A stretch of DNA of 64,000 nucleotides, from assembly GCF_013387465.1 (NCBI RefSeq), contig NZ_VYGV01000025.1, positions 62,001-126,000 on the forward strand. Direction: 5' to 3'. The first letter of the stretch is position 1. Each line of letters starts with the position of its first letter. The notes under the pieces were generated by a model. The model ran no database searches. It had not been told where the DNA came from and saw only the letters and a program-made list of their open reading frames with translations. The stretch comes from Hydrogenophaga aromaticivorans (lineage in GTDB: Bacteria > Pseudomonadota > Gammaproteobacteria > Burkholderiales > Burkholderiaceae_C). Below, piece after piece: positions 1-64,000 of the stretch. The position numbers were made by a program, and so were the translations under genes.

Positions 1-582
1 GGCCTCGGCCTGGAGGCTGAGTTCGCCAATGTTCTGCAGCGTGAGTTTGCAGGGGGTGCTGTGGCAGAGGAAGAACCAGTTGCCACCCCAGGCGACGTCG
101 CCCACCACGCGCCCCAGGCCGGGTACGTCGATCGCCACATCGCGCCGGAAGACCTGGCTCTCGACGTTCTGGATCGTCACTTCATTGGCGGAGCGCAGGT
201 CCACGCTCACCACCCCGACCGGCGTTTCGAAGCGGTGCACGCCGGGCGCGATGCGGCCCATGTGGGCGAGCGTGACGGCGGCGCCAATCGTGCCGTGGCC
301 GCACATGCCCAGGTAGCCGGTGTTGTTGAAGAAGATCAGGCCGGCGGCGCAGCTGCTGTCCACCGGCTCGCACAACAGGGCGCCGACCACAGCGTCGTAA
401 CCGCGCGGTTCGTTGGCCGCCAGCACGCGGTAGTGGTCGAAGTCGCGGGCAAACAGGGCTTTGCGCTCGCTCAGGGGGCCGTGGCCCAAGGGGGGCCCGC
501 CGGCCACCACCAGGCGCGTGGGCTCACCCTCGGTGTGGGAGTCGATGACCTGCATCTCGATCCGCGTCGTGTTCGGTGCCAT
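1..582 (-). CDS. 4-hydroxyproline 2-epimerase (proline racemase family), 3' end outside window
   Basis: The reading frame is open from an ATG at 582 down to base 1, giving 194 codons with the C-terminus missing. The N-terminus carries the family opening (MQVIDSHTEGEPTR) and the first catalytic cysteine in MCGHGTIG at about residue 95; the second catalytic cysteine would lie beyond the edge. The family epimerises trans-4-hydroxy-L-proline to cis-4-hydroxy-D-proline, or racemises proline. The downstream partner is a DapA-family enzyme starting 2 bp upstream of this gene on the same strand, which is the usual pairing in hydroxyproline catabolism and favours epimerase over proline racemase. Trans-3-hydroxyproline dehydratase is the other relative that cannot be fully excluded. 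Confidence 0.85.
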   Translation of the reverse strand, partial: MAPNTTRIEMQVIDSHTEGEPTRLVVAGGPPLGHGPLSERKALFARDFDHYRVLAANEPRGYDAVVGALLCEPVDSSCAAGLIFFNNTGYLGMCGHGTIGAAVTLAHMGRIAPGVHRFETPVGVVSVDLRSANEVTIQNVESQVFRRDVAIDVPGLGRVVGDVAWGGNWFFLCHSTPCKLTLQNIGELSLQAEA

Positions 583-584
583 GG

Positions 585-1523
585 TCAGGCCCTCCCCGGC
601 CAGCTGGCGTACCAGCGCTTGAAGAGCTCGAACTGGTGGGTGGCGTAGTGCTTCTGGCTGTCGGACAGCGCATCGCTGGGGTTGAAGTGCAAGGTGTAGG
701 CCTCGTGGCCCTGCAGCACCATCAGGTGCTTGAAGTACAGCACCAGGTCCACACCTTCGTCAAAAGACGACAGCACCGCCAGCGCCGCCTCCAGCTCTTG
801 CGCGCGCTGGCGGGCCAGCACGTCGCCGTCAGCCGCCTGCTCGCACAGGGCCACCAGTTGCAACACTTCCTTGGGCAGCACGTTGCCGATGCCCGTGATG
901 GCGCCCTTCGCGCCGCAGTTGACGAAGCCGTGGAACACCTGCGTATCCACCCCGACCATCAGCGTCACGCCCGCATCGCGCGAGGTGATGTGCTCCGCCG
1001 CGTAGCGCAAGGAGGCCGCGCCGCCGAACTCCTTGAAGCCGATCAGGTGGGGGAAGCGCGAGCGCAGTTCAAAGAACAGGTCGGCCTTGGTTTCGTAGCC
1101 GTAGTAGGGGCTGTTGTAGATCACACTGGGCAGGTCGACCGCCGCCGTGAGGATGTCGGCGAAGTGCGCGCGCTGGGCCGCCGCCGAGTTGCCGCGCGAC
1201 AGCACGCGGGGAATGATCATCAGGCCCCTGGCGCCACAGGCCTTGGCGTGCGCGGCCAGCGCGCTGGCGCGGGCCGTGTTCTGCGCCCCGGTGCCCACGA
1301 TCACGGGCAGGCGTGCGCGCACCAGCCGCTCGACGCCTTCCATGCGCTGCTCGTCGCTCAGCAGGGGCCAGTCGCCCATGGAACCGCAGTACACCAGGGC
1401 CGACATGCCGGCTTCGATGAGGTCGCGGCCGGTGCTGACCAGGGCGTCGAAATCCGGTTGCCGGTCGGGCGTGCAAGGGGTCATCAAGGCAGGGATCGTG
1501 CCGCTGAAGATGTTCCGTTTCAT
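585..1523 (-). CDS. DapA/NAL-family aldolase-lyase, probable pyrroline-4-hydroxy-2-carboxylate deaminase
   Basis: A 312-residue protein of the dihydrodipicolinate synthase/N-acetylneuraminate lyase TIM-barrel superfamily. Visible family marks are the N-terminal [19 protein letters not shown] in the substrate loop, [10 protein letters not shown] with the catalytic-region tyrosine, and the Schiff-base lysine in IGFKEFGG. Being directly upstream of the hydroxyproline epimerase, it probably deaminates and dehydrates the dehydrogenase product to alpha-ketoglutarate semialdehyde (the LhpC/HypD step). The assignment rests on context; a true DapA is unlikely because the glycine-rich loop differs. A GGAG-type ribosome site precedes the ATG. 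The divergent PAS-AraC gene is the likely regulator. Confidence 0.8.
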
Positions 1524-1649
1524 GGGTGGGAAGCTCCGTTCAAGTGACTGTTAAGCTGCCGGCAGTCTCGCAGTTCGGGCGCTCCACGTCTTGTCGGAAA
1601 GTGGGGTGTCGACTGGGGAAATTGCACAAACGCTCGGGCCCCGAATGCC

Positions 1650-2396
1650 ATGGATTTTTCTCTGCCAGCGCCCCTGTCGCCAGGGCTCCTGATCGACCAC
1701 GGGTTCTTCCGGGGCGACCTGCTGTTCGACCACGTGGCCGACACCGTGTTCTTCCTCAAGGACACGCAGGGGCGCTACACAGCGGTCAACCAGACCCTGG
1801 TCCAGCGCTGCGGCTTCGAGCACAAGTCAGAGCTGATCGGCAAGACGGCGGAACAGGTGTTCCCGCTCCCGCTGGGGTCCGGGTATTCGCAACAGGACCA
1901 GCGCGTCCTGCAAGGCGGCCCCGCGATCAACGCTCAGCTGGAGCTGCACCTGTACGGCAACCGGAAACCGGGCTGGTGCCTCACCTGGAAGGTCGCGATC
2001 ACCGACGCGCAAGGCCGCATCGTCGGGCTCGCCGGTCTGTCGCGCGACATCCAGCAACCCATGGGCTCAACGAACGAGGCCGCCGCGGTGTCGCGCGCCA
2101 TCGAGCACGTCGCACGGCACCTGGACTCACCGCTGCCGCTGGAAGAACTCGCCGCCCTGGCCGGTCTGTCGGTGTTTCAGCTGGACCAGCGCATCCGCGG
2201 CCTGTTTGGCGTGACGGCGGGTCAATACGTGATCCAGGCGCGCATCGAGCGGGCGTGCGACCTGTTGCGCCATTCGCGCGATCCGATCAGCGAGATTGCC
2301 CTGTCGTGTGGCTACGCCGACCAGGCCTCGTTCACACGCCAGTTCCGCAAATCGGTGGGCCTCACGCCCTCGGCCTACCGGGGCATGAGGCCATGA
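1650..2396 (+). CDS. PAS domain-containing AraC-family transcriptional regulator
   Basis: A 248-residue protein. Residues about 25-130 form a PAS domain (DTVFFLKDTQGRYTAVNQ, with the closing GLAGLSRDI). Residues about 145-248 form a double helix-turn-helix AraC domain, with the signature ISEIALSCGYADQASFTRQFRK and the terminal GLTPSAYR. The gene is divergent from the hydroxyproline genes across about 125 bp, so it is the likely regulator of that pathway. The PAS domain would sense the inducer or another small molecule. Upstream in-frame start codons exist, but the ATG at 1650 begins just before the PAS homology. Confidence 0.85.
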   Translation: MDFSLPAPLSPGLLIDHGFFRGDLLFDHVADTVFFLKDTQGRYTAVNQTLVQRCGFEHKSELIGKTAEQVFPLPLGSGYSQQDQRVLQGGPAINAQLELHLYGNRKPGWCLTWKVAITDAQGRIVGLAGLSRDIQQPMGSTNEAAAVSRAIEHVARHLDSPLPLEELAALAGLSVFQLDQRIRGLFGVTAGQYVIQARIERACDLLRHSRDPISEIALSCGYADQASFTRQFRKSVGLTPSAYRGMRP

Positions 2397-2403
2397 GCAG
2401 AAA

Positions 2404-3252
2404 TCAGCGGGCAGCGGCTGCAGCGTTCGGGAAGAACAGCTGCTCGCCACCGATCTTGTAAGAAGCGATGGCCTTCTGCCCAGCCTCGCCAGTCACCCAG
2501 TCGACAAACTTCTGGCCTTCGGCCGTCTTCACCTGCGGGTGCTTGGCGGCGCTCACGAGCATCACGCCGTACTGGTTAAACAGGCGCTTGTCGCCTTCGA
2601 CCAGCACCACCATGTCGGCGCGGTTCTTGAAGTTCAACCAGGTGCCGCGGTCGGCCAATACATAGGCGCCGCTGCTGGCGCCGATGTTGAGGGCCGGGCC
2701 CATGCCGCAACCGCATTCTTTGTAGCCAGAACCCTTGCTGGTATCGGTGTCGGTCATCTTCCAGAAGCGCAGCTCGGCGGCGTGCGTGCCGCTCTTGTCG
2801 CCACGCGAGATGAAGGGCGCGTTGGCCGTGGCCACTTTCTTCAGCGCGGCCACGATGTCGCTGCCCTTGGTGCCCGCCGGGTCGGCCTTGGGGCCGATCA
2901 GCACGAAGTCGTTGTACATGACCTCCTGGCGCTTGGCGGCAAAGCCGTCGGCGACGAACTTCTCTTCGGCCACCTTGTCGTGCACGAACAGCACGTCGGC
3001 ATCGCCACGGCGTGCCATGTCGATGGCCTGGCCGGTGCCCAGGGCCACGACCTTCACGTCGATGCCGCTGGCTTTCTTGAACTCGGGCAGCAGGTAGCTG
3101 AACAGGCCGGACTGTTCGGTGGATGTGGTGGACGCCACGACGATGCTGCTTTGCGCCAGCGCGGCGGTGCTGGCCAGCAGGCCCGCGGTGATGAAGCCGG
3201 CCGCGGCCAGCAGGCGCACGACGGTGCGGCGGGAAGAGAGGGAAGCTTTCAT
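2404..3252 (-). CDS. tupA: Tungstate ABC transporter, periplasmic substrate-binding protein
   Basis: A 282-residue secreted protein with an N-terminal signal peptide (RRTVVRLLAAAGFITAGLL, cleavage after ALAQ). The oxyanion-binding start ASTTSTEQSGLF is the TupA hallmark. GDADVLFVHDK, YNDFVLIGP and SRGDKSGTHAAE are also family segments. It binds tungstate, or molybdate with lower affinity, in the periplasm. It is the last gene of tupB-tupC-tupA, overlapping tupC by 4 bp, with an AAGGAG ribosome site inside the end of tupC. In some bacteria tupA is first in the operon; here the permease leads. Confidence 0.9.
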   Translation of the reverse strand: MKASLSSRRTVVRLLAAAGFITAGLLASTAALAQSSIVVASTTSTEQSGLFSYLLPEFKKASGIDVKVVALGTGQAIDMARRGDADVLFVHDKVAEEKFVADGFAAKRQEVMYNDFVLIGPKADPAGTKGSDIVAALKKVATANAPFISRGDKSGTHAAELRFWKMTDTDTSKGSGYKECGCGMGPALNIGASSGAYVLADRGTWLNFKNRADMVVLVEGDKRLFNQYGVMLVSAAKHPQVKTAEGQKFVDWVTGEAGQKAIASYKIGGEQLFFPNAAAAAR

Positions 3253-4031
3253 GTGGTTTCTCCTTTGACAAAAGCGCTGGCCTGCGGCGAACGTTGTTCG
3301 AGCAGGTCCTGGTTGAAGAAGTCGTGCACCGGCAGATCGGCCAGCACACGCCCCTGTTCGAGATAGATCACGCGGCTGGCCAGGCGCTTGACCTGGCCGA
3401 GGTTGTGGCTGGCCAGCACCAGCGTGGGCGGCCGTCGTCCGGTTGCGGGCAGCTCGTCGCCAAAGTCGGCGATCAGCGCCTCCACATCGCGCTTGGCGTG
3501 CGGGTCCAGGCTGGCGGTGGGTTCGTCAAGCAGCCACACGTCGGGCTGCAGCGCCCAGGCTCGCGCCAGTGCCACGCGCTGCTGCTGCCCGCCCGAGAGC
3601 GCGCGGCCGTTGCGATCGGCCAGGTGCACGAGGTCGACACGCACGAGTGCCTGCTGCGCACGACCGCGCGTCTGCACCCAGGGCACTCCGCTGAGCCACA
3701 GGCCGAGCTGCAGGTTGCGCCGCACCGACATGCGCAACATGTGCGGCCGCTGGAACAGCATGGCGATGCGCGAGGCCTGTGGCACCCGACGCTGTCCCGA
3801 GGCGATGGGCAGCAGACCGTGCAGCGTGCGCAAGAGCGTGCTCTTGCCGCAACCGTTGGGTCCGACCAGGGCCACGCGCTCACCGGCGTCGATGGTGAGC
3901 GTGATGTTGCGCAGCGCTTCAACCTGGGCCGCAGGACCCAGGCTCACGTTCACGTCCTGCAGTTCCAGCACGGTGTCCTGTCGCACCGTGGCGCCGGCCG
4001 CGCTGCCTTCGGTGGGGCGTTCGATCCTCAT
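3249..4031 (-). CDS. tupC: Tungstate ABC transporter ATP-binding protein
   Basis: A 260-residue ABC ATPase. Walker A is VGPNGCGKST, the Q-loop region is MLFQRPHML, the signature is ALSGGQQQRVALARA, Walker B is VWLLDEPTASLD, and the H-switch region is TLVLASHNLGQ. It energises tungstate uptake through TupB. It overlaps both neighbours by 4 bp (start inside tupB, stop inside tupA), so the three subunits are translationally coupled. About 20 residues precede the ABC domain, so a somewhat later start is possible. Confidence 0.9.
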   Translation of the reverse strand: MRIERPTEGSAAGATVRQDTVLELQDVNVSLGPAAQVEALRNITLTIDAGERVALVGPNGCGKSTLLRTLHGLLPIASGQRRVPQASRIAMLFQRPHMLRMSVRRNLQLGLWLSGVPWVQTRGRAQQALVRVDLVHLADRNGRALSGGQQQRVALARAWALQPDVWLLDEPTASLDPHAKRDVEALIADFGDELPATGRRPPTLVLASHNLGQVKRLASRVIYLEQGRVLADLPVHDFFNQDLLEQRSPQASAFVKGETT

Positions 4032-4756
4032 GTCGTGGCCATCCGCAGGTCGCCACCGTCCAGGTGCTCGCGCCAGCGGCGCAACAGCGCCACCAGGCTG
4101 TTGAGCAGCAGCACCACGGCCAGCAACACGATGCCCAGCCCGAGGGCCAGCGGCAGATCGCCCTTGCTGGTTTCCAACGCGATGGCGGTGGTCATGACGC
4201 GGGTGAAACCTTCGATGTTGCCGCCCACGATCATCACCGCGCCCACCTCGGCGATGGCGCGGCCAAAAGCAGTGATCAGCACCGTGAGCAGGGCGTAGCG
4301 CTCGTCCCAGGCCAGCAGCAGGCTGCGCAGGCCCAGGCGGGCGCCGAGCGACGACAACTGTTCGCCGTGGCTGCGGTCCACGTCTTCCACCACCTGGCGT
4401 GTGAGCGCGGTGACCAATGGCAGCACCAGGATGGCCTGCGCCAGCACCATGGCCTGGAAGCTGAACAGCCAGCCCAGAAAACCCAGCGGCCCCGAGCGCG
4501 AGAGCAGCAGGTACACCACCAGCCCCACGACCACCGCCGGCACGGCCAGAAAGGTGTTGAGCAGCGTCAGCACCACGCCCCGACCCGCAAAACGCGACAC
4601 CCCCAGCCAGGCGCCGAGCGCCAGCCCCAGGCTGCAGGCCAGCAAACAGGCCGTGGCGCTCACCGCCAGCGAGCGCAGCACGATGGCCCAGAGGCCCGCG
4701 TCGCCCGAGAGGATCAGTTGCAGCGCGGTTCCCGCGCTATCGGAAAAGGTGTTCAT
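4028..4756 (-). CDS. tupB: Tungstate ABC transporter permease
   Basis: A 242-residue inner-membrane protein with about five or six hydrophobic segments. It is a CysTW/ModB-like permease: the EAA-type cytoplasmic loop runs about residues 120-165 and includes EQLSSLGARLGLRS, followed by FGRAIAEVGAVMIVGGN. Length and sequence fit TupB. It is first in the tupBCA operon, and the 118-bp gap to the divergent regulator holds the likely control region. The assignment to tungstate rather than molybdate depends on tupA beside it. Confidence 0.88.
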   Translation of the reverse strand: MNTFSDSAGTALQLILSGDAGLWAIVLRSLAVSATACLLACSLGLALGAWLGVSRFAGRGVVLTLLNTFLAVPAVVVGLVVYLLLSRSGPLGFLGWLFSFQAMVLAQAILVLPLVTALTRQVVEDVDRSHGEQLSSLGARLGLRSLLLAWDERYALLTVLITAFGRAIAEVGAVMIVGGNIEGFTRVMTTAIALETSKGDLPLALGLGIVLLAVVLLLNSLVALLRRWREHLDGGDLRMATT

Positions 4757-4874
4757 ATGGTGCGTACGAGCTTACGTGGGCACCGCGGGTTTGAGAGTAC
4801 GTAGTGACGCGGTATGAACCCGTGTGCATAGGCTCCAGGCCAGCGGCGACGGCGCTTGAGGCACACTCGCGGCC
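4757..4874. promoter_or_regulatory. Divergent tupB/regulator intergenic region with CGTA-rich motifs
   Basis: This 118-bp gap separates the divergent tupB and ModE-like regulator genes. It contains CGTACGAGCTTACG (4763-4776, CGTA/TACG arms) and the palindrome TACGTA (4798-4803) within AGTACGTAGT. These are candidate operator half-sites for the adjacent regulator. No convincing -35/-10 pair is visible for either gene. Assignment is by position only. Confidence 0.35.
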
Positions 4875-5993
4875 ATGAGAAAGGTCGAGCTTTCGTATTC
4901 GCTCACAGCACATGGCACGGGCCGCACGCCCCACCACGCGCTGCTGCGCAACACCATGATGGACGTGCTGCACGCCGTCCGGGAGCGGGGTTCCATCTCG
5001 GGCGCGGCGCGCTTTCTGGGTCTGTCGTACCGCCACGTCTGGGGCCAGCTCAAGGCCTGGGAAACCGAGCTGGGCCAGGAACTGCTGGTGTGGGAACGTG
5101 GCCAGTCGGCCCTGCTCAGCCCGTTCGGCGAGCGCCTGCTGATGGCTGAGCGGCTGGCGCAGGCGCGCCTGGGGCCGCAGATGGAAAGCCTGCGGGCCGA
5201 GCTGGAGCGCGCCTTTGCGCTGGCGTTCGAGCCCGAAACCAGCGAAGCGGGCGCCGAAGTGCTGACCCTGTACGCCAGCCACGACCACGCCCTGAACGAG
5301 CTACAGGACATCGCCGCCAGCCCGGTGGCCGGGGCAACGGGTCTGCACCTGGACATCCGCTTCTGCGGCAGCGTGGACGCCATCCGCGCGTTGAACGAAG
5401 GGCGCTGCGTGCTGGCGGGTTTTCACACTCAGCCGTTCGCCGACGCGACCAGCCTGAGCGCACGCACCTACCGCCCGCTGCTCAAACCGGGCACGCACAA
5501 GATCATCGGCTTCGCCCGCCGCTCCCAGGGCCTGATGGTGGCGCCGGGCAACCCACTGCGCCTGTGGGACATGCGCGATGTGGCACGGTTGCAGGCACGC
5601 TTCATCAACCGCGCCAAAGGCACAGGCACCCGCCTACTGCTCGAAGAACTGCTGACGCAGGCCGGCATGGACCCGATCGATCTGCGGGGCTATGACCGCG
5701 TGGAAAGCTCACACGCCGCCGTGGCGCAGGCGATCGCCAGCGGTGACGGTGATGCGGGCCTGGGCACCGAATACGCGGCGCGCAGCCAGGGCCTGGGCTT
5801 CGTGCCCCTGACCGATGAGCGCTACCTGCTGGTGTGTCTGAAGTCCGCGCTGGAGCTGCCCGCGGTGAAGCGTCTGCTCGCCCTGCTGGGCAGCCAGGCG
5901 TGGCAGGCGCGACTGGACAGGTTGCCTGGGTACACGAGCGATCACAGTGGCGAGGTGGCCGCCATGAAACGCCTGCTGCCCTGGTGGCGGTAG
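4875..5993 (+). CDS. ModE/LysR-type HTH regulator with periplasmic-binding-protein-like domain (probable tungstate/molybdate regulator)
   Basis: A 372-residue protein. Residues about 20-110 are a winged helix of the ModE/LysR type (GSISGAARFLGLSYRHVWGQLKAWE). Residues about 130-340 are a PBP-like domain (LTLYASHDHALNEL, FINRAKGTGTRLLLEELL, GDGDAGLGTEYAAR) related to molybdate/tungstate binding-protein folds. It probably senses intracellular oxyanion or molybdopterin status and represses or activates the divergent tup operon. The same two-domain architecture is common next to tup or mod genes. The exact ligand is not readable from the sequence. Confidence 0.8.
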   Translation: MRKVELSYSLTAHGTGRTPHHALLRNTMMDVLHAVRERGSISGAARFLGLSYRHVWGQLKAWETELGQELLVWERGQSALLSPFGERLLMAERLAQARLGPQMESLRAELERAFALAFEPETSEAGAEVLTLYASHDHALNELQDIAASPVAGATGLHLDIRFCGSVDAIRALNEGRCVLAGFHTQPFADATSLSARTYRPLLKPGTHKIIGFARRSQGLMVAPGNPLRLWDMRDVARLQARFINRAKGTGTRLLLEELLTQAGMDPIDLRGYDRVESSHAAVAQAIASGDGDAGLGTEYAARSQGLGFVPLTDERYLLVCLKSALELPAVKRLLALLGSQAWQARLDRLPGYTSDHSGEVAAMKRLLPWWR

Positions 5994-6005
5994 AGGGTCA
6001 CCCCT

Positions 6006-6069
6006 GCCGCGCTGCGCGCGACCCCCTCAAGGGGGCGATGCCAGCGGCCCGACAAAGCCCCTTGAGGGG
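6006..6069. repeat. Intergenic palindromic repeat, copy 1 (probable bidirectional terminator)
   Basis: Lies between the convergent regulator (ends 5993) and the MBL-fold gene (ends 6114). CCCCTCAAGGGG (6023-6034) is exactly complementary to CCCCTTGAGGGG (6058-6069), so a 12-bp stem can form, and each arm can fold on itself. The first 33 bp (6006-6038) recur with two differences at 20961-20993. Placement between converging genes suggests transcription termination, although no T-run follows. Confidence 0.7.
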
Positions 6070-6113
6070 CGGAGCAGCCACACGCAGTGGGCAAGCGATG
6101 GGGGTGTGCCCAG

Positions 6114-7184
6114 CTAAAAAGCTTCTTTTTCCGCTTCCAGATACGCCAGGCTGGTGTACTTGCCGATGTTGCTGTCAAAGCCGTCCATGGTCTTGGCGCG
6201 GCTGGCGACCCGTGGATCGCTCAATACGAGTGTCTTGGCGCCGTCGATCGGTATGCCTTCCTTGACCGCCCGCACGCAAGGTTCCCAGATACCCTTCATG
6301 AAAGTGCCGTAGGTGTCGAGCAGATCCTTGCTGCCGCGACCGTGGCCGGGCAGCCAGAGCTGATCGCCCGCCGCCTTCTTCAGTTCATCGTAAAACTTGA
6401 AGGTGCCGGGGTAGGAGCCATCGTCCATGTTGGCGATGCGGTTCGCCATGGCGATATCACCCACGTAGGTGAGCTTGTCCTGCACGATCTCGAAGCACAG
6501 GTCAGACGGGGTGTGGGCGCGGCCGTAGTGGTGCAGTTTGATCTGCACATCGCCATAGTCGAACACTTGGCCATGTTCGACCACCTTGTTGGGCGCCACC
6601 ACCTTGGTGCCCAGCGTCGCCTGGTTGGTCCAGCGCTCCATCAGGCTGCGCCAGAGATTGCCTTCATTGCCTGCGATCTGGTCGCGCGTGTGGGCCAGCG
6701 CGTGAATCGGCAGGTCAGCGCCATAGGTTTCGGCAAAGGCCTGATTGCCCAGCCAGTGGTCGCCGTGGTAGTGACTGTTGAAGACCGCGATCACCGGCTT
6801 GGGCGTCACGGTCTTGATCATGCGGATCGCCATCTGGCCGATCTGCACCGAAGCCCCGGTGTCCAGCACCACCACGCCCTTCTGGGTGATGGCGAAGATG
6901 ATGCTGGCCATCAACCCCTGGTTCTCCTGCGTCGGAAAGCCCTCTTTGGCATAGACCATCCAGACGTGCGGCGACAGCTGCTCGGGTTTCACATCGGGCA
7001 CCGGCGGCCCTTCGATGAACTCGTGCACCTGCTGGGCAAAGAGCCTCACTTCAGGAACCAGGGCCAGTCCGGCCACCCCCAGCCCCGCGCCCCCCATCAT
7101 GCGAAGCCACGCGCGGCGGCTGCGTTCGGTCGTGTGTGGGTTGAGGGCGTTACCGGTGTCCGCCGGTGAGGTCCGCTGCTTCAT
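6114..7184 (-). CDS. Tat-exported metallo-beta-lactamase-fold hydrolase
   Basis: A 356-residue protein. A twin-arginine signal begins at about residue 20 (ERSRRAWLRMMGG followed by a hydrophobic stretch), implying export folded, perhaps with bound metal. The MBL zinc motif is HYHGDHWLG at about residue 138 (HxHxDH), and a later GHG at about residue 270 supplies further ligands (LPGHGRGS). It resembles SoxH/quinoprotein-relay MBL proteins, so a sulfur or alcohol-oxidation role is possible, but the substrate is unknown. An AGGAGA ribosome site precedes the ATG. The gene lies 96 bp downstream of coaBC with its own dyad operator, so it is probably regulated separately. Confidence 0.82.
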   Translation of the reverse strand: MKQRTSPADTGNALNPHTTERSRRAWLRMMGGAGLGVAGLALVPEVRLFAQQVHEFIEGPPVPDVKPEQLSPHVWMVYAKEGFPTQENQGLMASIIFAITQKGVVVLDTGASVQIGQMAIRMIKTVTPKPVIAVFNSHYHGDHWLGNQAFAETYGADLPIHALAHTRDQIAGNEGNLWRSLMERWTNQATLGTKVVAPNKVVEHGQVFDYGDVQIKLHHYGRAHTPSDLCFEIVQDKLTYVGDIAMANRIANMDDGSYPGTFKFYDELKKAAGDQLWLPGHGRGSKDLLDTYGTFMKGIWEPCVRAVKEGIPIDGAKTLVLSDPRVASRAKTMDGFDSNIGKYTSLAYLEAEKEAF

Positions 7185-7210
7185 GGGGTGTCTCCTGTCT
7201 TCGGATCATC

Positions 7211-7230
7211 AAATAAGCATGTGCTTATTT
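7211..7230 (-). promoter_or_regulatory. Perfect 9-bp-arm dyad operator upstream of the MBL-fold gene
   Basis: AAATAAGCA and TGCTTATTT flank a 2-bp centre, placed 27 bp upstream of the MBL gene's start codon. GATCA (7204) and TGATC (7232) nearly extend it outward. The AT-rich dyad stands out in GC-rich DNA and resembles operators of ArsR/SmtB-family sensors, some of which control sulfur or detoxification genes. No such regulator gene lies nearby in the window. Confidence 0.6.
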
Positions 7231-7280
7231 TTGATCATAAGACGGGAACCGCCAAGCTGGCAAGCGGACCGGCGACAGGA

Positions 7281-8507
7281 TCAGGTCGGCAGACGCCGTG
7301 CGATCTCGGCCACGAGCTGGCGGGCGAGCTGCAGCTTGGAGGCTTTGGGCAGATCGGTGGTGCCCTGGGCATCCACCAGCAGCAGGGCGTTGTCGTCCTG
7401 ACCGAAGGTGTCGGGCCCGATATTACCCACCAGCAGGGGCACGCCCTTGCGTTCGCGCTTGGCCTGGGCGTTCGCCAGCAGATCGTGGCTCTCGGCCGCA
7501 AAGCCCACGCAGAACAGCTGGTGGTTCTGGGCCCGGGCGCCCGAGGCGATCCCCGCCAGGATGTCCGGGTTCTCCACAAAGGACAAGGTGGGCACCCGGC
7601 CACTGCCGTCCTTCTTGATTTTTTCGTTGGCCGACTCCACAGGGCGCCAGTCGGCCACGGCGGCGGCCGAAATGAACACCGTCGCGGTCTGGCTCAACAC
7701 GTTGAGCGTCTTCTGCATGTTCATCGCCGACTTCACATTGATGCGCCCCACCCCACGCGGCGTGGGCAGGCTCACCGGTCCGGCCACCAGGGTCACGTGA
7801 GCGCCCGCTTCGTGCGCCGCACGCGCGATGGCAAAACCCATCTTGCCGCTGGAAAGGTTGGTCAACCCGCGCACCGGGTCGATGGCCTCGTACGTGGGGC
7901 CGGCGCTCACCAGCACCTGCTGGCCCGCCAGCACCTTGGGTGTGAAAAACCGCACCAGCTCGTACAGCAGTTCGTCGGATTCCAGCATGCGGCCATCACC
8001 CGTTTCGCCGCAAGCCTGATCGCCCACGCCGACATCCAGCACGGTGGTGCCGTCGGTGCGCAGCTGGGCCACGTTGCGCTGCGTGGCCGGGTGCGCCCAC
8101 ATCTCGCGGTTCATGGCGGGCGCGAGGATCAGCGGCACCTTTTCCAGAGGCCGCGCCAGACACATCAGGCTCAGCAGTTCATCGGCCCGGCCATGCAACA
8201 GCTTGGCCATGAAGTCGGCACTGGCCGGCGCCACCAGGATCGCGTCGGCCTCGCGGCTGAGGTTGATGTGCGGCATGTTGTTGTCCGAGCCACCGGATGA
8301 GCGCTGGTCCCACTGCGAGGTGAACACAGGGCGCCCCGACAACGCCTGCATCGTGACCGACGTGATGAACTGCTCGGCCGCCTCGGTCATGACCACCTGC
8401 ACCGAGGCGCCCTCCTTGATCAGCGTGCGACAGAGCTCAGCCGCCTTGTAGCAGGCGATGCCACCCGAGAGGCCCAGGACGATGTGTTTTCCGGCGAGGT
8501 CGTTCAT
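7281..8507 (-). CDS. coaBC: Bifunctional phosphopantothenoylcysteine decarboxylase/phosphopantothenate-cysteine ligase
   Basis: A 408-residue cytoplasmic enzyme for two steps of coenzyme A synthesis. The N-terminal flavin decarboxylase (CoaC, residues 1-190) shows LGLSGGIACYKAAE, the catalytic histidine region MPHINLSREAD, and APAMNREMW with the PXMNXXMW signature. The substrate-recognition cysteine flap is ACGETGDGRM. The C-terminal synthetase (CoaB, from about 200) shows VLVSAGPTYEAIDPVRGLTN, GKMGFAIARAA and the K-rich KIKKDG. Length is normal. Its promoter region faces the lipoprotein gene. Confidence 0.97.
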   Translation of the reverse strand: MNDLAGKHIVLGLSGGIACYKAAELCRTLIKEGASVQVVMTEAAEQFITSVTMQALSGRPVFTSQWDQRSSGGSDNNMPHINLSREADAILVAPASADFMAKLLHGRADELLSLMCLARPLEKVPLILAPAMNREMWAHPATQRNVAQLRTDGTTVLDVGVGDQACGETGDGRMLESDELLYELVRFFTPKVLAGQQVLVSAGPTYEAIDPVRGLTNLSSGKMGFAIARAAHEAGAHVTLVAGPVSLPTPRGVGRINVKSAMNMQKTLNVLSQTATVFISAAAVADWRPVESANEKIKKDGSGRVPTLSFVENPDILAGIASGARAQNHQLFCVGFAAESHDLLANAQAKRERKGVPLLVGNIGPDTFGQDDNALLLVDAQGTTDLPKASKLQLARQLVAEIARRLPT

Positions 8508-8625
8508 GGCTTCAATGTATCAGTTTGTATGCCCACCATATAGAGGCGAGAGGCCCAAACAGCCGAGCGGACATAATCGCAAGGCGATACAGTCTCCATC
8601 AAAAACCATCCAGCACCACACGCCC

Positions 8626-9189
8626 ATGTACCTCCCATTTAACCCCCGCAAATTGTTCTCTGTCACCGTGCTGTGCTTGCTGCCAACGCTGCTGATGGCC
8701 TGCGGGGGTGGTTCGGACGATGCCCTTGACCATGTGAAACCCACCGGCGCTCCTTTGGCCAATGTGTGGTTTGCCGACAGCGAGAGCTACCACCCGCTCG
8801 ACCGGCTCAAGTCCAATGGCGCTTTCTTCGCAAGTGGCGAGCGTGATCCGGGACCGGTGAACCCAGCCTATTCGGCCGCCGATCCGAGCCAGTCGAAGTG
8901 GGCAATCAATGCGTCGGCCGCGTCGGAGCCCGCTGGCCACGCGTTAACCTACAAAATGCAGATCGACCCCAGCAGCAATGTGTCGACCGCGGCGGTCAAC
9001 GCCATGCGCGCCAACCTACGTATTGGACCAGACAATGGCCTGGTCACGCAGGTCTGTAAGGGCTTCCCGGACTGCTACGACAACGAAACCGCGGCGACAC
9101 AGGAATTCAAAGTCACGGTGACTGCACAAGTCCAGGGTGGCAGCAATATGCTCTCGCGAAGCTTTCTCCTGATGGTGCGCGGCAACTGA
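8626..9189 (+). CDS. Small hypothetical lipoprotein
   Basis: A 187-residue protein starting at the ATG at 8626. An upstream in-frame extension would overlap coaBC and bury the signal. The N-terminus has a basic region, a hydrophobic core and the lipobox LLMAC followed by GGGSDD, predicting a lipid-anchored envelope protein. A pair of cysteines (VCKGFPDC, about residues 144-150) may form a disulfide. No recognised domain or catalytic motif is visible. It sits alone between coaBC and pyrG. Confidence 0.7.
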   Translation: MYLPFNPRKLFSVTVLCLLPTLLMACGGGSDDALDHVKPTGAPLANVWFADSESYHPLDRLKSNGAFFASGERDPGPVNPAYSAADPSQSKWAINASAASEPAGHALTYKMQIDPSSNVSTAAVNAMRANLRIGPDNGLVTQVCKGFPDCYDNETAATQEFKVTVTAQVQGGSNMLSRSFLLMVRGN

Positions 9190-9233
9190 GCCCGCGCCCA
9201 CCCTCAGGGGCGATGATGGCGTGGGGTGCCCTC

Positions 9234-10948
<1,715 letters not shown>

Positions 10949-10960
10949 CGGAACGCCCTC

Positions 10961-11811
10961 ATGAAACTCTGCGGATTCGATGTCGGTCTGGACCAGCGCT
11001 TCTTCCTGATCGCCGGCACCTGCTCGATCGAAGGACTGCAGATGTCCATCGACGTCGCCGGTCAGCTCAAGGAGGCTTGCTCGGCGCTGGGCATTCCGCT
11101 GATCTACAAGGGCTCGTTCGACAAGGCCAACCGTTCTTCGGGCACCAGCCAGCGCGGCGTGGGCATCGACGCCGGCCTGAAGATCCTGGACGAGGTGCGC
11201 CGCCAGCTGGACCTGCCGGTGCTCACCGACGTGCACGACACGTCGCACGTGGCCGAAGTGGCCAGCGTGGTGGACGTGCTGCAGACGCCGGCCTTTCTGT
11301 GTCGCCAGACCGATTTCATCCGCGCCGTGGCGCAGTCGGGCAAGCCGGTGAACATCAAGAAGGGCCAGTTCCTCGCGCCCTGGGACATGAAGAATGTCAT
11401 CGATAAGGCCCGCGATGCAGCCAAGGAAGCCGGCCTGTCCGAAGACCGTTTCCTGGCCTGCGAACGCGGCGTGAGCTTTGGCTACAACAACCTGGTGGCC
11501 GACATGACCAGCCTGGCCGAGATGCGCAAGTCCGGCGCGCCCGTGGTGTTCGACGTGACCCACTCGGTGCAGAAGCCGGGCGGCCTGGGCTCGGTCAGTG
11601 GCGGTGCCCGCGAGATGGTGCCGGTGCTGGCGCGTGCGGGTGTGGCCGCCGGGGTCGCGGGCCTGTTCATGGAAACCCATCCCAAGCCCGCCGAGGCCTG
11701 GTCGGACGGCCCCAATGCCGTGCCGCTCAAGCACATGAAGGCGCTGCTCGAAACACTGGTGGCGCTCGATGCCGTCGTCAAGAAAACACCACTGCTGGAG
11801 AACGACTTCCA

Positions 11812-11815
<4 letters not shown>
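10961..11815 (+). CDS. kdsA: 3-deoxy-8-phosphooctulonate (Kdo-8-P) synthase
   Basis: A 284-residue cytoplasmic enzyme condensing phosphoenolpyruvate with arabinose-5-phosphate for the LPS inner core. Family landmarks are [27 protein letters not shown], the [11 protein letters not shown] segment and [12 protein letters not shown]. The cysteine in AGTCSIE is the position that is Cys in metal-dependent and Asn in metal-independent enzymes, suggesting a metal-dependent form. It overlaps the following DUF1330 gene by 4 bp (ATGA). Confidence 0.97.
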
Positions 11816-13492
<1,677 letters not shown>

Positions 13493-13530
13493 TGTCTGCG
13501 GGCCTCTTGCACCGATAGACTCCTGCCACC

Positions 13531-13815
13531 ATGGGTTCACGCTTCATCCCCGCCCTCCTGATCACGCTGCTGCTTGTGTTGCACGCGCAGCTCTGGTTCG
13601 GTCGGGGCAGCGTGCCCACGGTGTCCGGCATGAAGCAGGAGCTGGCCAAGCTGGAGCACAGCAACCACGAGGCCACACTGCGCAACGACCAGCTGGCCAG
13701 CGAGGTGCGCGACCTGCAAGAGGGCCTGGACATGGTGGAAGAGCTGGCCCGGCAAAACCTGGGCATGGTCAAGCCCAACGAGGTCTTTGTCCAGATCGCA
13801 CAGACCCGGCCCTGA
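13531..13815 (+). CDS. ftsB: Cell division protein FtsB
   Basis: A 94-residue bitopic inner-membrane protein. One transmembrane segment (about residues 5-22, IPALLITLLLVLHAQLWF) is followed by a periplasmic coiled coil (about 35-70) and the conserved tail VEELARQNLGMVKPNEVFVQI. FtsB with FtsL and FtsQ forms the divisome complex activating septal peptidoglycan synthesis. Its location directly after eno is the standard proteobacterial order and supports the assignment of this short gene. Confidence 0.93.
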   Translation: MGSRFIPALLITLLLVLHAQLWFGRGSVPTVSGMKQELAKLEHSNHEATLRNDQLASEVRDLQEGLDMVEELARQNLGMVKPNEVFVQIAQTRP

Positions 13816-13856
13816 GCGGCTGAGCGTCTTTCGCGCATCACCGCCATCACGCACCG

Positions 13857-14549
13857 TTGAACGCCCCGCCCGTGGCCACGACGATCACGCTGCTGGGTGG
13901 TGAATCCACCGGCAAGTCCGACCTGGCGCAGGCGCTGTGCCGGCACCTCAACGACGTGCTCCACATCCCCACTGCGCTCGTTGCCGAACAACTCCGGCAC
14001 TGGTGCGAGACCATGGGTCGCGCGCCGCGCGCCGATGAACAGTCCGCTCGCGCGGCCGAGCAGACAGCGCTCATCGCGCAGGCTGCCAGCCAGCAGGGTG
14101 TGGAGCTCGTGGTGGCCGATACCACCTCGCTCGTGATCGCGGCCTACAGCGAGCTGTACTTCAACGACTCCTCACTGCTGCTCGCCGCCCGGGCCGAACA
14201 GCGCGGCTACGGCCTGACACTGCTGATGGGGCTGGACCTGCCCTGGGTCGCCGACGGCCTGTTTCGCGACAGCCCGGCCGTGCGCGACGCCACCGACGCG
14301 GTGCTGCGACGCGAGCTGCAGATCGCCGGCGTGCGTTACCAGACCATCTATGGAAAAGGCCCCGCACGCCTGCAGCAGGCCTTGAGGGCCATCGGCAAGC
14401 ACCTCGGCCGGCCGCTGCTGGCCGACGACCCGGTGCTGCGCCAGGGCCGGGGGCGCTGGGTCTGCGACAGTTGCAGCGACCCGGACTGCGAACACCGCCT
14501 GTTCAGCCAGCTTCTGACCACCGATCACGCCAAGGACCCGCCACCATGA
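13857..14549 (+). CDS. NadR-like P-loop ATPase/kinase with cysteine-rich tail
   Basis: A 230-residue protein starting at a TTG (13857). Walker A is LLGGESTGKSDLAQAL (about residues 12-27), and VVADTTSLVIAAYSELYF is the Walker B/substrate region of the NadR kinase-like AAA_28 family. The related domain in NadR phosphorylates nicotinamide riboside; that activity is only a possibility here. The C-terminus carries C-x2-C-x4-C-x-H (VCDSCSDPDCEHRLF, about 202-216), which looks like a metal site and is not part of the NadR domain. Its stop overlaps the next gene's start by 4 bp, so the two are coupled. Confidence 0.7.
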   Translation: MNAPPVATTITLLGGESTGKSDLAQALCRHLNDVLHIPTALVAEQLRHWCETMGRAPRADEQSARAAEQTALIAQAASQQGVELVVADTTSLVIAAYSELYFNDSSLLLAARAEQRGYGLTLLMGLDLPWVADGLFRDSPAVRDATDAVLRRELQIAGVRYQTIYGKGPARLQQALRAIGKHLGRPLLADDPVLRQGRGRWVCDSCSDPDCEHRLFSQLLTTDHAKDPPP

Positions 14550-15778
14550 TCCCGGCGCAACCCCTGCCCGACTTCCGTTCACCCGATTTCCTGCGTGCAC
14601 ACGTGCGCGACTGCATGGCCTTCTACCACCCCCGGGCCATCGACCCCAGCGGTGGTCTGTTCCATTTTTTCCGGGACAACGGCGAGGTTTACGACCGCCA
14701 CACCCGTCACCTGGTCAGCAGCACCCGCTTCGTCTTCACCTACGCCATGGCCGTGCGCTCGGGGGCCGACGCCTCGCACCGCCAGGCGCTGTCCCACGCC
14801 TTCGACTTCCTGCGCCGCGCGCACCGCGACCCCCACAGCGGTGGCTACACCTGGCTGCTGGACTGGCGCGACGGGAAGAAGACCGTGCTCGACAGCACCC
14901 AGCACGCCTACGGCCTGGCGTTCGTCCTGCTGGCCCACGCACACGCCTTCATGGCCGGTCTGCCCGAGGCGCACGCCGGCATCGCCGAAACCTTCGAACT
15001 GCTGGAGCAGCGCTTCTGGGAACCGGACCACGGCCTCTACGCCGACGAGATCGGCCCCGACGGGGTGCTCAGCGACTACCGGGGCCAGAACGCCAACATG
15101 CACCTGTGCGAGGCGCTGCTGGCCGCCTTCGACGCCACCGGCGAGACCCGCTACCTCGTCCGCGCCGAGCGCCTGGCCGATCACATCTGCATCCGCCAGG
15201 CGGCGCTGGCCGATGGCCTGGTGTGGGAACACTACCGCGCCGACTGGTCAGTCGACTGGGACTACAACAAGGACGACAAGAGCAACATCTTCCGCCCCTG
15301 GGGCTTCCAGCCCGGCCACTTGACCGAATGGGCCAAGCTGTTGCTGTTGCTCGATCAGCGCCGCCCACGCGCCGACCACCTGCCGCGCGCCCGGTTGTTC
15401 TTCGACACCGCGATGGCGAAGTCGTGGGATACCGAACACGGCGGCCTGTTCTATGGTTTCGCGCCCGACGGCAGCGTGTGCGACAGCGACAAGTATTTCT
15501 GGGTCCAGGCCGAGTCGCTGGCCACGGCGGCGCGCCTGGCCCAGGCCACCGGCGAGGCGCGCTACTGGGCCGACTACGACCGCCTATGGGCCTACGCCTG
15601 GCAGCATTTCGTGGACCATCAACACGGTGTCTGGTGGCGCATCCTGCGCGCCGACAACACCAAGATCAGCGACGAAAAAAGCCCCGCAGGCAAGGTGGAC
15701 TACCACACCATGGGGGCGTGTCACGACGTCCTCGACACACTGGGCCAGGGCGCGCGGCGGCTGCGCGCGACAACCTGA
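14546..15778 (+). CDS. AGE-family epimerase/isomerase (N-acylglucosamine 2-epimerase or mannose isomerase-like)
   Basis: A 410-residue (alpha/alpha)6-barrel protein of the AGE superfamily. Recognisable segments are STRFVFTYAMAV, HGLYADEIGPDG, GQNANMHLCEALLAAFD with an active-site histidine, WGFQPGHLTEWAKLLL with another, and DSDKYFWVQAESLATA. The start at 14546 overlaps the preceding gene's stop (ATGA). The superfamily includes GlcNAc 2-epimerase, cellobiose 2-epimerase and mannose isomerase (YihS/ManI); the short aldose-isomerase form with D-mannose/D-fructose interconversion is my preferred guess. It converges with hslO. Confidence 0.85.
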   Translation: MIPAQPLPDFRSPDFLRAHVRDCMAFYHPRAIDPSGGLFHFFRDNGEVYDRHTRHLVSSTRFVFTYAMAVRSGADASHRQALSHAFDFLRRAHRDPHSGGYTWLLDWRDGKKTVLDSTQHAYGLAFVLLAHAHAFMAGLPEAHAGIAETFELLEQRFWEPDHGLYADEIGPDGVLSDYRGQNANMHLCEALLAAFDATGETRYLVRAERLADHICIRQAALADGLVWEHYRADWSVDWDYNKDDKSNIFRPWGFQPGHLTEWAKLLLLLDQRRPRADHLPRARLFFDTAMAKSWDTEHGGLFYGFAPDGSVCDSDKYFWVQAESLATAARLAQATGEARYWADYDRLWAYAWQHFVDHQHGVWWRILRADNTKISDEKSPAGKVDYHTMGACHDVLDTLGQGARRLRATT

Positions 15779-15791
15779 CCCTGCCCGCCGT

Positions 15792-16772
15792 TCACTGAAG
15801 ATTGGGCGTGGCGGGCGGCTGCGTGTGCGGCTGCAGAAACACCTGCGCCGCGTCCACCGGATCGAACCGGTACTGCGCGCCGCAGAAGTCGCAGCCCACC
15901 TCCACCTGGCCCTGCTCGGCGATGATGGATTCGATCTCGTCGCGCCCCAGGCTGCGCAGCATGCCGCTCACGCGCTCGCGCGAGCAGGTGCAGGCAAAAC
16001 GCGGGCCTTCGTCGCCCACGAGGGGTTCGAAGCGGCGCAGGTCTTCTTCCCAGAACAGGCGGCGCAGGATGGTTTCGGCGTCCAGCTCCAGCAGCTCCTC
16101 GCGTTTGAGGCTGGCGGCCAGGATGGCGATGCGGTTGTAGTCCTCGTTCAGGCCGATCTGGTCTTCGTCCCTGGCCACCGCGCCGGCACCGGCCAGGTTG
16201 GCCTCACCCTGCAGCGGCAGGCGCTGGATCAGCAGGCCTGCGGCCACCTTGTCGTTCGCGGCCAATACCAGGCGGGTGTCGAGCTGCTCGCTCTGCAGCA
16301 TGTAGTGTTCGATCACCTCGCTGAGCTTTTCCAGCTTCTCGTGGCGGTCCCCAAACAGCGGCACCACGCCCTGGTAGGGCTGCTGGCCCGGCTGGCGGTC
16401 CTTCGGGTCGAGCGTGATGGCACAGCGGCCCGTGTTGTTCACGTTGACCATGTGCGAGAGCGGCGCATCGGCCGCCACCTCGCCCAACACCGTGGCCGTG
16501 GCGCGCAGGCTCAGGTCGGGCTGCACCTCGGCCACGGCGAGCTTCACCGGGCCGTCGCCCATGATCTGCATGACCAGCGCGCCATTGAACTTGATGTTGG
16601 CCTGCATCAGCGTGGCCGCGGCGGTCATCTCGCCCAGCAGTTCCTGCACCGCCGCCGGATAGCCGCCCGCCTGCTCGCGCCGCTGCAGGATATCGGTCCA
16701 GGCACCGGTCAGGCGCACCAGCATGCCGCGCACGGGCAGGCCTTCAAACATGAATTTGTGGAGTTCGGACAA
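15792..16772 (-). CDS. hslO: Redox-regulated chaperone Hsp33
   Basis: A 326-residue cytoplasmic holdase activated by oxidation. The N-terminal chaperone domain contains VRGMLVRLTGAW and LMQANIKFNGALVMQI. The C-terminal redox switch has the CxC pair in FACTCSRERV and, about 30 residues later, CxxC in VGCDFCGAQYRF, the four zinc-binding cysteines of the Hsp33 family. All four are present, so it should be functional. It lies just downstream of the gamma-carbonic anhydrase gene on the same strand. Confidence 0.97.
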   Translation of the reverse strand: MSELHKFMFEGLPVRGMLVRLTGAWTDILQRREQAGGYPAAVQELLGEMTAAATLMQANIKFNGALVMQIMGDGPVKLAVAEVQPDLSLRATATVLGEVAADAPLSHMVNVNNTGRCAITLDPKDRQPGQQPYQGVVPLFGDRHEKLEKLSEVIEHYMLQSEQLDTRLVLAANDKVAAGLLIQRLPLQGEANLAGAGAVARDEDQIGLNEDYNRIAILAASLKREELLELDAETILRRLFWEEDLRRFEPLVGDEGPRFACTCSRERVSGMLRSLGRDEIESIIAEQGQVEVGCDFCGAQYRFDPVDAAQVFLQPHTQPPATPNLQ

Positions 16773-16810
16773 GGGGTTCTTTCGATTCGGTCAACGCTGG
16801 CAGATCGGGG

Positions 16811-17335
16811 TCAAGCGATCTTTTTCAAGCCGCGCCGGAAGCGCTCCGCGTTCTCGACATAGTGTTTCGCGCTCAGGCGCAAGCCTTCGATCTGCTCGGG
16901 CGTGAGCTGGCGCACCACCTTGGCCGGGCTGCCAATAATCATGGAGCCATCGGGAAATTCTTTGCCCTCGGTCACCAGCGCGCCCGCGCCCACCAGGCAG
17001 TTCCTGCCGATCTTCGCGCCGTTGAGCACGATGGCACCGATGCCGATCAGCGATTCGTCCCCCACGGTGCAGCCGTGCAGCATCACCTGGTGGCCCACGG
17101 TCACGTGGGCGCCGATGGTCAAAGGCAGCCCGTCGTCGGCGTGCAGCACGCTGCCGTCCTGGATGTTGCTGCCGGCGCCGACGGTGATGGTGGCCGTGTC
17201 GCCGCGCACCGTGGTGCCGAACCACACGCTCGCGTGCTCGCCCAGACTCACATCCCCAATCACCAACGCGTTCTCGGCCACCCAGGCCGAATCGGCCACG
17301 CGCGGCGCCACGCCATCGAGTTCATAGATCGCCAT
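16811..17335 (-). CDS. Gamma-carbonic anhydrase family protein (left-handed beta-helix)
   Basis: A 174-residue hexapeptide-repeat protein. MAIYELDGVAP at 17335 matches the usual family start; a 16-residue upstream extension is not conserved. Repeats run through residues about 20-140. The metal-ligand histidines lie in SVLHADDG, TVGHQVMLHGC, and the C-terminal IIGSPAKVVRQLT closes the fold. Such proteins (YrdA/PaaY type) bind metal, and some have carbonic anhydrase or thioesterase activity; the actual substrate is unknown. Divergent from the DUF455 gene. Confidence 0.9.
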   Translation of the reverse strand: MAIYELDGVAPRVADSAWVAENALVIGDVSLGEHASVWFGTTVRGDTATITVGAGSNIQDGSVLHADDGLPLTIGAHVTVGHQVMLHGCTVGDESLIGIGAIVLNGAKIGRNCLVGAGALVTEGKEFPDGSMIIGSPAKVVRQLTPEQIEGLRLSAKHYVENAERFRRGLKKIA

Positions 17336-17406
17336 GCCGGGTGTCTCCAATCCTGGTTGTTGTTGCGGTGCCCGGGGGGCCACACGCGAAACCTAGAATT
17401 GTAGGG

Positions 17407-18276
17407 ATGCAGCGCCCCGATGACCGCCCCCCTTCCGACATGCCCGGCACCAGCCTGAGGGAACGCGCCTTGCACACGCTCTGCATCCCCGACCCGGGCC
17501 ACAAGGCCCAGGCGGCTCTGGTGCTGTGGGCAGCCCTCGGTGCGTGCGCCGATGCGGATCGATGCCTCGACGCCCTGCGCCCCAACGACCCCCTGAACCC
17601 CGCGCCCGGCGCACCCCTGCCGGGTCGGCCGGACCGACCCGCCCTGGTGCCACCCATGGACGTGCCGCACCGTTCGCCCTTCACCACCGACGGCCTGGCC
17701 GCACTGTTGCACGCGGTCTGCCACATCGAATTCAACGCCATCAACCTGGCGCTCGATGCGGTCTGGCGCTTCGCCGGCATGCCCCTCGACTTCTACCGCG
17801 ACTGGCTGCGCGTGGCCGCGGAAGAGGCCACGCATTTCGACCTGCTGCACACGCACCTGCAAAGCCTGGGCTTCCACTACGGCGACTTTCCCGCGCACGA
17901 TGGCCTGTGGGAAATGTGCGTGAAGACGCAGCACGACATCACCGCGCGCATGGCGCTGGTGCCGCGCACGCTCGAAGCGCGCGGGCTCGACGCCACCCCG
18001 CTGATCCAGGCCCGCCTGCGCAAGGTCAACACCCCCGCAGCCCTTCGCACCGTCGAAATCCTCGACGTGATCCTGCGCGACGAGATCGGCCATGTCGCCA
18101 TCGGCAACCGCTGGTACGGCTGGCTCTGCGCGCAGCAGGGACTGGACCCGCTGGCGCACTACCGTGTGCTCTCGCGCACGCACAACGCGCCCAGACTGAA
18201 ACCACCGTTCAACGACGCGGCCCGGCGCGAGGCCGGCTTCAGCCAGCAGGAACTGGACTATCTGCTGGGGGACTGA
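17407..18276 (+). CDS. DUF455 ferritin-like protein
   Basis: A 289-residue protein. Helices carry diiron-type ligands: HIEFNAINLALD (about residue 103), AAEEATHFDLLHTHL (about 138) and LRDEIGHVAIGNRWY (about 225), an ExxH pattern typical of ferritin-like four-helix bundles (COG2833). Activity is unknown; a MiaE-like hydroxylase role has been suggested for distant relatives. The ATG at 17407 has a TAGAAT only 7 bp before it, so a leaderless or very short-leader transcript is possible. Confidence 0.83.
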   Translation: MQRPDDRPPSDMPGTSLRERALHTLCIPDPGHKAQAALVLWAALGACADADRCLDALRPNDPLNPAPGAPLPGRPDRPALVPPMDVPHRSPFTTDGLAALLHAVCHIEFNAINLALDAVWRFAGMPLDFYRDWLRVAAEEATHFDLLHTHLQSLGFHYGDFPAHDGLWEMCVKTQHDITARMALVPRTLEARGLDATPLIQARLRKVNTPAALRTVEILDVILRDEIGHVAIGNRWYGWLCAQQGLDPLAHYRVLSRTHNAPRLKPPFNDAARREAGFSQQELDYLLGD

Positions 18277-18308
18277 ACCGCGCGACGAAGCGGTTTGTTG
18301 CCCGCGGC

Positions 18309-18325
18309 CCGCACAGCCTGTGCGG
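18309..18325. terminator. Small inverted repeat after the DUF455 gene
   Basis: CCGCACA and TGTGCGG form a 7-bp stem with a 3-base loop, 33 bp after the stop codon. No T-run follows, so it is only a weak terminator candidate. Confidence 0.25.
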
Positions 18326-18433
18326 ACAAGGGTTCTTCCACGTGCAGTGTTGCCGATTCGCGCTTATGCTGCGCCGCAGAGCCGCGTTGCATGAGGGCAG
18401 GCGGTGAGGCAATGACCTTTCCGAATATTGGCA

Positions 18434-19462
18434 ATGAGCGTAAAACACATCCAGCTGGACGAGTACCTCGGGCAGGCCTTTGACCGCATACCGGTCGCCA
18501 TGGTGGTGGTCAACCAGCAGGGGGTGATCACGCGCCTGAACCGGCTGGCCGAGTCCACCTTCGGCTACACCAGCGAAGAGCTGCTGGGGCAACCGGTCGA
18601 GGTGCTGGTGCCCGAGCGTTACCGCCATGCGCATCCGGGTTACCGCCGGGGCTTCCAGTCCGAAGCCACCGCCCGCCCCATGGGCGCCGGCCGCGACCTC
18701 AGCGGCCTGCGCAAGGACGGCAGCGAGTTTCCGGTGGAGATCGGCATCAACCCGGTCGATACCGGTGAAGGCCCGATGATCCTGTCGGTGATTCTGGACC
18801 TGAGCGAACGCAAGCAAAACGAGAAGCGCATCCACGACGCCCTGCAGGAAAAAGAATTGCTGCTGGAAGAGGTGCACCACCGCGTCAAGAACAACCTGCA
18901 GGTGATCCACAGCCTGCTCGACCTGCAGGCGCTCAAGATCAAGGACCCGGATCTCGTGGCCATGTTGCGCGACAGCCAGAACCGGATCCGGTCGATGTCG
19001 ATGATCCACCAGACCCTGTACCAGTCGCACGACTTCGCCCAGGTGGAGTTTCAGCAGTTTCTGGGTGAACTGCTGCCCAACCTGATGGACTCCTACGGCA
19101 TGGTGGCCGGGCATGTGGCCATGGCGATCGAGGCCAACCAGGTCAAGCTGCCCATCAACGAAGCGATCCCCTGTGGCCTCATCGTGAACGAACTGGTGAG
19201 CAACGCGCTCAAACACGGCTTTCCGGCCGGGCAGTGTGGCACGGTCCGCGTGCTCATGCGCCAGGACGACGACCACCACATCGAACTCGCCATCAGCAAC
19301 GATGGTCTCGGCATTCCCGAGCATCAGAACCTCGAACGCAGCGGTTCACTCGGCCTGCAACTGGTCCAGTTGCTCACGCGCCAGCTCCATGGCCGGCTGG
19401 ACGTGCAGCGCAGTGGACCCACCTGTTTCACCTTGCGTTTTCCTCTGGAACGAAAAAAATGA
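18434..19462 (+). CDS. PAS-containing sensor histidine kinase (HisKA_2 type)
   Basis: A 342-residue cytoplasmic kinase. Residues about 15-125 are a PAS domain (FDRIPVAMVVVNQQGVITRLN). The phosphoacceptor region EVHHRVKNNLQVI (His148/149) is the HisKA_2 type rather than classic HisKA. The ATPase shows the N-box VNELVSNALKHG and a G-box with NDGLGIPE and SLGLQLV. No transmembrane segment is visible, so it should sense an internal signal. The next gene begins inside its stop codon, giving a tightly coupled pair. Confidence 0.88.
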   Translation: MSVKHIQLDEYLGQAFDRIPVAMVVVNQQGVITRLNRLAESTFGYTSEELLGQPVEVLVPERYRHAHPGYRRGFQSEATARPMGAGRDLSGLRKDGSEFPVEIGINPVDTGEGPMILSVILDLSERKQNEKRIHDALQEKELLLEEVHHRVKNNLQVIHSLLDLQALKIKDPDLVAMLRDSQNRIRSMSMIHQTLYQSHDFAQVEFQQFLGELLPNLMDSYGMVAGHVAMAIEANQVKLPINEAIPCGLIVNELVSNALKHGFPAGQCGTVRVLMRQDDDHHIELAISNDGLGIPEHQNLERSGSLGLQLVQLLTRQLHGRLDVQRSGPTCFTLRFPLERKK

Positions 19463-20946
19463 ACAGTCCCTCCCGCATCCTGGTGGTGGAAGACGAGAGC
19501 ATCGTCGCCTTCAACCTGCAACAGCGTCTGGCGCAGCTGGGCTACGACGTGCCCGCCATAGCGGTTTCCGGTGAAGAATGCATGGAAATGGTCTCGCAGA
19601 CCCTGCCCGATCTGGTGTTGATGGACATCCACATCCAGGGCGACATGGACGGCATCGAGGTGGCATCCCGGCTGCGTGAAACCCACTCGACGCCGGTGAT
19701 CTACCTCACCGCCTATTCCGAAGATTCCACGCTGGAGCGCGCGCGACAGACCCGCCCCTATGGCTACCTGCTCAAGCCCTTTTCGGAGCGCGAGCTGCAC
19801 GCCACCATCCAGATGGCCTTCGAGCGATACAAGCTGGAAGTTGAACTCGTGGACAACCGCCAATTGTTGCAGCAGGCCCTGGATGCCGCGAGCATGGGTG
19901 TGCTGGAAATGAACACGGCCACCTCGGCCATCACCGCTTCGCCCCGAACGGCCGATCTGCTGGGCTGGTCACCGAACCAGCCACACTGCCGGGACGACCT
20001 GCTCTCGTGCGTGGACGCCGAGGAACGGGCCGAGGTGACCGCCCGGCTGGACGAGAGCCTGGCCAAACTGAAGCGGTTCAGCGAAGAGTTTCGTGTGCTG
20101 TCCGAAGACGTCCCGCCGCGCTGGATCAAGCTCGACGCGGGCCACGCCTCCGGCCGGCGCATGACGGGCGTGGTGCAGGACATCTCGGCGCGCAAGAACA
20201 GCGAACTCCGGCTGAAGCTGCTCAACGACAGCCTGGAGAGCCTGGTGGCCGAGCGCACCATCGAGCTCAAGCAGTGCCTCAAAGAGCTCGAAGCCTTCAG
20301 TTATTCGGTGGCGCACGACCTGCGCTCCCCGGTCCGGGTCATCGTCGGGTTTGGCCAGGAACTGATCCGGGAACACGCCAGCGAACTGGGTGCCGACAGC
20401 ATCGATCTGGTCAACCGGATCGTGACCGCGGGCCAGCGCATGGGGGCGCTGATCGACGCGCTCTTGCACATGTCGCGCCTGAACCAGCTGCCGATGCAAC
20501 TGCGCGTGGTCAATGTCAGTGAAATCGCCAGCGAGATCGCCGCCCAGCTCATGGAGGCCGCCCCCGAACGGGTGGCCCAGGTGCGGATCGCCCCGAACTT
20601 GGAAGCCATGGCCGACCCGACCCTGGTGCGCAGCCTGCTCGACAACCTGTTGCGAAACGCCTGGAAGTTTTCTGCCCGCAAAGAGATCACCCACATCGAC
20701 GTCGGCAGCAAGACCCTCAACGGCGAAACCATTTTCTTTGTGCGCGACAACGGATGCGGCTTCGACATGGCCTCGGCCGACCGCCTTTTTGGCCCCTTCC
20801 AGCGCCTGCACCGCGAAGACGAGTACGCCGGCACCGGCATCGGCCTGACCATCGTGCAGCGCATCGTCATGCGCCACGGCGGCCGGGTCTGGGCCTTTTC
20901 CGAGCCCGGTCTGGGCGCCGCGTTCCACTTCACGCTGAGCACTTGA
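19459..20946 (+). CDS. Hybrid response regulator-PAS-histidine kinase
   Basis: A 495-residue protein. Residues 1-120 form a receiver domain with phospho-acceptor Asp56 (LVLMDIHIQ), acidic DE at 11-13 and the switch lysine in LLKPF. A PAS-like stretch spans about 135-245. A classic HisKA follows with His286 (AFSYSVAHDLRSPVRV), then a HATPase with N-box LLDNLLRNAWKFS, G1 NGCGFD and G2 TGIGLTIVQRI. The ending resembles phytochrome-like kinases. The receiver at the N-terminus suggests it is modulated by the upstream kinase, whose stop codon it overlaps (ATGA). Confidence 0.88.
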   Translation: MNSPSRILVVEDESIVAFNLQQRLAQLGYDVPAIAVSGEECMEMVSQTLPDLVLMDIHIQGDMDGIEVASRLRETHSTPVIYLTAYSEDSTLERARQTRPYGYLLKPFSERELHATIQMAFERYKLEVELVDNRQLLQQALDAASMGVLEMNTATSAITASPRTADLLGWSPNQPHCRDDLLSCVDAEERAEVTARLDESLAKLKRFSEEFRVLSEDVPPRWIKLDAGHASGRRMTGVVQDISARKNSELRLKLLNDSLESLVAERTIELKQCLKELEAFSYSVAHDLRSPVRVIVGFGQELIREHASELGADSIDLVNRIVTAGQRMGALIDALLHMSRLNQLPMQLRVVNVSEIASEIAAQLMEAAPERVAQVRIAPNLEAMADPTLVRSLLDNLLRNAWKFSARKEITHIDVGSKTLNGETIFFVRDNGCGFDMASADRLFGPFQRLHREDEYAGTGIGLTIVQRIVMRHGGRVWAFSEPGLGAAFHFTLST

Positions 20947-20960
20947 CTTGAAACACCCCC

Positions 20961-21033
20961 GCCGCGCTTCGCGCAACCCCCTCAAGGGGGCGGCACTGGC
21001 CGTCCGGCAAAGCCGGCCCGGCGGTGCCCTGGG
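20961..21033. repeat. Intergenic palindromic repeat, copy 2
   Basis: Bases 20961-20993 match 6006-6038 with two mismatches, including CCCCCTCAAGGGGG. The second half differs from copy 1, with GGCAC (20992) pairing with GTGCC and an inner CCGGC-AAA-GCCGG hairpin. It follows the hybrid kinase stop by 14 bp and precedes dbpA, so termination is plausible. Confidence 0.6.
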
Positions 21034-21119
21034 TTGGATCAGTTCATGCGTCGCGGTGTGAGCGCCGGCAAGATGGCGAACCGATACCGTTCACCCGAAC
21101 GGTGCGCCGATAATCGGGA

Positions 21120-22541
21120 ATGACCACCGCTTCCCCGAACGCTTCTCCCCTCGCGGCATCCGCCGCCGATTTCAGCCAGTTGCCGCTCACACCGGCCATG
21201 CTGGCCAACCTGCAGCAGCTCGGCTACCTGAGCATGACGGCCATCCAGGCCGCCAGTCTGCCAGCCGCCCTGCTGGGCAAAGACATCATTGCCCAGGCCA
21301 AGACCGGCAGCGGCAAGACCGCCGCCTTCGCCCTCACCCTGCTGGCCAACCTGAACCCGCGCCGTTTCGCCGTGCAGACCCTGGTGCTCTGCCCCACGCG
21401 CGAGCTGGCCGACCAGGTGACCACCGAAATCCGCCGCCTGGCGCGCGCCGAAGACAACATCAAGGTCGTCACGCTGTGCGGCGGTGTGCCGCTGCGCGGG
21501 CAGCTGGCCACGCTGGAGCACGGCGCGCACATCGTGGTCGGCACACCCGGCCGCATCATGGACCACCTGGAGCGCCAGAGTCTGCAACTCGACGCGCTCA
21601 ACACCCTGGTGCTCGACGAAGCCGACCGCATGCTCGACATGGGTTTCTTCGACGACATCGTGAAGGTCGCACGCCAGTGCCCGAAAGATCGCCAGACCCT
21701 GCTGTTCTCCGCCACCTACCCGGAAGGCATCGCCAAGCTGGCCGCGCAGTTCATGCGCGATCCCGTCACGGTGACGGTGGAGGCGCAGCACGCCGGTGGC
21801 CAGATTGAACAGCGCTGGTACCAGGTGAAGGACAACGAGCGACTGCACGCGGTGAGCCAGCTGCTGCTGCACTTCCGCCCGGCGAGCACGCTCGCGTTCT
21901 GCAACACCAAGGCGCAGTGCCGCGATCTCGTGGCCGTGCTGCAGGCGCAAGGCATGAGCGCACTGGCGCTCTTCGGTGAACTGGAGCAGCGCGAGCGCGA
22001 CCAGGTGCTGGTGCGCTTTGCCAACAAGAGTTGCTCGGTCTTGGTGGCCACCGACGTGGCCGCGCGCGGGCTCGACATCGCGAGCCTGGCCGCCGTGATC
22101 AACGTGGACGTGACGCCCGACCCCGAGGTGCACATCCACCGCATCGGCCGCACCGGGCGCGCCGGCGAAAGCGGCCTGGCGCTGAACCTGGCCAGCATGA
22201 ACGAGATGGGCAGCGTGGGCAAGATCGAGCAGCTGCAGGGCCGCGAATCCGAATGGCACGAACTGGCCGAACTGGTTCCCACCGGCAAAGGCCCGCTCAT
22301 GCCACCGATGGTCACACTGCACATCCAGGGCGGTCGCAAGGAAAAGATCCGCCCCGGCGACGTGCTGGGCGCGCTCACCGCCGACCTCGGCTACACGCGC
22401 GAACAGGTTGGCAAGATCAACGTCAACGACTGGTCCACCTACGTCGCGGTGGACCGCGCCATCGCCGAACAGGTCGCCAGCCGGCTGAACGATGGCCGCA
22501 TCAAGGGCAAGAGCGTGAAGGTGCGGGTGCTGGCCGATTGA
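21120..22541 (+). CDS. dbpA: ATP-dependent RNA helicase DbpA
   Basis: A 473-residue DEAD-box helicase. The Q motif and Walker A appear as TAIQAASLPAAL and AQAKTGSGKTAA; further motifs are PTRELADQ, GTPGRIMDHL, LDEADRMLDMG, FSATYP and HRIGRTGRAGESG. The C-terminal about 75 residues (VTLHIQGGRKEKIRPGDVLGAL) are the DbpA RNA-binding domain that recognises helix 92 of 23S rRNA during 50S subunit assembly. The C-terminal domain distinguishes it from RhlE or SrmB. Confidence 0.95.
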   Translation: MTTASPNASPLAASAADFSQLPLTPAMLANLQQLGYLSMTAIQAASLPAALLGKDIIAQAKTGSGKTAAFALTLLANLNPRRFAVQTLVLCPTRELADQVTTEIRRLARAEDNIKVVTLCGGVPLRGQLATLEHGAHIVVGTPGRIMDHLERQSLQLDALNTLVLDEADRMLDMGFFDDIVKVARQCPKDRQTLLFSATYPEGIAKLAAQFMRDPVTVTVEAQHAGGQIEQRWYQVKDNERLHAVSQLLLHFRPASTLAFCNTKAQCRDLVAVLQAQGMSALALFGELEQRERDQVLVRFANKSCSVLVATDVAARGLDIASLAAVINVDVTPDPEVHIHRIGRTGRAGESGLALNLASMNEMGSVGKIEQLQGRESEWHELAELVPTGKGPLMPPMVTLHIQGGRKEKIRPGDVLGALTADLGYTREQVGKINVNDWSTYVAVDRAIAEQVASRLNDGRIKGKSVKVRVLAD

Positions 22542-22593
22542 TGCCGCCGGACCGCCGCCTGCCGACCCACCAGAACTCCCCGAAAATAGACCC

Positions 22594-22851
22594 ATGAACG
22601 ACACGAACACCCAACCGGCCCAACCCGCCCTGCCCGACCGCCTCTCCATCGACCCACGCAGCCCGCACCACGTGGCCGCCGTGTTCGAACACGACATCGG
22701 CATCCGCTTCAATCACAAGGAGCGCTTCGACGTGGCCGAATACTGCATCAGCGAAGGCTGGGTCAAAGTGCCCTCCAGCAAGACGGTGGACCGCAAAGGG
22801 CAGCCCCTGCTGATCCAGCTCAAGGGCCAGGTCGAGGTGTTCTACAAGTAG
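22594..22851 (+). CDS. DUF3297 family protein
   Basis: An 85-residue protein. The core is PDRLSIDPRSPHH, a HDIGIRFN segment and the basic tail SKTVDRKGQPLLIQLKGQVEVFYK. DUF3297 proteins are short, widespread in Proteobacteria and of unknown function. It lies 52 bp after dbpA and 6 bp before the next gene, so the three may be cotranscribed. Confidence 0.85.
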   Translation: MNDTNTQPAQPALPDRLSIDPRSPHHVAAVFEHDIGIRFNHKERFDVAEYCISEGWVKVPSSKTVDRKGQPLLIQLKGQVEVFYK

Positions 22852-22857
22852 ACCGCC

Positions 22858-23442
22858 ATGCACCGCCGCGTCTTGCTGACCGCCTGGATACCGCTGCTGC
22901 CCTGGATCGGCGCGGCACGGGCACAGGCCGCGCCTTCACCGGACGCGGCGCCCGCCTCGCCGCCCCGCCTGAACGTGCCGCTCGATGTGCTGCAGAGCGA
23001 GGTGGGCAAACGTTTCCCACTGCGTTACCCGGTGGCCGGGCTGGTGAACCTGGACCTGGCGGTGCCGCAACTGGGCTTGCTGCCGGCCTCGAACCGGCTG
23101 CGCGCCGAGATGGCGGTGAACGCGGCCGGCCCGATCCTGCAGCGCAGCCAGCCGGGCACGTTCACCGTCGATTTCGCGCTGCGCTACGAGCACAGCGATC
23201 GGACGCTGCGCGCCCACCAGCTCAAGGTCTACCGCATGCGTTTCCCCGGCCTGCCGGCCGACGCGGCGGAGCTGCTCAACACCTATGCGCCGGCGCTGGC
23301 CGAACAGTCCCTGCGCGAAGTGGTGCTGTACCAGTTGAACGCCCAGGAAACGGCGATGGCCGACCTGCTGGGTCTGCGACCGGGTCGCATCACCGTGACC
23401 GATCAAGGCCTGGCGGTCGAGCTGGTCACCAGGCCGCTGTAG
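22858..23442 (+). CDS. Secreted DUF1439-like protein
   Basis: A 194-residue protein with a signal peptide (residues 1-24, ending GAARAQA). No lipobox cysteine is seen. The mature part begins with LNVPLDVLQSEVGKRFPLRYP and contains alternating beta segments (LVNLDLAVPQLGLLPASNRLRAEM) as in DUF1439/YceB-type periplasmic proteins that adopt an SMP-like tubular fold. Function is unknown; lipid binding is an inference from fold relatives. Confidence 0.7.
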   Translation: MHRRVLLTAWIPLLPWIGAARAQAAPSPDAAPASPPRLNVPLDVLQSEVGKRFPLRYPVAGLVNLDLAVPQLGLLPASNRLRAEMAVNAAGPILQRSQPGTFTVDFALRYEHSDRTLRAHQLKVYRMRFPGLPADAAELLNTYAPALAEQSLREVVLYQLNAQETAMADLLGLRPGRITVTDQGLAVELVTRPL

Positions 23443-23528
23443 GCCCCGGCCGGCTGTCACTTCGCGCCTGACAACGGGTGCGATACTGCGCCCGCACACC
23501 TCATTCAAACGATGACAGGGAATACAGC

Positions 23529-24974
23529 ATGAGTGGGAGCCGATGGACCCTCTGGCGGGCCGCGAAAGTCCTGGCCTGGAGCCTGGCGGGCATCTTCGTG
23601 GGCCTGCCCGTGCTGCTCTACCTCGGTTTCCTGGGTATCCAGGAAGCGAGCGAACGGCAGTGGCTGGGCAAGGCCCCCACGCACCCCGCCATCGACGTGC
23701 GCTCGCACGAGCCCCACACGGTGGCCCTGCTCGACGTGGGCTTCGACTCGCTGGCCACGCGCATGCGGCTCATTGAAGAAGCCAAAGAGTCCATCGAGCT
23801 GGAATTTTTCATCTACGAGGTCGACACCGCGAGCCGGCTGGTGACGCAAGCCCTGGCCCGCAAGGCCCGCGAAGGCGTCAAGGTGCGCCTGCTGGTGGAC
23901 TTCGCGCTGCCGGTCTTCAAGCTCGCGCCGCACTACGCCCAGGCGCTGGAGGCCGCAGGCGTGGAGGTGCGTTACTACAACACCGCGGGCCTGGCCCGGT
24001 TCTTCGCCTCGAACCACCGCACCCACCGCAAGCTGCTGGTGGTGGACCGCCAGAAGGCCATCATCGGCGGGCGCAACATCGCCGACGACTATTTCGACCT
24101 CTCGGAACGCTACAACTTCCTCGACAGCGACATGTACATCGATGGCCCCGTGGCGTCGGGCATCACGGACAGCTTCGAGCTGTACTGGGCATCGGACTGG
24201 GTGACCAACCCCATCGACGTGGCCGCATCGTCGACCCTGCCCGGCCCGGAACTGCTGGGCCTGCCCACCGCCGCCGAGGCCGCATTGGCCGCCGAACTGC
24301 AGCGCCACCCGCCCCAGCACGCGTTGAGCACCTGCAACGACATGCACTTCGTCACCGACTACCCGGGCTCGGGCGTGGAGCGGCGCAAGGTGTTTCTGGA
24401 GCTCACCCGGCTGGCCAAAGAGGCGCGCCAGCAGATCATGGTGGAGAGCCCCTACCTGGTCTTGCGCGACGACGGTCTCGCGGTGTTGCAGCAGGTGGCG
24501 CAACGCGGCGTCAAGCTGCAGATTCTGACGAACAGCCTGTATTCCACCGACGCGTTCTACACCGTGGCCAGTCTGGCGAATTCCCTCGATCGCCTGTCCC
24601 TGCCGAAACTGGAAGTCTGGGCCTATGGCGGGCAGGCGCTGGCGGGCAGCGAGCGGCCCTCCGCTTCGCCGCGCTGGGGCGTACACGCCAAACGGGCGGT
24701 GTTCGACGACCACACCATCGTCGTCGGCACCTACAACATCGATCCCCGTTCAGCCAACCTGAACTCGGAGCTGATGGTGGTCTGCCGCAACAACCGCTTC
24801 CTCGCCGAGACCCTGCAACACAACATGCGCCTGCGTATCGCGCAGTCCCGCGCGGTGGTGGGTGGGGCCAACGCGGGCGGGCTGAATGCCCTGGTGAAAG
24901 ACGCCGATGAGGACACCTTGTTCAAGATGCGCGCCATCGCCCCGATCGCCAGCCTGCTCGACTTCCTGATGTAG
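23529..24974 (+). CDS. Phospholipase D family protein, cardiolipin synthase-like
   Basis: A 481-residue inner-membrane protein. One N-terminal hydrophobic segment (about 10-38) anchors it. Two HKD motifs are complete: HRKLLVVDRQKAIIGGRN (about residue 160) and HAKRAVFDDHTIVVGTYN (about residue 388). The architecture fits ClsB/ClsC-type phosphatidyltransferases that make cardiolipin, but nuclease or phospholipase activity cannot be excluded. The ATG at 23529 is preferred over an upstream in-frame start because it begins right before the membrane anchor. Confidence 0.85.
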   Translation: MSGSRWTLWRAAKVLAWSLAGIFVGLPVLLYLGFLGIQEASERQWLGKAPTHPAIDVRSHEPHTVALLDVGFDSLATRMRLIEEAKESIELEFFIYEVDTASRLVTQALARKAREGVKVRLLVDFALPVFKLAPHYAQALEAAGVEVRYYNTAGLARFFASNHRTHRKLLVVDRQKAIIGGRNIADDYFDLSERYNFLDSDMYIDGPVASGITDSFELYWASDWVTNPIDVAASSTLPGPELLGLPTAAEAALAAELQRHPPQHALSTCNDMHFVTDYPGSGVERRKVFLELTRLAKEARQQIMVESPYLVLRDDGLAVLQQVAQRGVKLQILTNSLYSTDAFYTVASLANSLDRLSLPKLEVWAYGGQALAGSERPSASPRWGVHAKRAVFDDHTIVVGTYNIDPRSANLNSELMVVCRNNRFLAETLQHNMRLRIAQSRAVVGGANAGGLNALVKDADEDTLFKMRAIAPIASLLDFLM

Positions 24975-25045
24975 TCGCAGCACACCAGTCGCTGGGCGCA
25001 CAATCTCTTTCCTGAACCCGCGTGATCGCACGCCCCCCTAAAGCC

Positions 25046-25297
25046 ATGAATCCAGCACCAGACGCCACCAGCCCCATCGAACCCTCGCCGCTGTGCGAAC
25101 CATGCCAGGGCATCCAGCGCAACTGGCGCGGCGCACCCGGCCATGCCGAGCTGCAGCAGGGCAACCACCGCAAGGAACTGCGCGGCGATGTGCAGGTGAC
25201 GATCACCGGCTATTTCTGCGACCGCTGCGGCGCCCACTGGCACTACACCAACGACAAGACGAACCAGCGCGCCGGCTGGTCGCTGGCGCCCAAGTGA
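25046..25297 (+). CDS. Small zinc-ribbon-like hypothetical protein
   Basis: An 83-residue protein; a GTG start 24 bp upstream is the alternative. Two CxxC knuckles, LCEPCQG near residue 24 and FCDRCGAHW near residue 63, predict one bound zinc. The rest (GNHRKELRGDVQVTITGYF) has no recognisable motif. It ends 29 bp before the RIO-kinase gene and may be cotranscribed with it. Confidence 0.6.
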   Translation: MNPAPDATSPIEPSPLCEPCQGIQRNWRGAPGHAELQQGNHRKELRGDVQVTITGYFCDRCGAHWHYTNDKTNQRAGWSLAPK

Positions 25298-25325
25298 GCG
25301 CTTCCCGCAACGAACGCTGGTCCGC

Positions 25326-26189
25326 ATGAAGGCGCCGCCCCGCCTGCAGGCGCTGATCGAAGAAGGTCTGATCGACTCCGTTGTGCGCCAGCTCATGAGC
25401 GGCAAGGAGGCCATGGTGTTTGTGGTGCGCTGCGGCGATGAAACGCGCTGCGCCAAGATCTACAAAGAGGCCAACAACCGCAGCTTTCGCCAGGCGGTGG
25501 ACTACACCGAAAACCGCAAGGTCAAGAACTCGCGCCAGGCCCGCGCCATGGCCAAAGGCACGAAATTTGGCCGCGAGGCGCAGGAGGCGGCCTGGCAAAG
25601 CGCCGAGGTGGATGCGCTGTACCGCCTGGCCGCGGCCGGCGTGCGCGTGCCGCAGCCCTACAACTTCTGTGACGGCGTGCTGCTGATGGAGCTGGTGACC
25701 GACGCCCATGGCGACGCCGCCCCGCGCCTGAACGATGTGCGTTTCACGCCCGGTCAGGCGCGCCAGCACCACGCCACCCTGGTGGCCGAGGTGGTGCGCA
25801 TGCTGTGCGCGGGCGTGGTGCACGGCGATCTGTCGGAATTCAACATCCTGCTCGCGCATTCGGGCGAAGCGGACGGTGAGGACTTCCCCGTGATCATCGA
25901 CCTGCCGCAGGCGGTGGACGCTGCCGGCAACAACCACGCACCGCGCATGCTGCTGCGCGACGTGGCCAACCTGCGCGACTTCTTTGGCCAGTTTGCGCCC
26001 GAGCTGCTGGCCACCCGGTACGGTCCCGAGATCTGGAGCCTCTACCAGCGTGGCCTGCTGAGCAACGACACGCTGCTCACCGGGCGCTACACGCCGTCCC
26101 ACGCCGAAGTGGACCTGGCCAGCGTGATGCGCGAGATCGACGACGCGCGCGATGAAGACGCGGCACGTCGACTGCGCATGGCGCAGTGA
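25326..26189 (+). CDS. RIO-family serine/threonine kinase
   Basis: A 287-residue RIO1-like kinase. The ATP lysine is in CAKIYKEANNRSF; the catalytic loop is VVHGDLSEFNILL (Asp and Asn present); the metal-binding segment is VIIDLPQAVD, where DLPQ is characteristic of RIO rather than canonical kinases. The region between (KVKNSRQARAMAKGTKFGREA) matches RIO1-type loops. Bacterial RIO proteins are poorly characterised; a ribosome or RNA-related role is inferred from archaeal and eukaryotic RIO proteins. Confidence 0.88.
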   Translation: MKAPPRLQALIEEGLIDSVVRQLMSGKEAMVFVVRCGDETRCAKIYKEANNRSFRQAVDYTENRKVKNSRQARAMAKGTKFGREAQEAAWQSAEVDALYRLAAAGVRVPQPYNFCDGVLLMELVTDAHGDAAPRLNDVRFTPGQARQHHATLVAEVVRMLCAGVVHGDLSEFNILLAHSGEADGEDFPVIIDLPQAVDAAGNNHAPRMLLRDVANLRDFFGQFAPELLATRYGPEIWSLYQRGLLSNDTLLTGRYTPSHAEVDLASVMREIDDARDEDAARRLRMAQ

Positions 26190-26204
26190 GCTGCGTGGAC
26201 TGAT

Positions 26205-27122
26205 TCAGCCACGCGGGTGGTGCTGCGCCACGATGCTCTTGAGCCGCTCCCGCGCCACGTGCGTGTAGATGGTGGTGGTGGAAATGTCGGCGTGGCCCAG
26301 CAACATCTGCACCGCGCGCAGGTCGGCGCCGTGGTTGAGCAGGTGGGTGGCGAAAGCGTGGCGAAGCGTGTGCGGCGACAGTGGTGAGGTGATGCCGGCG
26401 ACCAGCGCGTATTTCTTCACCAGCTGCCAGAACATGGCGCGCGTCATGGCCTCACCCGCGCGCGAGCCGCGCGAGGTGACGAACAGGTCTTCGCTCTGCA
26501 AGCCTCCCAGCACCTCGCGCCGCCCCTGGCCCAGCCAGGTCTGCAGCCACTGCCCGGCAATCTGTCCGAACGGCACCAGCCGCTCCTTGTTGCCCTTGCC
26601 GGTGATGCGCAGCACGTGCTCGTTCATGCCCACATGAAAGGTCTTGAGCTTCACCAGCTCGCTCACGCGCAGGCCGCTGGCGTACATCAGCTCCAGCATG
26701 GCGCGGTCGCGCTGGCCCAGCGGCGTGCTGGTGTCGGGCGCGTTGAGCAGGGCCTCGACCTGCGCCTCGCTCATCGTCTTGGGCACGCGCATCGGCTGCC
26801 GTGCGGCCATCAGGCGCAGCGTCGGGTCGGTGGTGATCAGGCGTTCGCGCAGCGCCCAGCGGTAATAGCGCTTGAACACCGTGAGCCGCCGGTTGGCGGT
26901 GGTGGCGCGGGTCTGGGCGTGGCGTTCGGCGAAGTAGGCGTTGATGTCGCTTTCACCGGCCTCGGGCAATGCCGTGCCGCGTGCGGCCAGCCATTGGCCG
27001 AACAGCGTGAGGTCGCGCCGGTAGGCGTCGAGCGTGTTGCGCGAGAGGCCTTCCTCCAGCCAGAGCGCATCGATGAAGGCCCCGGCGCTGGCCTCGCTGG
27101 CCGTTGCCAGGGCTTTGTCCAT
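26205..27122 (-). CDS. xerD: Tyrosine recombinase XerD
   Basis: A 305-residue site-specific recombinase resolving chromosome dimers at dif with XerC. The N-terminal SAM-like domain spans about 15-110. The catalytic set is visible: Arg in YASGLRVSELVKL, His/Arg in SPHTLRHAFATHLL, His in LGHADISTTTIYTH and the nucleophilic Tyr of IYTHV. Length and sequence fit chromosomal XerD rather than an integrase. It starts 1 bp overlapping the stop of the Bug receptor gene upstream. Confidence 0.95.
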   Translation of the reverse strand: MDKALATASEASAGAFIDALWLEEGLSRNTLDAYRRDLTLFGQWLAARGTALPEAGESDINAYFAERHAQTRATTANRRLTVFKRYYRWALRERLITTDPTLRLMAARQPMRVPKTMSEAQVEALLNAPDTSTPLGQRDRAMLELMYASGLRVSELVKLKTFHVGMNEHVLRITGKGNKERLVPFGQIAGQWLQTWLGQGRREVLGGLQSEDLFVTSRGSRAGEAMTRAMFWQLVKKYALVAGITSPLSPHTLRHAFATHLLNHGADLRAVQMLLGHADISTTTIYTHVARERLKSIVAQHHPRG

Positions 27123-28099
27123 CAGTCCAGCTTGAGTTTCTGCTTGGCGACCACCGTCTTGTAGACCTCGTACTCGGCCTTGATCTGCTCGGCGAATTCG
27201 GCCGGGGTGTTGCCCACGATGAGCGAACCGGTGTCTTCAATGCGCTTTTTCACAGCCGGGTCGGCCAGCGCCTGCTTGGTGGCGTTGTAGACCTTGTCCA
27301 CGACATCCTTGGGCAGGCCCTTGGGCGCGATCAGACCGTAGTAAGCCATGCGGTTGACCGGCTCCATGCCCACTTCCTTGAAGGTCGGCACGTTGGGCAA
27401 CGCGGCCAGGCGGTCGGGCGCGGCCACCACGATGGGGATCAGCCGCCCGGCCTTGATGTGTGGCAACGCTGAGGGCAGGTTGTCAAAGATGATGGGGACC
27501 TGGCCGCCCACGGTGTCGTTGAGCGCCGGACCGGCGCCGCGGTAGGGAATGTGCGTCATGAAAACGCCGGCCAGGCTCTTGAACAGCTCGGTCTGCAGGT
27601 GGCCGATGCCGCCCGTGCCCGAGCTGGCGTAGCTGTACTTGCCCGGGTTCTTTTTCAGCTCGGCCAGGAAGGCCTTGAAGTCCTTGGCCGGAAAGCTGGG
27701 GTGCACCGCGATCACGTTGGGTGTGGCCGCGATGTTGATGATGGGCGTGAAGTCCGTGAGCGTGTTGTACGGGATCTTGGGGTTGATGGCCGGGTTGGCC
27801 GCTGTGGTGGACACGGTGGCCATGCCCAGGATGTGTCCGTCGGGCAAGGCCCGCGAGAGTTCCAGGGCCCCCACCACGCCGCCGCCGCCGGCCTTGTTCT
27901 CCACGACCACGCTCTGGCCCAGGGTCTTGCCCAGCGGCTCGGACATGACGCGCGCAATGATGTCGGTCGTCCCGCCGGGCGCAAACGGCACCTGGATCCG
28001 CACGGGCTTGTTCGGGAAAGCCTGTGCCCAGGCCCCGGTGGCCGCAACGACCGAAGCAGTGACCAGACCCCAGGCAAACAGCTGACGACGCAATACCAT
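27122..28099 (-). CDS. Bug-type (TctC) periplasmic binding protein
   Basis: A 325-residue secreted receptor. The ATG at 28099 gives a proper signal peptide ([19 protein letters not shown], cleavage after AWAQ); a 40-residue upstream extension would bury it. The mature start [23 protein letters not shown], the [10 protein letters not shown] segment and GVGHLQ-like [12 protein letters not shown] are Bug-family marks. It captures an unknown small carboxylate or related solute for a tripartite tricarboxylate-type transporter, but no tctAB membrane genes are present nearby, making it one of the orphan Bug proteins common in Burkholderiales. Confidence 0.92.
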
Positions 28100-28308
28100 G
28101 GCAAACACTCCTTGAAAGAGAGGCAACAAAAAGGATAGCAGGGTCATATTACCTGCGGCGATCCGGCGCGCGCGCGCCAGATCAGACAGGCTGTTGATCG
28201 AACCCGCCTCGACAGACACTGTAGACAGCCGCGAGGCCCTTGGCCATGGGGAGACTACATAAGTACAAACCCCCGTATCGAACCGACGGCGGGCGCTATG
28301 CTCCTTCC

Positions 28309-29220
28309 GTGAACTTTGCCCAGCTGCTCTTCCCCGACTTTTCGCTCATCCTGATCGGCTACCTGCTCTGCCGTTTCACCGCACTCGACCGCAAGGTCTG
28401 GGAGCCCATCGAGAGCCTGGTCTACTACTTCCTGTTTCCGGTGCTGCTGTTCCAGTCCATCGTGAAAAGCCCGCTGGACCTGGGGGCCACCTCCAGCCTC
28501 ATGGCCGCCGGCTTCACACTCGGCCTGCTGGGCATCGGGCTCTCGTATTCACTGCCGCACTGGCCCTGGCTCGGCAAGCGGCTGGACGTGCGGCTGCACG
28601 CCGCCAGCGCACAGATCGGCTTTCGCTTCAACTCCTTCATCGCCCTGGCCCTGGCCGACAAAGTGGCCGGCCCGCAGGGCCTGCAGCTCATCGCGGTGAT
28701 CATCGGCGTGTGCGTGCCGCTGTTCAATGTGGGTGCCGTGTGGCCCATGGCCCGCCACGCACAGAAGCACTTTGTGGGTGAACTGCTGCGCAACCCACTG
28801 ATCATCGGTACCGCTTCGGGCCTGGTGGCCAACCTGCTGGGCTTCCAGATCCCAGTCTGGCTGGAACCCACGGTGAGCCGCATCGGCCAGGCCTCGCTGG
28901 CGCTCGGCCTGATGGCGGCCGGTGCAGGGATGCAGCTCGGTTCGCTGCACGCGGCCAAGACGCTCGGGGTGGCGGTGCTGGCCGTCAAACACCTCGGCAT
29001 GCCGCTCATGGCGCTGGGCCTGTCCCGCCTGTTCCAGCTCGATGCCACACAAACCACGGTCCTGCTGATGTTCTCCGCCGTGCCCACCGCGTCCAGCTGT
29101 TACGTGCTGGCCGCCCGCATGGGCTACAACGGGCCGTATGTGGCAGGGCTGGTCACACTGTCCACCTTGCTGGGGATGGTGAGTTTGCCGTTTGCAATTG
29201 GCGTCCTGAACGCGCTCTGA
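28309..29220 (+). CDS. AEC-family transporter
   Basis: A 303-residue inner-membrane protein with about ten hydrophobic segments, matching the auxin-efflux-carrier/malonate permease (Mem_trans) family. Conserved points are the N-terminal [25 protein letters not shown], the [14 protein letters not shown] helix and [23 protein letters not shown] near the C-terminus. The start is uncertain: GTG at 28309 begins at the first membrane helix, whereas an ATG at 28240 would add 23 non-hydrophobic residues. Substrate is unknown, probably an organic acid. Confidence 0.85.
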
Positions 29221-29414
29221 TCCAGTTTGAGGGGCATGAACGGTTGCTGGGTCGGCGGCCTCATGCATCGGGTCACGCGTACCAGTGGAACTGAACAGCG
29301 ACAGGCCTGTTCAATGACGGTATGGCAAAATTGGTACGGTTTAGCCCATTCAGGCCCACCATGTGCGTGATCGCATGCAGGCCGTGTCCAACGGGTACTT
29401 TCAGGAATCCACCC

Positions 29415-31235
29415 ATGTTCTCTCCCGAACGCATCGCCAGGTTGACGCCTTTGGCTGCATCCGTATTTGCTGCACTGGCTTTGATGGGCTGCGCCAGCGG
29501 CTCGAAAGAAGCTGCTGTCCCGAATCCGTTCATCGCGACCACTGCCTCAAAATCCACGGAACCTCACATCCACGAGCTGCGGGTGTTCGGGGACAGCTAC
29601 TCAGACCTGAATTTCACCAACTCGCGCCGTACCGGCAACTGGGTGCAGAACCTCCGGGGAGCCATCAGCACCGACATCGTGGACAACTATGCGATCGGCG
29701 GCGCGCGGGCAGCTGACGCCAACTACAAGTCATTCAACCGCCAGATCGACACCATGGTGGCCAGGAACAACAACGTGGTGGCCGACTCGGACCTGACCAT
29801 CGTCTACCTGGGCCACAACGACATCAACAAAGCAGGCAGTCCCGACAACCTGACCGGCGCACGGAGAAGTTACACCCAAGGGGTTGACCGGCTCATCAGC
29901 ATGGGTGCCGCCAACACCAACAGCAGACTCTTCCTCACACAGCTCCATGACTGGAGCCGCAACCCGGGCATCCAGTCCTCAACCCATCCCCAGGTGGTGG
30001 CGTGGAACAACTACATTGCCGGATTGGCCAACGCCCATGAGAACGTGATCGCCGTGGACATGTACACGGCATTTGAACGCGTTTTCGAGAATCCGGGGGC
30101 GTTCGGCTTCACCAACGTCAAGACCCCCGATTCCACGCGCTCGGCCATCGACGCCCTGTTCAACGACACCACGCACTTCGGATCGCGCGGACAGCAGATC
30201 ATTTCACGCGTGTACGAACACTACCTGACCCGTGGATGGAACTGGGCCAACACCCTGAGCGCAGGGGCTTCCAGTGCCACCCGCCTCGGCTCCGAGGTGG
30301 ACCGTGGCATCCTCAGCTACGCCAGCCAGTCGCCGGGCCACACCATGGCCCAGGGGTTCAATCTCATTCCGATCGGCGCCCTGGGTGACAACTCGTCCAG
30401 TTCGGTGGCTTCCAACCGCTTCACTACCCCGGCAAGCCAGGGCGTGACCAATACGACCAGCGGATCTGCTCCCAAAGGCATCGCACTGAACTTCGCTGGA
30501 GGTGCCGGGGTGTTCGGCACACCAGGCAACTTTGGTTTCGCCTACACGCGCAATGGCAGCGAGCAGGGGCTTGCCAGCAGCGATGAACGTTTTTTGCAAA
30601 AATTCAACGCCAGCGCCTCAACCCTCTACTGGCATCAGCCGGTCAGCGATTTCCTGTTGACAACGCAAGTGTCCAACCTGCGGCTGGACTTCGAAAACAA
30701 TGCTCGCGACGAGTTGCTCAACCGCAATGTCGTCAACAACGGCACGGGCAGCACCTGGTCATTCGAGCAGAAGATTCGCCGCCCAATGGGCAATGAGTTC
30801 CTGAACTTCACGCCATGGGTTTCATTCGCCGCGCAGTCCCACAAGCTCGATCCGTATTGGGCTCAAACGCTCTACACCACCGCCACCTACTACAACAGCT
30901 CCACCGCCAACGATCTGTATTCGGGCATCGGTTTTGATCTCCAGTTCGCGCCGGTTCGCCTGAGCAGCGGTCGGAAACTGAATTTCAGCGGTGGCATCAA
31001 CCACTCGGAGAGCCTCCGCCGCAGCTCGGTGGCGGTGGCCATGACCGAAGCCAATCAATCCGGCCTCACCCAACGTGAAACCATCCTGCGCCCCAACGTG
31101 CGCAGCACGTTGCTGGGATTGAATGCTTCGCTGGACTACTCCAAGAAGGTCAATTTTTCGGCCAGCTATGGAGCGGATCTTCAAAGCGTCAGTGACACCC
31201 AACAGATCAACCTGTTGGCCAATCTCCGTTTCTGA
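29415..31235 (+). CDS. GDSL/SGNH esterase with C-terminal autotransporter barrel and lipoprotein signal
   Basis: A 606-residue protein. The ATG at 29415 gives a signal with the lipobox LALMGC (Cys at about residue 24). The passenger is an SGNH hydrolase: block I VFGDSYSDLNF (Ser nucleophile), block III YLGHNDIN and block V DTTHFGSRG (Asp-x-x-His). The last about 270 residues alternate polar and hydrophobic residues like an outer-membrane beta-barrel and end in phenylalanine (ANLRF). This matches the EstA-type autotransported esterases, except for the lipoprotein signal. Located as a single gene ahead of a clear terminator. Confidence 0.85.
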   Translation: MFSPERIARLTPLAASVFAALALMGCASGSKEAAVPNPFIATTASKSTEPHIHELRVFGDSYSDLNFTNSRRTGNWVQNLRGAISTDIVDNYAIGGARAADANYKSFNRQIDTMVARNNNVVADSDLTIVYLGHNDINKAGSPDNLTGARRSYTQGVDRLISMGAANTNSRLFLTQLHDWSRNPGIQSSTHPQVVAWNNYIAGLANAHENVIAVDMYTAFERVFENPGAFGFTNVKTPDSTRSAIDALFNDTTHFGSRGQQIISRVYEHYLTRGWNWANTLSAGASSATRLGSEVDRGILSYASQSPGHTMAQGFNLIPIGALGDNSSSSVASNRFTTPASQGVTNTTSGSAPKGIALNFAGGAGVFGTPGNFGFAYTRNGSEQGLASSDERFLQKFNASASTLYWHQPVSDFLLTTQVSNLRLDFENNARDELLNRNVVNNGTGSTWSFEQKIRRPMGNEFLNFTPWVSFAAQSHKLDPYWAQTLYTTATYYNSSTANDLYSGIGFDLQFAPVRLSSGRKLNFSGGINHSESLRRSSVAVAMTEANQSGLTQRETILRPNVRSTLLGLNASLDYSKKVNFSASYGADLQSVSDTQQINLLANLRF

Positions 31236-31263
31236 AACACTGACCATGTTTCGGGTATCAACA

Positions 31264-31294
31264 CAAGGCGCCTTCCGAGGTGCCTTGTTTTTTT
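31264..31294 (+). terminator. Rho-independent terminator of the esterase autotransporter gene
   Basis: A 9-bp stem CAAGGCGCC/GGTGCCTTG (one G-T wobble) with a 6-base loop is followed by seven T residues. It begins 28 bp after the stop codon and separates the esterase gene from the polysaccharide locus. Confidence 0.88.
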
Positions 31295-31406
31295 GCCTTG
31301 CCGTCTGCATTCTTGGCCCTGACGTTGCCATGCAACGGTCTTCACTGGCCCACTTTCTGGTCGACGTATATCAATACCCATTAAGTCATGTGGACTAAGA
31401 TCGCGG

Positions 31407-31426
31407 CCCAGGTGCTGCCCCCTGGG
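31407..31426 (+). promoter_or_regulatory. Hairpin in the leader of the polysaccharide locus
   Basis: CCCAGG and CCTGGG form a 6-bp stem 75 bp upstream of the first gene (start 31501) of the long + strand locus. The 206-bp leader (31295-31500) must carry the promoter. An AT-rich patch GTATATCAATACC near 31366 is the best -10 candidate. No JUMPstart/ops element was seen. Confidence 0.25.
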
Positions 31427-31500
31427 TCGTTTCAGATGACATGGTGGTCGCCAGTGCCTGCGCTCCCTCTCTGCCCTTACTTTTAGGCATTCAGCCATCT

Positions 31501-32454
31501 ATGCGCATTACGAACCGAAAAAGAGTGATGATCACTGGCGGCGCCGGGTTTCTGGGATCCCACCTCTGTGAACGGCTCCTCAACGAAGGCAACGACGTGC
31601 TCTGCGTTGACAACTTCTACAGCGGCACCAAGGACAATGTGGCTCACTTGGTGAACAACCCGCACTTTGAGCTGATGCGCCACGATGTGACTTTTCCGCT
31701 CTATGTGGAGGTCGACGAGATCTACAACCTGGCCTGCCCGGCGTCGCCCATCCACTACCAGCGCGACCCGGTCCAGACCACCAAGACCAGCGTGCACGGC
31801 GCGATCAACGTGTTGGGGCTGGCCAAGCGCACCGGCGCACGCATCTTCCAGGCATCGACCAGCGAGGTCTACGGCGACCCCGAAGTCCACCCCCAGGAAG
31901 AAAGCTATTGGGGCCGCGTCAACCCGATCGGCATCCGCTCTTGCTACGACGAAGGCAAACGCTGCGCCGAGACCCTGTTTTTTGACTACCACCGCCAGCA
32001 CCGGGTCAAGATCAAGGTGGCGCGCATTTTCAACACCTACGGCCCGCGCATGCACCCCAACGACGGTCGCGTGGTCAGCAACTTCATCGTCCAAGCCCTG
32101 CGCGGCGAGGACATCACGATTTATGGCGACGGGTCGCAAACGCGCAGCTTTTGCTACGCCGACGACCTGATCGAAGGTTTTGTGCGCCTGATGGCCAGCT
32201 CCGACAGCGTGACCGGTCCGATCAACCTCGGCAACCCGGTCGAGTTCACCATCAAGGAACTGGCCGAGGCAGTGCTGACCAAGGTTGGCGGCCGCTCGCG
32301 CCTGGTGTTCAAACCCCTCCCCCAGGACGACCCCAGGCAGCGCCGGCCCGACATCGCGCGCGCCCAGGCCGAGCTCGGCTGGGAGCCGCGCGTTCAGCTG
32401 GATGCGGGCCTGGAAAAAACCATCCACTACTTCAAACAATTCCTGCAGAGCTGA
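31501..32454 (+). CDS. UDP-glucuronate decarboxylase / UDP-xylose synthase (UXS-like SDR)
   Basis: A 317-residue extended SDR. The NAD-binding motif is [12 protein letters not shown] at about residue 12; the catalytic Tyr-Lys pair is in [22 protein letters not shown] and [20 protein letters not shown] are hallmarks of UXS enzymes, which decarboxylate UDP-GlcA to UDP-xylose. The UDP-glucose dehydrogenase gene at 34502 in the same run would supply UDP-GlcA. A relative producing a 4-keto-pentose is a less likely alternative. It opens the polysaccharide locus; 2 bp separate it from the next gene. Confidence 0.88.
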
Positions 32455-32456
32455 TC

Positions 32457-33416
32457 ATGGAGCAGCACGATCTGATAGTGGTCACACCGGTCTACGAAGA
32501 CGTGGAGGCCTGCAGCCGGCTGTTCAAGGAACTCGCCGACCAGTTCAATGACCGGCTGTTTGTGGTCGCCGTGGACGACGGATCCGTGCGCCAGCCCCTG
32601 GATGTAGGCTGCCTGGAAGCGGCAGGCGTCAAAGGCGTGGTGATCAAGCTCAAGCGCAACGTGGGTCACCAGAAGGCGATCGCCATCGGTCTGTCCTATG
32701 TGTCCGACAAAATCGGACCCGACCAGCGGGTAGTCGTCATGGACTCGGACGGCGAAGACATGCCCGCAACCATCCCCACGCTGCTCGAACAGCTCCAGCG
32801 CGACGACGTCGACGTGGCCGTAGCGCACCGCAAGAGCCGTGTCGAAACCTGGCGCTTCAAGCTGTTCTACGCCATCTACAAGCGCGTCTTCAAGGTCATG
32901 ACGGGCCGACCGATCAGCTTCGGCAATTTCATGGCGCTCAAGCGAGCGTCTGTCAAACGCCTGGTCGCGATGCAGGAGCTACCGATCCACGTCGCCGGTG
33001 CCGTGCTGGCGTCGAAGCTGCGCACCGGGGTCTGCCCGCTGGACCGGGGTCCGCGTTACGCCGGTCAGTCCAAGATGAACTTCGTCGGCCTGGTGCTGCA
33101 TGGCTTCAAGGGCCTGATGGTGTTCGCGGAAGACGTGCTGGTGCGCGTGGGCATCGCCTGTGGCCTGATCGCCGCCCTGTCGGTGGCCGGTGCCGGTACG
33201 GCGGTGGCCCTGAAGGTGATTGGCTATTCGTCACGCGGCTGGTTCTCGGTCGCCATCGGCATCCTGATCTTGATGTTCATGCAAACCGGCGCACTGGCCC
33301 TGATGACGCTGATGCTGACCGGCATCGTGCGCGGCGGAAGCACCACCATGAGCTCGGCCTACCAGGACCTGATCGACGAGGTGTTGCCGACCGCCTTGCC
33401 CCGCAGACTTCGATGA
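32457..33416 (+). CDS. GtrB/DPM-like GT2 glycosyltransferase with two C-terminal membrane helices
   Basis: A 319-residue protein. The GT2 domain (1-225) shows VVTPVYEDVEACSRLFKEL, VVAVDDGS, RNVGHQKAIAIGLSYV and the metal motif MDSDGEDMP. Two hydrophobic segments (about 233-258 and 268-295) anchor it. This is the GtrB/polyprenyl-phosphate glycosyltransferase architecture that loads a sugar on undecaprenyl phosphate at the cytoplasmic face. The next gene is GtrA-like and overlaps by 4 bp, supporting a lipid-linked sugar role. The sugar is likely xylose or another sugar made nearby, by inference. Confidence 0.87.
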   Translation: MEQHDLIVVTPVYEDVEACSRLFKELADQFNDRLFVVAVDDGSVRQPLDVGCLEAAGVKGVVIKLKRNVGHQKAIAIGLSYVSDKIGPDQRVVVMDSDGEDMPATIPTLLEQLQRDDVDVAVAHRKSRVETWRFKLFYAIYKRVFKVMTGRPISFGNFMALKRASVKRLVAMQELPIHVAGAVLASKLRTGVCPLDRGPRYAGQSKMNFVGLVLHGFKGLMVFAEDVLVRVGIACGLIAALSVAGAGTAVALKVIGYSSRGWFSVAIGILILMFMQTGALALMTLMLTGIVRGGSTTMSSAYQDLIDEVLPTALPRRLR

Positions 33417-33838
33417 AACGCCCTTCAGCACAATTTGTTCGTTTCCTGATCAATGGCGTGCTGGCCACGGCTGTGCACTACCTGGCGCTGCGCCTGGGCA
33501 TTGAGGTGCTGAAGCTGGGTTCGGCCGGCCTGGCCAACCTGCTCGCGGCGCCGCTGGGCATCGCCACCTCATTCCTGGGCAACCGGTATTTCGTTTTTCA
33601 GCGCCAGGGCGGTGACCTGCTGCAGCAGGCGCTGCGCTTCATCGGTCTCTACGCGGCCATCGCCTTGCTGCATGGCAGCCTGCTCTATGTCTGGAGTGAT
33701 CTGCTCAAGTTCAACTACCACATCGGATTCCTGATCGCCGTGGCCATGCAGGTGGTGCTGGGCTACCTCGCCGGCAAACACCTGGTGTTCAAGGCCGCAC
33801 CCGTTCACAGTCCGAGCCGAGACCTGCATGGTGTCTGA
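33413..33838 (+). CDS. GtrA-family membrane protein (putative polyprenyl-P-sugar flippase)
   Basis: A 141-residue protein with four hydrophobic segments and the GtrA pattern: FVRFLINGVLATAVHYLAL at the start, the central TSFLGNRYFVFQ and the closing GYLAGKHLVFK. GtrA proteins are thought to move undecaprenyl-phosphate-linked sugars across the inner membrane. The start codon overlaps the stop of the GtrB-like gene (ATGA), so the pair is made together. Confidence 0.9.
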   Translation: MKRPSAQFVRFLINGVLATAVHYLALRLGIEVLKLGSAGLANLLAAPLGIATSFLGNRYFVFQRQGGDLLQQALRFIGLYAAIALLHGSLLYVWSDLLKFNYHIGFLIAVAMQVVLGYLAGKHLVFKAAPVHSPSRDLHGV

Positions 33839-33886
33839 GTTCGGCTGCATTTCGAAAAAAGTGAGTGCCGGTGTAGGAGCCTGGGC

Positions 33887-34483
33887 ATGAAATTTCTCAA
33901 ACTGGTTTTCGCCACCGCCCTGTACCTAGCCCTGCTGTGCAGCGTGTGGCTGCTGGTCGTCAACTTCTTCAAGGTCAACGTGGTCTTTTATGCGGCCATC
34001 TGGACCGCGCTGATAGCGGTCGGTCTGCAGACCGCGCTGGTGTTGTTCACCCCGCTGCTGCGCGGCTTCAGTGGCCTGGAGAAGTTCCAGCAAGTGGCCA
34101 GTTGCGTGCTGATCGGCTACATCATGGCGATCAGCGTGCCGACCGTGATCGACCGTTCGCTCTCGTTCTACATCCTGGAAAAACTGCAGCAGCGGGGCGG
34201 AGGCATCCAGTTGTCCCGGTTCAACCAGGTCTTCACCACCGAGTACATGCGCGAGCACCGCCTGGTCGACATCCGGCTGACCGAACAAACCGAATCCGGC
34301 ACCATCGTGATCCAGGGCGACTGCGTGAAGCTGACCCCCAAGGGCGAGCGGATCGCATCCTTTGGCCGCTTCTTCCGCCAGAACCTGCTGCCCAAACAGC
34401 GCCTGCTGATGGGCGAATACACCGATCAATTGACCAACCCTTTCCGGCGCAGCGATCCGGCGCCTGATTACCTCTGTCGCTAA
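33887..34483 (+). CDS. Unknown membrane protein with soluble C-terminal domain
   Basis: A 198-residue protein I do not recognise. Three hydrophobic segments lie at about 6-27, 30-54 and 66-90. The remaining about 105 residues are soluble; the stretch FNQVFTTEYMREHRLVDIRLTEQ followed by DCVKLTPKGERIASFGRFFR resembles a winged-helix pattern, which would be unusual on a membrane anchor. It sits between the GtrA-like gene and UDP-glucose dehydrogenase and probably belongs to the lipid-linked sugar module. Confidence 0.7.
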   Translation: MKFLKLVFATALYLALLCSVWLLVVNFFKVNVVFYAAIWTALIAVGLQTALVLFTPLLRGFSGLEKFQQVASCVLIGYIMAISVPTVIDRSLSFYILEKLQQRGGGIQLSRFNQVFTTEYMREHRLVDIRLTEQTESGTIVIQGDCVKLTPKGERIASFGRFFRQNLLPKQRLLMGEYTDQLTNPFRRSDPAPDYLCR

Positions 34484-34501
34484 GACTTTAGAATTCGCAT
34501 C

Positions 34502-35668
34502 ATGAAAATAGCAATCGCAGGCACCGGCTACGTCGGTCTGTCCAATGCCGTCCTTCTGGCCCAGCACAACGAAGTGGTCGCCATCGACATCGTGGCCGAG
34601 AAGGTCGAGATGCTCAACCGCAAGCAGAGCCCCATCGTCGACGCCGAAATCGAGGACTACCTCAAGAACAAGGCGCTGAACCTGCGCGCCACGACCGACA
34701 AGCACGAAGCCTATGCGGGCGCGGACTACGTCATCATCGCCACGCCCACCGATTACGACCCCGAGACCAACTACTTCAACACCCGCTCGGTGGAGTCGGT
34801 GATCGCCGACGTGGTGGCCATCAACCCGAACGCGGTGATGGTGATCAAGTCCACCATTCCGGTGGGCTTCACCGTGAAGGCGCGTGAACAGTACAAGACC
34901 GCAAACCTGATCTTTTCGCCCGAGTTCCTGCGCGAAGGCCGCGCGCTCTACGACAACCTGCACCCCACGCGCATCGTGGTGGGCGAGCAGACCGAGCGCG
35001 CGCGGGTGTTCGCCGAGCTGCTCAAGCAAGGCGCGATCAAGAAGGACATGCCCATCCTCTACACCGACTCGACCGAGGCCGAGGCGATCAAGCTCTTCGC
35101 CAACACCTACCTGGCGATGCGCGTGTCCTACTTCAACGAACTCGACAGCTACGCCGCCACGCACGGTCTGGACAGCCGCCAGATCATCGAAGGTGTGTGT
35201 CTCGACTCGCGTATCGGCCAGCACTACAACAACCCCTCGTTTGGCTACGGTGGCTACTGCCTGCCCAAGGACACCAAGCAGCTGCTCGCCAATTACCGCG
35301 ACGTGCCGCAGAACCTGATCCAGGCCATCGTGGCGTCGAACAGCACGCGCAAGGATTTCATCGCCGACGAGATCATCCGGCGCAAGCCCAAGGTGGTTGG
35401 CATCTACCGCCTGATCATGAAGAGCGGTTCGGACAACTTCCGTGCCTCCAGCATCCAGGGCATCATGAAACGCATCAAGGCCAAGGGCATTGAGGTGGTG
35501 ATCTACGAACCCATGTTGCCCGAGGACACGTTCTTCAACACCCAGGTGATGCGCGACCTCGACGCCTTCAAAGCCAAGGCCGACGTGATCGTGGCGAACC
35601 GCCAATCCGAGTCTCTGGCCGACGTAGCAGACAAGGTCTACACACGCGATCTTTTTGGCAGCGACTGA
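34502..35668 (+). CDS. ugd: UDP-glucose 6-dehydrogenase
   Basis: A 388-residue enzyme oxidising UDP-glucose to UDP-glucuronate with two NAD. The Rossmann motif is [39 protein letters not shown] and the catalytic cysteine in [12 protein letters not shown] are all present. It is the short Ugd type common in polysaccharide loci of Gram-negative bacteria. Its product feeds the UXS-like enzyme at 31501 and possibly glucuronosyltransferases. Confidence 0.95.
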
Positions 35669-35683
35669 TTCCTGGCAAGCCCC

Positions 35684-36637
35684 TTGAAACTCATCATCCA
35701 GATCCCCTGTTACAACGAAGCCGAGACCCTGGGCATTGCCCTCTCGGCCCTGCCCCGCCAGGTGCCCGGCTTTGATTCAGTGGAATGGCTCATCATCGAT
35801 GACGGCAGCACCGACGCGACGGTGGAGGTGGCGCTCAGGCACGGGGTCGACCACGTCGTGCGCCACACACGCAACCAGGGCCTGGCGCGCGGTTTCATGA
35901 ACGGCATCCAGGCCTGCCTGGAAAAAGGCGCCGACGTCATCGTCAACACCGACGCCGACAACCAGTACAACGCCGACGACATCCCGCTGCTGACCCAGCC
36001 CATCGTTGATGGCAAAGCCGACTTCGTGATCGGTGCCCGCCCGATCGAGGCCATCGAACACTTCAGCCCGATCAAGAAGCTGCTGCAAAAACTCGGCAGC
36101 TGGGTGGTGCGGGTGGCGAGCAAGACCAACATCCCCGACGCACCCAGCGGTTTTCGCGCCATCAGCCGCACCGCCGCCCGCCATCTGGTGGTGTTCAGCG
36201 ACTACACCTACACGCTGGAAACCATCATCCAGGCTGGCCAGAAGAACATGGCCATCACCTCGGTGCCGATCCGCGTCAACGGCGACCTGCGCCCCTCGCG
36301 CCTGGTCAAGAGCATCTCGTCGTATATCCAGCGCAGCATCGTCACCATCATCCGGGTCTTCATCATCTACCGGCCGTTCCGCTTCTTTGGCGCAATCGGT
36401 GGGGTGCTGTTCACCGCCGGTTTTGCGATCGGCCTGCGCTTTCTCTACAAATACGTCAACAGCGACGGCGGCTACGAAGGCCATGTCCAGTCGCTGATCC
36501 TGGCCAGTTCGCTGCTGGTGATGGGTTTTCACACCCTGCTGATCGCCTTTGTGGCCGATCTGCTCTCGGCCAACCGCAAGCTGATGGAGGAGATCCGCGC
36601 CATCACGCTGGAGAACCGGGACGGCGGCAAGCACTGA
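35684..36637 (+). CDS. GT2 glycosyltransferase, DPM1-like, with C-terminal membrane segments
   Basis: A 317-residue protein starting at TTG (35684), since the conserved first strand LIIQIPCYNEAETLG begins right at this codon. GT2 marks are IIDDGSTDAT, NQGLARGFMNGIQA, the DxD-like NTDADNQYN and PSGFRAISR. Two hydrophobic segments follow (about 238-260 and 270-300). Polyprenyl-phosphate sugar synthase or inverting transferase on the inner leaflet is likely; it is the second such enzyme in the module. Confidence 0.85.
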   Translation: MKLIIQIPCYNEAETLGIALSALPRQVPGFDSVEWLIIDDGSTDATVEVALRHGVDHVVRHTRNQGLARGFMNGIQACLEKGADVIVNTDADNQYNADDIPLLTQPIVDGKADFVIGARPIEAIEHFSPIKKLLQKLGSWVVRVASKTNIPDAPSGFRAISRTAARHLVVFSDYTYTLETIIQAGQKNMAITSVPIRVNGDLRPSRLVKSISSYIQRSIVTIIRVFIIYRPFRFFGAIGGVLFTAGFAIGLRFLYKYVNSDGGYEGHVQSLILASSLLVMGFHTLLIAFVADLLSANRKLMEEIRAITLENRDGGKH

Positions 36638-36807
36638 GCCCAAGGCCTGGATCTCCCGCCCGACCTCGCCCGGATCTGCGAGCGGGAATGCTTGAAACGC
36701 CAACCATCGGGATTTGACGGTCTGACCGTGCGCAAGGTGCCGTACGGGAACAGTGTTTCGCACTAAGCACTTTTTAAGTCTTGCCCGGGTACAGTTTGCC
36801 GCCCGAC

Positions 36808-38334
36808 ATGACTGAAAAAAACATTGCATCCTTGAAGCCAGCCGTCAGTGGCAGATGGTGGCTGTTTGTGATCCTGTGGTGCTTGGCCCTGTGCGTTCTT
36901 TCTGCGCAAAAGATCGATGGCAGCAGCATCAAGGGCGACGCGACTCAGAACCTGATCCTTGCCAAAGGCATTTACGAGCATGGCGAGTTTTCGCTCGGTG
37001 GCGGCCTCACCAGCTTTCGCGAACCGGTCCCTCCGCTGCTGGTGGCGACCTATCTGCAGTTGTTTGCCGATCGGCACAGTCCGATGGACCTCGAGTCCAT
37101 GCACTACGGTGCGCACACCCGCTTTGTCAAACTGAGCAACCTGTTCTGGGTCTTCTGGGGCCTGTTGGGCAGCTGGCTGCTGTTTTTTGAAGTGTCGCAG
37201 CGGCGCTGGCTCAGTCTGGCAGCGCCGCTGCTGAGTGCACCGTTCTTCTTCACCAACCCCCTGATCGTCAATTCGCTCTACACCGAATTGCAGGCCGGAA
37301 CCCTGATGATCTGGTGCTCGTACCTGCTGGTCCGCGCAGCACAACAACCCAGCGCCTGGCGTCTGCTGCTGACCGGGGTCTTCCTCGGTCTGCTCTGCCT
37401 GACCAAGGCATTGTTTTTGCCGGTGTCCTTTGTGGTCATTGCAGCGATGATGATCAAGCAATGGCCCGAACGGCCCGGCAGCGACTGGCGCGCCTGGAAA
37501 CCCATGAGCCGTGTCGGTCTGTACATCGGCCTGGGCCTGGCCGTGACGGTGCTGCCCTGGATCGGGCGCAACCACGCGCAAATGCAGTCGACCGAGATCT
37601 CGGCCGGCCGCAGCGGCTACATCCTGCTCAAGCGCGCCATGATCGACCAGATCACGGACGACGAGTTCAAGGCCGGCTTTTACCTGTTTGGTCCTCAGCC
37701 TTACAAGCAGCTGGTGGCCGGCACCGGGCTCGACGTCAAAGCCGACGAAGCGGTGAAACGCGAAGGCCGTCTGGCGCGATTGAACGGTGCGCGATCGGAT
37801 TACATTGTCGACGACACACGCGCCCTCTACGCCGGTCACCCCGAGCAGGTGATCAGCTTCTACCGCAAGGCCGCTGCGGTGCACGTGCAGCTGACCCGGT
37901 TGTTCGAGCAGGCACACGATGCGCATCCCACCCTGGCAGCCGACAAGGTGATGCAGAAAGTGGCCTTGCAGCAGTTCGCCGACCATCCCTGGCGCCATTT
38001 GAAGGTCTCGCTGCTGATGTTCTGGCGTGGCTTCTGGTGTCTTTCACCCGGTACCCCCCTGCCTCTTGTCTCGGAAGCCCATCTCCGCACCACGCTCATC
38101 GTGGGCCTGAATGCCGCCGCCGGACTGGCACTGCTGTTCGTCTTCTTCAAGGCGCTGCTGCAGCGCCAGACCCCGCTGCTCTTCATGACCGCCTTGCCGG
38201 TTCTGATGATGCTGGTCTACACATTGGTGTCCCAAAACCTGCCACGCTTTTTTGCGCCGGCCGTGCCATTCATGTTGCTGAGCCTGTTCTGGTTACTGGC
38301 TCCGTCGTTGTGCCAGCGAGCGTCGCGGCGTTGA
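36808..38334 (+). CDS. GT-C-like polytopic membrane protein, paralog 1
   Basis: A 508-residue protein with about nine hydrophobic segments. The first periplasmic loop, with KGDATQNLILAKGIYEHGEF and SFREPVPPLL, contains an acidic residue in the position used by GT-C enzymes such as ArnT/PMT. A large loop (about residues 265-390) includes AGRSGYILLKRAM and YRKAAAVHVQLTR. It probably transfers a lipid-linked sugar to a glycan or protein on the periplasmic side. A tandem paralog follows 11 bp later. The ATG at 36808 is preferred over an upstream TTG. Confidence 0.7.
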   Translation: MTEKNIASLKPAVSGRWWLFVILWCLALCVLSAQKIDGSSIKGDATQNLILAKGIYEHGEFSLGGGLTSFREPVPPLLVATYLQLFADRHSPMDLESMHYGAHTRFVKLSNLFWVFWGLLGSWLLFFEVSQRRWLSLAAPLLSAPFFFTNPLIVNSLYTELQAGTLMIWCSYLLVRAAQQPSAWRLLLTGVFLGLLCLTKALFLPVSFVVIAAMMIKQWPERPGSDWRAWKPMSRVGLYIGLGLAVTVLPWIGRNHAQMQSTEISAGRSGYILLKRAMIDQITDDEFKAGFYLFGPQPYKQLVAGTGLDVKADEAVKREGRLARLNGARSDYIVDDTRALYAGHPEQVISFYRKAAAVHVQLTRLFEQAHDAHPTLAADKVMQKVALQQFADHPWRHLKVSLLMFWRGFWCLSPGTPLPLVSEAHLRTTLIVGLNAAAGLALLFVFFKALLQRQTPLLFMTALPVLMMLVYTLVSQNLPRFFAPAVPFMLLSLFWLLAPSLCQRASRR

Positions 38335-38345
38335 GACCGCGGAAC

Positions 38346-39929
38346 ATGCACGATACTTCTGCACCCCTGATGACCACCGACACAACGATGAACGCCTTGC
38401 ACCCCGCGCCGCCCAAAATGCCGCTCCTGGGGTGGTTGCTCACCTTTGTCCTCTGTGCCGTTCTGAGTTTTTTTGCCGCCGACCACATCAAGGGCGACAG
38501 CATCAAGGGTGATGCGACGCAAAACCTGGTGATCAGCTACAACCTCTACCACCACGGCGATTTTTCACGCGGCGGCCAGCACACACACCATGTGCCGACC
38601 AGCTTCCGGGAACCCCTGCCGCCGTTTGTCACCGCCGCCTACCTGAAGCTGTTTTTCCACCCCGACCAGCCATACGACTTCGAGTCCTGGCACAACGGTG
38701 CCCACACCCGTCTCATCAAACTGGGCAATCTGTTCTGGGTCTTTGGCGGACTGCTCGCCACCGCCTTGATCGTTTTCAGCCTCACGGCCAGCCCGGTCGC
38801 TGTGCTGCTGGGCCTGGGTCTGAACTTCACCTGGTTTTTTGGCAGCCCTTTCGTCATCAATTCGCTCTACACCGAGCTGCCCGCAGCCACGCTGATGCTC
38901 TGGGCGTCCTTCTTTCTGCTGCGATCCCGGCACAGCAATACCCGGTGGTCGTTGACCCTGGCCGGGGTGTTCCTCGGTCTGTTGTGCCTGACCAAGGCCG
39001 TCTTCATTTATGTGGCGCCCGTGGCGGCCGTGTTGTTCGCCCTGATGCTGGCACGGGAACAGCACCCCGGCGGCTGGCTGCGCGCCTGGGGGCGTTCGTC
39101 TGCGTGGCTGATGCTGTGCGCCGCCCTCGTGGTTGCGCCCTGGATACTGCGCAACCAGTTGCGCCTGGGGACCGCCGAGGTGTCCTCGGGACGCTCCGGC
39201 TATGTGAGCTTCAAGCGCGCGATGATGAACCAGATGAGCGCTGAAGAGCTGCGCTACGCCTATTTCAATTTTGGTCCGCCGCTCTACAAGAGCTTGGTCA
39301 GCGAAACGGATTGGGGTCGTTTTCGGCCTGAAGACCTGCAGCGCGGCGGCGCGCTGAACCGGCTGAACTATTTCGACCCGGCCTACATCCGCGAGGAAAA
39401 GACCGCTGTGGCCCTGGGGCAGCCGGAACGGGCCACCACCTTCTATTACAAACCGGCGGCGATCTACCGCCAGCTGGTGAATATGCTGGTTGCAGGCGGA
39501 CACCCCAAGCCACATGAGACCGCCGACCGCATCATGCAGCGCGAGGCCTTGAAACAGTTCGCAAGCCACCCGCTGCAACACCTCAGGATGACGCTGCTGG
39601 TGTTCTGGCGCGGCTTCTGGGCCCTGATGGCCAACACACCGCTGCCCTTTTCCCAGGACCAGGTCATAGGCCCTCTGGCCACCACGCTGAGCAACCTCGC
39701 CGCCGGCGCCGCCCTGTTCGGCGTTTTCCTCTCGGCCTTGCTGCGACGCCGGACCGCCTCTCTGGCCATCAGTGTCTTGCCGGTCTGCATGATGGGCTTG
39801 TACGCCTTGCTGTCGCACAACCTGCCCCGTTTCACCGAACCCGCGGTCCCCCTGATGTTCATCAGTGTGCTCTGGGTGACCCAGCACGCCTTGGCAGGCA
39901 AACGCCGCGCCACACTGCCTGCGCCTTGA
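38346..39929 (+). CDS. GT-C-like polytopic membrane protein, paralog 2
   Basis: A 527-residue protein closely related to its upstream neighbour. Shared blocks are KGDATQNL, SFREPLPP, NGAHTRLIKLGNLFWVF, INSLYTELPAATLMLW, GVFLGLLCLTKAVF, SSGRSGYVSFKRAM and LLVFWRGFWAL. The reading frame is open far upstream through paralog 1, but the family homology starts only at about residue 27 here, so the start lies at 38346 or at the ATGs at 38370 or 38388. As with paralog 1, a role as periplasmic lipid-linked-sugar glycosyltransferase is inferred from topology and context. Confidence 0.7.
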   Translation: MHDTSAPLMTTDTTMNALHPAPPKMPLLGWLLTFVLCAVLSFFAADHIKGDSIKGDATQNLVISYNLYHHGDFSRGGQHTHHVPTSFREPLPPFVTAAYLKLFFHPDQPYDFESWHNGAHTRLIKLGNLFWVFGGLLATALIVFSLTASPVAVLLGLGLNFTWFFGSPFVINSLYTELPAATLMLWASFFLLRSRHSNTRWSLTLAGVFLGLLCLTKAVFIYVAPVAAVLFALMLAREQHPGGWLRAWGRSSAWLMLCAALVVAPWILRNQLRLGTAEVSSGRSGYVSFKRAMMNQMSAEELRYAYFNFGPPLYKSLVSETDWGRFRPEDLQRGGALNRLNYFDPAYIREEKTAVALGQPERATTFYYKPAAIYRQLVNMLVAGGHPKPHETADRIMQREALKQFASHPLQHLRMTLLVFWRGFWALMANTPLPFSQDQVIGPLATTLSNLAAGAALFGVFLSALLRRRTASLAISVLPVCMMGLYALLSHNLPRFTEPAVPLMFISVLWVTQHALAGKRRATLPAP

Positions 39930-40195
39930 GCACGGGTACCGCAAGGACCGGGTGGGCTGGGGGCGACAAGGTATCATCGGGGGTGCGAATTTGACCGGTC
40001 CTGGGCACGCCCCGCCCGGCTGATCAGGCCCCACAGACCCGGCATCCATGGCCCTGCGCGCCGACCGGCGGGCCCGCGTCAGCGCCGCACAACCGCTCTC
40101 CATTTCGCATTGAACGACCCTGCTCCCCGGCCCTTCCAAAATACACCTGAGCATCCGCACGCACCGAAACCTGGCCATCGCCCTGGCCTGACAAC

Positions 40196-41257
40196 ATGAA
40201 AATTCTCTATGTGGCCGGCAGGGAACTGGCGTATTCGCGCACCCGCATCATCATCAAAGCCTTGACCGAACGAGGGCACGAAGTCACGACCTGCCTTCCT
40301 CCCGACAAGTCGTTCAAGCACTACCCAGGCCTGTTGCTGAAAACCCTGCTGCAAGCGCCTCGGCACGACGTCGTCTTGACCGGCTTCTACGGCCAGCTGC
40401 TCACCCCCCTGGTGCGCCTGCTGACCTGGAAGCCGATCGTGTTCGACATGTACATCACGACCTACGACACCATGGTGTTTGACCGGGAAAAGGCCAGACC
40501 CGGTTCGCTGAAAGCCAAGCTCTACGCCCTGTCCGACTGGTTGTCGTACAAAGCCGCCAACGTGTCCATCCTGGACAGCAACCACGTGATCGCCCACTTC
40601 GGCGAATACGCCCGCTCCAGCACGAGCAAGCTGCGCCGCCTGTTCCTGGCCGTCGACAACACCGTCATCTACCCCCGGGAACGCCAGCAGAAGCACGAAG
40701 CTTTCCTGGTGCATTTCCACGGTGAGTACATCCCGTTCCATGGCGTCAAACACATCTTCCAGGCCGCCAAACTGCTGGAAAACGAGAATGTCGCGTTCCA
40801 GATCATTGGTCGTGGCCTGACCTTTGAGCAAGACATGGCCCTGCTCAAGGAACTGAACGTCCAGAACGTGAAGATCCTGGACCCGGTTCCCTACGCCGGA
40901 CTGGCGACCCACATGGCGGAGGCCGATGTGTGTCTGGGCATCTTTGGCGACAACATGCGGGCCGAGCTGGTGCTGACCAACAAGGTCAACGAAGCGATCG
41001 GCATGGCCAAACCGCTGATCACACGCCGCAACGCACCGGTTCAGGAGCTGCTGCAGCACAAGGAGAGCGTGTACCTGGTGGACGCCGCCAGCCCCCGTGC
41101 GATCGCCGATGCCATCCTCGAGCTCCAGCGCGATGAAGGCCTGCGCCAAAAGATCGCCGAAAACGGTCATCGGCGCTTTCTCGAACACGGCACCATTCAG
41201 AAGCTTGGTGAAGGACTGGAAGCCATCCTGAATGAAGTCGTGAGCAAAAAGGCCTGA
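40196..41257 (+). CDS. GT4-like glycosyltransferase
   Basis: A 353-residue GT-B fold protein. The N-terminal domain begins ILYVAGRELAYSRTRIIIKALTE, and the C-terminal domain carries FHGEYIPFHGVKHIFQAA, VAFQIIGRG, the donor-site region MAEADVCLGIFGDN and VNEAIGMAKPLITR. Acceptor and donor sugars cannot be read from the sequence. The 266-bp gap in front of it (39930-40195) has GC-rich sequence with no recognisable gene, and may hold an internal promoter. Confidence 0.82.
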   Translation: MKILYVAGRELAYSRTRIIIKALTERGHEVTTCLPPDKSFKHYPGLLLKTLLQAPRHDVVLTGFYGQLLTPLVRLLTWKPIVFDMYITTYDTMVFDREKARPGSLKAKLYALSDWLSYKAANVSILDSNHVIAHFGEYARSSTSKLRRLFLAVDNTVIYPRERQQKHEAFLVHFHGEYIPFHGVKHIFQAAKLLENENVAFQIIGRGLTFEQDMALLKELNVQNVKILDPVPYAGLATHMAEADVCLGIFGDNMRAELVLTNKVNEAIGMAKPLITRRNAPVQELLQHKESVYLVDAASPRAIADAILELQRDEGLRQKIAENGHRRFLEHGTIQKLGEGLEAILNEVVSKKA

Positions 41258-41299
41258 GCCCACACACCAGAGAAGTCGCTGGGTCGGCCTGGCTACCGC

Positions 41300-42259
41300 A
41301 TGAACCTCAAAAAAGTCCTCTTCAAGATCGTCTCGTATGGGCTGGTGTCCGTTGCGGTGGTCTATTTCGGCCTGCAACTCAACCGGCATCTGGCCGACAT
41401 TCCGCCGATAGACTGGTCCTTCGCGATCATCCTGACGCTGGTGCTGTCGATCCTGGTCACAGCGTTGAACACCCTCACCATCGCCCTCAACTGGCGCCTG
41501 TTGCTCAGGGATCAGGATGTGCATGTCTCGCTGCTGCACGTCTGGCAGATGGTGGCGGTTTCGCAGATCGGCAAATACCTGCCGGGCAATGTGGGCCATT
41601 TCGCCGGCCGGGCGGTGCTGGGCAAGGAACAGGGCATTCCAATGGGCGTGACGGTGGCCACCACCTCGATCGAGACCATCTGGAACATCATCGTGGGTGC
41701 GGCGCTGACGCTGCTGGCACTAGCGCTGGGCATCGGCGGGTTCGAGTCGGTTCTGGAAGACAGCTTCGCGACGACCGAAATGCTGGTCGCACTGCTGCTG
41801 GTGTCGGTGGCCGCGCCCACGGTGGGCATCATGGTGATGAACCGGGTGTTTCCCCGGCTGAGCCTGAAGCTCGGTGGCGGATCCCTGGTCAAGCCCCCCC
41901 GGGTCGTGACCAGCCTGGTGGTGGGCGGGATCATCCTGTTCAACCTGTTCGTACTGGGCGCCGTGCTCAAACTGCAGGCCACGTCGGTCTTTCAGGCCCA
42001 CGGGGGCAACTTCTTCCTGTTTGCCCTGCTGTTCAGCGTGGCCTGGATCATCGGCTACGTGGTGCCCGGATCGCCGGGTGGCATGGGCGTGCGCGAGGCC
42101 ATGATGCTGCTGCTGTTCACCCCGGTCATTGGCGCCGGCGCGACCCTGGGCATTTCCGTCACAATGCGCGTCACCTCCATCCTGGGTGACGGGCTGGCCT
42201 TCCTGCTGGGCATGGTGAGCCTGAAAATGTCGCCGCCGCCCGTACAGAACCACCGCTGA
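41300..42259 (+). CDS. UPF0104/LPG synthase-like flippase domain membrane protein
   Basis: A 319-residue protein with about eight hydrophobic segments of the lysylphosphatidylglycerol synthase TM (UPF0104) superfamily. Family marks are WQMVAVSQIGKYLPGNVGHFAGRAVLGKEQ, the TSIETIWNIIVGA helix and VPGSPGGMGVREAMMLLL. No aminoacyl-transfer domain is attached. Such stand-alone domains occur in polysaccharide loci and are suspected lipid or lipid-linked-sugar translocators. Confidence 0.85.
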   Translation: MNLKKVLFKIVSYGLVSVAVVYFGLQLNRHLADIPPIDWSFAIILTLVLSILVTALNTLTIALNWRLLLRDQDVHVSLLHVWQMVAVSQIGKYLPGNVGHFAGRAVLGKEQGIPMGVTVATTSIETIWNIIVGAALTLLALALGIGGFESVLEDSFATTEMLVALLLVSVAAPTVGIMVMNRVFPRLSLKLGGGSLVKPPRVVTSLVVGGIILFNLFVLGAVLKLQATSVFQAHGGNFFLFALLFSVAWIIGYVVPGSPGGMGVREAMMLLLFTPVIGAGATLGISVTMRVTSILGDGLAFLLGMVSLKMSPPPVQNHR

Positions 42260-42290
42260 AACCGACCCTTTGTCGTCCACAAGTCCCACC

Positions 42291-43883
42291 ATGAACAACA
42301 GACCCTGGCCTGCGTACCTGGTGGCAACCCTGTTTGCGTGTCTGGCCGTGTTCCTGGCCATTTTTGTCACGCCGCCTGGTGATCTGCCAGACGAAACCGG
42401 GCACTACGCCTATGTGGTGGACATGACCAAGGGGCGGCCATTCCCCCTGCTGGGCAAGGCGGAGATACCGCCCACCATCTGGCGCGACATCGAAGGCGTG
42501 GTCGATCACCACCGGAAAAACTACATCGTCCAGCACCCCCCGCTGTACTACGGCATCGCCGCCATTCCCTACGCGATCGCTCACCAATTCACCGAAGACA
42601 AACAGATCCTCTCGCGTGCAGCGCGGCTGGTGTCGGCCTTGTCGCTCGGCTTGCTGGTGCTCGTCCTGTTCAGGATGCTGACGTTTCTGGGCATCGCCGA
42701 AGGGACGGCCCTGGCCGGTGCCTCACTGATCGGATTCATTCCGATGGTGACCCACCTCGCCTCGGGCATTTCCAACGATCTGTTTCTGACCTTGATGAGC
42801 GCCCTGGCGACGCTCTACCTGGTGAAATATGTGGTGGATGGTCACATCCGGCACGCCTACGCGTGTGCGTTCTGGCTGGCCTGCGCCGGGGCAACCAAGA
42901 TGACGGCGTGGATTCTGATCGCAGCCTACGTGGGCATTCTGTTGTTTGAGATGCGCAAACGGGGCCTGTTGTGGATCGGGCATGCGCTCGCTGTGTCGCT
43001 GCTGTCGGTCAGCACCGCGCTGTGGTGGATGCGGCGGAACATTTACCACTTTGGCGATCCCTTTTTCATCCATGGGTCGCACCTGAAGCAGAAGGTTTTT
43101 GACTACACCCTCCTGGACTTCTTCCGCCAGCAGCCGTTTTTCGAATGGCTGCTGTACCACTTCTACGCCTTGATCGGGTTTTCGGGCTATTGCCAGACAC
43201 CTCAGACCGCAGAACAGGTTCAACGCCTGTGCCACGGCGTCAAGCTGTTCCGGGTGGAAGGCCCGTCCTACTGGGTGTTCACCGCACTGGCGCTGGTCTG
43301 CGTGCTGGCGCTGCTGGCGGCCATCGCGCGAAACGCCTGGCGCGCGACGGCCGTTCGTCCAGAGCCGAAAGGCTGGATCAGCTTCCAGGCATGGGCGTCT
43401 TCCCTGTTGGGCAACGGGTCGGTTCGCAAGCTGCTCTTTGTCTTGCTGTTCACGCTGGGCACAGCTGGCGTGGCCTTTGCGCTGATGAACAGCCACAACT
43501 CCGCATGGAGGGTGACCGCACTGCCTTTTGGCGCCAGCTTTCTGCTGGCGTTTGCCGGCTTTCTGGGGCTCGCCAGCGTGTTCACGAGCGACCAGCCTCA
43601 ACACCGGCTGACCGCCTATGGCCCCCTGCTGCTGACGCTGTTCGTGGCACTGCTGTTTTACCAGGGCTACAAGGCCATCCTGTTGACGGGATCACCCCAC
43701 GGCATTCAGGGGCGCTACCTGCTGCCCTTTGTCCCCCTGTTGCTGGCTTCGTTCATGCTCGCCACCAAGACCTTCCGGTACCAGGCGCAACTGCTGTTCG
43801 TGATCTGCCTGGGCATGGGCTGGGCCTATGTCAACGCCTATGCCACCTATGTGATCCCATTCTTCCAATTCGTGCGGATATGA
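42291..43883 (+). CDS. DUF2142 family membrane protein
   Basis: A 530-residue protein with around eleven hydrophobic segments. The first extracytoplasmic loop has TPPGDLPDETGHYAYV (the P-DE-H pattern of DUF2142/GT-C-like proteins) and QHPPLYYG. The C-terminal part shows GIQGRYLLPFVPLLLASF. DUF2142 proteins are often encoded in cell-surface glycan loci and are suspected GT-C transferases. The ATG at 42291 is preferred to an upstream TTG. The next gene starts within its stop codon. Confidence 0.82.
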   Translation: MNNRPWPAYLVATLFACLAVFLAIFVTPPGDLPDETGHYAYVVDMTKGRPFPLLGKAEIPPTIWRDIEGVVDHHRKNYIVQHPPLYYGIAAIPYAIAHQFTEDKQILSRAARLVSALSLGLLVLVLFRMLTFLGIAEGTALAGASLIGFIPMVTHLASGISNDLFLTLMSALATLYLVKYVVDGHIRHAYACAFWLACAGATKMTAWILIAAYVGILLFEMRKRGLLWIGHALAVSLLSVSTALWWMRRNIYHFGDPFFIHGSHLKQKVFDYTLLDFFRQQPFFEWLLYHFYALIGFSGYCQTPQTAEQVQRLCHGVKLFRVEGPSYWVFTALALVCVLALLAAIARNAWRATAVRPEPKGWISFQAWASSLLGNGSVRKLLFVLLFTLGTAGVAFALMNSHNSAWRVTALPFGASFLLAFAGFLGLASVFTSDQPQHRLTAYGPLLLTLFVALLFYQGYKAILLTGSPHGIQGRYLLPFVPLLLASFMLATKTFRYQAQLLFVICLGMGWAYVNAYATYVIPFFQFVRI

Positions 43884-44542
43884 GCAAACTCATCAAGACC
43901 TTGCTGCTCACTGCGGCGCTGTTCGCCGGGTTTGCCGCGTTGACCTGGTCGCTCAGCAAAGACAAGGTGCCGTACTTCGGCAACACGATGGTGCTGGACC
44001 AGAAGGAAATCACCGCCATCTCACCTGTGGGGCCGTTCGGCGGGTCATTTCTGCTGAGCCAGAAAATGGACATGGGTCACATCAATTTCCGTGACGAATT
44101 CCTGGATCGGCCCATCTGCCTGTCGCTGTTCCTGGACAAGAACTTCCCCCACTTCAAGCACGTGCCCTTCAAACTGGCCCTGGTTGGCGACAACCTGAAT
44201 GTGGTCAAGGTACTCAGCACGGCCGTGATCAAGGACGACTTTGGTCGCATCTGCTTCGACGACACCACGCTGGGCCAGCTGAAGGACCAGCAGGTTTCCA
44301 TCCAGATTTCAGCCGAATCGCCCTCCCAGACCAACATCGCCCGGGTGATCATGACGCCCCACAAGAAGGGGGCCCCCGCCGAGATCGACGGCGTCGCATC
44401 CAATCTGTCCCTCCCCTTTACGCTCGAAGTCCGGCAACCCATTTCCAGGCACCAGTGGATGTCCTTCGTGGTCATCAACCTGATCGTCAGCCTGGTGCTT
44501 GCGATCGTGTTCGTGCAATCTTTCTCAAGAACCCGTTCCTGA
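43880..44542 (+). CDS. Unknown periplasmic-facing protein bracketed by two membrane segments
   Basis: A 220-residue protein I do not recognise. One hydrophobic segment lies near each end (about 6-23 and 195-214), and the intervening about 165 residues are hydrophilic and beta-rich, so the middle domain is predicted to face the periplasm. It starts inside the stop of the DUF2142 gene (ATGA), implying the two proteins act together, perhaps as a transferase and its accessory subunit. Confidence 0.7.
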
Positions 44543-44598
44543 AGCGCCTGGGCGCGCTTCCACCTCCACTCCAGAGACTCACCTTCAAGGACATACCC

Positions 44599-45663
44599 AT
44601 GATTTTGGTAACAGGGGCCGCTGGCTTCATCGGATCGAACTTTGTGATTGACTGGCTGGCCCAGAGCGGCGAGGCCGTGGTCAATCTGGACAAGCTGACC
44701 TACGCCGGCAACCCCGAAAATCTCAAGAACCTGCAAGGCGACGCACGGCATGTGTTCGTGCAGGGCGATATCGGCGACCGGGCACTGGTTGACCAGCTGC
44801 TGAAAGACCATGCCCCCCGCGCCGTGGTGAACTTTGCAGCCGAGAGCCACGTGGACCGGTCGATTCATGGCCCCGGCGAGTTCATCCAGACCAACGTGGT
44901 CGGGACCTTCAACCTGCTGGAGTCGGTGCGTGCCCACTGGACAGCGCTGGGCGACGCCGACAAGGCCGCCTTCCGTTTCCTGCACGTGTCCACCGATGAG
45001 GTCTATGGCACCCTGGGCCCCGACGATGCGCCGTTCACCGAGACCACCCCCTTCGCGCCGAACAGCCCGTATTCGGCATCCAAGGCATCGTCTGACCACC
45101 TGGTGCGCGCCTACCACCACACCTACGGCATCCCGGTCCTGACCACCAACTGCTCCAACAACTACGGCCCGTACCACTTCCCCGAAAAGCTCATCCCGCT
45201 GGTGATCGTCAATGCCCTGCAGGGCAAGCCCCTGCCGATCTATGGCGATGGACAGCAGGTGCGCGACTGGCTGTTCGTGAAGGACCATTGCAGCGCCATC
45301 CGCCGCGTGCTGGAAGCGGGCCAGCCCGGCGAAACCTACAACGTGGGTGGCTGGAACGAGATGGCCAACATCGAGATCGTGCAAAAGGTCTGCGCCCTGC
45401 TCGACGAATTCCGCCCGCGGGCCGATGGCAAGCCCTACAACGAACAGATCACCTACGTGAAAGACCGCCCGGGTCACGATCGCCGTTACGCCATCGACGC
45501 CCGGAAGATCCACACGGAACTGGGCTGGAAGCCGGTCGAGACCTTTGAAAGCGGCATCCGCAAGACGGTGCAGTGGTACCTCGACAACCCCGAGTGGGTG
45601 GCCCATGTGCAAAGTGGTGCCTACCGCAACTGGATCGGCACGCAATACGGTGCCGCTGCATGA
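44599..45663 (+). CDS. rfbB: dTDP-glucose 4,6-dehydratase
   Basis: A 354-residue SDR enzyme, second step in dTDP-L-rhamnose synthesis. Landmarks are [24 protein letters not shown], the catalytic STDEVYG and [10 protein letters not shown] (Tyr-x-x-x-Lys), and [12 protein letters not shown]. It opens the rmlBDAC block; its stop overlaps the rfbD start (ATGA). The start at 44599 follows the preceding stop by 56 bp. Also called rmlB. Confidence 0.97.
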
Positions 45664-46547
45664 ACATTCTCCTGACCGGCAAGAATGGTCAGCTGGGCTT
45701 TGAACTGCAGCGGTCGCTGGCGCCGCTGGGTCGGGTGTTTGCGGTCGACTCCAGCGACTGCGACCTCGAAGACAGCGAAGCCGTGCGCGAGCTGGTGCGC
45801 CGGGTCCGACCGCAGGTGGTGGTGAACCCTGCGGCGTTCACGGCGGTGGATCTGGCCGAGTCCCATGCGGACAAAGCCATGGCCGTGAATGCCGTGGCGC
45901 CCGGCGTGCTCGGCGAAGAAGCGCATCGGCTGGGCGCACCGGTGATCCACTTCTCGACCGACTACGTGTTCGACGGTGAGAAAGGGGCGCCTTATGTCGA
46001 GGACGATGCCCCCCAGCCGCAGTCGGTTTATGGTCGCAGCAAGCTCCTGGGAGAAATCGCGCTAAGGCAGGCCTGTCCCAAGCACCTCATCCTGCGCACC
46101 AGCTGGGTGTTCGGGGCGCATGGACAGAACTTCGCCAAGACCATGTTGCGGCTCGCCCAAGAGCGCAGCGAGCTGCGCGTGGTGTCCGACCAGATCGGCG
46201 CCCCCACGTCGGCTGCGCTGCTGGCCGATCTCACGGCCCATCTGGTGCGCCAGCTCCAGCAGTCCGACCACGCCTCTTTTCCTTTCGGGCTCTACCACGT
46301 GACGGCCTCTGGCGAGACCTCCTGGCACGCGTACGCCCGGTACGTTCTGGAACAGGCGACAATCAAGGGTTACGAACTGCGGACGAGCCCGGACCGGGTG
46401 ATGCCCATCACCACCGACGCCTACCCCACACTGGCCAAACGTCCACGGGACTCCCGGCTGGATTCGTCCAGGTTCAAACGCAGCTTCGCCCTGGAATTAC
46501 CCCACTGGGAGCAAGGCTTGAACCACATACTGCAACAGATCTTATGA
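45660..46547 (+). CDS. rfbD: dTDP-4-dehydrorhamnose reductase
   Basis: A 295-residue SDR completing dTDP-L-rhamnose. Landmarks are [38 protein letters not shown] and YGRSKLLGE with the catalytic Tyr and Lys. ATGA overlaps join it to rfbB upstream and rfbA downstream. Also called rmlD. Confidence 0.96.
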
Positions 46548-47434
46548 GCACCTCTCAACGCAAAGGCATCATCCTGGCTGGCGGGTCCGGCACACGCCTC
46601 TACCCGGTCACACAGGCGGTGAGCAAGCAACTCATGCCCGTGTATGACAAGCCGATGGTCTACTACCCCTTGAGCACCCTGATGCTGGCGGGTATCCGTG
46701 ACATCCTGGTGATTTCGACACCGCACGACACGCCCCGCTTCCAGGAGCTGCTGGGCGACGGCAGCCAGTGGGGCCTGAACCTGGAATATGCGGTCCAGCC
46801 CAGCCCGGACGGCCTCGCCCAGGCCTTCGTGATTGGTGAAAAATTCATAGGTGACAGCCCCTCTTCCCTGGTGCTCGGCGACAACATCTTCTACGGCCAC
46901 GATTTCGCCGCCTTGCTTCACAACGCCGGTCAGCGCACCGAAGGCGCCACGGTGTTCGCCTACCACGTGACCGACCCGGAGCGCTATGGCGTGGCCGAAT
47001 TTGACCCGTCGGGCAAGGTGCTGAGCCTGGAAGAAAAGCCGAAGCACCCCAAAAGCAACTACGCGGTCACGGGCCTGTATTTCTACGACAACGATGTGGC
47101 CCGCCTGGCCAAGGACCTTAAACCGTCCCCCCGCGGCGAGCTGGAGATCACCGATCTCAACCGCCTGTACCTGGAAGCCAACAAGCTGCAGGTGGAGGTG
47201 ATGGGCCGGGGCTACGCCTGGCTGGACACCGGCACCCACGACAGCCTGCTCGAAGCGGGCCAGTTCATCGCCACGCTGGAAAAGCGCCAGGGCCTCAAGG
47301 TCGCCTGCCCCGAAGAAATCGCCTACCGGCACCGCTGGATCGATGCCGGGCAGATGGAAGCCCTGATCAAGCCCCTGTCAAAGAACGGCTACGGTCAGTA
47401 CCTGCAACAGATCCTGCGGGAAGACGTGCGATAA
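46544..47434 (+). CDS. rfbA: Glucose-1-phosphate thymidylyltransferase
   Basis: A 296-residue nucleotidyltransferase making dTDP-glucose, the first committed step to dTDP-rhamnose. The signature [45 protein letters not shown] and [20 protein letters not shown] are all present. Start overlaps the rfbD stop by 4 bp; 3 bp separate it from rfbC. Also called rmlA. Confidence 0.97.
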
Positions 47435-47437
47435 GCC

Positions 47438-47983
47438 ATGAAAGCCACACCGCTCGCCATTCCGGACGTCATTCTGTTTGAGCCCAAGGTCTTCGGAGAC
47501 GATCGTGGGTTCTTCTTCGAGAGCTTCAACCAGCTGCGCTTTGAAGAAGCCGTCGGCCGCAAGGTCGATTTCGTGCAGGACAACCACTCCAAGTCCGCGC
47601 GCCACGTGCTGCGCGGTCTGCACTACCAGATCCAGCAGGCCCAGGGCAAGCTGGTGCGCGTTGTTCAAGGCGAGGTCTTTGACGTGGCGGTGGACATCCG
47701 CCGCTCCTCACCGACCTGCGGTCAATGGGTGGGTGCCCATCTCAGCGGCGAAAACAAACACCAGCTCTGGATACCGGAAGGTTTTGCCCACGGTTTTCTG
47801 GTGCTGAGCGAGTCCGCAGAATTTCTGTACAAGACCACCAACTACTACGCGCCCGCCCACGAGCGCAGCATCGTCTGGAACGATCCGGACATCGGCATCC
47901 AGTGGCCGACCGATGCCGCGCCCTTGCTGTCCGGCAAGGACCAGGCCGGTGCCCTGCTGAAAAACGCCGACCTGTTCGACTGA
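47438..47983 (+). CDS. rfbC: dTDP-4-dehydrorhamnose 3,5-epimerase
   Basis: A 181-residue cupin epimerase. Landmarks are FFFESFNQLRFEEA, the catalytic histidine in HVLRGLHYQ, GEVFDVAVDIR, IPEGFAHGFLVLS and the tyrosine region YKTTNYYAP. It finishes the rmlBDAC set, so the cell has a full local supply of dTDP-L-rhamnose. Also called rmlC. Confidence 0.97.
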   Translation: MKATPLAIPDVILFEPKVFGDDRGFFFESFNQLRFEEAVGRKVDFVQDNHSKSARHVLRGLHYQIQQAQGKLVRVVQGEVFDVAVDIRRSSPTCGQWVGAHLSGENKHQLWIPEGFAHGFLVLSESAEFLYKTTNYYAPAHERSIVWNDPDIGIQWPTDAAPLLSGKDQAGALLKNADLFD

Positions 47984-48049
47984 TTCCACCACAAGGGCAA
48001 GCGCTATCGAACTGCATCCCGTTTTGAGTCCAGTGCGATACCGAAGACC

Positions 48050-49177
48050 ATGAAAGTTCTGCATGTCTATCGCACGTACTACCCCGATCCACCGGGCGGG
48101 TTGCAACAAGCGATTCAGCAAATCTGTGCCGGCTGCCAACCACTCGGCATCGAGTCAGCGGTGTTCACGCTGTCACCCTCCCCGCTCCCGGCCAGCTTGT
48201 CCCGTGCCGAAGGCATGGTGCACCGCTCGCGTTCGTACTGGGCCCCCGCCTCCTGCGACCTGGGTGGACCCGAAGCGTTTCGCCACTTCGACCAGCTCGC
48301 CCGGTGGGCCGATGTGCTGCATTTCCACTTTCCCTGGCCATTTGCCGACCTGCTCAATCTGATGCCGGCAGCGCGCAGGCCCAAAGTCATGACCTACCAC
48401 TCCGACATCGTCAAGCAGCGGGTGCTGGGTCGTCTGTACTACCCGCTGATGCGGCACACGCTTGGCAGCATGGATGCCGTCGTCGCCACCTCGCCGGCCT
48501 ATGCACAGACCAGCCCGGTGCTGCGGCAACTGGTGAGCGCAGAGCAACTGAAGGTGATCCCGCTGGGGATGAACGATGCGTTGCCACTGGCGGTCGACGA
48601 CGGCGCGGACTCCATAGTGGCCCGGCTCGGGTTGACGGATCAGCCGTTCATCCTGTCATTGGGTGTGCTGCGCTATTACAAGGGCCTGCATGTCCTGGTC
48701 GAAGCGGCGAAGCACACCCGCGGCACCATCGTGCTGGCGGGCAGTGGCCCGGAAGACCAGAACCTGCGCCAGCAGGTCGCCCGCCTGGGACTCGACAACG
48801 TGGTCTTTGCCGGTCAGGTCAGTGAAGCCGAGAAGCACGAGTTGCTCAGCCGTTGCACGGCACTGGCACTGCCCTCACACCTGCGATCCGAGGCCTACGG
48901 AATGGTGCTGCTCGAAGCCGCCATGCACAGCAAACCGCAAATCAGTTGCGACATCGGCACCGGCACCAGTTTCATCAACCAGCATCTGGAAACCGGTTTT
49001 GTCGTCCCCCCCGAGGATCCCGAATCGCTGGCAGCGGCGATGAACCGCCTCATCGCCGATGACGTCGAGGCCCAGGCCATGGGCCACCGGGCACGCCAGC
49101 GCTACGAGCAGCACTTCACAGGCGCCATCATGGCCCGGTCGTACGCGGCGCTGTACCAGTCCGTCACCCCACACTGA
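48050..49177 (+). CDS. GT4 glycosyltransferase, probable mannosyl- or rhamnosyltransferase
   Basis: A 375-residue GT-B enzyme. N-terminal VLHVYRTYYPDPPGGLQQAI is the family opening with the glycine-rich acceptor loop. The C-terminal domain has FILSLGVLRYYKGLHVLVEAA, IVLAGSGPEDQNL and the donor-site E-x7-E-type region RSEAYGMVLLEAAMHSKP. It precedes manC, so GDP-mannose is a likely donor, but dTDP-rhamnose from the genes just upstream is equally possible. Confidence 0.85.
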   Translation: MKVLHVYRTYYPDPPGGLQQAIQQICAGCQPLGIESAVFTLSPSPLPASLSRAEGMVHRSRSYWAPASCDLGGPEAFRHFDQLARWADVLHFHFPWPFADLLNLMPAARRPKVMTYHSDIVKQRVLGRLYYPLMRHTLGSMDAVVATSPAYAQTSPVLRQLVSAEQLKVIPLGMNDALPLAVDDGADSIVARLGLTDQPFILSLGVLRYYKGLHVLVEAAKHTRGTIVLAGSGPEDQNLRQQVARLGLDNVVFAGQVSEAEKHELLSRCTALALPSHLRSEAYGMVLLEAAMHSKPQISCDIGTGTSFINQHLETGFVVPPEDPESLAAAMNRLIADDVEAQAMGHRARQRYEQHFTGAIMARSYAALYQSVTPH

Positions 49178-49186
49178 ACCCACGCC

Positions 49187-50635
49187 ATGACCCCTGGACT
49201 TCAGCCCATCATTCCCGTGATCCTTTCCGGCGGCACAGGCACGCGCCTGTGGCCGGTGTCGCGCGAGGCGCACCCCAAACCGTTCATGCTGATGCCCGAC
49301 GGCCAAAGCCTGCTGCAGAAGACCTATCTGCGCGCGCAACAGACGAGTGGGGCGGATCGTTCCATCACCGTGACCAACCGGGACTACTTTTTTTCCAGCC
49401 GCGACACCCTCCAACAATCGGTCTCGGACACCAGCGGCTGTGTGTTCCTGCTGGAGAAAAATGGCCGCAACACCGCCGCGGCCATCACGATGGCTGCGCT
49501 GTATGCCGCTGAACACATGGGTGGCCCATCGCTGCTGCTGGTGCTGCCGTCCGACCACCTGGTGGGCCAGGTGGAAGCGTTTGCCGAGGCCGTGCAACAG
49601 GCCGCCGTGCTGGCCACCCAGAAGCGGCTCGTCACCTTCGGCATCCAGCCCAGCCGTCCGGAAACCGGTTTCGGCTACATCCAGACCGGTGAACCGCTGC
49701 ACCCGGGCTACACCGTGAGCCGCTTTGTCGAAAAACCCGATCTGGCGACGGCCACGGCATACGTGCAATCGGGCGAGTACCTCTGGAACGCCGGCATGTT
49801 CTGTTTCGAGGTCGACACCTTCCTGCATGAAATGGGCTTGCACGCACCGGAGGTCCTGTCCGCCTGCCAGGCGTGTTACGCGGCCATGCGTGGCCAGACA
49901 GGGGGCAGTGGGCAGGGACTGGAGATTCCTGACGCGCTGTACGCCCAGGTGCCGTCCATCTCCATCGACCACGCCCTGATGGAAAATTCGGACCAGGTGG
50001 CCGTGATCCCGGCCGACATCGGCTGGTCGGACATCGGGTCGTGGACGGCCGTTCGCGACCTGACACCGGGCGACGCCGACAACAACCGGTCGAACGAAGA
50101 CAGCATCTTCATCGACAGCCAGAACACCTACATCCACGCCGACCAGCGCCTGGTCGCCACCGTGGGCACCCGCAACCTGATCATCGTCGACACCCCCGAT
50201 GCCTTGCTGGTGTCGGACGCCGACAGCGTGCAGGATGTGCGCCAGGTGGTCAGTCTGCTCAAGCAGAAACAGCACCCGGCGTACCAGCTGCACCAGACGG
50301 TGGCGCGGCCCTGGGGCACGTACACCGTGCTGGGCGAAGGGGCCCGCTACAAGCTCAAGCGCATCGAAGTGCTGCCGGGTGCGAGCCTGAGCCTGCAGAT
50401 GCACCACCACCGCAACGAACACTGGATTGTGGTCAGCGGCGTGGCGGAAGTCACCAACGGCGAAAATGTGTTCCGCCTGGCCAGCAACGAATCCACCTAC
50501 ATTCCCGCCGAGCACAAGCACCGTCTGCACAACCCCGGCCCGGATCCGCTTGTGATGATCGAGGTCCAGAGCGGCTCCTACCTGGGTGAAGACGACATCG
50601 TGCGATTTGAAGACATCTATGGCAGAACAAACTGA
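49187..50635 (+). CDS. manC: Mannose-1-phosphate guanylyltransferase / mannose-6-phosphate isomerase
   Basis: A 482-residue bifunctional type II enzyme. The N-terminal GDP-mannose pyrophosphorylase shows VILSGGTGTRLWPVSREAHPKPF, FLLEKNGRNTAAAI, LPSDHLV and FVEKPD. The C-terminal cupin isomerase (about 350-482) shows RPWGTYTVL, RIEVLPGASLSLQMHHHRNEHW and the closing YLGEDDIVRFEDIYGR. It makes GDP-mannose. No phosphomannomutase gene is seen in the window, so that step must be encoded elsewhere. The wzm start lies 17 bp inside its 3' end. Confidence 0.96.
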   Translation: MTPGLQPIIPVILSGGTGTRLWPVSREAHPKPFMLMPDGQSLLQKTYLRAQQTSGADRSITVTNRDYFFSSRDTLQQSVSDTSGCVFLLEKNGRNTAAAITMAALYAAEHMGGPSLLLVLPSDHLVGQVEAFAEAVQQAAVLATQKRLVTFGIQPSRPETGFGYIQTGEPLHPGYTVSRFVEKPDLATATAYVQSGEYLWNAGMFCFEVDTFLHEMGLHAPEVLSACQACYAAMRGQTGGSGQGLEIPDALYAQVPSISIDHALMENSDQVAVIPADIGWSDIGSWTAVRDLTPGDADNNRSNEDSIFIDSQNTYIHADQRLVATVGTRNLIIVDTPDALLVSDADSVQDVRQVVSLLKQKQHPAYQLHQTVARPWGTYTVLGEGARYKLKRIEVLPGASLSLQMHHHRNEHWIVVSGVAEVTNGENVFRLASNESTYIPAEHKHRLHNPGPDPLVMIEVQSGSYLGEDDIVRFEDIYGRTN

Positions 50636-51470
50636 TACGGCCTTGAGCCAGTCCCCACCCTTGGACATGGGCCACGACGACGCCTGGTACGAACACGACG
50701 GGCGCAGCGACATCTGGGTCGGGCTGCGCAATGCGCACGTGTGGTCGGCCCTGGGCTGGCACGACATCCGCCAGCGTTACCGGCGTTCGGTGCTGGGTCC
50801 GTTCTGGTTCACCCTGAGCACCTTCATCATGATCGGTGTGCTCGGCGTGCTGTACTCCACCCTGCTCAAGCAGGACATCGTCACTTACCTGCCCTACCTG
50901 GGCGTGGGCCTGGTGATCTGGCAGTACGTCTCGACCGTCATCACCGAGGGCGCGAACTCGATGATCAATTCGGCCTTTCTGATCAAACAGATCCGAATGC
51001 CGCTGAGCATCCATGTCTGTCGCATCGTCTGGCGCAATTTCTGCATCCTGCTGCACAGCCTGCCGGTGGTGATCCTCTTCCTGCTGGCCATCGGCCACTG
51101 GCCCGGCATCACGTTCCTGCTGATCATCCCCGGCCTGCTGATCCTCTTGCTGCACGGTGTCTGGATGGGGGTTCTGCTCGGCATCCTGTGCGTGCGCTAC
51201 CGCGACATCCTGCCAATCGTCACCAACTTCCTCCAGGTCGCCTTCTTCTTCACGCCCATCATGTGGTCGCCCGAGCTGTTGCAGGATCGCGCCTGGATCG
51301 CCCATTTCAATCCTCTCTACCACCTGATCGAAATCGTCCGGGCACCGGTGCTGGGCACCCCGATCCACCTGCAATCCTGGGTGTGGTCGATCGGTTTCCT
51401 GATCGTGGGCTTTGTCGCCGCCCAATACCTGATGCAGCGCGCGCGCCACCGTCTGACTTACTGGCTGTAA
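50619..51470 (+). CDS. wzm: ABC-2 type polysaccharide exporter permease
   Basis: A 283-residue inner-membrane protein with six hydrophobic segments. The amphipathic entry SALGWHDIRQRYRRSVLGPFWFTLS is typical of Wzm/KpsM-type O-antigen and capsule permeases, and FFFTPIMWSPELL with FNPLYHLIEIVRAP is the C-terminal family signature. With wzt it exports a complete lipid-linked polysaccharide to the periplasm. It overlaps manC by 17 bp and is 4 bp from wzt. Confidence 0.93.
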   Translation: MAEQTDTALSQSPPLDMGHDDAWYEHDGRSDIWVGLRNAHVWSALGWHDIRQRYRRSVLGPFWFTLSTFIMIGVLGVLYSTLLKQDIVTYLPYLGVGLVIWQYVSTVITEGANSMINSAFLIKQIRMPLSIHVCRIVWRNFCILLHSLPVVILFLLAIGHWPGITFLLIIPGLLILLLHGVWMGVLLGILCVRYRDILPIVTNFLQVAFFFTPIMWSPELLQDRAWIAHFNPLYHLIEIVRAPVLGTPIHLQSWVWSIGFLIVGFVAAQYLMQRARHRLTYWL

Positions 51471-51474
51471 CCCC

Positions 51475-52224
51475 ATGAGCACAAGCATTTCCGCCCGGCA
51501 GCTGACCGTGGAGTTCCCGATTTTTGAAAACTCGCACCGCTCGTTGAAGAAGAAGGTGCTGCACCTGACCACCGGGGGCACCATCGGCAACGACGCCGGC
51601 AACCACCCCGTGGTGTGCGCCCTCGACGCCCTGGACTTCGAGTTCAAGGACGGCGACCGCGTCGGCCTGGTGGGCCACAACGGCTCGGGCAAGACCACAT
51701 TGCTGCGCGTGCTCTCGGGCATCTATTCACCCACGCGCGGCCAGCTCAAGATCAAGGGCAAGACAGCGTCCCTGCTCGACGTCTCCACCGGTGTGGACCC
51801 GGACGCCACCGGGTTTGAAAACATCTACCTGCGCGGCATCATGAACGGCTTCAAACCGAGCATGATCCGCAGCAAGATCGATGAAATCGCCGACTTCACC
51901 GAACTCGGCGAATACCTGAACCTGCCGGTGCGCACCTATTCGAGCGGCATGATGCTGCGCCTGACGTTCGCGATCTCGACCAGCATCCAGGCCGACATCC
52001 TGCTCATGGACGAATGGCTCAGTGTCGGCGATGCCGACTTCCGGGAAAAGGCCGCCAAACGCCTGAAGGCCCTGGTTGACAACGCCTCCATCCTCGTGAT
52101 CGCTTCGCACAACCCGGAGCTGATCGACAACGTCTGCAACAAGAAGCTGCAGCTGGAGCACGGCAAGATCGTGGCCAGCGAGGTGCTGGGCCAGGCCAGC
52201 AACCCGGCGCCCACGCTGGCTTGA
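51475..52224 (+). CDS. wzt: Polysaccharide exporter ATP-binding protein without C-terminal binding domain
   Basis: A 249-residue ABC ATPase. Walker A is GLVGHNGSGKTTLLRVL, the signature is YSSGMMLRLTFAIS (degenerate, as usual for this family), Walker B is DILLMDEWLSVGD and the H-loop is LVIASHNPEL. Long Wzt forms have a further about 180 residues that read a terminal glycan cap; that domain is absent, so export should not depend on cap recognition by Wzt. Confidence 0.93.
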   Translation: MSTSISARQLTVEFPIFENSHRSLKKKVLHLTTGGTIGNDAGNHPVVCALDALDFEFKDGDRVGLVGHNGSGKTTLLRVLSGIYSPTRGQLKIKGKTASLLDVSTGVDPDATGFENIYLRGIMNGFKPSMIRSKIDEIADFTELGEYLNLPVRTYSSGMMLRLTFAISTSIQADILLMDEWLSVGDADFREKAAKRLKALVDNASILVIASHNPELIDNVCNKKLQLEHGKIVASEVLGQASNPAPTLA

Positions 52225-52258
52225 AGCCGGCCGGACCGGTTCCTCTCAGTCGCCTGCC

Positions 52259-53644
52259 ATGAACGCCGACCACCCCATCTTTCCCTACCTGGAATGGCTC
52301 TCCGGCCGCCAGCCCGTACGCACACTGAAGGGCCTGACCAGCGCCTACCTGGCCTACCCGGTGGCCGAGCGCATGGAGCAGCGCCAGGTGCGCGGCAAGC
52401 TGGCCGAGTTGCACCGCCACTACCGCAAGCCCTTCGCCGAGCGCCTGCGCCTGGCCCGGCAGCAGCTCGCGGACACCGTCGCTTTCGCCATGAAGGCCGT
52501 GCCCTACTACAAGGATACGCTGGGCAGCATCGGCTTTGACCCCGAACGGCTGCGCACGGACATCGGCTACCTGCAGGACATTCCCCTGCTGACCAAGGAC
52601 ATCATCCGCGAACAGGGTGATCGCCTGCTGTCCCGTCCACTGGCCGAGGCCCCCCACTTCACCTGCAAGACCGGAGGCTCGACCGGTCTCTCCTGCGTCA
52701 TCGAATACGACCAGATCGCCGCCGATCACGCCGCGGCCGTGGTGCTGTATTGCCGCAAGATGGCGGGCAAGTCGCAACGCCAGTCCGAGCTGCATTTCGC
52801 CTGCCGCTTCCCCGGCGACCCGGTGCCGCCCTGGCCGTCGCGCGAAGACTTCAAGTGTTTTGCGATGAACCGCAGCAACATCTTTTTCGGCGCTCTGGAT
52901 GCGGCGGGTCTGGATGAAATCTGGGCCACGCTGCAGCGGCGCCGGCCCTACCTGGTGCACGGTCACCCGTCGACCATCTATGCGCTGGCCTGCCACATCG
53001 AGAAGACGCAAGGCAAGGGCAAGGCCTTTGCCGTTTTCGAATCGAGCGGCGAGTTGATGGAAGACTACCAGCGCAAGAAGATCGCCGAGGTATTGCAGTG
53101 CCGGGTTGTCAACCGCTACGGCCTGGCCGAACTCGGCGTGATGGCCTACGACCTCGACGGTGGCCGGGGCCAGGGCATGCAGCTGCTCGACTCCGAAGGC
53201 TGGAGCGAATCGCTCGCCACCGACAACACGCCCGACGGCCATCAGGAGCTGGTGTTCACCTCGTTCCGCAACCGCCTGATGCCGCTGCTGCGCTACCGCA
53301 GCGGCGACCTGGGCCGCGTCGAACAACGGGTGAACGGCCTGTTCCTGACCGAGGTGGTGGGCCGCCTGCACGACATCGTGCCGATCAACGGCACGCCCCA
53401 CGCCACGCACCACATCCAGGACGTGCTGGACCACCGCGTGGGCGGCATCCAGGAATTCCAGATCGACCTGCGCTCGTCGCCCCCCACGCTGCGCGTGGTG
53501 GTGGACAGCCATGGCAACGAAGCGCACATCGCCAGTCGGGTCGAGGCCTTCTGGCCCAGCGCCTTCCGGGTCGAGTTTGTGCAACACGGTGATCTGGTCC
53601 GCGTCGGCCGGCACGCCAAGTTCCGCCACGTCGTCACCCCCTGA
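52259..53644 (+). CDS. CapK/PaaK-like adenylate-forming enzyme
   Basis: A 461-residue protein of the phenylacetate-CoA ligase/CapK branch of the ANL superfamily. Visible marks are the P-loop-like CKTGGSTGLSCVIEYD, the SSGELMEDYQRKKI segment, VVNRYGLAELGVMAYD (A5 motif), RYRSGDLGRVEQ (A7/A8) and the C-terminal GRLHDIVPING. CapK-type proteins lie in many capsule and O-antigen loci with unknown substrates; activation of an acyl or amino acid for glycan decoration is my inference. Confidence 0.82.
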   Translation: MNADHPIFPYLEWLSGRQPVRTLKGLTSAYLAYPVAERMEQRQVRGKLAELHRHYRKPFAERLRLARQQLADTVAFAMKAVPYYKDTLGSIGFDPERLRTDIGYLQDIPLLTKDIIREQGDRLLSRPLAEAPHFTCKTGGSTGLSCVIEYDQIAADHAAAVVLYCRKMAGKSQRQSELHFACRFPGDPVPPWPSREDFKCFAMNRSNIFFGALDAAGLDEIWATLQRRRPYLVHGHPSTIYALACHIEKTQGKGKAFAVFESSGELMEDYQRKKIAEVLQCRVVNRYGLAELGVMAYDLDGGRGQGMQLLDSEGWSESLATDNTPDGHQELVFTSFRNRLMPLLRYRSGDLGRVEQRVNGLFLTEVVGRLHDIVPINGTPHATHHIQDVLDHRVGGIQEFQIDLRSSPPTLRVVVDSHGNEAHIASRVEAFWPSAFRVEFVQHGDLVRVGRHAKFRHVVTP

Positions 53645-53651
53645 TTGCCCC

Positions 53652-55241
53652 ATGATCCACGTTCTCGCTCCCGGAAATCAACAGCCCACCGCCACGCTGC
53701 TGGTGGCGGCACTGGCCCGCAGTTGCGGTCTGGACCAGGTCTCGGCTGGCAGTTTTTCCGGTTTGCTGCAAACGCTTCATGATCCGGTCGGGCACCATGC
53801 GTGGGTCGTGATCAACCCGCTGGAAGACTGGACCCCAGCACTCATTCGTCTGGCGAGTGCCCGCAGCAAGATCATCGTTCTGGGTGAACTGCCACCGGCT
53901 CTGGCTGAGTTCCTGAAGGTGCGCACCGAACCGCTGCCGCAGGACCTCATCAAGGCCGCGAGCTGTGCACCGGCCAACACCTTCCAGGATTCTGAAAGCG
54001 CCGCGCGCGTGCGCTGGTTGCCCGATCCGATGCTTCGCCTGTCGGGCCGCGCCTGTCACCAGCCAGAACGGGCACTGCGCCGCTACGACTTCACCGACGA
54101 ATGGAACAACCTGGGCTTCGGGGCCATCACAGCGGACGGCTCACCCTGGTCGCTGGCGCAACGCGCCTGGCTGGAGCCCGGCAACGAACTGGCGCAGGTC
54201 GTGGTCGAAGCGGAGCACCACGGTGCTTACGCGGGCCTGTGGGACCAGGGTCCGGCCAGCCTGCTCTGGGTCAACCGAGCGGTTGGCCCGATCGATTCGC
54301 AGGAATGGCGCTGGATCGAAGACTTTCTCTCCGATCACCGTCCGGTCGAGTTGCCCTGCTGGCCCGTGCTGGCCGAAATTCCCCACGGGTTTGACGCTGC
54401 CGTGACCATGCGGCTGGACTGCGACGAAGACGTGGAATCGGCTCGAACGCTGTGGCAGGTGTACCAGCGCGAAGGCGTTCCGTTCAGCCTGGCGCTGCAC
54501 GCCAAGGTTCTGAGCGATGCGCAGCACCACGTTCTGCCCCGGGAAGTGCTGGCCGCCGGAGGCGCCATCCTGTCGCACACCGCCACCCATGCCCCGGACT
54601 GGGGGGGCAGCTACGAAGCCGCCTACCTCGAAGGAAAAACATCGGCCGACGTGATCCGCGACACCATCGGCCACACCGTGCGGTACGCGGTCTCACCCTT
54701 CCACCAGACGCCCGTGTATGCCCGGCTGGGGCTGGCCGACGCCGGCTACAGCGGCTGCATCGGCGGCATCATCCGCAACGACTTCGACTTCCTGATGGCC
54801 CGCGCAGGCGTGCCACCGGCTTCGGGCACCGGCTTCATCGGCCACAGCCAGCAGTGCATGCTGCACGGCGACTGCATGCTCGAGGGCGATGAACCCATGA
54901 AGATCTTCAAGCAGGCCTTTGATCTGGCCTGCGAAGGCGGTGCGTTTTTTGGCTACCTCGATCACCCGTTTTCCGAACGCTATCAATACGGATGGCTCAC
55001 CGAAACGCAGCGTGCCAGCGCCCATGTCCAGCTGATTCAGCACATGCGCCAGCGCGGACGGGTCTTGTTCGCCAACGAAGACCAGGCCATGGATTTCCTG
55101 CATGACCGCGCGCACACGCGGATTCAGGCCACGCCCGAGGGATTCCTCGTTGTGCGCCCGCCGGCAGCGTCCCCCTGGCCGCTGCAAGTGCGGTACAAAG
55201 GCCAGTCCCTGTGCATCGAACGCGAAGGCCTGGTGCGATGA
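53652..55241 (+). CDS. Large NodB-fold protein (polysaccharide deacetylase superfamily)
   Basis: A 529-residue cytoplasmic-looking protein with no signal peptide. The first about 240 residues are unrecognised. The NodB-like domain (about 250-470) has AVTMRLDCDEDVESARTLW, where an acidic pair supplies the catalytic base, and SHTATHAPDWGG, the H-x-x-x-H zinc motif. It resembles the WbmS-like branch found in O-antigen loci. N-deacetylation of a nucleotide-sugar or glycan residue is plausible. The stop overlaps wecB (ATGA). Confidence 0.75.
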   Translation: MIHVLAPGNQQPTATLLVAALARSCGLDQVSAGSFSGLLQTLHDPVGHHAWVVINPLEDWTPALIRLASARSKIIVLGELPPALAEFLKVRTEPLPQDLIKAASCAPANTFQDSESAARVRWLPDPMLRLSGRACHQPERALRRYDFTDEWNNLGFGAITADGSPWSLAQRAWLEPGNELAQVVVEAEHHGAYAGLWDQGPASLLWVNRAVGPIDSQEWRWIEDFLSDHRPVELPCWPVLAEIPHGFDAAVTMRLDCDEDVESARTLWQVYQREGVPFSLALHAKVLSDAQHHVLPREVLAAGGAILSHTATHAPDWGGSYEAAYLEGKTSADVIRDTIGHTVRYAVSPFHQTPVYARLGLADAGYSGCIGGIIRNDFDFLMARAGVPPASGTGFIGHSQQCMLHGDCMLEGDEPMKIFKQAFDLACEGGAFFGYLDHPFSERYQYGWLTETQRASAHVQLIQHMRQRGRVLFANEDQAMDFLHDRAHTRIQATPEGFLVVRPPAASPWPLQVRYKGQSLCIEREGLVR

Positions 55242-56368
55242 AACTCATGGTTGTTTTTGGCACCCGGCCAGAAGTCATCAAGCTCGCGCCCGTGATCGAG
55301 GCGGCGCGCCACCTGGATGGCATCGAACTGCTCAGTTGCTCGACCGGGCAACACCGCCAGATGCTGGACCAGGCGCTGGCGTGTTTTGGCCTCCAGGCCG
55401 ACATCGACCTGGGCCTGATGCGCGACAACCAGACCTTGCCGGAACTCACCGCCCGACTGATCGAAAGCCTGACCCACACCTACCAGCAACACCGGCCGGA
55501 CGTGGTGGTCGTGCAAGGTGACACCACCACGGCCTTTGCAGGTGCGCTGGCGGCCTTCTACCAGCGCATCCCCGTGGCACACGTGGAAGCCGGACTGCGC
55601 ACGGGCGACCCTTACAGCCCCTTTCCGGAAGAAATCAACCGCGCCATGATCGCGCGTCTGGCGCGCTGGCATTTCACGCCCACCAGCAAGGCCACCCGCA
55701 ACCTGCTCGCTGAAGGCATCGCGCCGGAACACATCACGCAGTGCGGCAACACCGTCATCGACGCCATCGGCCTGATCCAGCAGAAATGGGCACAGCACCC
55801 CTATCAGGGCGAGGCCGCCGACCTCTTCCCGGATCAGGATGTGGTCCTGGTCACCACCCACCGGCGCGAAAACTTCGGTCAGGGACTGGAAAACATCTGT
55901 GAAGCCCTGCTTCAACTGGGTCGCGAATACCCCCAGCTGGGCTTCGTGTTTCCGGTTCACCTGAACCCGCAGGTGCAGGAAGTGGTCTACCAGCGGCTGG
56001 CCGACATCCCCAACCTGCGGCTGATGCCGCCCGTTGATTTCGAGACCAGTCTGTACCTGCAGAGCCGTTCGGTCCTGATCCTGACCGACTCCGGCGGCAT
56101 CCAGGAGGAAGCGCCGTCGTTTGGCGTGCCGGCGGTGGTCATGCGCCAACACACCGAACGCAGCGAAGGCATAGACGCGGGTTTTGCGACCCTGGCCGGT
56201 ACCGATATCGACCCCATTCTGGAAGCGGCCCGCGGGTGGTTGGGCGCCCCGGAGCGACGCGCCCGGTTGCAGGGTCAACCGAATCCCTATGGCGATGGCA
56301 AGGCCTCGCAACGCATGCTGCAGGTGCTGTTGAACGAAGGAAACGGGGCCCGGCATGGCCACCGCTGA
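55238..56368 (+). CDS. wecB: UDP-N-acetylglucosamine 2-epimerase (non-hydrolysing)
   Basis: A 376-residue GT-B-like epimerase making UDP-ManNAc. Landmarks are VVFGTRPEVIKLAPVI, CSTGQHRQML, VVVQGDTTTAFAGALAAF, HVEAGLRTGDPYSPFPEEINR, LVTTHRRENFG and LTDSGGIQEEAPSFGVPAVVMR. No UDP-ManNAc dehydrogenase (wecC) follows, so ManNAc itself is probably incorporated, or the dehydrogenase is elsewhere. Overlaps both neighbours. Confidence 0.94.
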   Translation: MKLMVVFGTRPEVIKLAPVIEAARHLDGIELLSCSTGQHRQMLDQALACFGLQADIDLGLMRDNQTLPELTARLIESLTHTYQQHRPDVVVVQGDTTTAFAGALAAFYQRIPVAHVEAGLRTGDPYSPFPEEINRAMIARLARWHFTPTSKATRNLLAEGIAPEHITQCGNTVIDAIGLIQQKWAQHPYQGEAADLFPDQDVVLVTTHRRENFGQGLENICEALLQLGREYPQLGFVFPVHLNPQVQEVVYQRLADIPNLRLMPPVDFETSLYLQSRSVLILTDSGGIQEEAPSFGVPAVVMRQHTERSEGIDAGFATLAGTDIDPILEAARGWLGAPERRARLQGQPNPYGDGKASQRMLQVLLNEGNGARHGHR

Positions 56369-57542
56369 GCACCCCAGCAAGGATTGCATTCTCTTTGCCA
56401 CCGCCGACTGGGACACGCCCTACTGGACCAACAAGCAGCACACCGCGGCCCATCTGGCCGAAGCCGGGTGGCGCGTGCTGTATGTGGAGAGCATCGGCCT
56501 GAGGCCACCCAAACTGGGCAGTGGCACCGACTGGGGACGCATCTTCAGACGCCTTTGGCGAGGTCTGCGCGGCCCAAGGCAGGTGAGCAAGAACCTGTGG
56601 GTCTATTCCCCGCTTCTGGTGCCGTTCCGCCATGACCATCCCTGGATCCGCACACTCAACCGCAGCCTGCTGAGCGGCGTGCTGCGCTGGTTCATTCGGA
56701 GTCGATCATTTTCCCGGCCCATGGTCTGGACCTACCACCCGTACATCGTCGATCTTCTGGACGATCTGGATACCGGCCCTTTGGTCTATCACTGTGTCGA
56801 CGATCTCGCAGCGATCCCGGGTATTGACGCGGACGCGTTCAACCTGGAGGAAGAGCGTCTCCTCAAGGTTGCAGACCACGTTTTCACGACCAGTCCTGCA
56901 CTGCAGGCCAAGTGCAGCCTTCATCACCCCCAGGTGGTCGACCTGCCCAACGTGGTGGATGCCGGGCATTTCGGACAGGCGCTGGAAAGCGGACCACTGC
57001 CTGGAGATCTGGCGGCGATTCCGTCCCCGCGCCTGGCCTACGTGGGCGCCCTGTCGGACTTCAAGGTCGACTTTGCGCTGCTGCATGCACTGGCAAGTCA
57101 ACACCCAGAATGGAGCTTCGTCCTGATCGGCGAGGAGCGGGAGGGACAACATGACCCCACGCTCGCCGAGATGCGCAAACTACCCAACGTGCACACCCTC
57201 GGACACAAACCCTATGCGGCCTTGCCGCAATATCTGCGCGGCATGGCTGTCGGGCTGCTGCCCACCCGGGTGAACGACTACACACGCAGCATGTTTCCGA
57301 TGAAGTACTTCGAGTACCTGGCCGCGGGTGTGCCGGTGGCCTCGACACCGCTGGAATTCACCCGACACCACCATGTCGGGCTGTGCATTGGCCATGATGT
57401 GCCAAGCTTTTCCCGGGCCATTCATGACCAGCTGCGGCGTGGCCGATTGACGCCCGACGAAGCTGCGGATTTCGTCGGCGAAAATACCTGGTCACAGCGC
57501 CTTGAAAAGATGCTTCAAATCGTGAACGGCTCTCGCGGTTGA
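56355..57542 (+). CDS. Glycosyltransferase, GT-B fold
   Basis: A 395-residue protein. The N-terminus (ILFATADWDTPYWTNKQHTAAHLA) and the central LVYHCVDDLAAIPGID are typical of a GT4-related family of putative teichuronic-acid/exopolysaccharide transferases; the C-terminal half has RLAYVGALSDFKVDFALL, FVLIGEE and PMKYFEYLAAGVPVASTPL. It overlaps wecB by 14 bp. Donor and acceptor are unknown. Confidence 0.8.
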   Translation: MATAEHPSKDCILFATADWDTPYWTNKQHTAAHLAEAGWRVLYVESIGLRPPKLGSGTDWGRIFRRLWRGLRGPRQVSKNLWVYSPLLVPFRHDHPWIRTLNRSLLSGVLRWFIRSRSFSRPMVWTYHPYIVDLLDDLDTGPLVYHCVDDLAAIPGIDADAFNLEEERLLKVADHVFTTSPALQAKCSLHHPQVVDLPNVVDAGHFGQALESGPLPGDLAAIPSPRLAYVGALSDFKVDFALLHALASQHPEWSFVLIGEEREGQHDPTLAEMRKLPNVHTLGHKPYAALPQYLRGMAVGLLPTRVNDYTRSMFPMKYFEYLAAGVPVASTPLEFTRHHHVGLCIGHDVPSFSRAIHDQLRRGRLTPDEAADFVGENTWSQRLEKMLQIVNGSRG

Positions 57543-57607
57543 TACACCGAACACGCCGTTTTCCCACCCGCTTTCAGCTCCCCGGATTTCGATCAAGCAC
57601 CAACGAC

Positions 57608-59605
57608 ATGGACAAGAACACAACCCCACTGGCGCTCTTGGCGCACTACGAACGCCGCGAAGCAGAGATCGCGCGCCTGAAGGACCAACTTCGCGTCGAT
57701 GGAGCGCTATGCATTCAGGGCGATGGCATCGCCAACAATGCGCTGCTAAAGGCGCTTTTGACCCCCAACGGTCAGGCACCACGCACACTGTGGGAGCGCG
57801 TCCTGTTCTGCGCCAAATACCTGCTTGGCAGGTACGACAGGGGCATCTGGCGTCTGACCCTGGATACCAAGCTGCTGTCCGAAACCAGCAAAAAATCCAG
57901 CAACGACTACACGCTGTGGGTCCAACAATACGATCAAAAAGACTCCGGATACCTCAAGCGCCTGCTGAAGCAAGCGACGACGTTCACATGCACGCCCAAG
58001 CTGTCCATCGTCATGCCGACCTACAACCCCGATCCGGTGTTCTTTCGCAAGGCGCTGGACTCTGTGCTGGCGCAAACCTACGGCAACTGGGAGCTGTGCA
58101 TCTGCAACGATTGCTCCACCCGACCGGAGGCTGATGAGATCGTCCAGGAATACCTCGCTCAGGACGAACGCATCCGCTACGTCAAGCTGGAAAAAAACGC
58201 CGGCATCTCGGGCGCCACCAACGGTGCGATCGGCATCGCCACCGGCGACTGGGTGTGCTTTCTGGACCACGACGACGAACTCACCCAGGATGCACTGCAC
58301 TGGGTCGTGGACACGATCAACCAGCGCCCGCAAGCCAGGCTGATCTATTCGGATGAAGACAAGATAGACGATCAGGGCAACCGGTTCGAACCCTATTTCA
58401 AGTGTGAATTCAACTACGAACTCATGCTGGCCCAGAACATGGTCTGCCACTTCACGGCGGTTCAAAAAACACTGCTGGACCAGGTGGGGCCACTGCGCAG
58501 CGACTTCGACGGATCACAGGACTACGACCTGACCCTGAGGCTGGTTGAGGGATTGCGCATGGACGAGATCGCGCACGTCCCGCGCATCCTTTACCACTGG
58601 CGCGCCTGCGAAGGCAGCACCGCCTTGAGTATTGACAACAAAAACTACGCGCTGGACGCGGCGAGGCGGGCGGTGTCCGAACACCTGGCGCGGGTGGGAC
58701 TGCCGGGTGAAGTGGTACCGGGCATCATTCCCCACTACAACCGCGTCAAGTTCCAGTTGCCCGACCCGCCGCCCCTGGTCAGCATCGTCATCCCCACGCG
58801 GGACAAGCCTGAACTCATAGCCTTGTGCCTGAAGACGGTGCTGGAAAAAACCACCTACCCCAACTTCGAGATCGTGGTGGTCGACAACGGCAGCGTGGAT
58901 CCGCAGGTCAAGGCCCTGTACCAGGAACTTTCCAGCGACAAGCTGCGCATTGTCGATGCCAGCATCCCGTTCAACTTCTCCAGGCTCGTCAACATGGGGG
59001 TGGCCGCCAGCCGCGGCGACATCGTCCTGCTGCTCAACAACGACATCGAGATCCTGGATGGCAACTGGATGCACGAACTGGTTTCCCACGCCGCGCACGA
59101 AGGTGTCGGCGCAGTGGGCGCCAAGTTGCTCTACCCGGACGGACGCGCCCAGCACAACGGCGTCATCGTCGGCATCGGTGGCGTTGCCGGCCACTCACAC
59201 AAGTTCTTCCCTGGCGACGCACCTGGGTACTTCGGTCGCGCTCAGCTGCATCAGGAACTCAGTGCCGTCACCGGGGCCTGCCTGGCGATCAAGCGCTCTG
59301 CCTGGAATGCCGTGGAAGGCTTCGACGAACAGCTCGGCATCGCCTTCAACGACGTCGACTTCTGCCTTCGGGTTCAAGCAGCCGGGTACCGAAACGTCTG
59401 GACCCCACACGCGGTGCTCAAGCACCATGAGTCGGCCTCGCGCGGCCTGGAAGACAACCCCGCCAAACAGGCGCGATTCGCCAGCGAAGTGCAGTACATG
59501 TTCGCCCGCTGGGGCAACAAGATGGCGGCGGACAGGAATTACAGTCCCAACCTGTCGCTGGTCCATGAAGACTTCAGTCTGGCTTGGCCGCCGAGAGTCG
59601 GGTAG
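57608..59605 (+). CDS. Two-domain GT2 glycosyltransferase
   Basis: A 665-residue protein with a non-catalytic N-terminus of about 130 residues, then two GT2 (GT-A) domains. Domain 1 starts at about 136 (LSIVMPTYNPDPVFFRKALDS) and has FLDHDDELT as its DxD site. Domain 2 starts at about 395 (VSIVIPTRDKPELI) and has LLNNDIEIL and the ED-like FNDVDFCLRVQAAG. Such tandem enzymes often add two sugars in alternation, as in rhamnan or O-antigen backbones. A TTG start 69 bp upstream is possible; the ATG is preferred. Confidence 0.86.
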   Translation: MDKNTTPLALLAHYERREAEIARLKDQLRVDGALCIQGDGIANNALLKALLTPNGQAPRTLWERVLFCAKYLLGRYDRGIWRLTLDTKLLSETSKKSSNDYTLWVQQYDQKDSGYLKRLLKQATTFTCTPKLSIVMPTYNPDPVFFRKALDSVLAQTYGNWELCICNDCSTRPEADEIVQEYLAQDERIRYVKLEKNAGISGATNGAIGIATGDWVCFLDHDDELTQDALHWVVDTINQRPQARLIYSDEDKIDDQGNRFEPYFKCEFNYELMLAQNMVCHFTAVQKTLLDQVGPLRSDFDGSQDYDLTLRLVEGLRMDEIAHVPRILYHWRACEGSTALSIDNKNYALDAARRAVSEHLARVGLPGEVVPGIIPHYNRVKFQLPDPPPLVSIVIPTRDKPELIALCLKTVLEKTTYPNFEIVVVDNGSVDPQVKALYQELSSDKLRIVDASIPFNFSRLVNMGVAASRGDIVLLLNNDIEILDGNWMHELVSHAAHEGVGAVGAKLLYPDGRAQHNGVIVGIGGVAGHSHKFFPGDAPGYFGRAQLHQELSAVTGACLAIKRSAWNAVEGFDEQLGIAFNDVDFCLRVQAAGYRNVWTPHAVLKHHESASRGLEDNPAKQARFASEVQYMFARWGNKMAADRNYSPNLSLVHEDFSLAWPPRVG

Positions 59606-59628
59606 ATCACCACAGGGAGGACTCCAGA

Positions 59629-60441
59629 ATGTCTACGCGAAAAGAACTCATCCTGCGCGATATCGATACAAGAGGGCTCGGCTTGGAAATTGGCCCCAGC
59701 CACAACCCGGTCGCCCCAAAAAGGGATGGATTCCAGGTACATGTCATGGACCACCTGACCCGGGAAGGATTGGTCGAGAAGTACAAGGACCACGGCGTTC
59801 AGCTGGACAACATTGAAGAAGTTGATTTTGTCTGGAGCGGCCAGTCCTTCAAGGAATTGACCGGTGGTACGTGCCAATACGACTGGATCATTGCCTCGCA
59901 TGTCATCGAGCATACGCCCGACCTGATCGCGTTTCTCAATGAGTGCGAGAGCATCCTCAAACCGGGTGGTGTGCTGTCCTTGGCTGTTCCAGACAAGCGG
60001 TATTGCTTTGACCGCTTCCGACCGGTAACTGGCTTGGGCAAGATCATTGATGCGCATCTGGCCAAGGACACCATACACAGCCCCGGTAACGTCGCCGAAT
60101 ACTACATGAATGTGGTTGCAAAAGACGGCCGCATTGCGTGGAGTGGAAATGAGCCGGGCGACTACCGCTTTCTTCACGGTTTGTCGAACGCCTCATGCGG
60201 TATTCAGATAGTTCGGGAGCAGAGGGCCTACCTCGACATCCACGCCTGGTGTTTTGTGCCGCACTCGTTCCGACTGCTGGTGCAGGACCTTCATGCCCTC
60301 AAGTTCATCCATCTTCAAGAGTGCACTTTTCTGCCCACGGTTGGTCACGAATTCTTTATGACGTTGTCAAAGCGTGCAGCTTTTCCAGAGGCAACTCGAA
60401 TGGAGCTTGTCTTGGCCGCGGAGAAGGATTTACTTGGATAG
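59629..60441 (+). CDS. Class I SAM-dependent methyltransferase
   Basis: A 270-residue protein with a strong AGGGAGG ribosome site 8 bp before the ATG. The SAM-binding motif I is GLGLEIGPSHNPVAP, and motif II/III is in YDWIIASHVIEHTPDLIAFL followed by LKPGGVLSLAVPD. Such proteins in O-antigen loci methylate sugars or serve as chain-terminating modifiers. Since wzt lacks a cap-reading domain, chain capping is less likely than internal modification. A decayed IS30 copy sits 18 bp downstream. Confidence 0.83.
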   Translation: MSTRKELILRDIDTRGLGLEIGPSHNPVAPKRDGFQVHVMDHLTREGLVEKYKDHGVQLDNIEEVDFVWSGQSFKELTGGTCQYDWIIASHVIEHTPDLIAFLNECESILKPGGVLSLAVPDKRYCFDRFRPVTGLGKIIDAHLAKDTIHSPGNVAEYYMNVVAKDGRIAWSGNEPGDYRFLHGLSNASCGIQIVREQRAYLDIHAWCFVPHSFRLLVQDLHALKFIHLQECTFLPTVGHEFFMTLSKRAAFPEATRMELVLAAEKDLLG

Positions 60442-60459
60442 ATCTGGCGGAGTCAAAAG

Positions 60460-61519
60460 TGAAGTGCAACACCTGCCACCAAGTAAGGTCCGCAGATGCA
60501 AAGCAGCCCACAGAGAAGGTATCAACAACTCCAGCCTGAAGTCCGTGTGACGATTTCCAGCCTGGCACAGCAGAAGTACACCATTCGAGCTATGGCCCTG
60601 GTCTTGGTGCGATCACCCAGCACCATCAGCCGGGAGCTGCGGCGCAACGCACAGCCAGCAGGCTACGCAAGCACCGCAGCACGTGCTTGTGCCCGGCAGC
60701 GCCGTCGCCAAAGCCGTTCCCCGAACAAGCCCCATCGCTATGGCCTCCTGTTCGGCCTGATGCGCCACTTTCTGGGCGAGCGCTGGTCGCCTGTACAGAT
60801 TGCCCTGACACTGGCCTGCATCCTCCCCAGAGGCCATGAGCACCGCGTGTCACACGAGACCATCTACAACTGCATCTACGCCCAACCCGTTGGCGAGCTC
60901 AAGCGCGAGCTGATCGCCACCCTGCGCCACGCCCACAACAAACGCGTGCCTCGCAGCAAAGGACAGGACCGCAGAGGTCAAATCCCCGACATGGTAAGCA
61001 TCCACCTGCGCCCGCCCGAGATTGAAGACCGGCAGTTTCCCGGGCATTGGGAGGGCGACCTGATCAAGGGTGCGGCCAACGCCAGTGCGGTGGGCACCTT
61101 GGTCGAGCGCACCAGCAGGCTGCTCATGCTCATCAAACTGCCTGAGTTCAAACCTGCCAGCGCAGCCAACGTGATGCAGGCCTTCTCTGACAAGCTGCTG
61201 GGGATCGCAGCGCCCATGCGCCAGAGCATGACGTACGACCATGGGGCGGGAGATGGCGGTGTACGTCTGTGACCCGCACAGCCCATGGCAGCGCGGCTCC
61301 AACGAGAACACCAACGGGCTGGTGCGTCAGTACCTGCCCAAGGGCACCGATCTCTCAGGCTACAGCTAGGAGCAACTCGATGCCATTGCCGATCAGCTCA
61401 ACAACCGACCTGGCAAAGGTCTGTGCGTACGATCACCGCTGGCGGTCTATCGAGAACTCCTGCTCAACAGCCCGCAGCATTCCACCTTCGTTCATTGAAA
61501 CCCAGGGTGTTGCACTTCA
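60460..61519 (+). mobile_element. Decayed IS30-family insertion sequence
   Basis: A 1060-bp element bounded by perfect 14-bp inverted repeats: TGAAGTGCAACACC at 60460-60473 and its reverse complement at 61506-61519. It contains a broken IS30-type transposase. No clear 2-3 bp target duplication was seen (left flank ends AAG, right flank starts GGC). It lies exactly between the high-GC methyltransferase gene and the AT-rich insert. Confidence 0.88.
60496..61498 (+). pseudogene. IS30-family transposase, inactivated
   Basis: The N-terminal HTH (YTIRAMALVLVRSPSTISRELRRN) and most of the DDE domain are intact: RVSHETIYNCIYA, and FPGHWEGDLIKGA with the first Asp. After MTYDHG at about 61245 an extra G shifts the frame, and the region normally between the second-Asp area and [17 protein letters not shown] appears shortened by about 11 codons. 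A further TAG stop replaces Gln in GYS-EQLDAIAD at about 61367. The frame resumes to a stop at 61498. At least three lesions make it non-functional. Confidence 0.88.
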
Positions 61520-61560
61520 GGCTTGAATCCACCCTTCACGAAAAAACTCAATTAAATGCA

Positions 61561-62877
61561 ATGAAAACACTCTATTTACACATAGGATGTGCAAAAACAG
61601 GCTCATCCGCGCTCCAAGTTTGGCTCAACAACAACGTAGTGGCCCTAAGCACCCAAGGCGTGAAATACCCTAATGTCAAGCAGACCTTTTTACCACACAA
61701 AGTCTCTATAGGTAACGGCTTTACCCTTTTCAGAGCAATCAAATCCAGACATATTTCCGAAGAAATAGATAAAATCAAAAGTGTCAGCGAAAGTAAAATT
61801 CTTTTGTCATCCGAGGCATTTCAAGATTTAACAGAAGATGATTTGATTGAATTAAAGCATCATGCAACCAACGCCTCTCTAGAGATCATAATAATTGCAT
61901 ACCTCAGAGATGTTTACGATATCGTTTATTCAGGATACCAACAACTCATTAAGCGCCACCAATATGCCCGCAATTTTCGCGAATACGGCTTGTCAATCAA
62001 TAGCATCCCACAGTTCGATGCGATCAAAAAATATAAAAAGATTTTTGATAAAATATTTACCTTTCATTACGACAGCGAAATTCAGCAAGGACTGTCAATA
62101 TCACTGTGCAAGGCTCTTGAAATTGACTCAAATGCACTCCCAGCAATGGGCAACGCCAAAGTAAACAGATCTTTGACCCTATTTGAGACAGAACTGTTAA
62201 GGGTAGCCAACTTGACATACAGCGAAGTATTTAAGGATGTCAACCCCGACTTCTCCAAATCGATATCTGATGATTTCATCTACAGAGATCCAGAATGTCA
62301 AACAGAAATCATTCTAGACGAAGCCGTTTTAAGACACTTGACGGACATAAGCGAGCCAGACATTGATCTGATCAAGAATAATCACCCCGAAATTTCACCG
62401 CTGGTGATATTTAATCCCAACGGAAAACAGATTGTCAAAAAGCAGCCTGAGCGAAACGAGCAGCTAAAAACGCTGCTGTTTTCAACAATGAAGCATTTCT
62501 ACCTGCGATCAATGGATGAAAAATTTGAACCCGTAATGGGCTGTATTGATGCTATCGATCGTACGATGCAGGGTATCTTGATTCAAGGATGGGCGCTTCC
62601 CTGGGGCAGGGAAGCTGCAAGCGGATTCACAGTCGCCATCAATGGAATTGAATCTCCCGTCAAAAATTTCGAGCCAAGAGCTCGCCCAGACGTAAATAAA
62701 ATACATACAGATGGAACCATCAATTGTGGATTTAGCCTCTTCATACCCTTCAATTTGCCCTGCAATATCAAGACCATTGAGGTTTATGCATTAACCAATT
62801 CCGGAAACAGAACCAGCCCCATTAATTGGAGCAAGGGCATCTCAAAAGAAAAAAATATTTTTTACCCCGATATTTAG
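61561..62877 (+). CDS. Sulfotransferase-like protein with C-terminal repeat domain (AT-rich, truncated by frameshift)
   Basis: A 438-residue product. The N-terminal LHIGCAKTGSSALQVWL at residues 5-21 is the 5'-phosphosulfate-binding loop of sulfotransferases, and ILLSSEAFQDL and IIAYLRDVYDIVYSGYQQ are the next family segments (3'-phosphate site). Residues about 325-425 form a separate domain with CIDAIDRTMQG, GWALPWG, FEPRARPD and NIKTIEVYAL. A second copy of that domain follows in another frame after the stop, so the gene probably once ran on to 63187. GC is far below neighbours, and codon use is A/T-ending, indicating transfer. Confidence 0.78.
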   Translation: MKTLYLHIGCAKTGSSALQVWLNNNVVALSTQGVKYPNVKQTFLPHKVSIGNGFTLFRAIKSRHISEEIDKIKSVSESKILLSSEAFQDLTEDDLIELKHHATNASLEIIIIAYLRDVYDIVYSGYQQLIKRHQYARNFREYGLSINSIPQFDAIKKYKKIFDKIFTFHYDSEIQQGLSISLCKALEIDSNALPAMGNAKVNRSLTLFETELLRVANLTYSEVFKDVNPDFSKSISDDFIYRDPECQTEIILDEAVLRHLTDISEPDIDLIKNNHPEISPLVIFNPNGKQIVKKQPERNEQLKTLLFSTMKHFYLRSMDEKFEPVMGCIDAIDRTMQGILIQGWALPWGREAASGFTVAINGIESPVKNFEPRARPDVNKIHTDGTINCGFSLFIPFNLPCNIKTIEVYALTNSGNRTSPINWSKGISKEKNIFYPDI

Positions 62878-62878
62878 T

Positions 62879-63187
62879 CATATTGACGTCATCAGCGCAA
62901 TCGACGACAATATATTCGCTGAGGGTTGGTGCTTGATCCTGGGCGTTCATGCCATCGAAAATTTGATCGCAAAAATTGACAATAAAAGCGCGCACGAGAT
63001 TAGTTTCGATACCAGACCCCGTCCCGATTTCAACCATCACTATCCGGAGGGGTCACTATTCTCAGGATTTCGAGTTTTAATTTATCACACAGACATTCAA
63101 AACATCAAAATCATTGAGCTATTCGGAAGGATTAAAGATGGTCAACTATCTCAACCCATAGAAATTGATATCTCCAAATTAGAATAA
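62879..63187 (+). pseudogene. Detached 3' portion of the sulfotransferase-like gene (second C-terminal repeat)
   Basis: This frame is open through the upstream stop and encodes VISAIDDNIFAEGWCLILG, FDTRPRPDFNHH, GFRVLIYH and NIKIIELFG, which parallels the domain at residues about 325-425 of the preceding product. It has no ATG or GTG start; the only candidate, a TTG at 62933, lies inside the domain. The likely break is the A/T homopolymer stretch at 62844-62863. Sequencing error or programmed slippage would give one longer protein. Confidence 0.7.
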
Positions 63188-63518
63188 AGCAACGATAACA
63201 TCACGCCACCAATTCAAATTCAATTATTTCTCAATCACAGCTTCATACTTGATTACATGCCAGAGGTGGATGGCCCCAGAGCACTTGCGGTGCTGTCGAT
63301 CTGACCGTGTTCCAGCCGCAGCAACCTGAACATAGTGAGGTCAGTTTGCGGGCGCCCACCCATCAGCGTTGAAGCTCGTTGTGCATCCACACACTTCCTT
63401 CGGTACTGGTTTTGCCCGACTGCCCCAGCAATCGCGCACCAAAAAGGGACCGACAATATGGGGTTGCAGTGCCTGACGGCTTGCTACATTCTGTTTCTCG
63501 TAGCCCTTCTCACAGAAC
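63188..63518. other. Gene-free gap containing the AT-rich/GC-rich boundary
   Basis: This 331-bp stretch has no supportable gene on either strand. Base composition changes sharply near 63245: AT-rich before, GC-rich after. The GC-rich part resembles degraded coding or mobile DNA but I recognise no domain. The promoter of the following gene may lie here. Confidence 0.5.
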
Positions 63519-64000
63519 ATGAAGATCCTCTCCTCCAGGTTTTCTGGCCAAACACCGACCACTCCGGCCAAATACTGTGTCTTCTCCCACTTTGATGCGA
63601 ACGATCGGGTGGAGCGCTACGTGCTGTACTACCTGGAGCAGCTCAAGCGGTGTGGCTACGAGGTGCTCCTGGTGTCCACCAGCCGGGCCATCTCTGACGC
63701 GAGCGTGGAGGCTTTGTCCAAGGTCTGCCACACCGTCTGCCTTCGAGAGAACGTGGGCTACGACTTCGGCTCCTACAAGGCGGGGATCGAGCTGCTGAAA
63801 CAGCAAGAGGCCCAAGTCAGTCGTCTGCTGGTTGCCAACGACAGTGTGTTTGGCCCCTTCAACGATCTGCAGCCGATCCTGCATGAGATGGAGCGCGAGG
63901 ACATCGACCTCTGTGGACTGACCGATTCGCACGACCACGGGTACCACCTCCAGAGCTATTTCATCTCGTACAGCACCAGGCTGTATGAAAGCGCTGCGTT
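63519..64000 (+). CDS. Rhamnan synthesis protein F (RgpF)-like, 3' end outside window
   Basis: The frame is open from the ATG at 63519 to the window edge (160 codons). The N-terminus shows CVFSHFDANDRVERYVLYYLEQLKR, RENVGYDFGSYKAGIELL and LLVANDSVFGPFNDLQPIL, which are RgpF-family segments; the family contributes to rhamnose-containing polysaccharides. The local rmlBDAC genes would provide its donor. GC is back at the window's normal level, so it belongs to the older locus rather than to the AT-rich insert. Confidence 0.85.
   Translation, partial: MKILSSRFSGQTPTTPAKYCVFSHFDANDRVERYVLYYLEQLKRCGYEVLLVSTSRAISDASVEALSKVCHTVCLRENVGYDFGSYKAGIELLKQQEAQVSRLLVANDSVFGPFNDLQPILHEMEREDIDLCGLTDSHDHGYHLQSYFISYSTRLYESAA

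Follow-up and report, generated by a model that had tools for sequence, protein, structure and literature searches.

A putative UDP-xylose-fed, Gtr-type cassette in a polysaccharide gene cluster of Hydrogenophaga aromaticivorans

A four-gene cassette (positions 31501-34483), and not the whole 13 kb that it begins, is the recurrent unit in a region of the Hydrogenophaga aromaticivorans genome that lies within the 64,000-nucleotide stretch analyzed here (the window). Its genes specify a predicted UDP-xylose synthase (UXS), a GtrB-type glycosyltransferase (GT), a GtrA-type membrane protein, and unk198, a 198-aa membrane protein. Taken as a whole, these genes fairly probably belong to a UDP-xylose-fed, Gtr-type pathway that would load, flip, and transfer a pentose to a surface glycan. 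The first-pass annotation had listed 12 genes in this region, and 12 + strand ORFs, located by their coordinates and sequence, correspond to all of them in the order claimed. These genes and their downstream context are:

31501..32454, + strand, UXS, UDP-glucuronate decarboxylase (UDP-xylose synthase), from its match to human UXS1
32457..33416, + strand, GtrB-type polyprenyl-phosphate GT, proposed Und-P-xylose synthase, from matches to GtrB sll0501 and ArnC
33413..33838, + strand, GtrA-type small membrane protein, proposed flippase (PF04138)
33887..34483, + strand, unk198, 198-aa membrane protein of no known family, conserved cassette partner
34502..35668, + strand, Ugd, UDP-glucose 6-dehydrogenase, supply of UDP-GlcA (PRK15057, three Pfam domains)
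35684..36637, + strand, DPM1-like GT2, from its match to PDB 5mlz
36781..38334, + strand, GT-C paralog 1, from its predicted fold and Foldseek
38370..39929, + strand, GT-C paralog 2, by homology to paralog 1
40196..41257, + strand, GT4 glycosyltransferase (Glyco_trans_1_4, 46.9 bits)
41300..42259, + strand, UPF0104/LPG_synthase_TM flippase-like protein (PF03706)
42291..43883, + strand, DUF2142/PMT_2 protein, GT-C candidate (PF09913 and PF13231 over cut-off)
43880..44542, + strand, 220-aa protein (TM220), TM-bracketed, with two TM segments predicted from hydropathy
44599..47983, + strand, context: rmlBDAC-like dTDP-L-rhamnose genes, named by sequence reading (ORFs 44599-45663, 45660-46547, 46544-47434, and 47438-47983)
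50586..52224, + strand, context: Wzm/Wzt-like ABC exporter (ABC2_membrane 69.8 bits, ABC_tran 71 bits)

The 12 genes are the start of a long cluster, probably of O-antigen type, in this genome. Position 44542 is an arbitrary boundary; the same strand continues with rmlBDAC-like, manC-like, and ABC-2 exporter genes, and the second and third rmlBDAC-like ORFs align to Azospirillum genes annotated rfbD and rfbA.

In the proposed pathway, Ugd and UXS would together generate UDP-xylose in the cytoplasm, and the names previously given to both proteins appear sound on sequence comparison. A PDB search aligns UXS with human UXS1 over its full length (residues 5-315, E 1.3e-126), and the next PDB group is far weaker (E 1.6e-40). 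The stretches TSEVYGDP and YDEGK, which we take to be active-site stretches, are common to the two aligned proteins. The NCBIfam ArnA model scores UXS at 106.4 of 777 bits, far below its cut-off, and does not identify it as an ArnA equivalog. Ugd contains three Pfam domains above cut-off and appears to be a UDP-glucose 6-dehydrogenase, although its NCBIfam score with PRK15057 (703.8 bits) is below the cut-off of that model (757). The proposed pathway is also supported by the content of the genome, whose only over-cut-off dehydrogenase (PF03721; two other matches fall below the cut-off), only over-cut-off GtrA, and only close UXS are all found in the cluster; two other UXS matches in the genome are 28% identical.

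GtrB (PF00535, 53.1 bits) would transfer the pentose to undecaprenyl phosphate (Und-P). Its best PDB relative is Synechocystis GtrB sll0501 (E 9e-16, residues 5-281), which uses UDP-glucose as its donor. It also matches ArnC (E 4.6e-10), and the NCBIfam ArnC model gives it 46.1 of 529 bits, far below the cut-off; the protein is thus of the GtrB type and not an ArnC equivalog. The sugar is proposed to be xylose because of the strict neighborhood of GtrB with UXS. The gtrA gene overlaps gtrB by 4 bases, and its product (PF04138, 62.8 bits; cut-off 26.1), judging from its family, may flip the lipid-linked pentose outward. unk198 is predicted to contain three transmembrane (TM) segments and a C-terminal domain of ~110 aa, and two of its cysteines are invariant. 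It has no Pfam or NCBIfam match, and its best PDB match has an E value of 2.2. Since residues 82-198 of its predicted, single-sequence fold (pLDDT 50.0, pTM 0.28) lie below a pLDDT of 50, the model is unusable for the domain. The association of unk198 with the other cassette genes suggests that it may be a partner in loading, flipping, or transfer.

Within a sample of 299 Comamonadaceae genomes, UXS occurs in 66 genomes (71 places), and GtrB, at a threshold of E<=1e-60, in five, three of which represent one genus. In 5/5 of these, GtrB lies directly behind UXS, and unk198 follows the pair in all four of the non-window family loci examined (genomes G208, G280, G044, and G018). Three loci outside this sample also have the UXS-GtrB pairing: genome G372 and two alphaproteobacterial plasmids, from Hirschia and Azospirillum. 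unk198 is present in seven of the eight UXS-GtrB loci, the Azospirillum locus lacking it in the stretch examined, and seven of its eight close homologs (including the window copy) lie beside UXS. In genome G360, GtrB and unk198 occur together, UXS is on another contig, and there is no GtrA match in the genome. A search of 50,697 phage records gives no match to unk198, none is confirmed in the viral contigs of IMG/VR, and one of 72,556 plasmid records contains it.

On the Azospirillum plasmid, the order is dehydrogenase-UXS-large protein-GtrB; GtrA comes next, and rfbD/rfbA adjoin the locus. Because GtrA in this locus and unk198 in G372 are on the opposite strand, these two cassettes are not single operons. 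In G018, no GtrA is linked to the cassette. Among other neighbors, rml genes are also present near the cassette in G044 and Azospirillum, a GalE-like ORF (by reading; an RmlB match) lies near that of G372, and an annotated galE near that of the Azospirillum plasmid.

Loci with weaker GtrB relatives contain no UXS at E<=1e-3 in the stretch examined (0/4 plasmid loci and 0/3 genome loci). In a GtrB tree, four plasmid controls are placed on a long branch (support 1.000), and genomes G358, G461, and G445 group with the UXS-linked G372 and Hirschia. None of these three has UXS in the stretch examined, which for G461 is a contig of only 7465 bases; in G445, a dehydrogenase-like match lies ~7 kb away from GtrB, without UXS there. 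With these sequences intermixed, the UXS-linked proteins are not fully separated, and the tree was rejected as evidence of a clean xylose clade.

In the final step, a GT-C enzyme would attach the pentose to a surface glycan, for which the O-polysaccharide made by this cluster is the most likely candidate. Each of the eight UXS-GtrB loci has, within it or close by, a large GT-C-like protein with multiple TM segments. These proteins differ between loci; among those scanned, only that of G280 is over the PMT_2 cut-off, and Pfam finds nothing in those of G044 and G018. With UXS and GtrB constant and the GT-C candidate differing by locus, the arrangement would fit the design of the GtrA/GtrB/Gtr(type) systems for O-antigen glucosylation in Shigella and Salmonella, which combine a GtrB-type GT2 and a GtrA-type protein with a variable GT-C. 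However, GtrB here adjoins UXS, whereas Gtr systems draw on UDP-glucose; the cassette has an extra conserved 198-aa membrane protein; and GtrA is not beside GtrB in G018 and G360.

In the window, no GT-C gene adjoins the cassette, and Ugd and the DPM1-like gene intervene. The two GT-C paralogs are about 44-45% identical, and neither has a Pfam or NCBIfam match. The predicted structure of paralog 1 (pLDDT 83.8, pTM 0.86) has its best Foldseek matches with ArnT, AglB, OST, and Emb (probability 1.00, E from 2.0e-5), the top match being ArnT 5f15 (E 2.0e-5, TM-scores 0.35 and 0.34, rmsd 19.1). The suggested comparison with ArnT/PMT structures thus yields, for paralog 1, a GT-C-like predicted fold resembling that of ArnT/OST/PMT enzymes, an assignment at the superfamily level only because the TM-scores are below 0.5. 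In other genomes, UXS is not adjacent to the paralog kin, and nine named loci of such kin contain no UXS, GtrB, GtrA, or unk198 within the flank examined. Periplasmic pentose transfer, as proposed in the first-pass annotation, is plausible given the UXS-GtrB neighborhood and the fold of paralog 1, but the comparisons do not support its extension to the 13 kb as one pentose module. Lipid A or protein, also named there as acceptors, find no specific support in this analysis.

It is very unlikely that the 13 kb operates as one module, with the DPM1-like GT2, the two GT-C paralogs, and the UPF0104 and DUF2142 proteins all serving pentose transfer. All of the genes do lie on one strand. A search of four members of the genus also finds GtrB, paralog kin, and the DPM1-like GT2 occurring together: three genomes (the window's, G208, and G280) contain all of them, and G114, at the thresholds used, contains none. 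Yet the cassettes of G208, G280, G044, and G018 have none of the additional genes nearby; G044 and G018 contain the cassette without paralog kin or a DPM1-like GT2; the nine paralog-kin loci lack the cassette genes; and the DPM1-like orthologs of G208 and G280 occupy a separate locus, on contigs other than the cassette's. The single module was set aside because the genes recurring at the cassette are UXS, GtrB, GtrA, and unk198 only, joined in G044 and Azospirillum by a dehydrogenase. Of the gene order that was to be sought across the Comamonadaceae, the UXS-GtrB-centered cassette recurs, but the full 13-kb set does not in the family loci examined.

We also consider it unlikely that UDP-xylose serves a cytoplasmic xylosyltransferase of the O-antigen backbone (GT4, for example), with GtrB and GtrA handling a hexose and the neighborhood reflecting loose clustering of polysaccharide genes. 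UXS is indeed common without GtrB, which is behind just 5 of the 71 family UXS places, and the UDP-glucose donor of the closest PDB relative of GtrB would suit a hexose. Nevertheless, GtrB orthologs adjoin UXS in every family genome that has them, the cassette is also carried by two alphaproteobacterial plasmids, and ~40 kb around each of the G208 and G280 cassettes contains no match to the window rml, GT4, or exporter membrane genes (the exporter genes find weak ATPase matches only). If the cassette does supply a lipid-linked pentose, this sugar might be one other than D-xylose, either through an epimerase that gives UDP-L-arabinose or through release of a 4-keto pentose by UXS. The GalE-like ORF of G372 and the galE of Azospirillum are consistent with this idea, as is EvdS6, a bifunctional decarboxylase according to the title of its report (PMC10338323); but no ORF of the window cassette reads as a 4-epimerase, and the far closer match of UXS to UXS1 than to the next PDB group makes a sugar other than xylose quite improbable.

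From these comparisons, we read the cassette as a putative UDP-xylose-fed variant of GtrABC, distinct from the PRPP-derived pentofuranose systems. According to one report (PMC11127046), lipid-linked pentoses in bacterial side-chain glycosylation are traced to PRPP and furanose sugars, and the three-component GT136 systems start from PRPP and employ PPPRS, an enzyme dissimilar to those of the GtrB type, and a MATE-family flippase. As described there, these systems resemble the proposed pathway in their lipid-linked pentose, flippase, GT-C, and side chain added after polymerization. Here, UXS, GtrB, and GtrA are present instead of PPPRS and a MATE flippase, a combination that leads us to expect a pyranose donor. 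No recognizable Pfam match to PPPRS or a MATE flippase occurs among the 12 genes, four of which (both paralogs, unk198, and TM220) lack any Pfam match, and by this comparison the 12 genes do not look like a GT136 system.

Another source of lipid-linked pentose in bacterial side-chain glycosylation is the Arn pathway, in which a UDP-GlcA-derived pentose is placed on Und-P. The proposed pathway resembles it in this type of pentose and in the ArnT-like GT-C fold of paralog 1, but UXS and GtrB are far below the NCBIfam ArnA and ArnC cut-offs. A small three-TM protein, thought to aid the GT that makes a C55-P-sugar, is described for GacI/GacJ of Streptococcus pyogenes in another report (PMC8035078); the likeness of unk198 to GacJ is by description, and unk198 carries, in addition, a conserved domain of ~110 aa.

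More tentatively, a UDP-pentopyranose-fed Gtr branch might extend across the Alpha- and Betaproteobacteria, with unk198 as a new functional subunit whose three TM segments and predicted outward, disulfide-bearing domain would couple Und-P-xylose synthesis/flipping to the GT-C, and which could replace GtrA, since G360 has GtrB and unk198 and no GtrA match. A literature search by titles and the starts of abstracts, with subscription literature largely outside it, gave among the matches listed no recognized description of Und-P-xylose from UDP-xylose and no recognized Hydrogenophaga O-antigen structure. If the cassette is indeed a Gtr system fed by UDP-xylose, it would add one more route to lipid-linked pentose; UXS beside GtrB and unk198 would then be a genome marker for xylosylated surface glycans, and unk198, a membrane protein that is conserved but belongs to no named family, would be placed in a defined pathway.

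The remaining genes of the 13 kb may have other roles. GT4, which has a 66% homolog in locus L028, probably functions in backbone synthesis. The UPF0104-like protein matches PF03706 (55.1 bits, cut-off 33.4) and scores below cut-off with TIGR00374 (31.3 bits, cut-off 43.2). TM220 has no Pfam or NCBIfam match; the idea that it is a split-off, N-terminal, TM-bracketed part of the GT-C kin was rejected, as BLASTP with locus L024 revealed no similarity (best E 12). The DUF2142 protein is over cut-off for both DUF2142 (PF09913, 40.6 bits) and PMT_2 (PF13231, 37.4 bits). The DPM1-like GT2 matches the dolichol-phosphate-mannose synthase 5mlz (E 7.5e-13) and has an 86% copy in locus L021; it is probably the synthase of a second lipid-sugar system within this cluster, of which the DUF2142 protein may be a part.

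All 12 genes between positions 31501 and 44542 were found as the first-pass annotation had placed and described them. Those on which the argument turns are:

31501-32454, + strand, UXS-like decarboxylase (UXS)
32457-33416, + strand, GtrB
33413-33838, + strand, GtrA
33887-34483, + strand, unk198, a 198-aa membrane protein with a C-terminal domain
35684-36637, + strand, DPM1-like GT2
36781-38334, + strand, paralog 1, a GT-C candidate
38370-39929, + strand, paralog 2, a GT-C candidate
42291-43883, + strand, DUF2142 protein

The first four form a cassette that recurs elsewhere. Among 299 Comamonadaceae genomes, UXS (E ≤ 1e-90) is present in 66, at 71 places, and GtrB (E ≤ 1e-60) in five: the window's genome, its genus-mates G208 and G280 (Hydrogenophaga), and G044 and G018 from elsewhere in the family. 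GtrB lies directly behind UXS in all five, with 5 to 82 bases between the aligned stretches by coordinates; three of these five genomes belong to one genus and are not independent. About 1.5 kb was scanned around 30 of the 71 UXS places, a sample that did not include the G044 and G018 pairs; GtrB adjoined three (window, G208 and G280). The four loci fetched besides the window all contain unk198, which in G018 directly follows GtrB, and three contain GtrA.

Beyond the family, GtrB (E ≤ 1e-40) occurs in 6 and unk198 (E ≤ 1e-6) in 5 of 398 phylum genomes, the window's included in each count. Genome G372 has UXS, GtrB and GtrA consecutively, with unk198 next on the opposite strand; G360 has GtrB and unk198 together, with UXS on a different contig. 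Three others (G358, G461 and G445) have a GtrB that is 32-36% identical, and the fetched stretch around it matched neither unk198 nor UXS. Among 72,556 plasmid records, unk198 is present in one, Hirschia baltica pHbal01, in the order unk198-GtrB-GtrA-UXS. GtrB matches 90 plasmid records; among the 25 listed, E falls below 1e-30 in two, from Azospirillum lipoferum and Hirschia, and UXS adjoins GtrB in both. The Azospirillum order is dehydrogenase-UXS-611-aa TM protein-GtrB, with GtrA behind on the opposite strand and rfbD/rfbA close by; its fetched stretch gave no unk198 match, even with the HMMER filters off. The 4 kb to either side of four weaker plasmid GtrB matches chosen by hand (H12, H16, H20 and H21) gave no UXS match at E ≤ 1e-3.

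UXS and GtrB therefore stand together in eight loci (window, G208, G280, G044, G018, G372, Hirschia and Azospirillum), with unk198 in seven and GtrA in seven; the GtrA exception is G018, whose sole match is ~3 Mb distant. The pentose core is joined by a new conserved partner, unk198. This protein has three predicted TM segments. Across eight close homologs, K+R counts (simple hydropathy) are 0-3 ahead of TM1, 0-1 for loop one and 2-3 for loop two, a pattern that weakly suggests an N-in topology with the C-terminal domain outside. Common to all eight are PTVIDRS, a TEQ..SGT stretch and, in the C-terminal domain, a pair of cysteines that may form a periplasmic disulfide; two distant relatives have neither cysteine. 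Scanned members gave no Pfam match at family cut-off, nothing credible in NCBIfam (best E 0.0039, one member) and a best E of 2.2 against PDB. The G360 genome has no GtrA match, which would allow GtrA's work there to be done by unk198 or another protein. Genomes G423 and G487 have distant unk198 relatives only (E about 1e-10), adjoined by a multi-TM protein, and no UXS at 1e-50; the three-TM-plus-domain family may be broader than the xylose cassette. Distant unk198-like proteins adjoining multi-TM proteins were seen at L095:9006-9641 and L094 about 9315-9900 (fetched loci), in genomes without UXS at 1e-50.

Each of the seven UXS + GtrB loci outside the window has, in or near it, a large protein with at least 6 predicted TM segments.

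Large multi-TM proteins of these loci. The Pfam scan took in G280, G044, G018 and G372.
G208: 571 aa
G280: 550 aa; reaches PMT_2, alone among those scanned
G044: 696 aa; no Pfam match
G018: 510 aa; no Pfam match
G372: 800 aa; ~6 kb off; no Pfam match
Hirschia: 699 aa; ~1.4 kb off
Azospirillum: 611 aa

Their GT-C label is in part inferred. The Hirschia protein (L088:16404-18503, on pHbal01) is annotated as a phosphoribulokinase, yet its 699-aa translation has 8 predicted TM segments; it is perhaps a misnamed GT-C candidate. In the window itself there are three multi-TM candidates: the DUF2142 protein with 11 TM, and the paralogs with 5 and 6 by simple hydropathy count. Paralog 1, modeled from 11 sequences (pLDDT 83.8, pTM 0.86), gave 318 Foldseek matches at E ≤ 10, 8 of them at E ≤ 0.001. 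Nearly all of the best 50 of the 318 are what we take to be GT-C enzymes or complexes holding one, namely ArnT (ranks 1 and 3), AglB, OST, Emb, Aft, PMT and ALG; the last of the 50 is a receptor at probability 0.14. Since all TM-scores are below 0.5 (rank 1, 0.35 and 0.34, rmsd 19.1), the model supports membership of the GT-C superfamily, not of a specific family.

The first-pass annotation had read the whole 13 kb as one lipid-linked pentose module built around UDP-xylose. Comparative genomics gives its pentose core good support; the single module is too wide, and we regard it as improbable. In its favor, GtrB, paralog kin and the DPM1-like GT2 co-occur within the genus. Paralog kin are found in a single genus of the family, in 3 of the 299 genomes (the window's is one). 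G208 and G280 have both kin and cassette, at separate places, and genus-mate G114 has neither, so the two may be functionally linked in this genus. At none of nine named kin loci (8 Hydrogenophaga, one Thioalkalivibrio MAG with a 66% GT4 homolog) did the fetched flank match UXS, GtrB, GtrA or unk198. The Hydrogenophaga copies read (L024, L026, L030 and L031, about 9200-11530) are long lone genes with an additional N-terminal TM-bracketed part, and several kin lie, by reading, near glycine-cleavage-like genes. G208 and G280 each have an ortholog of the DPM1-like GT2 (85-87%); G114, G044 and G018 gave no ortholog at 1e-50. In G208 the ortholog comes after a DUF2142 protein, which scores 49.7 bits against PF09913; the G280 locus has a 612-aa protein with a similar start and no Pfam match. 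A second copy, 86% identical to 35684-36637, lies at the far end of the window's own gene cluster (L021:10411-11361 = G000:C27:136411-137361) and is followed, as in G208, by an acyltransferase-like ORF. Because the orthologs are on other contigs than the cassette and a second copy lies elsewhere in the cluster, this GT2 probably serves another donor in a second lipid-sugar system, perhaps with the DUF2142 protein; mannose, from the nearby manC-like gene, is a guess only.

Pentose transfer fed by UXS and GtrB, in which a lipid-linked sugar is passed outward and a GT-C enzyme adds it to a surface glycan, is the reading we consider reasonably likely, on families, gene order and recurrence that are directly established and one predicted fold. 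The sugar would be xylose, carried on Und-P and flipped by GtrA, with unk198 having a role in the cassette, one of the GT-C candidates acting and O-polysaccharide as acceptor. The proposed route follows the logic of GtrA/GtrB/Gtr(type). Known pentofuranose systems (PMC11127046) differ in donor synthesis and flippase. A lipid-sugar synthase with a small three-TM partner has a precedent in GacJ (PMC8035078). Related only loosely is a Cytophaga hutchinsonii ugd mutant, whose glycoproteins (PMC11858162) have less xylose and also less mannose, glucose and galactose.

In the 5.63-Mb host genome, where the window occupies G000:C27:62001-126000, the 12 genes begin a + strand run that continues with rml-like genes, a GT4, the manC-like gene, an ABC-2 exporter and further glycosyltransferases. 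Beyond the window end are an initiating-transferase domain (PF02397, over cut-off, C27:139415) and an ORF named WbpM-like by sequence reading; the entire run is probably an O-antigen cluster. Two genes after the exporter (52259-53644 and 53511-55241) have sub-cut-off matches to AMP-binding and polysaccharide deacetylase families. At 60496-61272 an ORF reads as an IS30-type transposase, and G+C drops from ~0.60 to 0.47 over 58000-64000, which suggests an insertion or foreign DNA there.
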